Assembly: GCA_947034885.2 (NCBI GenBank)
Contig: OX344751.2
Coordinates: 14,570,001-14,634,000 of the forward strand
DNA: 64,000 nt
Origin: Thuidium tamariscinum
Lineage: Eukaryota; Streptophyta; Bryopsida; Hypnales; Thuidiaceae
Reading direction: 5' to 3'
The notes beneath the pieces were generated by a model that was not told the DNA's origin, did not search any database, and saw nothing but the letters and a program-made list of their open reading frames with translations. A program made the translations under genes and the position numbers. Shown in pieces: positions 1 through 64,000 of the stretch; position 1 is the first letter of the stretch; each line of letters begins with the position of its first letter.

Positions 1-96
1 AGGTCAAATAACCTTCAGAAATTCAGGGTCTAAGAGATCAAATCGAAACTTTAAGACCCCGGAGATACACGACTCTTAGGATCAATGAATTCTTAC

Positions 97-3000
97 ATCC
101 ATTTCGCATAAGAACTTCCTGATTGGCATATGGATAATGGTGCGAGTGGTTATCACCACTCTTAAGCCACTTCCATTTTCCCGCAAGCTCTCATCCAGCA
201 TCTGCGGCAACCATTGACAAAGTTAATACACGGGTTTCCATTAACTGAAAGTAAGTTTCAAATATTCTCAAAAGATATCGTTGGTATGTGGAGAACATGG
301 AAATTGAATTGGCAGTCCAACCTCGAAGTGAAGCCAATGTAACTACTCAGACTTCTGGAAAAGAAACCTAGTGACTCGGCAAAAACTATAGTCAGAACGC
401 TAACCGCTGATACAAGGAACTCTCTCAAACCCTGTTGCTCTTGCCATTCCCCGAAGAAAAGTCCCGTCCATTTCTCCAAGTCGGGAACTTTTTCTCTGCA
501 CCTTGCAGACAAAGAAGCCCGCACCATTGCATCTACGTGTGCCGTGCGCAACAAGTCTTCTTTACACCTACAGTTGCATATGCATATGCATGAGAAATAC
601 TTCAGAGTCAAGCAGAAAAGAGAACAAAATCCTGCGTATCTTTGATTACTAGTTCAACTTTCCTAAAAGGGTTAATTACCGTAGTAGTAGAGAAAAAATT
701 TGGTCCAAAATTGCAGCAAGAAATTGAAGTAAATAGATCAGCACCATCGACAAGTCCTGTAACGTTGTGATCATGTCTTGAACAACTCTTTCTTTCATGA
801 GGTTTATTTCAAAAGCATGTCAAGAAGTGGTTCGAATCCTGATAAAGAGGATATGCCTGACTCGGTCACATAATACCTGTCAAGAAGCAATATGAATTCA
901 GACGATTCCGTACTGCTGATATCATCAGAGTGCTCAGGTTGATGATGCAACACAAGCGAGGGAAGCGTGTCTTCATGGAACCCAGCGAACAAGTCATTTA
1001 CTTTAAAGACATCATCGGAACGCTCCGAGTTGGTTGAAAGACCCGCCATTTGTTCACACCATGATTTCAGAATTTCCACAGCCTCCCTTCTACTTCCCGT
1101 CAGAATGTTCTCGTAAGTGAGCACTTGCTTCTCGAATCGGTTCAGAAACGGTGGGTCCAGTCGCGAAACTTGGCTGAAGTCCACTACCACAATGCAGCGA
1201 AAGCTGTCATGGACGTAGCACATAGGATTACTGTAAGCTCCAATGGCGATACGGCAGTTTCGCCTCTCGGCCACAGTTGTGTAGTGCTGATTGAGCATGT
1301 CATAGAGCGAGGACCAAAGCCGCTCTACTCCCCTGAGAAGTATGCATCTGCAAAGCCATCAGAAAGTTCAGTTCGAGGTTACGGGCAGTCTAAATGGCCT
1401 GCTAACTTAAAAGCAATATTCACGCATCACTACCGTTCTGAAGTGCACGACACGACTCTCCAAAGAGTCTTCTTCTTAACCTGACAGAAATTTTCGTTTC
1501 TTCATCTTTAAAGAAAGAAACAAAAAAAGAAGAGACGCACCTGCCAGCTTCCATGTGCAAAATTATGATGCTGAGCAACAAATATGAATAGTCATCACTA
1601 CAGTCATCTTTAAATTTGCTTCCGTGAATAATTATCACATTTTTCTGAAACTTCTCGAGAATCCCAATTGCAGAGTCCCCCTGATCCACAACAGAAATAA
1701 ATTGAGTATAATTAATTTCTGCAAAGGAGAACACGCTCACAGGAATCGTGAAAATTCAAAATTCAGGTCATATTTGATGAACAGAGATTATCTTGTGGGA
1801 GTTTAGAAACTTTCCACAACCAATATCTCAGAATTTTACTGAAGTGATAGATTAAGTGTGAAAACTTACGGTGGTGAGCAGCATCAGATGCCTCGCATGC
1901 TTGTCTTCCAGATTCTCTCGAACCAGGTCCATAACAGGGGGTGGCTGTAGCAGGAGCTCTTCATGCCCCAGATTGTGCTTCAGAATATTGGAGAAGGTCT
2001 GCACATCATCAGGTGAGCCTCCAAAGTTCCTCCAGACTGCGGTGACGAGTCCATCCAATTGCCAAGTGACCATGCTCTTATTCACCTGCAGCGACTTTAT
2101 TAGCGAATAGAAGTCACGGAGGCCATGGAAGTTCGGTTTCGTTTGACGGGAATGATACTGGTGGTAGGATTTGGCAAGGCCTCTCAACTCTTTCTTCAGA
2201 GTCTGGTGGAGCCCCTGGTCAGTATTTGAGGAGTCGAAGCTTTCGAGGATGGCGATGCTGGTGTCATACAAATCCTGCTCTGAAGGGTCAGGTTGTGAAA
2301 GATGAATGGCTCGGTTCATTTTGGCAGCATCAAGAGACCAGTTGCTAATACCGACAACCGCCACTTGTTGAGGCTCCTCCGGTTCCAGTAGAGAATGCAG
2401 AACCTGAAGGAAATGGAGACAGTAGTTTGCGATCATCTTTCAGCTACAAAGTGTAATTCATCTATCATCAGAGTCGCTAAAATGTCAAAAACTCGAGAAA
2501 TTGGCACTTTTCCAGACGTCCGTCCTAGTTTTCACTAAAAATTCTTTCAGTCCTAGTTTCTAGAGCTCGAATATCACAATTTCAGACCTTTGAAAAACGC
2601 TGTTTCAACAAATATGTACACTACTCTGAAGATACAAGTCTCCTCTTCCTAATACCTTCAAAGGATTGTGCCTTGATACTTCGGCAAGGCCAACTTCGTC
2701 GAGAACAACCACCACCAGGACATCTCGGCCTTCGTTGTCCCTTCTACACCGCTGGGCTTTCTCAAACACCTGCGCTCACATCAGATCACAGCTATTGAGG
2801 AGACAATCATTTGGGTGGAATATATCGCCGGTTTAGAGTAGTATCAAATTTAGTAATAAGTGTGCCCTGAATCATTTCACACATTCAGTATACTCCCTCC
2901 GTCCTGAATTAGTGTCATATTTGGGGTTCTTTGGTCCCGAATTAAGTGTCCACTACGCAAAGCCTCACGAGCACATTGAACAGTGAGTGCATTAGGCGAG

Positions 3001-6000
3001 TAGATGATTAGGTAATTCCTCAGCACGCTCTAAGCAATCTTTTACTATGTACGGCACCTTATGATTTTTGCCACCACCTTATAATTGGTGCCACCGTTGA
3101 TTTCATTATTTCGATTATGCAATGCTGCATTAATAAGACCAAAAAAATGAATTTGCATCCCCAAACCCTAAGTTCTAAAGTCTAAAACTTATTTCTTGAA
3201 CCCCAAACCTCAAAACGTAGAAAAGTTAGAGTGCTTTTCATGGACTTTCATGAAATGGGCCGATTGATTCGGGACATAGGGAGTATAAGAGACCTTCAAC
3301 CACTTCCTAGTACACAAATTTATGACACCAGCAAGCTTGAGCAATGGAAAAAGTGAATGAAACTACCTTCAGAATTCCCTCGGATGTGGAACTCTCCGAG
3401 CCTTGGTATGAAAATCTATACATTTGGGGCAACTTTTGGAAATAGCTGTCTCTAGACTCCGATCCTCGCAAATTTCTGGAACCAGCCAACAACTTACAAT
3501 TGTGAGATACCCTAAGAAATAGGATCCAAAATTATGAAAAGAAAACCCAACACTTTTTATAGTAATGAATCCCAAACGAATCAAGTATACAAAAAAAGAT
3601 TCTAGCTGGAAAGGGACAAACCCGTAGATCAATTGAAGCGCAAGTGTCTTTCCCGAACCAGGCTTCCCAATTACAAACACTGGAATGTGGTTCAGCATGC
3701 AGACTAATGTCACAAATACATTCTCCAGGATAGCCTTGTTCTTAGCTATGCCGACTGGTACATCCATGCGGTTGAGAAGGTCTAGTTGTTCCGCTCTCAA
3801 AAGCTCCGCAAAAGTATCCCCAGTGAAATCCCTAGTCATTGCCATTATAAAAGATGACTGTTATCATTTGATGTATCCCATTTCGTCAGTCCAACAACGT
3901 AAAAGCAGAAACTCAAGAAAAAGGAGAAAATGCAATAGTGAGGAGGTTTCATTGTACCTGTAAGGCGATGGTTCATGAGCTTTAAGCACGCCCGAAAAAA
4001 TGCTTCTGTAATTCTGTCGTTGTTGCTCAGTGGCTAGACGAGAATGATAGCAATGAGCAAAGGCCAGGAGAGTTGCACGGATTCGGTCTTTTCGAAAGTT
4101 TCCTTTGGGCAAGGATCTCTTGGGAACATCTGTCACAAAAAACTCATACAGTGAAATGCAACGGCTAGCGTCTCTTAAACTCACGCTGGCTTCCCCATGA
4201 CATTCTCTGACGAAGGCTTGTGACTGGACCAAAAGGTCTGAGAAAAGTTGCACATGGGTTTTCACTTTGTCTTTCACCATGGCTTCAATGTAAGCTTGCT
4301 CATCATGCCGTGAAAGTAGGCCGAAGTCCCAAACGTAATCCAACATGGCTTCTGGCAGTGGATGCACCCGGTAGGCGAGGTTGTAGTTTTTCACATCACC
4401 TGGATTCATAAGCTCTCGAGGAGAAAAACCTGTTTGCGAGTTTTCTTTATCGTGGGTCCGATAGGGATTGCAAGCCGCCAGCACCACCAGATTGCGGTCT
4501 AAAGCTTTCCCGTCCAGTAAATGATGACATATGACTCCGTTCAGAAATCCAAGGTGGTCACATGCATTGATCTCGTCAAGAAACGCCCACACCTGATAAA
4601 GCACCATGAAAAAACAGAAAAACATAATAGTTTATGCGCCGAGTTCAGATACAGATATTAGTGTCATCCTGAAATCATTCTGAGATTTACATACTCTATG
4701 TTATCCAAAGATCTGGGATATAAAGATTAAAGACATAATTCAAATCTTGATACTATTTAATTACTAGAAAACAGAGTCCCAAATTAATTTTTTATGAGTA
4801 GGCCAAGTGAAACTTTCTGTTTTCCAATTTAATTTATTTCTTGACCAACTCACCTAACGTTAGTAAGCGATTCTAGAGATATAAAATTTGAATTATATCT
4901 GAATCACATTTTCACAATAATATCAATTAAATTGGTAATTTGCAAATCATGAATCCTAGGCCCTTTAGGAATTAATGACGTCTTACCCAGAAACTGTGGG
5001 AAGCAACTGCTCATTCATCTGTTCATTTCAGACTTGGAAAAAACTATATATGACTGCCGAGAGTGAGAAGTGGCCACCGTTTTCATTTTGGAACCGACTT
5101 GCCTAAAGAGTCTATTTAAGGCCCACATCAATACCCACAGGATATTGAAAAGGACACGAAAACCTCGCACCCCTTCCTAGACGATTATAAAATGCGCAAA
5201 AGAATTGAAGTACGCCTTGTACGGGCCAGAAACTTACCGCTTTGGTCCCTACAATGGCTGCAATATTTGCTTTGAGGAGGAAGGAGCGAATGTCCTCAGC
5301 TGTGGTTCCTGCATGCAGCGTTATGCTGAAGAATTCAACACCGCAGTACTTAGCCAGAACCCTGAGAAGACTCGTCTTTCCACAACCAGTTTCTCCCATT
5401 ATGAGAACGGGCACTTGGGCTGCCACCCGAAGAGCTATCAATGCCATTTTCAAGAAATTGTCAGCTGTGAGGACATAATTGGGTTCAAACGACGGTGCAT
5501 TCCTCTGCAGGATTGGCCACAGATGTGACCAAAGCTCCTGAGAAGACATGTTTGCATAATCTGACATGAGCTTCCCCTCTGTTCTCAACCGTTGGCTGTA
5601 GACGAGCTGTGTTATGGAGTCTGGTAGGAGGTTCACATTTCTGTATAAAAACAGGATCGGTCCCTCATTTTGGAAGAATATCATTAAGTGGTTGCTATCA
5701 GACCAACGCAACATACCCTTGAATCTAGTTTCCATGGTTAAATCCGTGATATTCTTCCCCCTAGATTGTTGCTGCTCGTGAAGCCAAGGCTTCACGGATC
5801 GCAGCGAGAGGTCTCTGGATACTTCTAGAAGAGACATCACAAGATAAGACCGAATGTTGGCCATTGCCCTCATGAACTGCAGCATCTCAACCTTGAAGAA
5901 GATGCTGTCCGTTAGGCTCCGCAGCTGGCAAGCCAAAAACTTCACGAACATCTCCAAGACAGTGAAGGACATAACATTCGCTTCCCTCACATAATCAATG

Positions 6001-9000
6001 AAGTTTCTTCTGAGCAAAGCTCGGCAATGGACTACAGAAAGGGCTTGCACGTTTCGGGAATTTCCAGTGAAAATAAAATCTCGACTGTCCAGCTGCCTCA
6101 ATTCCAACGCTTGTAAATAAATACACACCACCTGCAAGTCGCTGTTTGGGTCATTGCTCACTTCGAGAGACTCCAGATTCCATGTTAGATGCTCTCTTTG
6201 GAACCAGTCACAAACAGGGAGGCTGTTAGCAAGCTCGTTGCCGAGAGTGTTTCCCAGTTCGATTTGTACGTTACTTGTGTTCAAGTGAAACACTCCTGCA
6301 ACGTCTGATTTGAGACATCCAAGCACTAGGAGCTCGAACAATAGCACGTTGAAAGTCTCGGGATTCACCACGCTCGAGATGTCCAGATGCAAAATGCAGT
6401 CTGATCTGAGATCCAATTCCTTAAGCTGTGATACGAGAGAGTTCCGGGATGTATTCCCACTCACACAAAGGGGTCGAACCAAGACCTGCACATCGGCACT
6501 GCAGACAATCAGTATTGTCCATTTCCGGAAACCGGAACCGAGTTCCATTTCCCTACAAATGTCGGACCCTCTCAAAAATCATTCTCCAACAAATGTTGAA
6601 TCTCTCAGAGTTAGACTGAGCCAATCTCTGATGCCATTGTAACACTGACATGATAATACTCAGTAAAATGAGGATGCCCTTCGGTCTACTACACAAGTCA
6701 AAGAGATTCATGCATACATTACGAAAGAGACACACTAAACCAGATCATGAAGGGGACTACGAAGAAGCACATACCGGTGCTTTACTATAAATGCTTCTCG
6801 TCTTTCCCAGACCAGGAAGCTTGGAGGTGATCACCCGCATGTTTGAGCACTCAGCAGGAAGCTGCTGGCGTACCTCAACAGGGTTCAAGGTGCCCACGTG
6901 CAAAACCCGCACATTCAAATGATGAGAGACTGCCAGCAGTGCCTGGCTCTTGGAACAGCACACAACAGCGAGCCTTTCACACTCTTCGCCAATTCGCTGA
7001 GGTTCTCGATGACGGCGTTCTTCCCATTCATGAACCATTTCTTGGAGCACCACCAGAAACTGAGCCTGGCACTCATGGCTCAATTTTTCAATGTAAGCAA
7101 TACAGAAAAGACCCACGTCTTGCTCAGTTCTCTGGAAGCAGCGAAGCAAGAGGAGATGAATCTCCTCCCAGGTCGTGAAGGAACTGCACAACAAGACATT
7201 CCTTGGAACTTCCCTCAAGCTGAGGCCTCTTTTGTGGAACAAGCTCACAACTGCTTCATGTTCCATATGGGACTCTTCCACAAGCGCCAGTACTAGAGCT
7301 TCGTTATGTTTCCCAGAGCTAGACATTCCCTTATTGGACCATGACTTCATTAGGCTAGATGATAACGACGGCGTGGAGCCAAAGATGAAAGGCTTTTGGA
7401 AGAGATCCTCAAGGGACATTGCAATCAGATTCAGGTTTTCACTCAAGGAAGTGGGTACAATATTATTTGCAGAGCTTAGTTGCCGGGCTTTCTGCTTGGC
7501 CCGCTGCAAGTCCTTTCGGGGATCCTGAATGCCAGCCCACTGCAAAAGCTCCGCACACATGGTGTCCTCTTTTGACCACGCAGACGTGGATTGGTCAGTG
7601 AGAACCTCAAGAAGGAGACGTAACTCCATGGAACGGAAATAGTTGAGACAGTAATTGGTGCTGCGGGCTTCCTTCACAGCTGCATACCATTCTCGCAGCT
7701 CTTGGTCGACGCTGCCAGCCAGCGCCTGCAACTCGAGCAGTCCCGACAGCGAGCGGTCGAATTTTGCGAACTGGAAATGGCCTGATGCACAAAGCTCTGT
7801 GATTGAAGTAACAAGCCGCTCCACAATGTCCACTTGGTCGATGAAGAGGCAAGTGTCCTTCTCCGTCTCAGCATCAGAGGAGTCTGCAATTCGAAGTGCT
7901 AGGGACTTAGAATCTAATGCAATCTCTAGCAGCAGAAACAGTAGAATGTACATAACATTAGGGTTATCCGTAAGTCAGATTCATGATCAAACCACCAGAG
8001 AAGGTAAGCCAACACCCATTCCATTGATTCATCCCTACTTCTTGACTGAAACGAGGCGAGCACGATGAGTTTAACGATAATTCTTTTCGTTACCACTTCG
8101 ACTAGGATCTCTTTTGACGTTTGATGCACATGGGGCTATCAGAGAGAAAAAGTAACATTCGTCAACCTCTTGTCCATGATCTCTTCCAAATACATCTGTT
8201 GAAGCGTCCACGAAGCTAAATTTTCAAACCTAGACATTAGTGAAGGCATATCCTCCACTTTATTGTCATAAGCATGGGACCTTCAATCCTGGTAAAGACT
8301 GTCACGTGGACTTGACCGGATTCATCGAAATGGGCAAAACAGTAGAGAAATATAGCTATTTGGACAAGCAAGCAAATTCCAAGAGGTCTTCAAAAACATT
8401 CACAACTCATTAAGTATTCACTTCAATAGCTAATTTAGAACTGACGAAAACTAGCGTCTATTACCTGCAAAGTCAAAGGAAAGTTGTTGAGTACTAGTTT
8501 CTATGATTACTCGTCCACCGACTGGCCATAGGTAAACAGAGAAAGTCACTTTTGAAGACAGGTTCGTTGTTAGTTTGATACCTGCATTATCTGTCAAGAA
8601 ACGCTTGGATTGTGCTTTGTGCGTACTCAAAACCAACCGCGCTCGACTTCGCAAGTCTTGTAACTCGGCAAGGTTATAGACACAAATTTCGTCTCTTGAG
8701 CCGACTTCGCTTGCGAAGATGTGTTGGACATAGTGAACTCCTTTATCTCCACAGGTGAGCTTCAGATCACATACAGTATCAGCGTGCGTGAAATGATACT
8801 TGCCGCCTCTTAAAATCCTCTTCATGTGATCTTTCATTTTCAGCCCCCGGTTGGCCACACTGGAAAGGAACCTTGTGATTTGAGCCACATTTTCATTACA
8901 CATGAATAGCTTCGCAGCTAATGTGCTTGCAGAAGCCGATTCGCTTGCAGAAGACGTTTTGAGCTCCGAAAGCATGACTTTCCGCAACTGCTCAAAATTA

Positions 9001-12000
9001 GGACATCTGGACTTCAATACAGGGCGAAACATTCCTAGATACAAACAAACAAACATACGTCAGCACCTATGAGGGTTTTGCAAAGCACCTGCACTGCACA
9101 ATTAACCTAAATGAGATTGATAAAAAAATGAAGAAGATTCCACCCTCCACAGCAGGACACATTCAAAAGCAACTCCAATGAACCCGAACTGACGGTCTAC
9201 GAAATCCACAGCGGCAGAAAACCTAAGCAAACCCTCCAAAACGAAACTCATTGTGTGTGTTACTTGTGATTACTTACGATGGAGGTCGATCAAATCTGAT
9301 AGAATGGACTCCTGCACAAAATCATTGTCCGAACCTTCCTCAACAGCATCGATCAAATTCCTGAAATCCTCATCCAGCTTGTCCCTCAGGAAATTGATCA
9401 GCGTCTCAGACTTTGCAAGCTGAATGAAGGCAAACTCTTCGTTTACCGAGATCTTCGCCAGGAGATTCTTTCCTTCCTTTTTGTGTAGATCAGTAAACTC
9501 CTTCAACGAGCAATTCTCGTCACATTCCTGCATGAGATTCACCATCTTTCCGAGATATCCCTCGCAGGACTCATCAAACTGGAATAACTGGGCCACTTTA
9601 GGCAAAGCAGCTACGAGTTCTCCTTTCGCTTTAATAGCCTTCCATGCTTGAATCAACTCGATCATGTCAACTGCTTTTCCCCAGGGGAACCAGCTTTTTG
9701 TGTCTTTCATCTTCAATTCTCGTCTTGCCAAGTCAAACTCTCTCTCGATCTGCCGCGCATCCACTGTCACCCATAAAGAGTGCAGCTTGTCCATGTTCAT
9801 CTTTTCCAGGTTCTTCTTTCCGCAGTATGGTTCCATCTCTGCTCTGTATCTGTTAACAGCAAGGGGTACCAAATCTCCAGCCACCATTGAAAAGGACGCG
9901 TCCGGTGTGGGACTGGACGAGGAGCCTGCGTCAATGTCCACGAGTAATGGGAGCAGTTTGCCTTCCACTCTCAGGCGTTCAAACAGATTCCGACACAAAT
10001 TCAACAAAATGCATTTGAAAATCTCAGATTCGTGTAAGAGGATGAGAGAGTCTAAGTGATCAAAAAGTGAAGGGTGAGCTTCTTCAGGCCAATGTGAGGC
10101 AGCAATCAAAAACAGGCGTGTTGACATCCATTTCTCTTTTCTGCTTGTTACAAGTGCTGACCATTTAAGTATTCCTTGAATAGGATACCCCTTTCCACCC
10201 AAATAGCCACACAAAGTGGCCAGTATGTCGCATGCTTGCAATCTCCTTTTGTACAGAACAAGCTCTTTGCATGCCCCTTCCAGTGCAACAGACGCTGTCT
10301 TGTATCCCAACGACTTCAAGATGGATCCCCACTTATCGGTGCGCGAGACACTATCAATGGTGCCCATAGTGACTTTACCCTGCACCACTAAAGTGCCAAA
10401 TGCATGACACGCCTCCTCGACTTTCAGATAGATCCAATGCTCTTTGATGGGCGGCGGGGCAACCTGTACTTGTAGTAAACAGCTTGCAAAATTAGAGGTT
10501 GATATGGTCTGGAAAGCTCGCTCGGTAAGGCTTTCCTCAAAGACTTTGTTTTCAGCCATCTTGTCTAAAAGTGCTACACAAAGCTCCACCTGAATCCTGT
10601 GAGCCACGTAGTAACGTGATCGATGAGAGTTTGAGAGCTTGTATCAAAGAATGTGGTCCATATATATATGTTCCTCCAAAGCTAACTAACTATGGTCATC
10701 ATTCTGAAAGCATGGACGAACATCTGAATTGAATGCAGAGAGCGAAAAAAGGTGAGAACCCAGTTGTTCTTGCAGGAAGCCGCGTCATCCCATATAAAGG
10801 AGAACTCTAAACTCTAATCTTGGATTTCAACTCATACACCAAACGTCAACCCAGTTTTTCCTTCTTTTAATGACCGTGACGGAACATTCACAAGGGAATA
10901 ATTTGCAAATGACAGCTGGGGACTTGGAACAATTCAAACTGATCCTGATCTATCGGAAAAGAAGACCAACGAACCCAAAAGGTGAGAAAAATTACTTCTC
11001 TTTAGCACTCAAGGCTCCATGGCCGTGCTGACCGCACAGCGCCCTGAGAATCTGCTCGCTGATCCTGTCAAGCTCTGCGACGTTGTTTGCACTCTGGAGC
11101 TGCCAGTGTATCATCGTTACAACTGCGCTTTTGTACTCCAATTGAAGGGACTCGTGAAGCTGGCTAATCTTCTCCGACTCGGCAAGGAAGTGCTGAAGGC
11201 CTCTGGATCGTTGTTGACTGGACGCAACTGCTGCCTGCGTCAAGCACTTCCCAAAGAAACTGGATGGATCCACGCCTAGATTGAAAACATCTTGCACACA
11301 TCTGAAATAGGATAACGGAGATTGTGACTGCTTTCCTCGACTGACAGACGACGACAGCCACGGGCGTAAAACATCCTTACTTAGGTGCTCCACGTGTTCT
11401 GCTTTCCGGGTCTCGTCGGAATAGCAGTTCCCCACTTTTTGAATAATAACCTTACTAAAGTTGAATAACTCTTCGACATCAGATGATGCGAACCTGAGGA
11501 GCAGTTGACACTCAGCAGGCAACAAAGGCAACAGAAATGTGAAAGGGTATTTAAACACAATTTTCTCGGTAATGTCAACCAAGGACACCAGATCCGGTTC
11601 GGATTTCCTTCCAAAATCCGAAGCCGGTTTCGACATGATCTGAAGGAGCATTTCGACGATATGTTCCCGGAAAGAAGAAGAAAGAAAGACCGGAAGAACA
11701 ACCGAATTCTCAAAAACTGCTTCACATTCGACATGTGCAACAATGAGCTCCAGATGCTGCTGCCAGAATTCTGCCTTTCGCCTAGAAGATTGATTTCTCA
11801 TATGATCATTCATGACTTTGGTGAACCACTGATGCAAAGTATCCTGAAGCTCCGCACGAATCTCATCATCTATGTTTTCAGTTGGATCCCAATCTGCTGC
11901 ACTCCTCATCCAGGCCTGCAACTCACGAGACTGTAATAAAAAGGTAGGAAAAGTTGGGGCAGCAAACAGAACTTTCCGAAAGGTACGTTTTCTCAACGCC

Positions 12001-14020
12001 TTTGCCTTGCCGAATGACTCGTTGGTATTCATCATGTTGTTGACAGCACTTCGATAGGCTTGCTCCGCGTTCTTTCGCCTGGGGACATCTCTCATGTCGA
12101 GCTGAAACTCTGTCACTTTTTCCAGGAAACTAAAAGTGGTATCATACCTCCCAAGGATTTGCAGTTGGGAGATCCAATCGAAGGAGAACCGAGAGACGCG
12201 TCCAACCAGCTCCGAAACTCCTTCTCGAAAGATTTTATTGGAAATGGGTGGAGGGGTGTAATCACATCCAGAGATCGAAAATTTGTGGAGAGCGTAGAGG
12301 ATGACTTCGTATACCTCATAGAGCTTCTCCATGGCGACCTGACCTTCCTCATAGCGAGCCAACTCCTTCAGAGGCTCAAAAAGCCCCAGGCAGAGGATGA
12401 ACATTTTCAACCCAACAGTCTTTTTGTGAGCAGCATCTGGCACCTTGGAACCACCATATACATCTGCAACTTTGGCAGCCCAGTTTGCTACTGTTCCCAG
12501 TAAAGGCTTACCGTGACCGTAGGGATAACCTCGAAGTATGAACTCTTTAAATCTATGCCCATAGCGAACCCTCAGAAACTCTCTGACACACTCGACAATG
12601 TTGGAGGGGTTGACCACGAAGATCATTTGGGTAATCATAGCTAGCCATTGAATTACACCCAGCGAATCGCTCTTCAGCACCTCGCCTCTATCGTTAACCA
12701 CATCGAACCGGAACGACAGACATTTTCTTAGCTCCTTGATGGTCGAAATTGCTACCCTTTCAGAATCCAGCTTCGCCCCACTCAAATTATTCAATATGGA
12801 ACTGATTGTGTTGGTGACGAACCCAGCGGACGCAGGAATGTCACTTATAGTGAAGTGGTATGCAAGCCCGGTGTTACGTTCCTCCCTCCGAGGAAGAGCT
12901 TCGGAGAACCAGAAATTGTACGGAAAGCCGAAGAAGTCGAGAGTTTCTTCGAGATGCAACTCAACTGCTATCGCTTCCTCCACCGATCCCTGAGCCAAGA
13001 TCGTCAAGTAATATTAAGGCAATAGAGACAAGCAAAGGAGATCAGCACATGTACTATGTTGAGTGGTTAAAGGTTTCGAAGATCATACAAGCTAGTTAAC
13101 CGCGTGTATATGGGAAAATTTAATGTGTACAAATCGAAGCAACAAACTTGAGATATAAAAGTTAAATCTGAAACTACAGCGTGTGCAAGCAGGGGTGAGA
13201 AAACAAGCTGAATAGAGGCCATTGCATTTATGACATCATTTGATGCTCATTTTTTGTAATGGACTAGTGCAATGTCAACATGGAACCAATGAATATTCGT
13301 AAGAAAAGTTTTGATTTTTGCACCAATGAAGATGTCAAATTCCTTCTTATCTCAAGGTGGTTACTTCGACCAGTGTAAAGGGTGCATGCACAAGAAGCAA
13401 ACTAGATCCCGGAAAGCAATGTCTTGCAATGATGATAACAAATGGAGAGAAGATTGAATTACCTCATATTTCACGAATGCCACGCAATCTGAGATCGACT
13501 TTGGGGCGACGAAACAAAGCCGAAACTTTTCATTCGCTTGGTCTTCATCAGCTCTGTGATCAGAAACATAAAGAGAAGTATCCTCTCTAATAAGTTCATC
13601 TTCATCAGATGTTGAGGCTTGATTTGAACCCAATTGTGCGGCATATGAACCCACAGTAAGGGCGTCAGTTCGGCTTGCACTTGAATGTCCATAATGATCA
13701 TCCTTGAGGTACTCAGGATCAAAAACTGGCAGCGAATCTGATACTCTTCCTGCAGCCACCCTCGCATTCTTGACTGGAAAGTGCTGCAAGGCCGTCTTAT
13801 AACTTGCGTGTAGCGTATAATTTACATCCTCATCGATAACACTCTTGAGACCCAAATCGGCTTTAGAACTGCTACACGGATGCTGTGCCTCGTCTAATTG
13901 ACTAGCCACCGCTTGAACGGCTGAATCGCTTGCAGCCTGCTCGCTTTGGATAACCGAGCTTCCACGCATGGCATGGAGTTCATGGTAATTGTCCCCCAGG
14001 AAAGGGTCTATGTCCGCCAT
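97..14020 (-). CDS. RNF213/mysterin-like AAA+ E3 ubiquitin ligase, 5' (N-terminal) part
   Basis: Giant dynein-like AAA+ ATPase fused in this family to an E3 ligase module. Exons read (high to low): 14020-13463, 12989-10996, 10596-9278, 9034-8465, 7925-6775, 6485-5238, 4592-3958, 3831-3622, 3475-3367, 2769-2656, 2403-1870, 1680-1541, 1332-877, 567-405, 201-97. Every junction is GT-AG and the phases agree, giving about 3,102 residues without a stop. Residues 1 to about 1,850 are the N-terminal and stalk part. A P-loop-like PGLGKT lies near 1,850, then AAA3 Walker A GETGCGKT near 2,228 and Walker B FLDEIN, then AAA4 Walker A GKPGSGKT near 2,547 and Walker B VVLDEVGLAE. The order and flanks (MDVP, GISNW, AKMNR, SLYDMLNQ) match animal RNF213. 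The start MADIDPFL at 14020 follows in-frame ATGs that probably lie in a 5' intron. The last two exons (567-405, 201-97) are less certain. The RING/E3 part lies beyond position 1. The gene looks intact and functional; its plant role is unknown. Confidence 0.88.
1870..3831 (-). other. AAA4 module of the RNF213-like protein
   Basis: Four exons (3831-3622, 3475-3367, 2769-2656, 2403-1870) encode the fourth AAA unit. Walker A is GKPGSGKT and Walker B is VVVVLDEVGLAE. They are followed by GISNWSLDAAKMNRAI, the conserved sensor and arginine region of the family. All catalytic residues I can recognise are intact. The intron between 3367 and 2769 carries a MITE (2893-3283) that does not disturb the splice sites. 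Confidence 0.87.
2893..3283. mobile_element. Stowaway-like (Tc1/mariner) MITE in an RNF213-like intron
   Basis: 391 bp between TA dinucleotides (2891-2892 and 3284-3285). The left end starts CTCCCTCCGTCCTGAATTAG, and the right end reads as the inverse complement, CTCCCTATGTCCCGAATC. This is the classic Stowaway terminal motif with a TA target. There is no coding capacity. It lies in the intron between exons 3475-3367 and 2769-2656. Confidence 0.75.
3958..6485 (-). other. AAA3 module of the RNF213-like protein
   Basis: Two exons (6485-5238 and 4592-3958) encode the third AAA unit. The Walker A GETGCGKT sits about 50 residues before the first exon's end. The next exon opens with Walker B (WAFLDEIN) and a sensor-1 type ACNPY motif. 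The intron falls exactly between 'GTKA' and 'VWAF', so nucleotide binding and hydrolysis motifs are on separate exons. Lys and the Asp-Glu pair are all present, so AAA3 should be a working ATPase. In animal RNF213, AAA3 and AAA4 are the catalytic units. Confidence 0.88.
6775..7925 (-). other. Exon ending in a degenerate AAA2-type P-loop of the RNF213-like protein
   Basis: This 1,151-base exon encodes about 383 residues. They end in SKLPGLGKTRS, a Walker A-like loop whose first glycine is replaced; the next exon continues with LHLDISSVVN and LLFELLVL, as after AAA2 in animal homologues. In animals AAA2 binds but does not turn over nucleotide. A structural, non-catalytic ATP site is therefore likely here, by homology only. 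Confidence 0.6.
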
Positions 14021-15600
14021 CTCAGCAGATGTTCTCCTCACATGTCTAAGAAATATAACAAGAAATAACAACTTAAAAAATGCCTTAGAAACGGGTACCC
14101 GGACATGGCCAGTAAAAGAGAACATCCATAAGAAACGAATATCAATACATGAGCAAGACTGGACATGGTAAGTCTAGAGAAACATCCCTTAGAAATGAAT
14201 ACGAATCTGACAGGAGTTCTATAGAGAACATCCAGTACAAATGGATCCCGGGACATAAGGAGAATAGAAGACCCGCAGGGCAGACCTCCCGTTCTATATA
14301 ATATTGAAGCAAACAAAGTCCTATAGGAAGTATAGTGGACTGCTGCGTGGTTATAAACACAAAAGATCAACCCCTACGGAACAAAAATTCAATAAAATTC
14401 CAGAGGCTCTTTAGAAACCTTTTAGACGACTATCGATTTGCCGACAACAGCCATCATAGCTAACTCTTAAGTACAAATTGGCGTGCAGCTGAATCGCAAG
14501 TTAGCGAAACGTCCTCGGGATCAGCAATGAGCACCCAAGAATCATCTCCAACCCAAGCAAAACCGGAAAAAACCTATGCCGGGGCGTGAATTGCAAGAAA
14601 CCGGAAGAGTGAATCGAATTACAGACGCACCTCTCAAAACTATCTCCAAATCCTATTCAATTCACGACACTCCAACCAGTTGCGAAGCAATTGAAGCGTC
14701 ACTTGGGTCGCCGCTCGCACCCAGACTCGTCGAATCTCCGCAGAATTCACTCTGAAACTCTGTACACAACGATCGTGCATGTACACGAGGGCCACAAATT
14801 AGTTCCTGCAGCGAACCTATGAGACTCGGGGATCGAATTGAAGCACATTCAATGATTCTCGTTGAATTTCTCTTCCGCTACTCCAGGAAACTTCCCCAAA
14901 TCTGCTGCTACCTAGAATCAAATCTCTTTCATGCACCACACAAAGATTGCGCACACCGTAACTATGTACACACCAATTCACCTCGCTCGATCATAACAGA
15001 CAGACAGACAGACGGCAAATTTACCGACAATCGACTATCTAATTACTGATATCATCACCAGAAACTAACAATCTCTCTCAATTGATCCTTCCAATTCAAA
15101 CGAACAATAAAGCAGCTAACCCCATAGCTTGCAATTCGTGCCAGCCGATCACTGCCAGCGTGAAAATGAAGGGCGAATTCTCTCTGAAAGCTGGATTCCA
15201 GGAAATCAAAACGCTTAATCAATTGCCGTGACTCAAACAACAAGACTTCCAAAATTCACAGCAAAATGATAGGGGAAGCTAGCGCTCTGATCGAAATTGA
15301 GGAAAGTTGTTGATGACATCGCCATGGCTGTCGAATTCCTACCATGGATTGACGGATTGTGATGATGGGGAAACTGCAAACATCGGGGTGGAGCGATTTC
15401 TCTTAAAAGTTTCTGAGTAATTACTGTCGGTTGATCGAAATTACGGTATCGTCTTCTTCCCAAGATTCCTGCGATGACAGTCGGGGAGTAGAATCGATAG
15501 TACCTAGCCAGACGGGAATTCGTGCAGACCAGCGTTTGCAAAACTGGCGAAATTTCGCCTGATTTTTACTTAAATTTTTCTTGTGCTATATGTACATGTG
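14021..15600. promoter_or_regulatory. 5' flank / probable 5' UTR and promoter of the RNF213-like gene
   Basis: There is no convincing gene. Just upstream of the chosen start, a TTTCTTAG acceptor near 14,046 would open a 5' UTR exon. That exon would contain a minimal ATG-TGA start-stop before the real ATG at 14020. A short (cagacaga)n run is at about 14,996-15,014. GC is moderate and stops occur in all frames. The promoter itself cannot be fixed from sequence. Confidence 0.4.
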
Positions 15601-16499
15601 AAAAAACATTGCAGAAATGTACATTTAAGCATTTCTGATAATGACGAGGATGAAAACTCGCAGCTGTAGCTTCTCATCCAACTGCGCATTCGCAGTCATC
15701 CGCTCCCGCTGAGGTGACGTTGTCGCGTGGCAGTTCCTGGGCCGTCGATCTCTCACAGAAGCGGCTCCATCTCAGCCCTCCATTTCGCAGGGTTTTGCCT
15801 CCTTGGGTTTCAGTTAAACCCTGATATTGTAGCAGCTTCATGTCCCTCGTTGCAGGTTTTGTCGCATAATTTTTTGGTTTTCTGAGCGGTTTAGTTACTT
15901 GTTTAGCATTTCTCCCTGCAATTTCCTGAGGCGCTGAATTGCTAATCGCCTGATTGTACTCCGTTGCTGATTTGTTGGAGTTCCTGCCTTACTCATTCTG
16001 GAGATCGCAGAGGAATTGAGAGCCTGTTACGTTCAGACTTCAGAAGTTCAGAGCTCTAGAACTCTGCATTTGTGCTTTGAAATTGAGCCGGCATTTGCAA
16101 TTGCAAGCGCCAAAGCCGTCAATCCTATGTGCTTTGAAGCTTGCACTTTGGAGATTTCTGCTTCCTGGAGTCCTGGCATTTACAGCATTGTAAAAATGGA
16201 GGCTTTGAATGAATCACTTGGATGTTGGCGATGGTGGCAAGTCTGGCGACTGGCAAAGTTAGCGGCATTCCTCATGCATAAAAATTGGGTTCTCCACGAT
16301 GATTTGCATTGTTCTTTCAACCGCTCATCGCTTTCAGTATTGCTTTCTTGCCTTTGCTTTTAGTTTTCAATCCTGTGCTTTGAGCTTCCATTGTTTTGCT
16401 TTGTGCTTTTACTGTTTTGTGGTATACGTTTCTGTTTCGTGGTGTAGGGGGGGGGAAATTTGGGAATTTGGGGCTTGGGGTGCAGGATCTGCTGCTGGA
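15601..16499. other. Intergenic spacer before the hAT element
   Basis: 900 bases of mixed composition with no supported gene. It holds the head-to-head space between the RNF213-like gene (minus) and the hAT transposase (plus). A G-run lies at 16,446-16,455. A TGCAG at about 16,486 could be a splice acceptor for the transposase's first coding exon. I found no terminal inverted repeat that marks the element's left end. Confidence 0.35.
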
Positions 16500-19400
16500 A
16501 TGGCGCCTCGCTTGAAGCTGCCCGACAACTTCCGAGTGAAGACGTTCTTCTCAAGCCGCAATAGCCAGGGGGTGGGGAACTTGATGATCGCAGCGGAGTT
16601 TGTTAATGATGAACTCACACATGTTTCCGAGACTCGCCTCCCCGATTCCTTATCTGTCCATGTACAATTTCAGAGCCCATCTGAATGCACAGTATTGTCT
16701 CCTCCCCCGAAATCAAATGGCGGTGACGATGTTGGTACGCGGAGGGGGAAGAAAAGGAGGACTGCAGCCGATGCCGCGTCTTCTGTACCAAAGCAAAAGA
16801 AGGTAGCTCCGAGTACAATTACACGCAAGTGGCAAGCCGTGTGGGCAGCTCGATTTACTTGGGCCGAAGGCGAATTCGATGCAAATGGTGACTTGAAGGG
16901 AGTAGTGTGCCAGAGTTGCACGGCGATCAGTGGAAGGAGAAAGGTCATTGTTCCAAAAGGGGACAATCTGGAGAAGCACAAGGGTAAAAGAATGTGCATG
17001 GAGGATGGGGTGCCTTTCCCGCACCTCAAGAAGGGCCAGACCTTCACGAAACTGGATTGCAAACACCTTCAATTCTGCAAGGCTTGGGTGGGCCGTTCGC
17101 GTGGGAGTGTCGCAGATCAACTGGTCGGTGGCTTGCATGGCGAGCTAAAACGCAAGGGAGTACAATTCTCAACCCTTTTTCAAATTTTGAGTCATGGGCG
17201 TCCAATGTGTGATTACGAACGTGAGCAGTATCTGTTGAAGCACCTGAAAGTGAAAAATTTGCCAGTAAAGCATTGGTGTGAGAACAGTGGGTGGGAAATG
17301 AGTGAACACGTCCATACTAGCGTTCTGTCCGCTCTGAAGGCCGTTGTCCAATCTGCCCGCATAATCTCTATTAGTGCAGATGAAGTAACCGCTGTGGACA
17401 ACACTTCGTGGCTAGGGGTGCATGTTTACGTAATGGACGATTGGGAGAGGGTACCTCACCTGCTACACCTGTCGTGTGTTGCCGATGGCAGCGCAGATCA
17501 CTTAACGAGTACAATTATATACTCTCTGTTAGAGGAGGGAGGGCTAACCCGTGAGTCCATAGCATCCAAATTGATTTGTTTTGGAGCTGATGGAGTGTCT
17601 ACATTTCAGGGTCGCTAAAACAGGGTCACTACCCAAATTCAGAAAAAGTAGGCCCCTTTCGTACTTGGTGCTAGCTGTGCTAGTCACCGAATTAATCTTG
17701 TAGTGGAAACTCTTTCCAACTACCCAATGATTCATCGTTTAGAGGGATTGTTTCAGGCCATCTATAGTTACTTCTGCCGCAGTCATAAGCGGCACTCTGA
17801 ACTTCAGAAACTAGCAGATCTCATGGAAACTAAGGCAAAAAAGATGCTGAGGAATGTAGACACTCGTTGGATTTCCATGAGGAGTCCAGCCCAAAGAGTT
17901 ATGAGTGAATACACCACTTTGCTGGTGAAGATGGGGGTAGATGCTTCTATTGGGCAGAAGTCTACCTCTGTTGCTACTGGGAATTTCGATTTCCTTGTTG
18001 ACGTTGACGTTCTCTTGTCACTCGCCTTGTTTATCTCGATGTTGAATGCGGTACATTGCTTGATTAAGCTAAGCCAAGCACGGGACATCTTTGTGTGTGA
18101 CTTTATGCAAGCCATCAAGATTTGCCAAAACGAGTTGGCCAGAATGTTCATTGATCCATCCACATCATATACTGGGGTGGAGTTTGTACAATACAACGAT
18201 ATTGTCCAAATGCAAAGTGCCGATATTCCTTTGCAATGGAGAGATTTGGACGGTAACAACGGCATTTGCCACTTGGTTTTCAATCTGAAAATCACGACAG
18301 TCTTTGCCCGCTGCAAAGACAAATTCACGGGGGCTGAAATTTTTGTCACTCATCAAGAATTCAATCGCTGCCAAGATACTGTCCAATGGCAGTTTGCTGG
18401 TAAGGCCCTGTACTAGTTTCATAACCTTGAAGTTTGATTTTTAGTTTTCTTTCTTTCATTTGTTTCATTTGTACAATTTATTTGGCTCATTTGTTTCATG
18501 GTTAGTTGGTCTCTTGTGTTTGGTTGAAGTCTTTTACTTCTCTCATTTACATTTTTTTTTTATTTGTTTGTTTTTGTTTTTTAGGTATAGTGTTCAGTTT
18601 ATAGTTGGCTGAATTGTCTCATTGAATTTGTAATTTTGTTTGGCTCATTTGTTTCATTTGGTTGAATTGGCTCATTGGCTCATTTGTTTTTTGTGTTTCT
18701 TGCTCTATGTTATTGAAGTGACTTAGTAGTTTAGATTGAATACTTTGATTTGAATGTTCTTTTTCAGTTTGTTCACTCTGTAGCTGATCGCTCTTTGTAT
18801 GTTAAGAACCGCAGGTGCAGTGTTCTGGAGAACATCCAACGTCATTTTTGGGGGGAATTAATCTCCCCATTTTTTTGTCAATTTCTTTGCTTCACTTGTT
18901 CATTTCATGTGTAAATTCTCTCATTCCTTGTTGGTTTTCATGAATGCAGAGATTGCTCAGTCTCTTTGTGATGAATTAGACAAACGATTTCCACAGCAAG
19001 ATTTACTTGATGCATTTGGCATCATTTATCCCCAATATTGGAAACAAGAGGGGGCAGATGCAAGTTTCCCTCAGGATTTATCAGTGCTGAAGCAGTTTTA
19101 TTGCCATGCTAAGCTTGTGAGTATAGGCAGCCAAGAGGGAGATGGGGGGAGGCCTTACACTGCCCCTGAAATGTTATCTGCTGCTAAACTAGATAATCAG
19201 CAGAGTCTATTCAAGGTAACTATGAAATCAAATGCTGATGTAGCACTTGCACCACCCTACAATGTGAATCCAGTGATCAAATTGTGGAGAAACCTTTCTC
19301 AGTCACGGCACTTGGGTAGCTTGATCTCCGAATACTTCAAGGTCGCTGAGATTGGCTGCTGTATGGTCTTGGGCTCAGTGGAGGATGAAAGGTGTTTCAG

Positions 19401-19569
19401 TACTTTGAAATTCCTAAAGTCTTGTCACCGCAACCGCTTGGGCAAGCACTTGCCACTTGTTGTCCGCATGTTTGGACAGAAATTCTACACATTGCAGAGT
19501 TTTCCCTACAAAGAGGCTATAGACTCTCAGAGAAATGCGGTCAAGAATGGTCGGCATGGTGATGTGTGA
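16500..19569 (+). pseudogene. hAT-superfamily transposase, spliced, with two nonsense codons
   Basis: The frame opens MAPRLKLPDNF at 16500. It has a BED-like zinc finger (CQSC, then H and C near 16,910-17,000) and an RNase H-like core with SADEVTAVDN (first Asp), FGADGVSTFQG (second Asp region) and CASHRINLV (the hAT CxxH). The hAT dimerisation domain follows in the last exon (GSVEDERCFSTLKFLKSCH). Exons: 16500-18399, about 18784-18850, and 18950-19569; the first junction has matching phase. Two in-frame stops, TAA at 17616-17618 and TAG at 17649-17651, interrupt the core, and the same frame continues with full similarity on both sides. No frameshift was seen in exon 1. Most likely a recently dead element. 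A stop-free source copy elsewhere is expected. Ends and 8-bp target duplication not found. Confidence 0.8.
18400..18783 (+). repeat. T-rich hAT intron with degenerate 'ggctcatttg' repeats
   Basis: Donor GTAAGG at 18400 and acceptor CTCTGTAG ending 18783. The interior has repeated variants of ggctcatttgtttcattt. It is non-coding, and the degenerate repetition looks like replication slippage. Confidence 0.45.
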
Positions 19570-22039
19570 AGCACCATAACTTTATGAGTATCCTCCTCAA
19601 TCCATATCCCTTAGTTTTCATGAGATTTTGCTTGTTTTTCATCTCAAATGGCAACTATTTCCTTAGAGTGAACATCTGTGTCTTAAAGATGTTTTATTAC
19701 ATACTTTTCAAGCTGGAGTGTGGGAGTTGGGAGAGCATCGCTGAAGTATAGGAGGATAGCCTGAGTTGGAGTATCCTAAACCGAAGCTTGGGAGCTGGAC
19801 AGCAGTCTGTAGAAAACCAGCGAACCTGGGACTTTGGAAGGAATCGGGATCCATCACCGAAATCTGGCAGGAAAACAAGGAGTTGTTGCCTTTTGGCAAC
19901 TTGCATTTTTATTCTAACTTGTTGTCTGTTGTTTGTTGGATTGTTGTTTATTTGTCTTGTGTGTAGGTCCCACTAATACTGCAAATGGGCAGTCTTGCTT
20001 ATTGCAAGTAGGGTTCAAATCCCTAATTAGTGTATTTCTAATTTTGTTGTTAACAATTCAGTTTGTATTTTGCAATTTCTTACTTCATGTCTTCAATTTG
20101 GAATGTTTGGCTTCAAGCTTTCATTTGTAATGTGAGTTTAAATTCTTGAATCTTTAATGTAATGTTTTTGATTCCATTCCTTCACATTTAAATAAAATGA
20201 GCATTCTTGTGCCAATTTGAAAGTTCCATAGCAAATGTTCACATACTTTTCTATGAGTTGAGCAATTGGAGCCACTGAAAATACTCAGTCATAGCGATAT
20301 GGGTTACAGTAAAAATCATGCCTTATCACAACTTTGCTTTTACCAAGAGAAAAAAAATAATCTAGAACTCCACTTTATTTTTGCAGCCTGAGCAAGCTAT
20401 TCCTACCACGGAATTACAAAATCGCGGTAATAGCCCTCCACGTTGATGCCCTCGTAGCCACCTGGCGAATTACCCTAAACCTATTTTGAGAACGTTGGTG
20501 CAGACTGGTCACGCTCCTGTAAGGGTAGTGACTAGTGAGTTTTTTTAGTTACTCTATAACTTACTAGTGAGTAAGTGAGTTTGAGAATGCATGACCTACG
20601 GAGTTGGTGATAAGTAACGAATCTGTACTCATTAGTGAAAAGTATGTACGCTTAGTGGGTTGTAAATAAATAATGTGACGATGGATTTAAGTTGGCCGCC
20701 ATTTGTAACTTAGGTTGCTAGAAATAATTGCAGTGTCTTTTAAAGGTGACAATGAATGATTTATTTTTAGAGGTTTGAAATGTAATGGTTTCAGAGTGCT
20801 TTCACAACAAACGGGATATGTGGTATACAAATTAGTCGGTCATTTATATTTTCAACTCTTGAGGTTATAAATTGTACTCTATGGAATTGTAATCTTCACC
20901 AAAATTAGATTTTGAAATAATATAATGAGGGTATTTCAAATTGAATCCAAAGAAGGAAGAGGAATCTCTTTGTTTTTTATTTAATATTCAAAGGTTATAT
21001 TTCCTTTTTCAATTTGTGTAATGCAACTTTTAATTTGAAGAGAATTATTATTTTGATGTGAGATTTATTTTAAATTATCCTAAACCTCATGAAAATTAAG
21101 GCTTAGCCTTATACTTTCTTAAGTCTTTGTATGAATGTACCATTAGGTGTTTGAAATAAGCTACATGCACATCTAATGTCACCCCACATTCATTTCGTCT
21201 AAAATTAATGTAAACTCTTTGAATATGAGAGTTTAGGGTCAATTTTGAATACACCAACATGCACTTGTCTATGAAATTCTATAATTCACATACATTGTTC
21301 AAAAAGTAGCCTCAATTTTCATTGAGATTTTCTTAAAAAATTTTAGAAGATGGAAAATGTAATTTTTGTTTAATCTATGTTAGAAAGAAAAGTTATTCCA
21401 CCTTGAATCCAAGATAGTGGATAGAATCAACTCAGAAAAAAATCATGAAAAATTAAAATTTAATTTTTTTAATTTTTTTTCCATAAATATTATTTTTATA
21501 TCTAGATGTAATGCTTTAATTCATTCTATTTGAACTAGTGATGAAAATATTATAGATAATCTTATATCTGGGCAATTTTTTTGAAAAAACAACTTGTAGG
21601 ATTCCTTTTTCAATGCGATTTTCACAATTCTCCAATTCCATCTTAAAGCAATAAATAATTTATTTTTTATTCAATCTTAGGCCTATTTGTGTTTAATAAA
21701 ATTTTAAAGGATTAAAATCAAATAATTATCTTTTGGAATTTAAATCCTAGATTCCTAAACTTTCTAGTCAATCCTCCAGTAAAAAAAATTCATAATTCAA
21801 AGTTTGTAGTGCAATTTTTTTCACAAATGATAGTCAAAGTTATCTAAAATTGCAAGTCAATATTCATAATATTTCTTGTTCCATATGTCAAGACCTTTGT
21901 CACAATCTTGGATTGATAAATGCATTGATAGATGAAAAGATTGATGATTGTGTTGTCACTTTTGTCATGACCTTTGATGGATGAATGCATTGATGGATGA
22001 TTGTGAACTAATTCATGATGGAATGTGCACTTGTAGATA

Positions 22040-22290
22040 AACAAAGATTGCCCAAACATAGATATCTCCAAATGATGAATTTATGCACTAGAGTAAGATT
22101 ACTCTAGTTGGATGACAAAGGCATCAATATGTCTAAAGATGAATATTTGCAAATGATGAATTTTTGTAGTGGAGTTAAACAATTCCACTTGGATGACTAG
22201 TGCACTTGTGTTTAAACATAGATATCTCCAAATTGTGTTTAAACTTGGAGTTAGATTACTCCGAGTAAAAGCTGAAGATTTGAACAAGAG
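22040..22290. repeat. Degenerate tandem repeat, about 85-bp unit, about 3 copies
   Basis: Units share 'catagatatctccaaatga' and 'gatgaattt..gtagtggagtt' phrases, each with an internal short inverted pair (e.g. 'agagtaagattactct', 'gtggagttaaacaattccac'). Non-coding. The small hairpins in each unit are the shared feature. Confidence 0.45.
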
Positions 22291-22819
22291 ATGATTTGAT
22301 AAGATATAATTGGAGGAGATAACTAGGACTTTTACTTTAGTGGATGGTTCTAAATAGAATCAAAGAGAGAAAGATAAAGATAGAAAGGTAATCCTAGTAT
22401 ATCTTAAAGACTAATAGTCTTTATTGATAGTCTCTATTATAAAACAAAGCTCAAGAGTGAGGAGACATTCTCTTTTGGGAGATTGATCTCTCTCTATTGT
22501 TAGGTGGTTTGAGCTTTTGTAAATTGATTTTTCTATTAAGTATACTTTGTGTTCACATTTGGTGATTTAAAGTTGTAATGTATAGGAGGTTTGTAACAAC
22601 ACGCCTCAAGTTGATTAGTTATTGGGCCATAAATTTTGCATTCTTTCTCCAAATGACTTGAATTTTATAGATAAGGTACATATAATTAATATACACATAA
22701 TTTAATTTATGAAATTTAATTTTTTTAAATTACTATCCAAAAGTAATACCCAATTATATCTCACACTTGCCAATTTGGGGGGATATAATACTATTGAATA
22801 CCCAAATTAATGAATTTAA

Positions 22820-22975
22820 AGCTGAAATTTCGAAGAGATGATCTTCTAATAGACTTATAGACATTCTATGAGGTATTTCTAAAAATAAATATTATATGTT
22901 GTAGAAGTCTAAAAAGTGAGTCTTTTTCTTCAACTTGCATTTTGAAACATGTAAAAAATAATTTTTGTGTTTTTT
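22820..22975. mobile_element. Diverged fragment related to the 30.2-31.3 kb foldback element
   Basis: The run 'atgatcttctaatagactta' and the following tail 'tgttgtagaagtctaaaaag' match, with many substitutions, 30,490-30,600 (gatggtcttttaatagactt ... tgttatagaagtccacaaag). No terminal repeat was identified here, so it is an old partial copy. Confidence 0.45.
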
Positions 22976-25417
22976 GTGTGGATGACCATCTCAATAAAGT
23001 TCTTACAAATAGACACAATTTTTTTCAATTTTTTCAATTTTTTCAAATTTTTTCAAATTTTTTATCAATAAAAAATCTCTATATCTATTTTTTTTTAGAT
23101 TTGGCACTTTCCTAGTTCTTGTACCTAGAGAATTTTACTATGATTTTCCTTTGATGGTTACCTTCATCTTATAAAAAACACATGAGCAAACATGCTAGTA
23201 TGCAAGTATAGATAAAACAATATACAATCGTTAAAAGAAAACTTTTAGAGAAAAAATCTTATTCTAACAAGGATCAAAACTTCTAGTGCAAAACATCATC
23301 CTAAAAAGAGTCAAAATTCTATGGCCCCTACAGGGCAAACCAAAGAAAAAATTATTAATTACAAATGTTACTATCTTGAAATTTGTACTTTCAAATAGTC
23401 TTGAAATTTTATTAACTCATTTCAAATTATTATCTCTAAGTTTCTGCCATTTTGATTTCAAAGAAAAATATTCTTCACTACATAAGAAATAATTTAAAAA
23501 ATCTAGTATATTTTAGAAAATGACTAATGACTATTTGCTCTTAAAATTGTGCATGAAAGTATCTAATAAGGTGAAGTACTTGATGTAGAGGCTTCATTCT
23601 ATGTAGAGCCAAAATTTTATTCTAAGACACTTTTGACCTTATTTTGCAAAATGAGATGAAGTCTTTGTTTTTTCTTCAAATGATGTAGTCTTTAAAATAA
23701 TCCACACATTCAAATGGTTTGAAATTTTTATACACATTACTACAATAGACTTTTTCCTATACTTTTGGAAGGATGAAGTTCAAAAACAATTTACTTTTTA
23801 TTTTAGCCAATTTACTAAAAAATGGTAGTTGATTAAAGCAATTAGAAGTTAATAGATCATTATGAGCCAAATGTTTATATTTTGAGGATATAGATATAGA
23901 CGTAGATATAGATATATAATCACAAAAATAATTTTTTTGTTGTGTTTCAAGAAATTTGATAGAAAATTTCAATACACTTTAGTATACATGGGTTCACCCT
24001 TTGCAACTCACTATATTAACTCATAATAGATTGCAAAACTCCTCATGTGCCATAGCAAAACAATAAACTCATTACTAATTACCACAACTTGTTGTAATAG
24101 TATATTCAATGTCAATGTGAAGATTTGAAAAGTGCAAGACCCCACCACACTAGTTTGAGCTAATGTTGGATGAATAAGATGCAATGAGCTAATGTTGGAT
24201 AGATTTCAAATGAAAATGGATGGCAATTACAGTTTTTGAGACGATATGGCAATAGTGTAGACCTCATTACATTGATTTTATCCAAAATATTGAAAATTTT
24301 CATAATAGTATGCCTCTCAAATGGGATGCTATTTTGTGAGCCTACAAGCGTGAGCCTATGAGTCTGTGAGCTTGTGAGCTTAGAATTTCTAATGAAATTT
24401 TTAATGAATTTTTGGATGTGGAGTTGTGGACCTATTATTGTGCCCTAAGAATTTAGGATTTTTATAGCTAGTAACCCCCTTGTGGGATTTGAAATTTGTG
24501 ACTTTCAGAACTTTTTTTTCCAAAAAATAAAATTCAATTTTTTTCAATTTATTTTTATTTTTCAATTTATTTTTGCAACTCCATCACTCTCCAAAATCCC
24601 TCTTCATATTAAGAGGATTTTTTTGAAGGAGAGGGCTTTAGAGCTCTCAAAACTTTTTTTTTTCATTTTTTCAAATTTATTTTTGTTTTTTTTGTGACTA
24701 TGTCACTAGTTCACTTTTGTTGCAACTTTTCACCCTTCAAATCCTTCTCTCGGTACTGAGAAAACAATTTGAGGGGGATAAAAGTTGGGGGAAAAAAAAA
24801 AAAACTTTTTTTTCTTCCCCCCCCCCTTTCCAGACGCCATCACCCTAAAAAACTCCTTAGGATTCTAGATTTTGGACCTTAAAAAAAATTTAGAATTTCA
24901 AAATTTTTTTTGGAAGGTATTGAAAGGCCCTTTGAAGATAGTAGGGTTTGAAATTTTAAAATAATGTTAACCACACTTCCATGGTCATAAGTCCACTAAA
25001 ATTTTACCATAAATAGATTTTTTTTAAATGACTTTTCTTTTCTTTTCACCTAAAAAATTCAAAGTTTTTTTGGTTAATTTTATGGGCTCACAAAACTTAC
25101 GCTCACAGCTCTCAAGCTCATACTTTTAGGCTTACAAACTAGCGTCGTTGCCTCTCAAATTCATATAATTCACTAATGTGAACAAGTTATTGTAATTACA
25201 ATGAGATGCATTAGTTGTATTGCATTCTACTATTCTACTATAAAAATATACTTTTCTAAGGCTCCTAGAAGTTTTAATTCATTGCAGTAGATCTAAGGAC
25301 TAATTGCACCATTCACTTTTTTGATGCATAATTTTTTGATGGTTGACTATTTTTATAAATTAAATTTTCAATTTTGGGGGTCAAAATAGCTTGATTACTA
25401 TTTTATTTTAAGACCAA

Positions 25418-25821
25418 TTAGTGTGCCATGTGCCATTGTTATAGTCAAATCCAAAGTAAAAGATATTTTTTAACTTTTTATTCATTGAAACTTTGAAATT
25501 CAAAAACTATTTCATCATGAGTCCAAATGCCCCAAAACCAAGCCCATGCACCCTTCCTTGTTGAGAGCTTTCCAATGGTATCAAGATTGCTACCAAAATC
25601 AAAATAAAAGTTATTTTTTATTTTTTAAAACAAAAAAAATTCAAAAATCCATAACTTTTTCACTGTGCATCGAAATGCCACAAAACCAAGTCCGTGCACC
25701 CTTCCTTGTTGAGAGCTTTTTGATGGTACCAAGCACACAAAGCCAAATGCACGGTCCATGAGATCTCAACATGACAAATTAAACAAAACAAAACAAACTA
25801 CATGTCTTGAGGTATAAAAGA
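25418..25821 (-). mobile_element. Non-autonomous Helitron-like unit (array member 1, minus)
   Basis: Read on the minus strand it starts TCTTTTATACC at 25821 and ends CTAA followed by T near 25,419. It shares the family core (AAGCTCTCaacaaggaaggg, TTGGTTTTGTGGCATT type phrases). It is longer than its neighbours because the core is duplicated internally (about 25,500-25,590 and 25,640-25,735). Non-coding. Confidence 0.5.
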
Positions 25822-26093
25822 CTAGAGTGTTATGTGCCGATGCCACGGTTAGAACTAAAATAAAAGTAATTTTCTAATTTTTGAGAACCATGATAACTTT
25901 GAAAATTCAATAACTTTTGCATTGTAGGTTGAAACGCCACAAAACCAAGCCTATGCAGCCTTCTTTGCTGAGAGCTTTCCGACAGTACTAAACACCCAAC
26001 CGGGGGATGTACAGATTGGGAGATCTCAACATGACAAACAAAATAAAACAAAACAAAACAAACTACTTCATTTAAGGTATAGACTAGTGGGCC
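25822..26093 (-). mobile_element. Non-autonomous Helitron-like unit (array member 2, minus)
   Basis: Minus-strand reading begins TCTATACCTTAAATG at 26093 and ends CTCTAG at 25822. It abuts member 1 directly (CTAG|TC junction) and has the same core as the solo copy at 44,519. No open frame of note. Confidence 0.55.
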
Positions 26094-27036
26094 CTATGTC
26101 GATGCCATAGTCAAAACTAAAGTAAAAGTAATTTTCTAATTTTTTAATTCATTAAAACTTTGAAATTCAATAACTTTCTCATTATAAGTCGAAATGCCAC
26201 GAAACCAAGCCCGTGCACCCTTCCTTGCTAAAAGCTTTCCGATGGTACCAAGCATGCACGGGTCGGGAGATCTCAACGTGATAGGGTCGTTGCAAGAAAC
26301 ACTTACTGGTTTTGTCTCAAAATGGCCTTTTTCTATGAGTCCTGTGACTTTTGGAATAAATTTCTTTTAACTAAAATAAAATATGAATAATTTGAAGAGC
26401 AATGAACATATTATGTCTCTTAAAATTGAGATCTAAGAAAATTTACCTCTAAAAGTTATGCACAAAAAAGGACAATGGAAAATACAATGAAAATAGACAC
26501 TTTTTTCTTTGATTTATTAAAAATAGTAAAAAAATTCAAATAAATAAAATAAAATAATTAATTTTTCCTAACTTAAAGATTATTTTTCTCCAATAAATTT
26601 CATCTTACAAGTGTACCTTAGTAGTGCACTTTGAGCACTTGTGGAAGTTGGATAGTTTAATATTGTCAAAAAATATTTTTAGATCTTGTGTAACTATTCT
26701 AGAGGTCTATGCATGCCAATTTTCAGCTCAAAATTTTCTTTTCTAGGGTCAAAAATAGGACTAAAACCCCCCAAAATGGCCAAAGTAGAGTAGTAGACAT
26801 CTAATTGGGGGAAGTTTAAAAATAATAAAATATATTTTTTTAAATAAAAAAAAGTACACAACATCTAAATTTTTTTTTAAACCTTCATTACAAATTTCAA
26901 GTCAAAAAAACTAAAGATGAAAAAGTTATGAGCAAAAAACTACCTAGTAAAGGTCAAGGGGACAAAAAAAAGGACAAGTGTTTCTTGCAATCACTTGACA
27001 AACAAACAAAACAAACTACCTGTCTTAAAGTATAGA
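26094..27036 (-). mobile_element. Non-autonomous Helitron-like unit (array member 3, minus), split by an insertion
   Basis: It begins TCTATACTTTAAG at 27036 (preceded by A) and ends GGGCCCACTAG at 26094 on the minus strand. Removing the 714-bp insert (26282-26995) leaves about 226 bp, close to the other copies. Head-to-tail with member 2. Confidence 0.6.
26282..26995. mobile_element. Nested MITE-like element with TTGCAAGAAACACTT ends, inserted in a Helitron-like unit
   Basis: The ends are TAGGGTCGTTGCAAGAAACA... and the inverse of AGTGATTGCAAGAAACACTT. TGA occurs on both sides (26279-26281 and 26996-26998), and the host sequence GATCTCAAC.TGACAAAC rejoins exactly, so the boundaries and a 3-bp target duplication are clear. 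About 714 bp, AT-rich, no coding capacity. Its terminal repeat is shared with the foldback at 30216-31306. Confidence 0.65.
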
Positions 27037-27166
27037 TAAATGTCTTAAGGTACAAAAATTACTAAAACTGATCTAGGTATCACCTAATTTTGGAATAGAT
27101 ATCAACAAGTATCACCCAAAAATCCCATGAGTATCAAAGAAATTGATGGCTACTTCTCTGAAATGA

Positions 27167-27424
27167 TCTATACCTTAAGATAGGTAGTTTGTTTTGTTTG
27201 TTTGTTTTGTTTGTCACGTTGATATCTCTAGGCCCATCCATCCCCCATGTGCGTGCTTGGTACCGTCAGAAAGCTCTTGGCAAGGAGGGGTGCACAGGCT
27301 TGGTTTCGTAGCATTCCGACGTACAACAAGAAAATTATTGAATTTCAAAGTTTTAATGGATTATAAAATTATAAAATATCTTTTACTTTAGTTCTGATTG
27401 TGGCATCGGCATAGGACCCACTAG
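27167..27424 (+). mobile_element. Non-autonomous Helitron-like unit (plus)
   Basis: 258 bp, 5' A|TCTATACCTTAAGA and 3' GGACCCACTAG|T, the A-T insertion and CTRR end expected of Helitrons. It is opposite in orientation to members 1-3, so the cluster 25.4-27.7 kb forms a large inverted arrangement. Confidence 0.6.
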
Positions 27425-27439
27425 TAACAAATGATAAAA

Positions 27440-27694
27440 TCTATACCGTCCTTAAGGAAGGTAGTTTGTTTCATTTGTTTTGTCACGTTGAGATCTCCCA
27501 ACCTGTGCATCTACCGATTGCATGCTTGGTACAGTTGGAAAGCTCTCGGTGAGGAGGGGTGCACGGGCTTGGTTTCGTGGCATTCTGACTTACGGCAAGA
27601 AAGTTATTGAATTTCAAAGTTATTATGGTTTTCAAAAATTAGAAAATTACTTTTACTTTAGTTCTGACTGTGGCATCGGCAGAGGGCCCACTAG
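27440..27694 (+). mobile_element. Non-autonomous Helitron-like unit (plus)
   Basis: 255 bp, 5' A|TCTATACCGTCCTTAAGG and 3' GGGCCCACTAG|T. Directly follows the previous copy with a 15-bp spacer, and has the same internal phrases (GTTTTGTCACGTTGAGATCT, TGGTTTCGTGGCATTC). Confidence 0.62.
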
Positions 27695-27748
27695 TAATTA
27701 TTTAAGAAAAAATACATTGAATTGCACTCCTTGTTGTCCAAAAGTTGT

Positions 27749-28022
27749 AAGGTGGGTACACCTAAAATTGCACCTCACCTAAAAGTATCCTCTATAGTTG
27801 TTGTACATTTCTGAATTCCATTATGTACCTATTTGGCTAAAGCTCTTTTAGAAACAAACTTTGAACCTTAATAACTTTTGCATATCGTATCCAAATACTA
27901 CAATTTTTGGTGCATTGGAACGTGCTTTCACTTGCCAAGAAGACTATATGAAAATTTGATCAGACCAATAATAGTTACTAGTGGCAGTACCAAAAAGTGG
28001 CGCTTTTAGGTGTACCCACTTA
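27749..28022. mobile_element. MITE with GTGGGTACACCTAAAA terminal repeats
   Basis: Left AAGGTGGGTACACCTAAAAT and right end inverse AAGTGGGTACACCTAAAAGC, about 275 bp apart. Non-coding interior. A relative lies at 61,935-62,213. Target duplication not resolved. Confidence 0.55.
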
Positions 28023-28471
28023 AATATGGCCGGGGATCAGTTTCTTACTCACTGCTACTTAGAGATGCCGACTGACTGATGAGTTTTCAGCAGACTGGAG
28101 TTTTCAGGAGACAAATTCTTAAGCCTTGATTTTGGGTCTATCGAAGTCGGTAGGTGTCATAGGCCATCCGTACTAAAAAATTTAAGTTAAAAAAATTCAA
28201 ATTTAAAAAAATAAATTATAAACTCTTTGCCCATTGGTGGTCTGGTAGTTCTCACTAGGTTCCGTGAATGACGGAAAGACTGCAAGTTAAGTAAATTAAT
28301 CAAGGATAAGTTCAAAAACGCGTGATATTGAAGAAAGGATGACTCGCTCCCTAAAGGCCGGTAGGATCACCTGAAAAGAGACTGGCATATCCCCCTCTCC
28401 CCAGAAAAGAAAGAGCCAGACACAGGTCTGCAATTAAGTTAACCTTGAGTATTTCACACATTTCCAACCAC

Positions 28472-29451
28472 TTAACCCCTCACCGCCCAAGAGGCCCAAA
28501 AGTGTCCTCACACAGTCTAGCAGACAACTTCAAAGTGCTGTAACTTTTGCACATCACGTCCAAATTCAATAAAAACTTGTTGGTAAAGTTGCGCATAGAA
28601 GTCTACTTTCTATGGAAAAAAATTCAGATCAATACAAGTTGTATTGAATTTTTGGCAGCCAATCAAATCTTGCAGGTTCAATTTGAGTTCACCAAATTGC
28701 ATGCTAGGGCTGCAACTTTGGGGGCTTCTATCTTTTTCATTCAATGCTTGATTTCAATCAAATTTGTTGGGTTTTTTTTGCCTTGAAGGGTAGTTACTTT
28801 GGTAAAATTTTCATCTCAATCCAAGTTGTTTTGAATGTTTGAGAGCAATTTGAAGTTCAAAATCCTGTCATTTTTGGAAAGTAGTGAACTTTGGTGACTT
28901 ATAACTTCTTTTTACATGGTCCATTTACAACAATTTTTGTTGGAAAAGTTGAGCACACTAGTCTACTTTTAGTGGTTCAAATTTCGTATCAATCCAAGAA
29001 CTATTGAGTGACTAAGAAGCATTTTAGTAAAGAGAGGTTCAACCATAGATGTGATTTTTTGCAACTTTTTTCACTATTTTTTGACATTTCAAAACAATTT
29101 TGCAAACACAATGAGTCAATTTAATGATATTTTTTTTCACCAAAATATTTTTCTTTTCTTTTTGAATCATTTTGTAGTTTAAATTTTTTTTCATTTGAGT
29201 AGGTTTAGAAATCAAATTTCACCTCTAAATGTGTTTTTAAGAAAATTTCAACATCTTTTTTGAACACTAAAATATTATAATCTTCCAATCTATACTATCA
29301 AATGACTCCAAATTTGATCTACAACATCTTTAACATGCACACTACAAGATTGTATGGTTCAGATTTTCATACATTACTCACAATTAGACTTATAACACTT
29401 GAAAATAGGGTTGTTTCTGACATGAACGAGGCTCGGGCGATGAGGGGTTAA
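28472..29451. mobile_element. TTAA-bounded element with TTAACCCCTC inverted ends
   Basis: The left end TTAACCCCTCACCGCCCAAG pairs with the right end CTCGGGCGATGAGGGGTTAA (inverse TTAACCCCTCATCGCCCGAG). 980 bp in total, non-coding. The interior holds diverged repeats: 'gtaacttttgcacatcac..tccaa' and 'ataacttctttttacatggtcca', each followed by a 'gttggtaaagttg..ca..gtctactt' phrase. A TTAA flank is the piggyBac signature, but no transposase is present, so the class is unproven. Confidence 0.5.
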
Positions 29452-29673
29452 GCAATTACACATATGTAGAGATCAACTTTTTTGAATGCAAATATTTCTT
29501 CATGTACAGAAATAGAATTTGGAAAGATGCCATATTTTTTCAAAATTTTTATTACACAAATTGTAATTACTATGAATTTCTTCTCCCCCATAAAAATTGC
29601 AACATAGCCATTCAAGAACCATAGATTTCACAATTTATGCCTCTAGGCAGATTTACCAAAAACAAAAACAAAA

Positions 29674-31407
29674 GACTGATCTCAATCAATCAATCAATCA
29701 CATGTAGCTTTCCATGATTACCGTAGTTACTTAGAGGAAACACTTGGAGATTCAAACTTTCAGAATTTTCTTCTAGCAAAATAGAATGAATGATCTACTT
29801 ATAGGATTTCTAGAAAAGAAAAAGGCTGCTCCAAGAAATTCTAGACACCAATGAATCATGAGAAAGTTTTTTTTTTAATGATGCTGTCTAAAATTTCCTA
29901 AGTCTAAGTTTATTGAAACCTTGGTGGATTCCTTAACAATTACAATTCAAAAAAGTCAAACTACTATTTTCACCACTCTGTATAATACGATGCGACATTA
30001 CTGAGCAAACATAGTGACAAAAACTACCTTATTTTGAAGTAGCTTGAGTTCTCCAACTTTACCGCTGTACTGATCAAAGAGACGTCGGCTCTCCGCTCTC
30101 TGCATGTGCATAAACTCAACTTCAACATCTAAAATTGACGATTCAATTACAATCAACAATAAAAATACTAGCAAATTGTGGTATTTTGCTCTTACACATG
30201 TGAAAGATCATTTCTGGGTAAATGCAAGAAATACTTGTACTATTTGTTGCATTTCGTCACACCTTAGTTTTTTTATTTTTATTTTAGCCATAACTTTTGT
30301 GTTTTAGTTCCAAATGACTCAAAATTTATATGGGAGCTACTCATAGCTATTATGTATCTAAAATGAATTTTGTAAATCTTTCAAAAATAATTTATTATTT
30401 TTAAATAGCCCCCAAAATTTCTCACAGTACTTAATTTAAGGGTTTTTAGCACCCCGAATCTCCTAAAAAACGAATTTTGATCTAAAATTTGGAGAGGATG
30501 GTCTTTTAATAGACTTATAGCTACTGTCCAAAGGAATTCTAAGAATATTTATTTTTATGTGTTATAGAAGTCCACAAAGAGAACTTCATTCTGCATTTTT
30601 TTCCAAAGGTATAAAACATTATTTTGGTGAGTTTTCTGGTCAAATCTCATAACCAAAAAGTTTTTTCAAATGCTATATTTTTATGTATTTAAAAAAAAAA
30701 TCCTATTTTTTACAAATTAAAATGTCACAAGTTGTATTTTCTTCACCGGAACTTTGGACATAGAATTCTCATAGAATTCCAGTGAAGAAAATACAACTTG
30801 TGACATTTTTATTTGTAGAAAATAGGATTATTATTTTTTTAAATATATAAAAATACAAAACTTGAAAAAACTTTTTGGTGACAAAATTTGACTAAAAAAA
30901 TCAACAAAATAATGTTTCATACCTTTGGAAAAAAATGCAAAATGAAGCTCTCTTTGTGGACTTTTACAACACACAAAAATAAGTATTTTTAGAATCCCTT
31001 CAAGTGGTAAGTATAATTCTACTAAGAAACCATCCTCTCCAAATTTTAGGTCAAAATTCGTTTTTTTTGGAGATAAATGGTACTAAAAACCCATAAATTG
31101 AGTATTGTGAGAAATTTTTGGGGCTATTTAAAAATAATAAATTATTTTTGAAAAATCTCCAAAATTCTTTATAGATACATAATATCTATGAGTAGCTTTC
31201 CTATAAATTTTGAGTCATTTGGAGCTAAAACACAAAAGTTATAGCTAAAAAAAAAGTAAAAAACTAGGGTGTGACAAAAGGCTTTAAGTGTTTCTTGCAT
31301 TCACCCTTCTTCACAATAGTACAATAGGTTGACAAGATATCCTAGAACATGTGAAATCTAGTAGTAGTGAATGAAGAAGCAATCCCTCCTCTTTGAATTC
31401 AAAGACC
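29674..31407 (-). pseudogene. Duplicated fragment of the HUB/BRE1-like gene, split by a foldback element
   Basis: 29,674-30,215 and 31,307-31,407 match 52,985-53,505 and 53,540-53,700 of the HUB gene, introns included, at a high but not perfect level. The copy contains the 101-bp exon (30128-30028) with its splice signals and open frame (EVEFMHMQRAESRRL...). It also contains the start of the next exon's TGTGTAAG donor area and, after the insert, part of the upstream exon. The 1,091-bp foldback 30216-31306 sits between. It has no promoter or RING and is a genomic-DNA duplicate, not a retrocopy, because introns are present. Confidence 0.82.
30216..31306. mobile_element. Foldback (palindromic) element, 1.09 kb
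   Basis: The two arms are inverse copies over nearly the whole length. The outer ends are GGGTAAATGCAAGAAATACT and the inverse of GGGTGAATGCAAGAAACACT. The centre near 30,770 reads TTCACCGGAAC...AGTGAAG between CACAAGTTGTATTTTC and its complement. The flanks TTCT on both sides suggest a short target duplication. Non-coding. The transcript of either strand would fold into an approximately 500-bp stem. Confidence 0.75.
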
Positions 31408-31589
31408 TGATAAGATGAAGTCCTAAACAATTATGGTACTATACAGCTAGCATGTGGGATTTTCAGCACTTTTTTTTAATAGGTTGCAATCTTCAAATTA
31501 GAAACTAAGGCAGGCCAAAGGAATGAAAAAACACTAACGTGCACCAGGATGTCCCCAGGAGCACCAATGCAGCTGTCTGGATCAAGCCC

Positions 31590-31785
31590 CACTATAAGAA
31601 ACTCATGTTTTAGGTGATGGATTTTAGATGACATCCAATGTAGCAACTCATGTTCTTATGCCAACAATGATGTCCGCCATAACATCTTAATGTTATGGCG
31701 GACATCATTGTTGGCATAAAAACATGAGTTGCTACATTGAATGACACCAAAAATCCATCATCTAAAACATGAATTTTTTATAGTG
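31590..31785. mobile_element. CACTA-type foldback MITE (196 bp)
   Basis: CACTATAAGAAACTCATGTT at the left mirrors AACATGAATTTTTTATAGTG at the right. The whole element is a near-perfect palindrome centred at about 31,688 (CATAACATCTTAATGTTATGG). No clear 3-bp duplication. Same family as 34,203-34,370. Confidence 0.7.
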
Positions 31786-31831
31786 CATCCATGCGATTTT
31801 CGATGTACATTTGCTGGACACAAGAATCCAC

Positions 31832-32460
31832 CTATTTGCATGCATCTTTTGTGCAAAAAACAACTTGCAATAGATCACCTTGGTGACAAGGAACGATTGT
31901 CTTTGAATGAAAATTGGGGATGCACATTGCTCCAATGACAATGTCAAACTGGTGTTGATGTTGGGGTTGCTCACCGTACATGTTATGATTACAAAAAGCC
32001 TCCCATCCTGCCTTGTCCACTCCACTTTGAAACCATTGGACTTTGAACTTCCTTTTTGCATTGGGTGGAGGAATGTCTCCATGTAGGATCTCCAGATTGA
32101 GATCAAATTGAAAAACAACAACTGTATCATTGGGTTTTTTACTAAGGTGATTATGGAGGGGGAATTCAAAAGCTACTGTCACCTAGTTTGTAACATAAAA
32201 AGCCAGTGCAGGTGAAAACTCTGTGCCTGGCTTGAAAGGTTGAATATCCAATCGAGAAAATCCATCGCTTGCTGAAAGTCAGGTTCCGTGGTAAAAATAA
32301 GCAACTCCACTAGTATAATACGGGTCGTATGGGATTTGATCAACTCTTGTATCAAAATGCAGAAAAAATAAACGTCCTCGCTTTCCAATGTTAAAAGTCC
32401 TATTGCAGCTCTGCACTTCATTCCCTTTTGGGGGGTCTTATAATTGCAGAGATTTACCAT
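31832..32460 (-). pseudogene. Unrecognised open frames, possibly transposon-derived
   Basis: Two adjoining minus-strand frames (32460-32179, 93 residues; 32182-31832, 116 residues), in different frames. They have less AT-biased, protein-like content (e.g. KVQWFQSGVDKAGWEAF, YGEQPQHQHQFDIVIGAM). I do not recognise a family. The setting between MITEs suggests a decayed element gene. Could also be chance. Confidence 0.25.
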
Positions 32461-32695
32461 AATTCGTTTGACATCTTGAAAAAACTACCCATTAATTCTC
32501 TCTTCTTGCAACACTTCACCATCACCTCCATCATCACCCCCATTTTGTCCTCCCTATTCTCTGCCTTTGCCTCTGATTACCCTCCCTGAACCTCTCCCTC
32601 CATTTTTTCCCTTGGGTATTCTTCTAAGAAGTACATTCTGCCTCAATGACCTCCTCCTCTGAACTTGATGCCATTCCTCATGGTCACTCTCAATA

Positions 32696-32934
32696 CACTA
32701 GAAGAAAACCATGTTAAAATCTGTGAAAACACGTCATATAGTTTATGTTGAGTTCTTGTTTCAAAACACAGTGAAAATGCAGTCAAAACGCAAAAAAATG
32801 CAAAAAAATGCAAAAAAATGCTTTTTTTGCGTTTTTTTGCGTTTTGACTGCATTTTCACTGCGTTTTGAAACAAGAACTCAACATAAACTACATGACATG
32901 TTTTCATAGATTTTAACATGGTTTTCTTCTAGTG
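32696..32934. mobile_element. CACTA-type perfect-hairpin MITE with ATA target duplication
   Basis: 239 bp from CACTAGAAGAAAACCATGTT to AACATGGTTTTCTTCTAGTG, flanked by ATA on both sides (32693-32695, 32935-32937). The arms are almost identical, meeting at 'gcaaaaaaatgctttttttgc' near 32,820. CACTA (EnSpm/CMC) elements make 3-bp duplications, and the ends CACTA fit. Confidence 0.85.
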
Positions 32935-34202
32935 ATAGGCTCATGCACACACTCTTCATACACACTCTCTTGCAATGTTTTGAGAATATTTCTCAAAATA
33001 TTCTCTTTGCTTGGGATGAGTGCAGTTTTCACACCCAGACTTGATTCCTTCAAAGCCTCTCGTGTTGACTCTATGTGATGTGAGTGATTCTAACTCCACA
33101 CTTGAGCTTTAAATCTATCACACGGATTCTATATCTAATCAAGTATTATCTCTAATTGGGTGTTTTCAAGAGTGCCTTTCAAGCAATTAACTCTTTCAAT
33201 TACATCTTCTAATTGTTAATTTTCTCTAACCAGTTTCAATAGTTAATAGTTAAAGCTTTCTTTGTAAAGGTTTCTAATCTATCTTTAATCTAAATTAATA
33301 TTCACTACTCTATACTACCTATTCTAATCTATCGTATGAAATTCTAACTAACCCTAACTCCAAGCATTTGGTAAAAGGAAACTTAACAACAAAACAATAA
33401 AAATAAAAATTAAATGAGAGCGATTTACCTCCTTGGCGTAAATCTTCATCGTTCCGTCATCTCTCATCATCATGTGGATATAATCGCTAGCAATCTCACC
33501 ATTGTAATCATCATGATTCTCCATCTAATCCATAATAATTCCTCATGGTTGTTGGTGAACTAAATTTTATCCTAATTGAAAGCAAATACTAATGGTTATG
33601 TAGATCTAATTTATTTGCGTATTTCTTTTCAATTCCTAATTTTCGGTAATTAGAAAATATCACAAATTAATTTAATCCACTTAAACAACTAAATTCCAAA
33701 TAAATCTATTATAATGTGAAAATCAATTGAAAATCCCAGCTAATTTGTTAATCTTTTGCTATAGTTTTCTTCTTTTTAAATCTCTATTCTAGTTTTGAAT
33801 ATCAACTAATTAATAAAGAATCTAGAAAATCTAACCAAATCCTTTCGAATTTAATTAATTTATGAATTTCCTTTAATTCTTAAAGAAATTAGTTGTCGCT
33901 TTTGTCCTTTTCCCCTTAGGCTTATTAATTAATTTGATTCAACGATTATCATCAAATCTTTTCAAATCTAATTAATTTTGAATTCCTTTTAATTCTTAAA
34001 GAAATTGGTTGTCAAATTTTTTTTCCTTCTTGGCTTATTAGGCCTAATAAAACAAAACTAACAAAATCCAAACTTCCAAAGAATTTAATTAATAACTAAC
34101 TACCAAAGAATGTAGAATAAACCTAAAGAATAAGAACAACTTCAATAGTAAGATTTTTAATAAATTAGTTTTTTAAATGGCAAGGGTCAAGGCAAGAGAA
34201 AA
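32935..34202. other. AT-rich spacer
   Basis: No gene or element ends recognised. It includes two similar runs, 'aatttcctttaattcttaaagaaatt' (33,867-33,892) and 'aattccttttaattcttaaagaaatt' (33,981-34,006), each followed by a 'ggcttatta' phrase, a diverged direct repeat about 115 bp apart. Confidence 0.35.
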
Positions 34203-34370
34203 CACAATAAGAAACTTATGTTTTAGATGACAAATTTTAGGTGACATCCAATGATGCAACTCGTGTTTTTATGTCCAAAATGGCGGACGTTAGTTTGAAC
34301 ATAAAAACACGAGTTGCATCATTGGATGTCACCTAAAATTTGTCATCTAAAATACAAGTTTCTTATAGTA
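34203..34370. mobile_element. CACTA-type foldback MITE (168 bp)
   Basis: CACAATAAGAAACTTATGTT mirrors ATACAAGTTTCTTATAGTA. The inner arms 'gtgacatccaatgatgcaac' and its inverse are perfect. It is related in sequence to 31,590-31,785 (same 'ttaggtgacatccaatg' phrase). Terminal bases are mutated. Confidence 0.65.
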
Positions 34371-37300
34371 AAAAGAACCTAATTCAATAATGTTTATTCT
34401 TCAAGAATTATTTTTTTAATCCTAATTCCTTCACATGAGCTTCTTCCCGTATCTTAAATTCCACATTCCTTTATCTCTACTTCATTCTTGCAAATGTGGT
34501 ATTTTGTGAGTTGTTTCGAGAGTGGCAATGGCTATGGAGTGTGGAATTTGTGGAAGATGTTGGAGAAATTTTAGAAACTTCAATTTTGGATTCTTAGTAA
34601 AAATCAACAAAAAAGATTGTGACCCCAACTGCCAACCTATGATTTTGACTTTTAATCAAAATTTGGAGTTTCAAAATGAGTGAGCATTCACAATGGCGAT
34701 CCAACATTTAGCCTCTGGCTTCAGTCGATCGATCAGTCCTTGGCTCTGGTGTTCAGCCCTGGCTTAGTTGATCAATCCATAGCTTTGGTGTTCAGTCTGT
34801 TATATGGCAATCATGTATTGCCCCCCCCCCCGACCCGGCCCCGTCACCCCAATGCGGTTTTGTCACCCCAATACGGTTCCCCAAGGGGCTGTCCGGTGGG
34901 CTGGTCTAATGGTATGTCCAATGGCTGGTTTGTACGGCTGGTTGGTTAATCGGAATTTTTAGAATTTGTTTTTTCTTGTTTCTCACTCCTATTCTACCAA
35001 CAAGGACAATAAGGTGGTTAAATCTATGGCTATAGTTATCTATCCTATTTTTCTAATCTAAAGGTACTTATGCAAATGTGGGGGAGGGTTGCTCTATAAG
35101 TTGAGAGAAATGGAAGAAGGTTGGTATGTCTCTTTAAATTGAAATTTTTTAACTAATTGACTTTCCAATGGTGATCAAAATTATGCTAATTCCCCTTGAT
35201 GTTGACCATTAGTTCTAAGCTTTTCAGATGGAAGTTCTTAGCTCAGGTGTTAGTTTAAAATTTTAGTATAAGGAGGACGATAGCTTTGCCGTTCAAAGTG
35301 TATCAAATAGTATTTCAAGAATTTTATTTGCATAAGGAGGTACACATGATAGTGTTTAACTGAACTTTTACTTCAAATTCCCAAAATTTCTTAGTATTTC
35401 AAAATTTCACAACCAAATGAGGTACACATGACAATGTTTAACTAAACTTTGGTGCTCAATTAGTGAAATTTCCACGAAACAATGTTCAATAAGAAAATGA
35501 AAATTGAGGTTCTTAAAACAATAGAATCAATTGAAGGGGCCTTAAGCCTTAAAGAATTCAACAAATACACAAACAAAACTTGACCAAGATCTTTGGTCCA
35601 AGTGCTACTCCGACCACACCGGTAGCACAAAATAAGAGTAGAAGAACAAAGTGTTGGTGCACGAAAGAAAGGGTACTAGCAACCTCGAGGGGGGCCCTTA
35701 TATACTCGACTACTCGTGTCCGGGCCCTCCCCGGTAAGTCGCTAGTGAAAATACTTTGTTATTTTCCCCCTTAAACTACTCTAATGTAATTTCAAAATAA
35801 TACTTGTTTAATGGTGAAATTTCTAAAAACACCCCCATTTAGCTAATAAAATCTTGTCCAAATCAAATCCAAGATCTTAACCCAAGATATTTTGAAATTA
35901 ACCCTAATCTACCTATATATTTTGTAAATTAACCAAAAGTTATTTTGAAAATTGTCCTTCTTTAGCCCAAAGATGGATTTTTACACAAGAAAGAGATCTT
36001 GACCAAATCCAATCTTTGATTTTCCAAGAGATATTTCCAAAATCACTTTTAATTAATCACAATTAACGATTAAAAAGTCAAACTAAGAGCTGACCCTCTC
36101 TATCTTTTAAGGAACAATCTGAAACGGAAATCTATATGTGCCATTGTCTTTAGAAGACCCCAATTAGCCTATGAGACACCTTACCCCTCACTCCTAGGCC
36201 GTTTGTGCGCCCAATTTGGAATTACGGTAACTCCAATTAAAAATTAAAAATCTAACTTTTAGGATTTGCACTTTTTGATGAATCTGTCAGGCCATGGTTG
36301 TTAGGAATGTCCGTGAGAGTAGGGAATGTCTCTCCATTTGTGTCAATCGGACATCATTCGCTCCTGATACGTTGGTCAACCCACTACCAATTTGTAAATT
36401 CGGTTGGAATCCGATGTTGATGCCAGTTCTGGTAGTTGAAAATGTCGGAATGTCTTCAAACTTGACTGGGCAATTATTAAGCACACAAAAATCTATCCTA
36501 ATTTTTAGTGACATTTTACTGCAATATACGTCATTTCTAGAAATTTACAAATATGTTTACATGCGGTTGACTTCCCATGGAGTCAACGTGGAATCCCGAA
36601 AAAATCCGAAATAAATTGGATAACATCTAGGGCACTCCTAGATTCTAAGTGTAAGTTCCACACCATTTAGTTCAATTTTCTTTTTAAAAACACATTATAC
36701 TATATCTAAATGAGGTCTAAAATCCTAGTTTTAACACAATCCCTATTTTTAAATTAGTATCCTATACCTAATTGGCTTGTTTGATGAAGATGTTATATTA
36801 GCAATAGTACTATTTCTAAAATGGTATAGTATAGCATGTCAAAATATCTTCTACACAAATAGGATCTTGGAGTGCATGGATGAACAAATATGCAGGTACA
36901 TTTTTTATTATTATAAGTAATTATGCTTTCATTATTAGAGAAGCATTTTCTATTTGAAATATTATATATTTTTTTAATCTTTATTTGGTAATATAATTAT
37001 TGTATTAAAAGATGAATGCTATTTTTTGTTGAGCACTATTGAAGCTTTAAAACGCTCTATGCTTCAATGGCAAAAATCTAGATTTAATACCTCCTAGGTT
37101 CATATGATATACCATTTCAATCAATGCATTAAAAGATTTGGATTACCATGGGAGTATTTGACATACAGATATGAGCAATTCTACATTGCTCTTATGAAAA
37201 CATTATATTGAAAAAGTAATAGAAGAAATGCAACACTTCAAAATTGTGCGGCATAATCAAAGGCTACAATCTTTGAAAAGAACTTCAAAACAAATTGAAG

Positions 37301-37802
37301 GATTAAAAACAAACAAGAAAGCCACTGATACAACATTGAAAAGGTATAACTTCAATTTTTATAAAAATAACATATCTATGTCAATGATATATTTTGAAAT
37401 CTTTTGAAAGTTTTAGAATTGGATATATATATATAATTAACTACAAAATTTTTATTTTCTAGTTACTCATTTTTTTAATACAAACTTGTTGGAATTTGCT
37501 ATATATAGGCTTTGAAATTAGCTCAAAATATCATGTCATCCATCTATTTGAATCTTCATTGCATTTAGTTGCAATGAACAAGAGATGACTTTTGTCAAAC
37601 TCAAGGGGACATTGTTAGAGACCTTTGTATGGAAAGAAGATATGAGTTAGCTTGAGTTTCTAATGCCATCCAAAAATTGTTATTAGATCAATCGGAAATT
37701 CTCTAAGAATTCTTTCAAGTTCTACAAATTTATGAATTAGGATTGAATGTCACTTTATCACAAGTTCTTGGTTTGTCTTGATCTTTAGCAATTCTTCCTG
37801 AG
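34371..37802. other. AT-rich spacer with one GC-rich patch
   Basis: No supported gene. A C-homopolymer and GC-rich patch lies at 34,820-34,900 with a repeated 'gtcaccccaatncggtt' unit. Better-composed but unrecognised patches occur at 35,580-35,760 and 36,290-36,480. They could be remnants of a retroelement, but I see no LTR, primer-binding site or reverse-transcriptase motif. Confidence 0.35.
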
Positions 37803-38022
37803 GCTTGCGATAGATATGGAGATTGGCCTATGTATGCTTGAGCAACAATTAATTTTCATGGCAATCCATATTTTAACAATGTGGCATTTAAAGCGGATGA
37901 AGAAGGCATTTAGCAAATCTACTATCAACAAATACGACTTTTAATTCAAGCAAGTAGCCAATCAAACATTGGTGGTGAAAAAAAGTCAAAGACAATTTGT
38001 CTTTTTGAAGTTGTACACAAAA
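37803..38022 (+). pseudogene. Decayed coding remnant, probably transposon-derived
   Basis: One frame reads ACDRYGDWPMYA, stop, ATINFHGNPYFNNVAFKADE, then EGI, stop, QIYYQQIRLLIQAS and KTICLFEVVHKN, then stop. Protein-like content continues across two nonsense codons, which indicates a former gene. The FHGNP..F..V..KADE pattern resembles C-terminal parts of some plant transposon proteins, but I cannot name the family. Related decayed text may extend left to about 37,200 and right to about 38,240. Confidence 0.4.
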
Positions 38023-38842
38023 ATTGAAAATGATGGTTGGAGTGCATTATCAAAATGCAAATGTTTATGATGGAGTACAACATCTAGCTTACGAGATGTT
38101 GAAAATAGCTTGCGAAGAAATTCCCAAGCACAATTGAGAGCATGTTATCTTATAACAAGTATCCAAACCATTTAGAAAGTGGTACACATCATTCTACATT
38201 TCTTAAGAAGAAACCCGTGTTTTTTCTGATGTCAAGCCAAAGATGTAGCATGTCCCAAATGACATGATACATTTTGTAGAACATTGGGATGTCCAGTTGA
38301 TGAAGACTAAAAGAGTAGAGATTTTAGTTAGATGTTTTAGAAAGTATAGTCAATTTATAATCACAACATATTGTTGTTATTGAAAAACATGATGTTTTTC
38401 AAGACATCATTAGAAACATCAAAATATTTTTGAGATCATCAAGGAAAATATTCATAGCTATGTCAATATTCTTGGTTAAATTTCATTGAGGGCAACTAAC
38501 AGAAAATTATTGTAGTCAGTTGTAAAGTGGCTACTTCAAGTGAAAAAGAAGATAACAAGTAGGTAATGGAGAAAAAAGCTGACATGGTAAGATGACATGA
38601 AAATTATGTGATGTAGACATGAAAATGCTGACAATGGCATGCCATGTCAACATACATAGTCAACCTAAATTTCAACCTTTTATTTTTTTGTGGACGTCAT
38701 TTATTCAATCTATCTTACATTATTGTAATGACCTACTCATTACTATATATATTTCAAAAATTTGCAATTCATTTCTCAAAGAAAATTTTCAGGATTTTAG
38801 AAAAAAATTGTCCAAAACAAATACATTAGAGATAGAAACAAT

Positions 38843-39916
38843 CACTAGAAGAAAATCGGGGCTTTTGCGATTGCGGTTAGCAACTAGTTTTGTAGTTGCA
38901 TAACACGTTTGTAACTGGGTGATAATTTGGAGCCCGCAGTTGCAGTGGACAAGTCGCACTAGTTGCAATGTAGTTGCAAAATCGAAAAAATTGTTTTTCA
39001 CTAGATAGCCTACGTGGAACTTCATTGATGAAGTCTTCTGACATGGAACTTGCTTTTGTGCAACTTGCTTGCAACTTGTGTGCAACTACTTTGCAACTAG
39101 TTTACAACTAGTTTGTACTTGTAGATTTTTAGATTTTTTTAACTTAATGATTGTAGATTTCAAAAATTGAATCTCAATGATCTATAGATTTTAGAATTTT
39201 AGATTTAGATTTTTTTAGATGATCAAATTCAAATATTGATATTAAATAGATTTCACAAGTTTACAAAACTTTAAATTTCAAAAGTTTTAAAATTTCTTAT
39301 ACTTTAAATATTTGTAGATTTCTATAAATTGTAGAAATCTGCAAATTGTAGAAGTTTACAAATTGTAGAAATCTACAAGTTGTAAAAATCTACAAAGTGT
39401 AGATATATTACAATTATAATATTAAACTTTATTACTTAAAGATGGTATAACTTACAGCTCTTATCTATCCAATCTAATGGTACTCTTGACAATTGAGATG
39501 AGACAATTGATATAATACTTGATTTAATTATTTTCTAGTTGTATTCTAGTTGCAAAGTAGTTGCATTCTAGTTGAATTGTAGTCAAACTTAGATTATTCC
39601 CAACTGTAGTTTGACACACTTGATTTTACAAAACCTAAAGTGGTCCATGTCGACAAGTGTAATGAATTTTGGATGTAGAATACATTACAGAAATTCTTTT
39701 GTTAGATTCCTGTAATCCAAATTACAACCTGCAACTACTTTGCAACTATATGCAACTCGAAACTTCGATCTATAATTACTTTTCGACTACTTTGCAACTA
39801 TAGTAGTGCAAACATTAAATTTGATGCAAATACAAAGGGTTGTACTTGCAGGGAAGTTGCGTAGGACACATAGTTGCATATCAGTCGGTTGCGCCGGACT
39901 TGATTTTCTTCTAGTG
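38843..39916. mobile_element. Non-autonomous CACTA element, 1.07 kb, AAT target duplication
   Basis: Ends CACTAGAAGAAAATCGGG and GACTTGATTTTCTTCTAGTG, flanked by AAT on both sides (38840-38842, 39917-39919). The subterminal zones are packed with variants of gttgcaacta/tagttgcaa in both orientations (about 38,875-39,110 and 39,530-39,900). These look like the subterminal transposase-binding arrays of CACTA elements. No transposase. Confidence 0.8.
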
Positions 39917-42612
39917 AATGATTACAAAATTGCATCATCAAAAATATAATTTTTTCTTTTGTACCTTGGTAATTGAGTGAACAAGTAATAGAATGTGTTC
40001 CTCATTTGTTCTCCATTCTCTAAAATTGCTCCTCACACTATGAAATTTGCTACGCATTTTAAAAATCAATTCACCATTTTCTTTAAGGTTTAGGAGCCCT
40101 TGTCTTTTAAAGGGTTCTACATTTTGATACTTGCTTCTCATTTTTTCCTTTGAGAAGGAATACACTTTGATTGTTTATTTAATAGATGTGATGTAATTGA
40201 AATTTCACAACACAATTGTCCCATGTCAACATTCTTGAGGTACTAATAATCATTCACAATTTTTTCGTTATTATCTAGGGAACCTCTACATCTACTGACT
40301 ATGAATACACATGTAAAACTTTTACATATGTACCTTGTATTAATCTACAATGATTTGAATTTTCAACATAAGCTAAGAAAAGAGGACTTTTGTATGTGGA
40401 GTGGGCTTCATAAATCAATTTGAGAGCAAATTAAATTAATTACCAAAAATTACTACAAAAGAGAGACCATTTCAACCAATCTTGGTCTCTTATACTTCAC
40501 CAAACTTCTAATTTTAGAATTGAATTCTTGTTGTTGTGATCTATTCCGACATTTTATGTTCAGTGTGTGTAGTGTAGATAACATTGACTTATCTTTATAA
40601 GTATATAGGGGTCAATTTTGAATCTCATTTTTTTCCTATACATAATTAAATGAGAAAGCCAAAAAAAATAGCTCCCTATTTTATCCCTTTAAAATACATG
40701 TATCGGCTTCATAGATTTCTTTTGTTTATGTAAGAGCAATGGTTTGCTTGGGGTATTACTTTTTGGACATACTAATTAGGTGATTTTTGTTTTAAACCTC
40801 CAAAGTTTGTTTTATTTATTTATTTTGACTAAGGAAGAAGATACTAAAAATGAAAAGAAAAATTCTCATACCTTGATTAGAATTAAGATGTATATTTTTT
40901 ATGAGTGTATCTTTATAAAATTTGAATTTTTTAATATATTGATAAAGGTGGAAAATATCACAAAATTTTGGAATTAATAGGCATTATAGTGCACAATTTA
41001 TTAAATTATTATTGAGAAAATTAAATTTTTATGTATTGGATCACTAAATGTAAGTCATATCCAAAGATGATATTAAAATAGAAATAATGATATTCTAAAT
41101 GATTGTTACTAAAGATTCTATATACATAAGGCACAACTTACTCTTCAAATCAAAAATTCTAATAATAATTCTTTCAAATCTTTGATTGTAATGAAGTTTT
41201 TTTTATGAATGATCTCTATTTCTTTAAATTTTGTTGCCTATCCATCAAAACAAATCTCCTACAAAGAAAAATAATTTAATATTTATTTTTTAGTTTATAA
41301 AGGCCAGAAGTGTTTTTCACAATGCATCTACTTACACATGTTCATGTTTAATTGAACACTACTAGAATTTTATTCGACCCCTCAAAGACCAACAAAGCAT
41401 AATACGTCTACTTTAAATTTTGAAATGGCAAATTCAAAGTAGAGTGAAATAAATCTCAATATTTTGTAAAATAGGATCTTATAGAGTAACAAGTTTACAT
41501 ATTTGTTTCTTTCTCTGATTTTCAAAATTTGAATAAGAGAAGTATTTAAAATTTTATTTAGGAAATGTAGTCTAATAAAAAAAGGAGCAAATATGATGTT
41601 TTTTCAATCAAAGGAGTATTAGAGGTGGAAAAAAATTTTAATTTTTTTTCTATCCTTTATTCTATACAAATAATCAATATTCAAAGAATTTTTTTTCAAA
41701 ATTTGATTTTTAGTACTTTAAGAAAATAAAAGATTCAATCTATTGTGATTATGAATAGAAAATAATTACACTAATTCCAAAATTTCTAAAGATGTTCCTA
41801 GGCAATTTTTTATAAGGGGAAAAAAAACATTATTCATCTCTTATAAAAAAAATTCTCCAAAATTTGTATATTTTGCCTATTCAAAATTGTTACAATCTAA
41901 AAATCCAATCGTCAAAATCTTTCACAATTTATTCCATCTATACAAGATAAAATAGTCTTTACTTTTATTTGGTTGAAATAAAAAATTTCAAGCACATCTA
42001 TGTGTAAAAAAATATAAAATTTGGACAATTAATTGAAAACCTTCATTGTGAAAGAGTCATTTAGCCATAAGTAGTTAAGAAGTTTCATGTAGGATCTACA
42101 AGTCTCAAGAGAACAAATTGCCTTTGTTTCTAAATTCAATGGATTGTATACCATGAATGAAGATGAGTTTTACTATGCTATAACATTGTCTTAATTGACA
42201 TAAGATAAAGCATTATAAATCAAACTTCTTCAAATAATTTAAAAGCCAAAAGAAAAAGGAATGATAATGATCTCTACTTTGCTATGATATAAAAAATTTG
42301 AAATGTTTGTTTATTTTGAAAGTCTCCTACAAGCCTTCCTTCAAAGAAATCTAGACATGTTGTGAGGATGTCATGATGACATTGCACATGAGGTCATCTT
42401 TATCACCTTCTCTAATTTCTAGCCTACATAAAAATAATTGATAAACAAGATGTATGGGTAGATGGTCATAGTATTGAAAAACATTGTTGGAAACTACTTT
42501 TCTAGTAAAGATGTTGTTCCAATCACATTTCATCAATTCATAGTTCTTAAACTCTTTAATTTCATCCTTACATCATCTTTGAAAATCTTGAGTCATTTTA
42601 ATAATATTCAAT
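39917..42612. other. AT-rich spacer
   Basis: No gene, element ends or ordered repeats recognised; the longest open frames (65-75 codons) are AT-biased and unconvincing. Confidence 0.4.
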
Positions 42613-44012
42613 TGTATAGTGGGGTACCAATCAAAATGTCGTTTTCGAATTTGCAGTGAGAAAAATTTCAATACTGCCAACTTTGAAAGCCTCCCGAAAG
42701 CTCAAAAATTGATATTTTACCACAAAATTTTTACCACAACATCATCTTTAAGTCAATTATATGTATGCCAAATTTCAAGGCCAAAAGATTCACCAAAATT
42801 TTTTTATTCAAAATCTACCAACATGGATAGTGGTGAGAAACATTTCACTACTTTCAACTTTGACACCTTCCTAAGGATTGAGTTTTTTTTCTTTTGCCAT
42901 GAAATTTTTGTCATGAAACAATCTCTATGTTTTTAATATGCATAAAAAATTTCAAGGTAAATTTTTTTTTAAGAAGATATTTGAAATCTCCCAACAAATG
43001 TAGTTTTGAGAAAATTTTCACAATGGCCAACTTTGAGACCCTCCCAAGGGTTGGAAAATTGGTTTCTTACCATGAACTTTTTTTGTGAAGTCATCTCTAT
43101 GTTGATAATATGTTCTCCAAATTTCAAATTCAAATGAATTACTAAAAAGAAATATACAAAATCTCCCAAGATGTGTAGTTGTGAGGAGTTTTTGAGCCCT
43201 TAGTATAGTGTTATTTTGTAGAGCAAAGTTTGACATTAATGTAAAAACTCAACCTCACAACTACACATGTTGAGAGATTTTGAATATCTTTTTTTGGGTA
43301 AGTGTTTTGAACTTGAGATTTAGAACATATATTATCAATATAAAGATGATATTATTCAAAAAAATTCATGTTAAATAGACAAATTCTCAGCCCTTGGGAG
43401 GGTGTCAAAGTTGGCAGTAGTGAAAATTTTCTCACAACTAAACATGTTGGGAGATTTTGTATGTCTTTTTTTTGGTAATTCATTTTAACTTGAAATTTAG
43501 AGCACATATTATCAACATAGAGATGATTTCACAAAAAAAAATTCATGGTAAGAAACCAATTTTCCAGCCCTTGGAAGGGTGTCAAAGTTGGCAATTGTGA
43601 AAATTTTCTCAAAACTACACTTGTTGGGAGATTTCAAATATCTTCTTAAAATTTTTTTGTTTACCTTGAAATTTTTTATACATATTAAAATCATAGAAAT
43701 TGTTTCATGACAAGAATTTCATGGCAAAAAAAAAGAAAACTGAGCAATCCTTAGGAAGGTGTCAAAGTTGAAAGTAGTGAAATGTTTCTCACCACTACTG
43801 ATGTTGGTAGATTTTGAATAACTTTTTTTTGGTGAATCTTTTGGCCTTGAAATTTGGCATAAATATAACTAATTTAAATTTGATTTTGTGGTAAGAATTC
43901 CGTGATAAAATACCAATTTTTGAGCTCTCAGGAGGCTTTCAAAGTTGGTAGTACTGAAATTTTTCTTACTACGAATTCGAAAACGACATTTTGATTGGTA
44001 CCCCACTGTACA
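42613..44012. mobile_element. Large modular foldback element, 1.4 kb
   Basis: Ends TGTATAGTGGGGTACCAATC and, inverted, TGTACAGTGGGGTACCAATC. The inverted match runs inward through both arms to a centre at about 43,220. Each arm is itself three degenerate units of roughly 180 bp, each opening with a 'gtgagaaaattttca..actg.caactttga..cctcc' phrase and closing with 'aaaatctcccaacat'. Non-coding. Transcription would give a stem of about 600 bp. Confidence 0.75.
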
Positions 44013-44518
44013 TTTTTGTTCAAGATGCATCAAACAACCACCATTAGTATTTGCATAAAAACAAAATAAAACTAGTATATTAGTTAAAAGTAAAGAAACA
44101 CTTCTTGCATGATAGTGCTTGACAATTAAGAAACAAATCTACACCTTACTTTAATTTAGTAGACACAGGCTACAATCATATTCCACATAACTTTATTAAT
44201 TTATATGTCTTTGTATGAATGTTGGAAACAACATCAAAATGTTTGTTAGGACATCTTGTATGGTGTGATAACAAAGAAAAGCATGTATTTTATAACATTG
44301 CTATGCAACTTCAATGCTTTTGAAGCTAATAGAAATAAACTTGAATACACTCATTTCCTTTACGACTCAGTTTTATGTATGCCATATACAACAAGAATGG
44401 ATAAAAATTTTAGAAGATGCTAGATAATGATCAAGAAAATGTCATAGAAAACATCAAAGAAAATGTTTATTCCAGTAATTCTCTAAAATTTGTTCATAAC
44501 TTTTGACATCTATACCTT
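44013..44518. other. AT-rich spacer
   Basis: No feature recognised between the large foldback and the solo Helitron-like copy. Confidence 0.35.
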
Positions 44519-44763
44519 AAGGAAGATTGTTTGTTTGTTTGTTTGTCATGTTGAGATCTCCCGGACTGTGCATCCCTTGGGCCTTGGCCAAGTACTTGGT
44601 ACCATCGGAAAGCTCTTGGTGAGGAAGAGTGCACAAACTTGGTTTTGTGGCATTCCGGCCTACGGTGTGAAAGTTATTGAATTTCAAAGTTTTAATGAAT
44701 TAGAAAATTAGAAAATGACTTTGACTTTAGTTCTAATTGTGGCATCGGCATAGGGCCCACTAG
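44519..44763 (+). mobile_element. Solo non-autonomous Helitron-like unit
   Basis: 245 bp, A|TCTATACCTTAAGG at the 5' end and GGGCCCACTAG|T at the 3' end. It shares the core of the 25.4-27.7 kb units (GTCATGTTGAGATCTCCC, CTTGGTTTTGTGGCATTCCG). No target duplication, as expected for Helitrons. A short 3' hairpin (GTGG...CCAC) precedes CTAG. Confidence 0.6.
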
Positions 44764-45016
44764 TAAGGATTGAAATCATAGAAATATTTTTAGAGATGAA
44801 ACTAAGCTTCATTTCCCAACTTTTCTTGGTTTGAATTTTTTTGAAAAAAGTAAATCTACTATGCCTAAATGCAATTTGAAAGTTTACTTGTAACACAATT
44901 TCTACATTTTACATATCCCATATGGTTTGTCTTACCTCCTACTACCCAAATTTTATAAAGAGCTCATTTATTCTTCTCCACATTAAAAAATGTTTGGTTA
45001 TCTTAAAACCAAATAT

Positions 45017-45158
45017 CACTACAAAAAAACAAGGGAATAAATGACTTGTTCATAGAGTCATTGTAGACAGCAATGACTACAAAATGACAATTTTGTAACT
45101 ATTGTTGTCCACAATGACTCTATGGACGAGTCATTTAATCCCTTGTTTTTCTGTAGTG
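45017..45158. mobile_element. CACTA-type MITE (142 bp), TAT target duplication
   Basis: CACTACAAAAAAACAAGGGA at the left mirrors TCCCTTGTTTTTCTGTAGTG at the right. TAT flanks both sides (45014-45016, 45159-45161). The inner arms (gactcgtccatagagtcatt type) also pair, giving a hairpin. Confidence 0.82.
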
Positions 45159-45302
45159 TATGGTATATTTGTACGATGTATTTTGTATGGTATATTGTGT
45201 ATGATATATAATGTATGGTATACTGTATATGACCTATAATGTATAATTTATTGTGTATGGTATATAATGTGTGGTGTATTTTGTATACCCTAAACCCTAA
45301 CA
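45159..45302. repeat. TA-rich microsatellite with a short telomere-like end
   Basis: Degenerate (tgtatggtatat)n, ending in CCCTAAACCCTAAC at 45,288-45,301, two units of the plant telomere repeat. Two units can occur by chance. Confidence 0.5.
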
Positions 45303-45389
45303 TTCTGTAAGTAGATATCCATTATGACTTCCCATGATGCAACAAACCCATTCAAAACACCTACAAAACATCTTAGGTGATTGTAAACA

Positions 45390-45985
45390 CTATGTTTGTG
45401 AGAATGCGACATGCACAAAAGTGACATAAAGAAAAGCATATAATTGCTGCACTTGATGTAATTTGCAACAATTATATGTTCATGATGATTTCATCAAGAA
45501 TATTGTTAATTTCCATAGAAATAGAGGGAATTGCTGTCAAAAACGTTAGATGGGATGTCATAAGTGCCAACAAAACATATTAGAAGATTGTAAGAAGTAT
45601 GTTTGTGCAAACACTGCACGTACGAATGTGACATGAAGAGAAGCATATAATTGCATCACCTTAATGTAATTTGCAACAATCAAATGTCCATGTTAATGTC
45701 ATAAAAAACATTCTTAATTTCTATAGAGAGGGAGGGTATTGTTCTTAGAAACGTCATATGCAACATCATGGATGCCAAAAAAACATATTAAAAGTTTATT
45801 CCAAGTATGATTGTGCAAACACCACAAGCACGGATGTGACATAAAAAGAAGCATACAATTGTATCACCTTGATGTAATTTAATAGTCAATTGTTCATGTT
45901 AATGTCATAAAAAACATCCTTAATTTCCATCAAGACAAAGGGGATTGCTATTAGAAACATCACACGTGATGTCATGAGTGCTACA
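45390..45985. repeat. Degenerate tandem repeat, about 215-bp unit, three copies
   Basis: Each unit runs gtttgtgcaaac.c..ca.g.a..tgtgacat.aagagaagcata, then caattgcatcaccttgatgtaattt, 'tccatgttaatgtcat', 'catccttaatttccat' and a gatgtcatgagtgcc-like close. Non-coding. An outward CACTA-like end 'gagtttcttctagtg' lies at about 46,256-46,270, so these units may be the inside of an element whose left end I did not find. Confidence 0.55.
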
Positions 45986-48016
45986 TTTTGGATGCCACGT
46001 CATCGACGGGCAATGGATGAAAAAAGTTATATTTTAGTTTTCCTACACTTAGGTGGCAGCCAAATGTCAAAATTTTAGGACCCCATTGATTAGTATTTTT
46101 TTTGATGTTTGGGGCTAGACATGTGATGTTTTTGCCTTAACGTAGTGTGTTTTTGGCATGTCTACCGCAAATACAAGTTTTTCAATGTCAACGTAGACAT
46201 AGGAAGACATCACGTACAACATTCCAATGCAGAATCTTGACATAAAAAAATACGAGTTTCTTCTAGTGTTTTGTTATACTAGGACGATTCTTCATCAATT
46301 GTTAGAAGTTTTAGTTTTGTATTCTCAGTCCCAAATATTATAATATAAAGTGTTGTAATTTGTTTTAGATGGGCAATTATTATTGTTTTCAATGATGGAG
46401 TTGGCCTTCTTATTTCCTTCAATATTGATCCATGTAGTTAGTCCTCTCATAAGAGCTTTATGAGACAATTGATTCAAAAGCACTAAGCAATGTGTAAAAT
46501 TGATGTTGTCAACCTTCTCTACAAGTATGTTGTACTTCATTTGTGCTAATTTGTGATGTTTTATATTAGATATATCTTTACCATGACTAACATTCATGTG
46601 GTCTTATTAAGATGGCAATACCAATCATACATTCTAAAAGTATATGCAAGTTACTTTTCACAAAAGTTGTATGATAACAATTTGTATTACTCTTATAATT
46701 CCATTGAAATGTGATTTGTAGGCACTCCAAGTACCATATATGTGACAATCCTCTCATTGATGTAAGTACTAAGAAAAAATTACCTATGTACTAAATTTGT
46801 GTACAATAATAAAGAAAATTGGTATTATAAAGCAACTCTATCAATAGACAGATAAGGTAATTAGTATCCAAACTTCATTATTCTAAATTCTACGTAAGTA
46901 ACACTACATAATTATAATGTGATGCAAAGTATTTACTAAATAAGTCTACTTACGGACTAGAATTTTTTTAGTTTTAGATGTTCTTTTAATAATTAGCTAT
47001 CAATGTCTATGGTTTTCCTATAGTAAAGTGATATCCACCTATATTCATTGAGTTTCAAGTACTACTACAAAGAAGCCTATAAAAAGTGGTACTATAGAGA
47101 GCTGTTATATCAACAAATTAGCCATCAAAGTCCAATAGTTTGTAGTTTGCACTAGTATAACTTCAAAATATTTCATATTATAGTAGTGCTAAAATGACAT
47201 TCCATTTGCTCTAAGATAGCCTAAGAAATTTGTAAAAGTCAAAATTATGTAAAATTTACATTGAAGTATTGCAACCTATCATGGAATGAAAGGGGCATTG
47301 AAATTGTGAATATGAAAATTGTGGTACAATGGCACCAAATAGGCATTAAAATAGGTGGGTCAAAACTATGTCTACATAAAGTCAAAATATTTTTTGCCAA
47401 TATGGTACAACATAGATATGATGTTTGCCTAGAATGAATACAAAATTAGTGAACGTTAGTTGGATGTAAAGATGACATTCAAATAAAATGAGCTATATTA
47501 GCATCAACATGACATTGGAATTGTCTATGTCAGTAGTCCTCTAATACAATTGTACAATGGTGTGCAAGTGATAAAAAAAGGTGCATGTATTGAATTGCAT
47601 TAAAGTAGTATGAAACTTACATTGTAAATTGATAGGAAAATAACTCTCAAATATTGCAATTACAATAACGGGAAAATGACAATAAAATTGTACTACGATG
47701 GCATGCACATGACAATGCAATATTGCACGTTCTAAAACTACTACTACAATATTAGAATTGTTCATGTCAAATACTACTACAATATTAGAATTATTTCATA
47801 TCAAATACTACTACAATATTAGACTTGTTCATGTCAAATAGGCATCAAGATACCATAAAAATAGCATGTGTCATATTTAGCATCATTTTCACTCTAAAAC
47901 TAAGGCATATTTGACATTGAATTTATGAATATCAAAATGACCTTACAATGGCACCCCATTGATGTGAGGATGTCAATGTGAATTTTGCATTGAGATATTT
48001 CTAATGCAAAATAGTA
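45986..48016. other. AT-rich spacer with a small tandem repeat
   Basis: No gene. At 47,737-47,840 a 44-48-bp unit (tactactacaatattagaattgttcatgtcaaa) occurs about three times. The rest shows nothing I can name. Confidence 0.4.
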
Positions 48017-48582
48017 CTACCTCCGTCCTAAAATGATCTTCCTGTTTAACAAAATATTATGGATTAAGGCCAAAAATAACATTTTAAAGTCCCCTTTGGA
48101 TTTGTAAGCAAAGCTTGGTTCACTCTTAGTATCTTTGAAACTTTGAGTTTTAAAACCCTTTTTCAAAGTGTAATTTTAGAATATAGAAAAGTAGAATTTT
48201 GGAGGCATTTTCAAAAAGCACTAGTAGGCACTTAAATTTTGAATTTGAAGTTGTTATTGTGGGTGATTAGTATGGGTCTAAGACCATGTGTGAACCTTTG
48301 TTCCACCTACCAAAGCTTCACCTCCTTCAAGTAGGCAACACTCAAAGAGATGCAAAAAATGCAAACAAATAGTGTTGATTAACCCCTTTAGTCATTTCTT
48401 TTGTCTTTTTATTGATGATTTTATGAATGGAAGGGAAATTATTGCTTAAAGTTGTTTTGCTAGTCTTGGACAAGAATTAAAATCCAAATTTGACAAATTT
48501 TCATATCACAAAAGGCAACAAGAAGATCATTTTGGGACAAAAAATTAAGGCCAACAGCAAGATCATTTTGGGACGGAGGGAG
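48017..48582. mobile_element. Stowaway-like (Tc1/mariner) MITE, 566 bp
   Basis: Left CTACCTCCGTCCTAAAATGA and right inverse CTCCCTCCGTCCCAAAATGA, with TA on each side. The inverted match extends about 28 bp (..TCTTCCTG/..TCTTGCTG). The right end is partly duplicated (two 'aagatcattttgggac' at about 48,524 and 48,558). Non-coding. Confidence 0.75.
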
Positions 48583-49691
48583 TATTAATTTAGTATGAAA
48601 GTGATCAAGAAAATGACACTAAATTGACCTTTATCTTAGATTGTTATCAAATAGGCATCCAAATAATCTTCCCAACTTTTCTGATGCATTCTAGAAGATG
48701 GACTCAATGGAACGAAGGCAAAGTTGAAGATGAAAATGAAAAAAATGATTTTCTTTATGAAGATAGATGCTAAAGTAACAACGTCCCAACCTTGACTCCA
48801 AGTAAAGTTGGGGACTTTTGACTCATTTCTTGACCCAAATCTGCAACATCTGATTTTGCTTCTGAAGGAGATGGGCCTCGGTGACACTGGACTACGAAAT
48901 TTGTGCCTAAATTCTCTGACATATTCTCTTACTAGAAGCTTGAACTCCTAAATTACCTGAAGTATGTCAAATCAGTCTTCACACAATTGTAAGTTAAGTG
49001 AGTTCTAATCATAAGTTAAGGCAGCTAAAAGACAATTGCAACCATACTCTGCATGATTGGCAACCGACTGAGCGCACTTGCTAAGAAACAAAAAATAACT
49101 TCCATTCGATTTTATTGGCATGTGTTGTTTTTCTTTGATCTAGTTTCTTAATAATTTAAACATATCAAGAGAGTCCAAGAAGATTTTCCTAAGCTGTGTG
49201 AATTCTAAGCGTCGTTCCTTTTCTGCAAAAAAAAATTGAGAATTAGTTGGCAAGCTCAGTACACTACACATTTCATGCAAATCTCTCTTCATCTCCCATT
49301 CATCGTCTCCAATGCTCAAATAAGTTTACTTGGGTTTCAGCTAATTCGTTGAATACTCTTGGCTGGAGTTCTTTTATGAGTCCCTATTCCTCGAGATGGG
49401 GAAAATGGGAGTGCATCACCGTGACTTTCCCATATTGTTATCTATGTCTTCATCACAATATTTTGAATAGGTCAATGGCAACTGCACTCATATTCAGCAA
49501 AATCGGGGTGTACAATATTCCTTGACTAGAAAACAGTAATCTTGAACAACAAAGTCATACGGAGTGTATATATATACAAACGAGCACTCCTGATTGCACA
49601 GCCATAAGCAACAACGAAGTCTGCAAGTAGTGCCAAATAATAATTGAATACCCACATCGGGATTGACATTGTGGGAGAACAACCTGATGCT
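48583..49691. other. 3' flank of the HUB-like gene
   Basis: No separate gene supported. The 49.2-49.7 kb part is less AT-rich and is probably 3' UTR and downstream flank of the minus-strand HUB-like gene; no clear polyadenylation site is assignable. Confidence 0.35.
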
Positions 49692-50444
49692 TTAAATGTA
49701 CACGGTTCGCACATCATTCTGTCCAAATTGAATCCCGCAACCTGGACATTTACGATTTCTAAGTTCTAAGTTTCGTTGTATGCAAGGGCCACAAAAGAGA
49801 TGGTAGCACTTCGTTATAACGACCTGTTGCACAAAAGAGGCAATTTCAGTACAGCAATTGCAAAATGTCGACTAAACTTCATAAACAATTGAACTAACTG
49901 ACTGCCAAATAACAAAAGTTTCACTAAAATGAGAATGTTTCAAGAACCTTTTTAGACAAAAGCATACAGAGAAGCTTCCGTTTGATTCACTAGGGAGGTC
50001 TCTGGTCATAGCAATCTTGTAGAAATCCTATCCTTGATACATAGATAGGCTTCCATATGACTATTGGGAGACCTCATGAAACGTGGGCAAGATTCTCTTC
50101 ACGATGTCTAAAAGTTTCTGAAACAATCAGATTTTCCTAAAACCCCCTTGAATAGATTTTCACCTCATTTCACTTTCACAAGGGTGTCTTTGCTGCGACC
50201 TTATAGACCGGCACATCACTAATTTATACACGAAAATAGAAATAAAAAATGTACGCATTATAAACGGAATGGAAAGTATACCTCTTTGGGTCGCTCATGA
50301 CACACACCGCATTTTAGAATGTTTTTGTAATCATCAATTTCCTCCTGCAATCGTTCCGCCATGGGACCATGGTTCGGAGAAGGCAGTCGTGAAATCTTCG
50401 CGTTTAGAACCTCCAATTCATCTAGAGCTCTTCTCTTCTCAAAC
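49692..50444 (-). other. RING finger exons of the HUB-like gene
   Basis: The RING is split over the last two exons. 50444-50282 ends ILKCGVCHERPKE, giving the first Cys pair. 49823-49692 encodes VVITKCYHLFCGPCIQRNLE, then RKCPGCG and ends QNDVRTVYI, giving Cys-His-Cys-Cys and the last Cys pair. All eight zinc ligands are present, so the ligase should be active. Confidence 0.92.
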
Positions 50445-53400
50445 CTGAGGCAGGCACAACACATAATCCATGAGTAACTTCACAAAACTTGAATAGGTTC
50501 AAACAAGGTGCTGTCGTCAGAATACATGTAAACCCGGAGAATAGCATCAAACATCAAAACGCAACTAAGTAACTGCCTACTAGCGTGTCTTAATCCAAAC
50601 CTTACAATTTCCTGCTCTAGAAACTCCCCATCCCCACAGCGGCATTCTTGAAAACCTAGCCATGTTAATCCCTAGTAATTGTAATACCATTTAAAGACAA
50701 TTTTAATGGAAACCCTGACAATCGTAATGTAACTCGGTTTTCTAGAATACCATTGAGGAAGTGAATTCTCTGTAAGTGCAAAACAGTACGTTGGAATGCT
50801 ATGGTGGTGGTTTTAAGCGATTACTGACCTCTCCTTTTCTAACTGCAGGTTCACGTTCAGCAATTTCTGTCCACGGTCTTCCAAGACTTTGTGAGCCGAA
50901 TCTAGTGCCAACTTGGCGGAATTCAACTCCTTCTCCACCTCAACAGCTCTTCGTTTCGCACTTTCCATTGCTGATGATTGCTGTCGACTCTCATCGGTCG
51001 CTTTCCCCAGCTGATCAATAAACATTCTAGCCTGCAGCAAACAATCATCTAGCTTCAAGATCTCCGACATGAACCTGAATTTCCAATAGGTAAGTCTGTT
51101 GCAAAGGTCGTAAGTCAGGGAACCTTTCTCGTGACTTTCACCTGTTTTGGTCCTTTCTATTATTAGAAATGTGAAAGGAAATTGTGGGTCTATATCCCAA
51201 TTCTTAAGAGGATTCTAACAAACTAACAAACACATTATTCGAATATGGTGCGACTCTTCAAAGTATTGGTCATAGGGTTAGTAGGCTTTAATCTTCAGGG
51301 TAATCATTAGATTCTGAGTATCTACTCGTCACTTCATAATTAGATTCTGAAAGTTCACTTCTGGCCTCTTCATGGCCTACTTACGGAACTAGAACCCCTC
51401 GGGCTCCCTACCTTATTGGTTGAAGCAAATAGATCAACTGAGATCAAGAGGTCACTGCTGAGTGCATAACCAAAATTATGCATAAGAATTCCAGTATGAC
51501 GATTCAAAAACCTCAACAAAATGCACTCCAGCAACTGCCCAGAAAATTCAAGATTGCAGGTTCTACATTCGACAACAATCTCTAGTTCACGTAGAAGGTG
51601 CGTACTTGTTCCTCAAGGCGAGCTATTCGCTGTTTATGCAGGTCAGACGCAGCATTTGCATGTTGCATTCGGGCATTTAACACTTGCTTCTCAGCATGTA
51701 GCGAAGTCTGCAGCTGTTTTGCTTCAAGGCTCTCCGAAATCAACTGAATCCACACAAACAGAAAACAAGTGGTTACAGAAACTAGTATTTTGTAACAGCT
51801 ATACATCTTGACACATAGCTTACATCTCCGAAAAAGGTCCTTAGCAGTTGACAAAACTAACATACATGACGCATCTCACCTGAGCATTGTATTCATCAAA
51901 CTCTATGATTCCTTGAAGTAACTTGTGATTTTGGGTCTGCATATCTTCATAAGCTCGTCCAATGTCCTGAGATAAAAGAGGTGTCAACCATAAATAATAC
52001 AGTCCAAACAGGAAACAAAGAGATCTGAAATTTTTTGACTGATCAGAGGAGTCGCAATGACATTACACAGAACCAAAGTCATCAGAAACCATGAGAGAAT
52101 CAAGTACTTCAAAAAGTCAAGATGGACGAGTTAGAATCGTACAAGTATTTCACTGATATATGCGTCCTCTTCCTCTTTGTTGGCCTGCAGATCTTTTCTT
52201 AAATCTACAGAAACCCTGCAACCGAAAAAAATACGAACGACAGGAGTAAAACCGTGCAAGTGTCAGCAGGATTCCCTATTCGGAACATGAAAGAAAAGCT
52301 GAAAGACAGAGTCAAGTATCATCAAGTGCAAGATATAGCAATATCAAGTTCTTTCATTTTTCTGATAAACATTCTATAGGGTATAGGAAGAACAGCAAAC
52401 AGAGGAAGCCTCGAATATTTACCTGTCCGAAGTCTCTAAATTCTGTCGGAGCTCAGTAATCTCAGCCTCTACTGCAGTAAGTTTTTGCTGGCATGCAGCC
52501 TCCGCTTCATTCGCAGCTTTCACACGAATTTCTAGATTGTGTTCACCTAGAGAATACTGAAGTCGCTCCAATTCTACCCAAGCTCTACACTCTGCCTGCT
52601 GTAACCCTCTCTTTTCCCTGTTAGAGCACACCAATTGACCGATTTAGCTGCCCAGCATAGACGCAGGAACTAGTAAATTGGATATTCCAGCTATAAAATA
52701 CACAAAGGCTTACACTATAGTAAGGAATCGTACAGCAATCTCAAAACAGTAATCTGTGCCTCATATATAAAATAAACTCAATCCACTCTACAACATCCTA
52801 ATTGAAGAGTCGAAATGAAGCAACCTCCACCGGCATATTGACTAAACTGTAACACTAAAGTCTTGCAAGTGATTGAGAAATGTACCTCGGATCATTTGAC
52901 TCCCTGTTAAACATATCTAAGACTAGCTTCAATTCTTTCTGATTCTCACGCAAAACCTTCACCTGCTAGTTGACAACAGATATCTATCTCAATCAATCAA
53001 TCACATGTAGCTTTCCATGATTACCACAGTTACTTAGAGGAAATACTTGGAGATTCAAACTTTCAGAATTTTCTTCTAGCAAAACAGAATGAATGATCTA
53101 TTGATAAAATTTTCAGAAAAAAAAAGGCTGCTTCAAGAAATTCTAGACACTAATGAGTCATGGGAAAGATTCGTTTTACGATGCTGTCTAAAATTTCCTG
53201 AAACAGTCTAAGTTTATTAAAACCTTGCTTGATTCCTTAACAGTTCAAAAAAGTCAAACTACTACTTTCACCACTCTGCATAATAGGATGCGACATTACT
53301 GAGCAAACATAGCGACAGAAACTACCTTATTTTGAAGTAGCTTGAGTTCCCCAACTTTACCGCTGTACTGATCAGAGAGACGTCGGCTCTCCACTCTCTG

Positions 53401-56400
53401 CGTATGCATAAACTCAACTTCAGCATCTAAAATCGATGATTCAATTACTGTCAGCAATTAAAATACCATCAGATTGTGGTACATTTTGCTCTTACACATG
53501 TGACATATCTTCTCTTGTAGCATCTTAAAAAGAGGATTGCCAACAGTACAATAGGTTGACAAAAGTATCATTTGTAACTCCGGATTTGGCTTCTTACTTA
53601 CTTTCCTTGCGAAGACAGCCTGCAACATGTGAAGATCTGCTCGCAGTGAATGGACAAGCGATCCCTCTTCTTTGAACTCAAACAACTGACCATGCATCAT
53701 ACTCATTTCTTTATGGAGAGTGCTGATCACCATCTTTAGGCCAGCTACCGACTCCTTCCGTCCTAGAAAAGCAAATAAGACATCAAGAAATGCTCAAAAG
53801 AGACAAACAGACACAAGTTACTGGCAACCCATTTGTATTCAAAACTGACCATTTCATAAAATGGTCATGAGATATTGCCCACACTGTCAGATACAACCGC
53901 AAATTTCTCAGGGCTCTATGATAATAAAGCACACTATTAGAATGTACCAGAAATACACAAACCTGAAGCCTGAGTAGCATCTTCAACTCTTAATTGCAAA
54001 TTATCACAATCAGACATGCACTGCTGCAATCTTAATTCCAAATCTGCCGCTCGAGAATCTGAGATACTGCTTGCCTTTCGAGCTGCATCACCAGCCTCAG
54101 CTTTCAATGTAACATCTTTCTCACGACGTAGAAGAGAGATACGCTCACCCTGCACATTAAGAAAACCAATTCCCAACCATCAGCTACGTCATCTCACTAG
54201 TAGAAAAAAATGTCCAAATCAATACATCCAAATTGACAAAAATGCCTCTATCAAATACCCAAATCAACAAAAAATGTCAATTTGAACATGTCGATTTGAA
54301 TAATATTTGTTGGATTGGATTGCTTTCTAATAGTGTTTGATTCAACAAAGATGATAACTATGGCAAGTATTTCAAACTCCCCAAGTCTGCATGTTGACTA
54401 AAGCCCAAGCAACCAATAGTTGGCCTTATATTAGCCGAACCTTACCTTGCTATGAGTAAATCCTAAGTGTCTCAGCTACAAATAGAGGTTCATTTTGGAA
54501 GCTAATAGTCAATTTTGGTAGGGATATTTGAAAAGTCAGTGTTTTATGGTGTGTTTTGTTTCTTAATCCAATTTTAGAAACATGCATTTCATGGGATTGA
54601 ATTGAAGTCATTGTTCAAATGTGGCTTTAGACAAAAGCAAATCATAGCAAATAACAAAGGTCCGAAGACATTCTAGCAACCATTCTGGAGCAAAAAGCCC
54701 TTTGGTCTCTTGCTTGGGCTCAAAGTTGTGAGGATGGAACCAAGATTCCAATTTGGAGAAAGAACCAACTAGGTTTCAAAGCAACAATAACTTGTTGTCA
54801 TTCTCCCAAAACAGAAAGTTCTTTCCAAAATTCAAATGCAATCTTAAAAAAATGAAATGTGTCCAAAGTGGGCCCAAGAGGGTTAGAAAGAAGGGACAAA
54901 CACCGTGACTTTCAAATACCTCTAGTAACTAGCAAACAAACAGCTATCGTTCAAAGATGTAATATATGATTTCTTCTTTCTGTTGGTACATTTACAACTT
55001 TTTTGAAGCTTCTTATGAGATTTACTTCAACTCTTATAGATATGAAGGTGATCACTTTTAGCCATTAGGGGTTAAAGATTGGGTGGCCTGGTGGCAACCA
55101 AATACCTGTAATTGGTCCACCAAAGCTCGACATTTCTCGACTTCAATCCTAAGATCCTGGACTTGTTCGTTCAATGACTGGTATTGCTGAGAAGACAGAA
55201 TGTAATCTTGGTCGTCAAGTTCGTCCTGCACATCAATGACAGTCACAATCATCAACTGAAAACCCGTACATAGCCTACATGACAAGGCATTCAATACGCA
55301 TATGTAGAAACACAATTAACACTCCAAAATCTGACTTGCGGCAAAACCCACCTGCATCTTTTGAATTTTTTGGATAACGTCCAAATGATTTTGCAGAGCT
55401 TCTTGGAGCTCTGTGAGCCTTCGAGCTGCCAATGTCTGCAGCTCCAACAGCAAATTACAATAACATTAAAATGCATAGAATTGTGAAGAACCGGAACCAC
55501 TCACACCCTACAACTTCAAAAGAACATACAAATCTGCAAGCAACAACATACTTTCAGAGGTAACTAAATCTCAAATCGTGCGAACAAGAAATTGAGCATT
55601 CAAGCGTATGATTTTGATAAACACTTCGAACTTTCCATAAAATCTCCCCTATGTCAAAGTTTGGCCGTGTAAGGTAAGTACACCTCATTTTGAAAATATT
55701 TTGAATTTTGCACAATACCAATGTTGCACCATTTCACTTAAGTGAAATGGAGAAGCAGAAGAAGTACCTTGGCCTCTTCCAATCCAGCTTCCAGTTGGCA
55801 AGTTGCTCCGGAAAAGCATTCTCTTGCTTCACCTCCATTTCCGAGTTCAAAACTCTTACCAGTTGGAGTAGCACTGGGTGAAGGCATCACATCCTCAGAG
55901 CGGAGAGAGGCCAACTGGCGCTTACTAGCCTCCAGATCAGCATGAGCTTCCTCCAGCTCTCCTACAGTGTCAAAAACCGCCATCAGCAAGGCACGGGAGT
56001 CTTGAAGTAGTTTCTAACTCTAGTCAGAGACAAAAAGCAAATAACGAATATCCGCGACTGCTCCAGTCTCTTGTTGGAGGATACTAGACTAAGGTAGAGG
56101 ATGCTATTTGCGTAACTGAAGCATTTAAACATACGTCGGAATGTGTATTTTGAGAGATGTACAGAGTTATGGACAGTCCTTTGAGTAACAGCGCCAAATC
56201 TGCTGAGATCAAATTTTTATCAAAATCTATGCATTTCTTTCTTATGCAATTTCAAAGTGGGATGCTGTCAGCAATCCCAGTTCCATTCAAAAATCAATGG
56301 CCATAAACATTAAGCCAATTTATATTTACAACAACTGCAAATCGGCACGATCAAGTGTATGAATGGATGAAACGCTGTTGGAACAGGGGTTTGCATATGG

Positions 56401-58743
56401 AACAGGGTCACGTCTCTAACAGTTACACTATCCTCTACGTTACTGTCAAAATGGCCAAAGAGGGCAAATGCCAATGTGTACCTGTTAATCTCTTGACCTC
56501 AGCTCGGTCCTTTGCCTGTATATCATGGCAAGTACCCATCTCAGCTGAAAGCTGCCTGTGCCTTAAATGAAGGTCATCCACAAGACTTTGCAATTTCTTT
56601 GCCTCTGCATATAGCTCCTCTTCTGTATTCACAAGCGACCGGAAGTTTCCTGCTACGACTTTCAAATTCATCATGCAAGCCTAAAATTCCAAAAAAATAT
56701 AATTCACCCAGTCTCCCCACACCAACAAAACATACTCTACATAGCACTGCAAAACATACATTTCACCTAGGACCATGGGCTAAGCCAAAAACTAAGGGTT
56801 AAAACACTCACTGCTACATGCCGACTGCTAGGATATTACACTTGTCCATAAAACATCACAACTAATACAGACATCATAGTAAGCAGGATAGACCTTCCCA
56901 TCCTCCAGTGTTCATTTCTTGATACACGTTCCAACGAGCAGTCCAAACGTCTAAAGGACCAAGGATTTATGGTTTTAAAAGAACCAATTTGATTGATCTT
57001 ATTATGCAAAGAATAACTCAGATGGACCCAAATTTTATATCGTCAGAGTCAATGAAGATCATTGTATGTGTCTCTCAAAACATAAATGGAATCAGACGAA
57101 AGAAAGTCCCCATGTATCCTACTCAAAACTGATTGAAAAAACCGAGTCCCACTCTAACCTCTTCGTCATTTCGGGGTATCCTCACCGTCAGAAACAAGGC
57201 CGTTTCGGAAAGTGCTCACAATCTCTTCACGTCGAGATCGCTCAGAATCGATACTTTGCACAAGTCTCGTTATGGTCTTCACAGTGGTCGACTTTCGGCT
57301 GCACAGTCCAGACTCCACTGAGCCGCTATTTCCATTGGCCGTGGAGCTTTCCGTCGCCCCCGTATCAAGCAACCGTTGTAAGAAAATATCTGAGGCATTA
57401 CTCCACTCTGATGCACACAAAAACCTTCACATATCATTTTTCCAAACCAAAGAACTACAGTAATGAGAACATTCCACATGACACCAGCAAATTGTGTTGT
57501 ACTTGACGGTTCACTCCCACAAATCTCTCAGAACCAAAACAACGCATTCCACACGAGTGCACCAAATAGAAACTCTCATGATCCTGAAGCAAAGAACCTC
57601 AAATGAGGAGAAATTAAGACGCACCTTTGGAAGCAGAATCTGAAATATGCACCCCATTGGTTGCAGCACTAGCTCGTACTGTAAGTGACTCCAAACTATC
57701 CACAACCTGCAATGGGGGAAAGATAATTAAAGAATTAGAAATTTGGTTGCAGCACTCTCTGCTTAGAGAGTAGCTTCATGTCAAGTCACATGCTTCTTGC
57801 ATAAGAAAATTTCCTTGTAAAATTTCGAATATAATATACATGGTTAAGAAACATTTCAAAGAGCTTAATAATACTTCCAAACACTAGGAAGTCAACCGAG
57901 TAGATCCTCAGAAAGTAAGAGTCTATAAGTCAAACCTGGTTCCACACACGATTGACAATGGAGAGATTGTCATCAAATGAAGTCTGCTTGCTAAGAAGTT
58001 GATTCAATTTGCCCTCTAAAGCAATTACTTCATTGCGTTGGACGTCAAGCTTAATTTCCAGTTGCTGATTTTGAAACTGCAATGTTTGGGCGTCCACCTG
58101 CATTTCCACCAAGTCAACACTGTAACTTAAACCCCACTTGTCCTCCATAAAGTAGAACAATGTTGATATCAAGAGAATGTTGCCACAAAGCTCCCCATGC
58201 CCTTGTCTGAATAAGAGCTTAGTGTTTGGCATTTGCAAGTCCTGAGGGCCACTTTATGTTAGCTTGAGGTAGCAAGAATTTGAAAAGCTAGATTGTTGCA
58301 AGGATGATTAATTCTTCAATTTACCTCGTTTCATTTAATGCCCAATTTCACATTTGTCCAAACAACAGGCATGAGCAAGAAGAGGTAGTGCTTGAATGAC
58401 TTCTATGTTGCATGTCAAAAATACTTGAGATAACAAGGCTTCAACCTACTTCTCTAAGGTGGATGGCGCACATGTTATGCCAAACGTGTCAAAAATGAAA
58501 TAAATTAGTTTAAGCTTGTTCCTTGTAGCTACTTGCACATGATGTGCTTCAAATATCAAGCTCATGGCTTTTTGCTTTCAAAAATCCAAAGTAGCCCTAA
58601 GATACAAAACAAAACAAAAGAAATATTAGTGAACGCACCTTCTTTTCATCGGATGAAGGCAATTTTTTCACAGGTGGAGATACAGAATGACTGTTGTTAT
58701 TAAGGTGGCGCCGTTTGCGGTCCGGCTCTTCTGAGCTTCCCAT
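49692..58743 (-). CDS. HUB1/HUB2 (BRE1)-like E3 ubiquitin ligase for histone H2B
   Basis: Nuclear RING E3 that, in its family, mono-ubiquitinates histone H2B. Exons read: 58743-58639, 58097-57936, 57706-57625, 57407-~57186, 56680-56482, 55961-55768, 55435-55352, 55225-55106, 54149-53963, 53762-53602, 53523-53496, 53426-53326, 52962-52886, 52617-52423, 52215-52143, 51966-51880, 51743-51606, ~51072-50829, 50444-50282, 49823-49692, about 915 residues. The start MGSSEEPDRKRR and the plant-conserved LDTGATESS and KAANEAEA segments match HUB proteins. The middle is long coiled coil. The C-terminus is a C3HC4 RING (CGVC, CYHLFCGPC, CPGC). Length is close to Arabidopsis HUB1/HUB2. Phases agree everywhere except the ~57186/56680 and 51606/~51072 joins, where a small exon or alternative site must be missing. 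Otherwise intact. Confidence 0.92.
52985..53325 (-). other. HUB-like intron that is the source of the 29.7-kb duplicate
   Basis: This intron (between exons 53426-53326 and 52962-52886) and the exon to its left match 29,674-30,215. It holds (aatc)n at its edge and no element ends. Confidence 0.75.
54150..55105 (-). other. Long HUB-like intron
   Basis: 956-bp intron. It contains CACTAGTAGAAAAAAATG at about 54,197, which resembles a CACTA-type end; no matching right end was found. Nothing else is recognisable. Confidence 0.4.
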
Positions 58744-58772
58744 GCTGGCTCTCAGACTCACATTATCAAGAA

Positions 58773-58793
58773 CTATGCTCGACACTCACGCAT
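58773..58793 (-). promoter_or_regulatory. Short upstream open reading frame before the HUB-like start
   Basis: ATG CGT GAG TGT CGA GCA TAG (six codons) sits 29 bases before the HUB start codon, downstream of a TTTCTAG splice acceptor ending 58803. If that acceptor is used, the uORF is in the mature leader and could lower translation. A GTGAG inside it could instead be a donor. Confidence 0.4.
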
Positions 58794-58802
58794 TTGTAGT
58801 AT

Positions 58803-61441
58803 CTAGAAACAACAACAACAAATTTTTTTAATGGTTGCAAGCACCAACAACACTTCATCCATGTGTATCTTGAAGTCTTGAAGGGTGATTTCATACACAA
58901 TTCATACACAATTCACAGAGAAACTTCATGACATGAGTTTCACGAAAATAGGAATTTCGACAAAAACTACTGCAGATTGTTTCAGGAACTTTTAAAGGAA
59001 AACGTCCGCATGATTTATAATTTATCACTGTGATCGTACTGAGGTCACTCTCTGTAACTTATCATCAAGACTCTTTGCAAGCTCTGCTGTCAAGTCACTG
59101 TCCTACTAGTGTGAATTCCCAAACCCTAAAGATATGAAACCAAAAGGAAAAAGAACAGACGATTGCGACGCTCAACATCAATACCAGAACCTAGACAAGC
59201 GAGTGATTTAGCTTCTAAGAACTCCATCACATCCTTTACCTCCAGATTCCCCAACAACAGGCTCATAAAGGACAAGCTTAGACTTAGTACTGTTCCTGAT
59301 TTCACAACCCCCCAAAAAAGAAATTCACACCAATACATCATAGGCACAAAAAAACACCAAAAATCATACTCACAGTTAATCAACAAACGCGTCTGAAGAC
59401 CTAGGAGCCAGTTCCCAAACCCTAAATTTACGACACGCACCAGGAATTTTTTTTTCAATCCCGGAAGGCTATCCTAACTGACTATGAAGCTCGACATCAA
59501 CATCAGAATCTACACAAACGAGAGACGCAGCTTCCGGTAGCTCCGCCACCCCCAATTTACCGACAAACAGGCCCCGCAATGGATCAGCGGAAGAGTTCCT
59601 GACGACCTATTTTCACAGAAGATCAAATTCACTCCAGTACTTCGACGATGAAAAAACAGAGAAACCAAAGTTCACACTCCAAGTTACCGACAATCCAAAC
59701 GCTACAAACCTCAGAGCCAGAAACAGAAGCGCCGAGAAACTACACACCAACACCGCCGAGAACCTCGAAATCATCTTCAATCACAATCCCCAAAAAAATT
59801 GCACTATCTCGAAATCCAACGGCACAATCCCAAAACAAGTTTCAAGCACACTACTTCCTTACAACACAAGCTACAATTTTCTGCTCACCCCACTTCAGAA
59901 AATGCAGAATTTTTACCATGCTACCCAAAAAACACGCAGAAAACTCTTCGATCAAACCTCTAGAATACTCCAAAGCTCGCATCTAAGTACAGCACCCGCC
60001 GCAACAACGAAACCGCAAGTCGAAAAATCCCAAACCCTGATGAGGAACCAGCGTCGGTGATTAATGCCCCGGTCCAGAACCAGTATTGAACTAGCAGGCT
60101 CCACCAACAAAGCGAACTACGCAGATATCGCGGCGAGATTCCACAACAACTGAAGCAAACTGAAATCAGTCCGTGGTGGAGAATTCAAATAGGTTTGGGA
60201 CGAGAGAACTGACAGAACAGAAGAGTACGAAGTAGTCAAGACTTATTAGTACTCTTACCCTTTAGAAATAGTCAAAAGGCTGTTTTCCGACAGACTCCTC
60301 AGTCCTCACTCTTCTCCGCTGTCACTGTAGTTACCAATCTGCTAATGAACAGACAAGCTGCTTGACCTTCGTTGGATCATCTCGAGTCGGAGAACAATGA
60401 AGATTCTCGGGTAACATAACTTAGTATGGCTCCAGGAACTTTGATCACGAATGGTGATGAATCAACAACCAATACAGATTCTCTGGTGATCAGGGTTATC
60501 CGTCTTCTCGAACTTCGCCAAGGAATTGTTCGTTTGAATGGATTTAGAAGAGGCCAGAATTAGGGTTTGTCGGGAATTGCAGAATTCTGCTATTTTTTTT
60601 GTGCCATTGTTATTGCACAGCGAAGAGTATGGTTTTTCTTCTTGCACGTGATCGAAGAGTATTCAAGCAAGTCCCGCGCAATTTCCTGCGAAATCTTTTC
60701 GTGTGCTTCTTCCTGTGTCACTGATAGGGTTGCCACGTGGGGAATGGCCGCACGGTTCCTCCATCACTTCCTATGGACTACATTATGGAGCCGTGCACTT
60801 CATACATCATGAGACTTGTCCTTGCATCCGCACGAGCTTCATCAATCCCAATCAATTCCGTCTTCAGGGAGTTCCGTTGCAGTTGAAGATAATTTGATAA
60901 GTTCCAGGTCGTCTTCCTGACACCAATAGGACATAATACATTGAGACTCAAATTGACGGACACCAATTCGGTGACTCAAAACTTGAAAGGACTTGAGGAA
61001 ACTTGAGTTTGAGTGTGGGTTTCTTTCGATCGAGTTTGAGTGCAGACGGTGGACCTTCCCTTCCCGTCCCCATGGCAAATTGGGCGACTCAATCCTCGTG
61101 CCAGGTAAAGAAAGCTCAATCGGCCACAACTCGCTTCTTCTCATGGAATTTCTCTCATGTTTTGAAGGACACAGATTAATTTTGAAGAAGTCTCACAAGA
61201 TGGATTTTCCGTACTAAATGAAATCGCACGTCGCTTCTTCTGCAGCTGTACATGTATCTTAGTTGCTCGTATATGGATCCTGTTTGGATAGTGATCTGAA
61301 CTGTAAATTCCAATTGACGGAGTGGGGAATTATACATTTTGCACAATCCTGAAACTCTTCGGTGTTGTACGAAATTCCAGAAAAAGTGGCGGGTTCACAT
61401 CACCACGCAGACGGGCGTGAAGCAATTCGCGATTCGAGCTG
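58803..61441. promoter_or_regulatory. 5' flank / UTR and promoter region of the HUB-like gene
   Basis: No convincing protein gene. The composition is close to genic (59.1-60.2 kb has long runs without stops on both strands but no family match). It probably holds 5' UTR exons and intron of the HUB-like gene and its promoter. The transcription start cannot be placed from sequence. Confidence 0.35.
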
Positions 61442-61896
61442 TTGGGGAAGATCAAACCCAACGAGTACTCTTTCGTAGAAGCCAAACCGCGGTTGTCGTG
61501 TCATAGATTCTACCATTACCAAAAGAACATTGTGTTTGAAGCCGTTCAGCAATTCGGAGGAAAAATTTCGTATTCCATTTATGGCCCGATTGCCATCTTC
61601 GGATTTGCGGCGACGAATTTGATGAACTTGATTGGTACGATTGTAATTTACGCCCTCATTTGTTGACAGGAGAGAAGAAGCAGCTAATGTTACCGAGTAA
61701 TGAGTCCACGTACGAGCGCTTGTTCGACGCGTCCGATGCGAAGCCCTTTGCTGAGCAAGAGATTTGGGCGTGCGTGGAACCCACGGGGAGGACCCCGGCT
61801 TTGAACAGCAGTACTGCGGATGTGTTCAAGAGGAAGATGCTGTGGACGCTCAAAATCCAAAGTTTCGAGACGCAGGGAATTAGTTGGTGGAGTTGA
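61442..61896 (+). CDS. Unrecognised possible gene fragment
   Basis: Two frames, 61442-61666 (MGKIKPNEYSFVEAK..., with a hydrophobic stretch IYGPIAIFGFAATNLMNLIG) and 61660-61896 (GEKKQLMLPSNESTYERLFDASDAKPF...), overlap by a few bases. The second has genic GC and a good acceptor (TTGTTGACAG) just ahead, so the two may be exons of one small gene or a remnant. I know no family for it. Confidence 0.25.
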
Positions 61897-61934
61897 TGCA
61901 TAGGAAAGAGGCTTCGTGGGTGGAGATTGTGAAG

Positions 61935-62213
61935 TAAGGTAGGTAAACCCAAAAGCACCACTTATTCATACTGAGCCTAGTTCCTGCTATTAATTAGTTC
62001 AAATTTTTATGCAGTCTTGTTGGCAAGTGAAAGCATGTTCCAACGCACCAAAGAAAGCAGGATTTGGATACCGTATGCAAAAGTTATTAACAGTCAAAGT
62101 TTGTTTCTGAAAGCGCCATCTACAGTCTGTGAACATGACTGATTTCGGAAATGTATGTGCACTGTAGATGGCGCTTTTAGGAACAGGGCGCCTTTTGGGT
62201 GTACCTAGCTTAG
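61935..62213. mobile_element. MITE with GGTA.ACCCAAAAG ends and an inner hairpin
   Basis: Left TAAGGTAGGTAAACCCAAAA and right inverse TAAGCTAGGTACACCCAAAA, 279 bp. Inside, 'gcgccatctacagt' (about 62,114) pairs with 'actgtagatggcgc' (about 62,160). The ends resemble 27,749-28,022, so it is the same or a sister family. Non-coding. Confidence 0.6.
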
Positions 62214-63695
62214 TATAAGCCAGAGTATGAAGCTGCAAAACTTGAGTCCAGTCTATCCAAAATGATATCTAACAGAGGAGGTTCATAAAGCGCCCACCTT
62301 AAAAACTGAAACTGAATTTTGGGGAGGTGAAACTTCCTAAATTATTTTTCAGTAAATTTTTCTTGAAAGACAAGTAGAATTAGCATTTAACCCAAGTCGT
62401 TTCATATTTTTTTGAACTTTGTGGAGTTAGTTACAAAATTTTGAAGTCAAAATGGCATAGGCCTCTTAAACCACCTACCCTCAAATGTACACTTATTATA
62501 CATTCTTGTAATGATGAAAAAACAGCATTTACACACTATGTACATTTGAGAAGGTACGCGATTTTTGAGCCTGAGCGGATTCTAAGCCTCCTCTCTTATC
62601 ATGTTGAAGAGAATGTAAGTTAGGTGACAAGAGCTTGATCCTCTCATTTTCTTTCTGCTCAAAGCTCCAGCTGGCTACTGCATATCAATCTATAGTTGCA
62701 ACCAGCATCTTAAGTATTTGGGCTCTCACCCTACCTCATGACTCATTTATCACCGGGTGAGGTGCATAATAGTTGAAATTTGAAATACTTTTCTAAAGAA
62801 GTTCTCGATCAACAAGTTGGTACAAATAGAATTACATAATAGCGATTGGAACAGCGGGGAAAGCATGAAGTCAATCTCGGCACTGGATGCTAATTGCTAA
62901 ATATTTGATATGACTAGATGAAGTCCTAAACAATTATGGTCCATTGGGTACTCTATAGCTAGCTGGTGGCCACATTAGGGGTAGTCACAACTCTTGCAAG
63001 GATCAAATTTCTTTGAAATCAGAGAAATCAGTGAGACAAAAGTGAGCCAATGGTGAGCCAGTTTGCGTGAAGGAGGTGTGACACCCCTTTCTACTGTTCG
63101 CAGCAATTTTCCATTTATAAACTTTTGGCTTGTAATATGTTTCATGAACTTTGAGTTCTAAGCATTTGAACACTAAGATTTTTGTGTTTTTCAACACATT
63201 TTTAGCTTAATAACATACTTTGGTTATCATCTATCATGTGTACATTCGATTCCTACTTTGTAGTTTGTATGGCACTTTGCAAATGTGTTGTACTTTACAA
63301 ATTCTATGGTACTTTATAAATGGTATAGCACTTTACAAAAACTTTGCATATAAGGAAAAAAATGTGAGTGTCATAGAAAAAAATGTAGTAGAAAAAAATT
63401 GAAGTAAGATCATAGCATATGATATATTTGTGACAATTAGATATTACAAATAATACATGCCCCCTTTTTAATGAATCAAATTTGAAAATTACATAATGAT
63501 AGGGTGCGCAATAAAAAACAAAAACTAATAATAATACCCCCCCCCCATTTATTACCCAATGTTCACACCTATATCCTTATTTTTATAAGGAGAGACTCCT
63601 CAAGCCTTATTCAATTGAAAGTTTTAAAAAAAGAGCATCAATCCATCTATTGACCTTCAACAATCTACTTTGGTAGTACAATTGGAATTCAACCC
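62214..63695. other. Gene-free stretch
   Basis: No gene supported. 62,915-62,965 matches 31,409-31,455 (agatgaagtcctaaacaatt...). A C-run lies at 63,537-63,547. Confidence 0.35.
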
Positions 63696-63929
63696 ATGGA
63701 AAGATACTTACTAGCTGCAAAACATCTTGCAAATAGGGTTCATATGGAGCATGCTTTGCTTGTTAAGAATCATAGAGATTACATATTAGCAAACATAAGA
63801 GGTTTTCTGGAGGCATTGAGAGACTGCGAGTTCTCAAAAAGTTCCCATGAATCAGCCTTTGTTGTTGGCTTTTATGGGAACGAATCTGATGTGGTGGGGA
63901 GACTGCCACATCAGACCAAGAAAGTATAA
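63696..63929 (+). CDS. Weak open frame at the right edge
   Basis: 77 codons (MERYLLAAKHLANRVHMEHALL..., EALRDCEFSKSSHES...). The amino-acid mix is protein-like, but there is no recognised domain or splice partner in the window. It contains short inverted pairs (gttcccatgaa/ttttatgggaac; gatgtgg/ccacatc). May be a transposon remnant or the first exon of a gene beyond the edge. Confidence 0.2.
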   Translation: MERYLLAAKHLANRVHMEHALLVKNHRDYILANIRGFLEALRDCEFSKSSHESAFVVGFYGNESDVVGRLPHQTKKV

Positions 63930-64000
63930 AGAAAGGGTGAGTCCTTGTCTGACAGGTCGGGCCCGAGATTGCAACGGCCGTGGTCGGTCCTTGACGAGGC

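Follow-up and report, generated by a model that had tools for sequence, protein, structure and literature searches.

Features of the locus

The window, meaning the whole 64,000-nucleotide stretch of Thuidium tamariscinum DNA that was analysed, carries the 5′ part of an RNF213-family gene on its minus strand; the rest of the gene is cut off by the left end of the window. Fifteen exons between 14020 and 97, spliced in phase at GT/AG sites, give 9,279 nt or 3,093 codons with no stop, much as an earlier sequence-only reading had proposed (fifteen in-phase exons, about 3,100 residues). A BRE1/HUB-like gene neighbours it, and no RNA families or tRNAs were found within the window. The features are as follows, with tblastn values referring to the protein of the moss Ceratodon (P0001).

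97..14020, minus strand: RNF213-family gene, 5′ part, 15 exons, 3,093 codons (stop-free spliced model, homology, tree)
13463..14020, minus strand: exon 1, putative start codon (open frame, donor GTAATT)
10996..12989, minus strand: exon 2, N-terminal region (E 7.8e-26)
9278..10596, minus strand: exon 3, N-terminal/linker region (E 6.5e-59)
8465..9034, minus strand: exon 4, 3′ join uncertain (E 2.7e-19)
6775..7883, minus strand: exon 5, P-loop PGLGKT at 6816-6799 (E 6.6e-50, motif)
5238..6485, minus strand: exon 6, AAA3 Walker A GETGCGKT at 5396-5373 (E 1e-110)
3958..4592, minus strand: exon 7, AAA3 Walker B AFLDEI at 4586-4569, then probable IR3 region (tblastn)
3622..3831, minus strand: exon 8, AAA4 Walker A GKPGSGKT at 3668-3645 (tblastn block shared with exon 7)
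3367..3475, minus strand: exon 9, AAA4 (73% identity, E 2.5e-10)
2889..3287, no strand assigned: MITE in the intron between exons 9 and 10, presumably Stowaway-like (21-nt terminal inverted repeats, 86%)
2656..2769, minus strand: exon 10, AAA4 Walker B VVLDEVGLAE at 2709-2680 (65%, E 7.5e-5)
1870..2403, minus strand: exon 11, AAA4/AAA5 (E 4e-53)
1541..1680, minus strand: exon 12, AAA5, acceptor set from the moss sequence (E 4e-16)
877..1347, minus strand: exon 13, AAA5 region (E 8e-47)
405..567, minus strand: exon 14 (E 3.5e-7)
97..201, minus strand: exon 15, probable (splice sites, by-eye similarity)

Support for the gene model

Searching the window with the Ceratodon protein by tblastn returned 12 colinear blocks at E≤1e-3 spanning exons 2-14, while five shuffled versions of the same protein gave no match. 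The block at 4592-3621 (E 1.8e-78) spans exons 7 and 8, and the 126-nt intron between them holds an in-frame stop (3864-3866). Exon 1 (14020-13463) matched neither in tblastn nor in Pfam and has no detectable homologue, so its start codon is putative. Exon 15 is without a tblastn match, and its sequence GLRVVITTRTIIHMPIR resembles moss GIKLVVTTRSNIHTDIR by eye. The join of exons 4 and 5 is uncertain. A tiny additional exon at 8076-8135 in the first gene model was dropped.

The longest open frame on the minus strand is 673 aa, compared to a maximum of 256 in 200 mononucleotide shuffles of the region and 161 on the opposite strand. The sequence-only reading took the open chain as a sign of selection. 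The chain is indeed stop-free, but as an argument for selection this is weak because exons get picked for openness, and conservation is the better evidence. Over an 810-residue core, Ceratodon is 54% and the window gene 56% identical to the fern Ceratopteris, and an exon 13 block, RRNCRIA.GA.SNPMC.VH..FRCIVVV, is conserved across fern, moss and window gene. That the copy is a decaying pseudogene might be suspected from its truncation by the window and the MITE in one of its introns. Against this stand 3,093 codons without stop or frameshift, intact Walker motifs, GT/AG splice sites and a GC content that varies by codon position (53/37/52%, with introns at 38%), and we consider decay very improbable.

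The AAA core is of the RNF213 type

The Walker A and B motifs of AAA3 and AAA4 are all complete and follow the order seen in RNF213. From its position ahead of AAA3, the PGLGKT motif of exon 5 is assigned as an AAA2-type P-loop. The stretch following NPYR aligns to RNF213, is somewhat shorter and ends in YRVHPLP, with approximate bounds; it is probably the IR3 region. The region that probably corresponds to IR5 of AAA5 (the mouse Tyr3078 insertion) can be recognised in the window gene and is shared with fern and moss as a conserved stretch, a correspondence that holds at the level of the region only.

Individual exons disagreed on the family. Searched by itself, the AAA3 Walker A exon scored better against midasin (E 2e-21, a sum across several P-loops) than against RNF213 (about 1e-12), as would be expected if the gene belonged to midasin/Rea1 and not RNF213. 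The best 60 of 102 matches of this search included a single dynein chain, at E 0.076. Exon 7 alone, however, found RNF213 chains (E 2e-22) and a single other match at E 0.9. The joined core (residues 2151-3093) aligned colinearly with RNF213 chains over 840 residues at E 1.4e-113, versus E 1.9e-19 for midasin, whose best stretch was 49 residues around one P-loop; no dynein chain appeared at E≤0.01. On exon 7 and the joined core we reject membership in either family, to which we give practically no weight. The midasin or dynein identity that the sequence-only reading had raised against itself is thus ruled out, and its proposal of an RNF213/mysterin homologue in a plant is upheld by the joined-core match together with the trees of this gene and of its BRE1/HUB-like neighbour, which both point to a moss.

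Relatives and distribution

RNF213-family relatives occur in mosses, ferns and an alga. With 1,081 residues queried, the best matches were moss proteins (54% and 53% identity) and fern proteins (49-51%). The search for plant relatives and the tree that the earlier reading had called for place the window gene in one streptophyte clade with moss, fern and Mesotaenium sequences (support 100/100), within which it groups with Ceratodon and Physcomitrium (100/97 and 100/98). The best 120 of 708 and the best 120 of 291 matches listed include no named seed plant. Two short peptide patterns used to look for bacterial or archaeal relatives matched 30 stretches in genome contigs, none of them a relative, which is a weak negative.

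RNF213 is known from animals and relatives are also present in glomeromycotan fungi, which could point to an animal or fungal contaminant as the source of the contig. Grouping of the window gene with four arbuscular mycorrhizal fungal sequences was nevertheless rejected (p-AU 0.00027), and the BRE1/HUB-like gene of the same window is moss-like in its own tree. With both trees giving moss, a contaminant origin, which the earlier reading had itself thought unlikely, has a negligible probability.

UniRef already labels four plant relatives 'RZ-type domain-containing protein', and we found no description of a plant RNF213 in the open-licence literature searched, though one may be in print elsewhere. 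The plant gene is hence undescribed in that literature though not unseen.

A canonical P-loop in AAA4

All nine streptophyte sequences have the canonical AAA4 P-loop GKPGSGKT, whereas serine precedes the lysine in the other 112; the canonical form was absent from every readable non-plant relative aligned. Both AAA motors are intact, as the earlier reading claimed, but they are not simply animal-like. The canonical loop suggests that AAA4 uses nucleotide more tightly or more quickly than its animal counterparts.

The E3 end in relatives

The E3 end of the window copy falls beyond the window, and what follows on RZ and RING concerns the proteins of its relatives. Pfam found the RZ finger (PF20173) in all four plant proteins scanned (P0001, P0003, P0004 and P0006; E 5e-12 to 3e-15). 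At E≤0.1 it found a RING in none of these four, and neither RZ nor RING in two animal members (P0025, P0102). CBM20 had no Pfam match in the window frames scanned or in the same four plant proteins. According to passages in PMC11549300, C4516 and H4537 are the catalytic Cys and His positions of the human RZ finger, and H4509 is a zinc ligand whose change to alanine abolishes pathogen ubiquitylation. A Cys and a His with the spacing of C4516/H4537 are present in all seven plant proteins that reach the RZ region. In the same seven, Tyr or Phe stands at the H4509 position and C-x-C (five proteins) or H-x-C (two) replaces C-x3-H. Since the nucleophile and base positions are retained, we read the altered ligands as a departure within the RNF213 family, in which zinc binding would need the nearby C-x-C or H-x-C. 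The spacing pattern used is not exhaustive, as P0031, with a precomputed Pfam RZ, escapes it.

In two corals (P0025, P0071) the RZ site retains C-x-C and CPxC and is without the catalytic Cys, which means that not every family member can be taken to be an RZ ligase. P0025 seems to retain a His at the base position of this site.

Profiles of the C-terminal part (6 plant versus 15 animal or unnamed sequences) aligned over 1615 columns at E 4e-127, and N-terminal profiles (7 plant rows, the window gene included) over 1139 columns at E 5e-109, both figures being without an unrelated control. Moss residues 3281-4300, searched as a single sequence, matched no PDB chain at E≤1.

An alternative reading is that the plant protein is an AAA machine of RNF213 type whose E3 activity is weak or gone in this species, and that it serves as an oligomer or scaffold driven by ATP. 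Such a loss would accord with the position of the E3 end beyond the window, the missing coral cysteine, the two animal members without a Pfam RZ or RING, and the replaced zinc ligand in plants. It is countered by the closest named kin, Ceratodon and Physcomitrium, both of which still have an RZ finger with the Cys/His spacing intact, and we think it distinctly unlikely.

A putative RZ-type ubiquitin ligase

Our preferred reading, to which we assign a probability of roughly 0.7, is that the gene represents, in a moss, an old streptophyte branch of RNF213 passed down by vertical inheritance, and that it probably encodes an ATP-gated, RZ-type, RING-less ubiquitin ligase. The leftward continuation of the gene would encode the same RZ-type E3 module as its kin. 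ATP binding at AAA3 and AAA4 would then switch on ubiquitin transfer, with the RZ cysteine taking ubiquitin from an E2 as a thioester and handing it on to the substrate. ATP-switched thioester transfer is reported for mouse RNF213 in passages of PMC12075652, with the mechanism also treated in PMC7311170. The RING is described as dispensable for mouse autoubiquitylation and for bacterial ubiquitylation in parts of PMC7311170 and PMC11549300. A likely role would be that of a cytosolic energy-sensing ubiquitin ligase, acting in cell-autonomous defence or at lipid-droplet or organelle surfaces.

Mosses and ferns store oil, and a main role in lipid droplets or general proteostasis, not in immunity, is a possibility that we hold tentatively. 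It would fit the stabilisation of lipid droplets by mammalian mysterin, as mentioned in PMC11549300 from cited work.

Going beyond the RZ-type ligase itself, non-seed streptophytes might have kept a RING-less, RZ-only RNF213 with a canonical AAA4 P-loop and use it inside their cells as an ATP-gated enzyme that coats and tags intruders or organelle surfaces, a defence layer common to plants and animals and lost towards seed plants. On this view the plant form may predate both the change of the AAA4 P-loop and the gain of the RING in the animal line. This broader proposal is speculative and we regard it as somewhat unlikely.

Human RNF213 is a vertebrate immune factor and a factor in Moyamoya, a blood-vessel disease. 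With its intact AAA core and, in relatives, an RZ ligase module, the plant branch offers a way to test whether RZ ubiquitylation under ATP control arose before animal immunity, and which of the AAA4 P-loop, the RING and CBM20 were later gains or changes. Physcomitrium has a relative and is amenable to gene targeting, which puts a knockout within reach. Should the apparent absence from seed plants be borne out, it would account for the lack of a known function from Arabidopsis.

Comparison with known systems

Midasin/Rea1 and dynein have six AAA units per chain in common with the RNF213 family; the similarity of midasin to the window gene is that of the P-loop, and dynein offers none at the threshold given above. 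In mammalian RNF213/mysterin, AAA3 and AAA4 carry the same motifs in the same sequence and the core is colinear with that of the window gene, and the plant kin also have the C-terminal RZ module of the mammalian protein. They differ in lacking a Pfam RING (four scanned) and an N-terminal CBM20, and in having C-x-C or H-x-C in place of the C-x3-H of the mammalian RZ ligand set C-x3-H ... C-x2-C. The AAA4 P-loop of the human RNF213 chain is GKPGSSKS, against GKPGSGKT in the window gene. The corals Xenia (P0025) and Paramuricea (P0071) and the amphioxus Branchiostoma (P0102) are 42-44% identical in the AAA core and align in the flanking parts as a long profile match, but unlike plants have serine ahead of the AAA4 lysine. 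Compared with the entries of Physcomitrium (P0003), Ceratodon (P0001), Ceratopteris (P0004/P0007) and Adiantum (P0005/P0006), the window copy is cut ahead of the E3 module, while clade and motifs are common to all of them and identity is 49-54%.

Gene model and family identity

Using a small Viterbi gene finder as an independent first step, and then adjusting the exon joins with the help of moss and fern proteins, we obtained a spliced model of 9,279 nt (3,093 codons, zero stops), in line with the sequence-only reading of fifteen exons and about 3,100 residues without a stop. The features of the window are as follows.

14020 to 97, minus strand: RNF213-family gene, 15-exon chain (spliced model)
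2889-3287: Stowaway-like MITE inside an RNF213 intron, CTCCCTCCGTCC-type terminal inverted repeats (21 nt at 86%)
16263-19566, plus strand: three open frames in a row (451, 254 and 235 aa)
48008-48591: Stowaway-like MITE, CTCCCTCCGTCC-type terminal inverted repeats (54 nt at 78%)
50282-58743, minus strand: BRE1/HUB-like gene for a histone H2B ubiquitin ligase, moss-like and made up of many short exons

Between the exons lie 14 introns of 126-645 nt with GT/AG ends, and an in-frame stop at 3864-3866 sits inside a 126-nt intron. GC by codon position is 53/37/52%, with 38% in introns. Open frames run to 673 aa, compared to a maximum of 256 in 200 mononucleotide shuffles. The moss protein P0001 (Ceratodon) gave 12 colinear blocks at E<=1e-3, spanning exons 2-14; five shuffled versions of it gave zero matches to the window. 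For exon 1 no homologue was detectable, exon 15 is based on splice sites and comparison by eye, and the junction between exons 4 and 5 is uncertain.

Taken alone, the AAA3 Walker A exon would be evidence against RNF213, with midasin as its top match (E 2e-21, summed across several P-loops) and RNF213 at about 1e-12. Against solved structures, the exon carrying the AAA3 Walker B matched nine RNF213 sequences (best E 2e-22) and a single non-RNF213 one (E 0.9). Joined residues 2151-3093 matched RNF213 over 840 residues at E 1.4e-113, compared to E 1.9e-19 and a longest stretch of 49 residues for midasin, and no dynein match was found at E<=0.01. Midasin and dynein are therefore rejected and the RNF213 identity is settled: judged by its AAA core, the gene is a member of the RNF213/mysterin family, as had been proposed. 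The claim that the AAA3 and AAA4 Walker motifs are complete also holds, since all four can be read (GETGCGKT and AFLDEI in AAA3, GKPGSGKT and VVLDEVGLAE in AAA4). An AAA2-type P-loop, PGLGKT, is present as well.

Relatives and phylogeny

Searching 5.8 billion proteins gave 708 matches. Among the best 120, the closest named relatives are the mosses Ceratodon (54%) and Physcomitrium (53%), then two ferns, Ceratopteris and Adiantum (49-51%), and an alga, Mesotaenium (45% at 96% coverage), followed below the plants by the arbuscular mycorrhizal fungus Entrophospora and then animals including corals and amphioxus. To pick up short gene models as well, we then searched with a core alignment of 810 residues and obtained 291 matches; the fern Adiantum is the only named plant among the best 120, in the company of glomeromycotan fungi, molluscs, fishes, coral, Reticulomyxa and Amoebophrya. 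Neither set of 120 contains a named seed plant, many matches having no name and 588 of 708 and 171 of 291 lying outside these sets. Both searches pre-screen by shared words and length. RNF213-type AAA cores are thus present in the arbuscular mycorrhizal fungi Paraglomus, Rhizophagus, Dentiscutata and Entrophospora (P0245, P0252, P0257, P0008 and others).

In a first tree of the window and 45 of the 120 listed proteins, nine streptophyte rows form one clade (100/100), P0002 being counted as streptophyte from its placement here, and the window is sister to two mosses (100/97). Warnings concerned long branches (P0008, P0009, P0046, P0013, P0047) and an odd letter make-up in Mesotaenium P0009. P0031, which falls outside the plant clade, has an RZ finger together with CBM20 (PF00686) in precomputed Pfam. 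In the second tree, whose 26 rows take in fungi, protists and fishes, the streptophyte clade, now of ten rows, is again recovered at 100/100, and the window again groups with the mosses (100/98). Because of the long branches of Reticulomyxa, Amoebophrya and Saccostrea, we do not rely on its deep branching order outside plants.

Contaminant origin of the contig had been raised as an objection. Grouping of the window with four fungi was rejected in the second tree (p-AU 0.00027). For the HUB-like gene (best 120 of 141 matches), the top match at 70% is followed by five Physcomitrium entries (53-63%, 724-816 bits), with Sphagnum ranked below them (53-55%, 632-645 bits); in a quick tree of 24 rows it falls among the copies from Physcomitrium (100), with Sphagnum and the liverworts outside. 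Since the RNF213 trees and the HUB-like gene tree both place it with mosses, moss origin of the window is most likely.

The 12-mer CTCCCTCCGTCC has 5 matches at <=2 mismatches (1.1 expected). The two MITEs presumably are Stowaway elements, which are familiar from flowering plants. By eye, the open frames at 16263-19566 resemble a hAT-type transposase; Pfam gave zero matches to them at E<=0.01. The stretch 20000-48000 is AT-rich, at 25-35% GC per 2-kb bin, and contains many repeats, both inverted and direct; examples are arms lying within 30269-31263 and 42610-44015, and copies 23.3 kb apart at 29679-30183 and 52982-53481.

A clade-specific AAA4 P-loop

The first list and the window together make 121 sequences, and the AAA4 P-loop was readable in each of them. 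Nine have GKPGSGKT, every one streptophyte (the window and eight relatives); of the remaining 112, 109 have GKPGCSKS, two GRPGCSKS and one GSPGSSKS. The human chain has GKPGSSKS. In the second list it was readable in 98 of 120 records, with serine preceding lysine in every one; GKPGSGKT was absent, the Adiantum fragments P0241 and P0357 being unreadable there. For the Walker A of AAA3, 117 of the 121 show GETGCGKT and four could not be read. Across these sequences GKPGSGKT is thus a clade-specific feature of the plant RNF213 branch. It is probably ancestral, because other six-AAA proteins such as midasin have glycine at the equivalent position.

The E3 end in relatives

Profiles of the flanking parts were compared between six plant and fifteen animal or unnamed family members. 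C-terminal parts aligned over 1,615 columns (E 4e-127) and N-terminal/linker parts, with seven plant rows including the window, over 1,139 columns (E 5e-109), both without an unrelated control. Moss residues 3281-4300 alone match no solved chain at E<=1, and the C-terminal similarity therefore needs profiles. Pfam found the RZ finger in all four plant proteins scanned (P0001, P0003, P0004 and P0006; E 5e-12 to 3e-15). A RING was not detected in them at E<=0.1, and amphioxus P0102 and coral P0025 gave neither domain.

PMC11549300 lists human zinc ligands C4505, H4509, C4525 and C4528, nucleophile C4516 and base H4537. Applied to the 240 records of both searches, this Cys/Cys/Cys/His spacing is kept in nine, including all seven plant proteins reaching the RZ region (P0001-P0007, counting the N-terminally short model P0005); Mesotaenium P0009 and the Adiantum fragments did not match it. 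The H4509 position is Tyr or Phe in all seven, and the first ligand pair is C-x-C in five and H-x-C in the other two, the mosses. Family member P0010 also has C-x-C, and P0013 has the mammal-like form. The corals P0025 and P0071 keep C-x-C and CPxC and lack the catalytic Cys; they are possible pseudo-ligases, and because of them C-x-C cannot be called plant-specific.

Plant genes of this family are already in databases, four as 'RZ-type domain-containing protein', and we found no description of plant RNF213 among the open-licence papers listed. The plant branch combines an RNF213-type AAA core with a clade-specific AAA4 P-loop and, in relatives, a RING-less, re-liganded RZ finger.

Probable mechanism

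The E3 activity of mouse RNF213 is reported to be promoted when AAA3 and AAA4 bind ATP, and the RZ Cys4462/His4483 dyad takes part in transfer from UBE2L3 (PMC12075652). Mouse autoubiquitylation is intact after RING deletion (PMC7311170), which leaves bacterial ubiquitylation unaffected and partly affects Toxoplasma vacuoles; with dead-Walker alleles no coats formed on the pathogens tested, and with RZ-dead alleles these were not ubiquitylated (PMC11549300). By analogy, plant RNF213 would be an ATP-gated, RING-less RZ ligase, with a possible role in defence or at lipid droplets. Compared with mouse RNF213, the plant members keep AAA3 and AAA4, and the plant relatives keep the positions of the RZ dyad.
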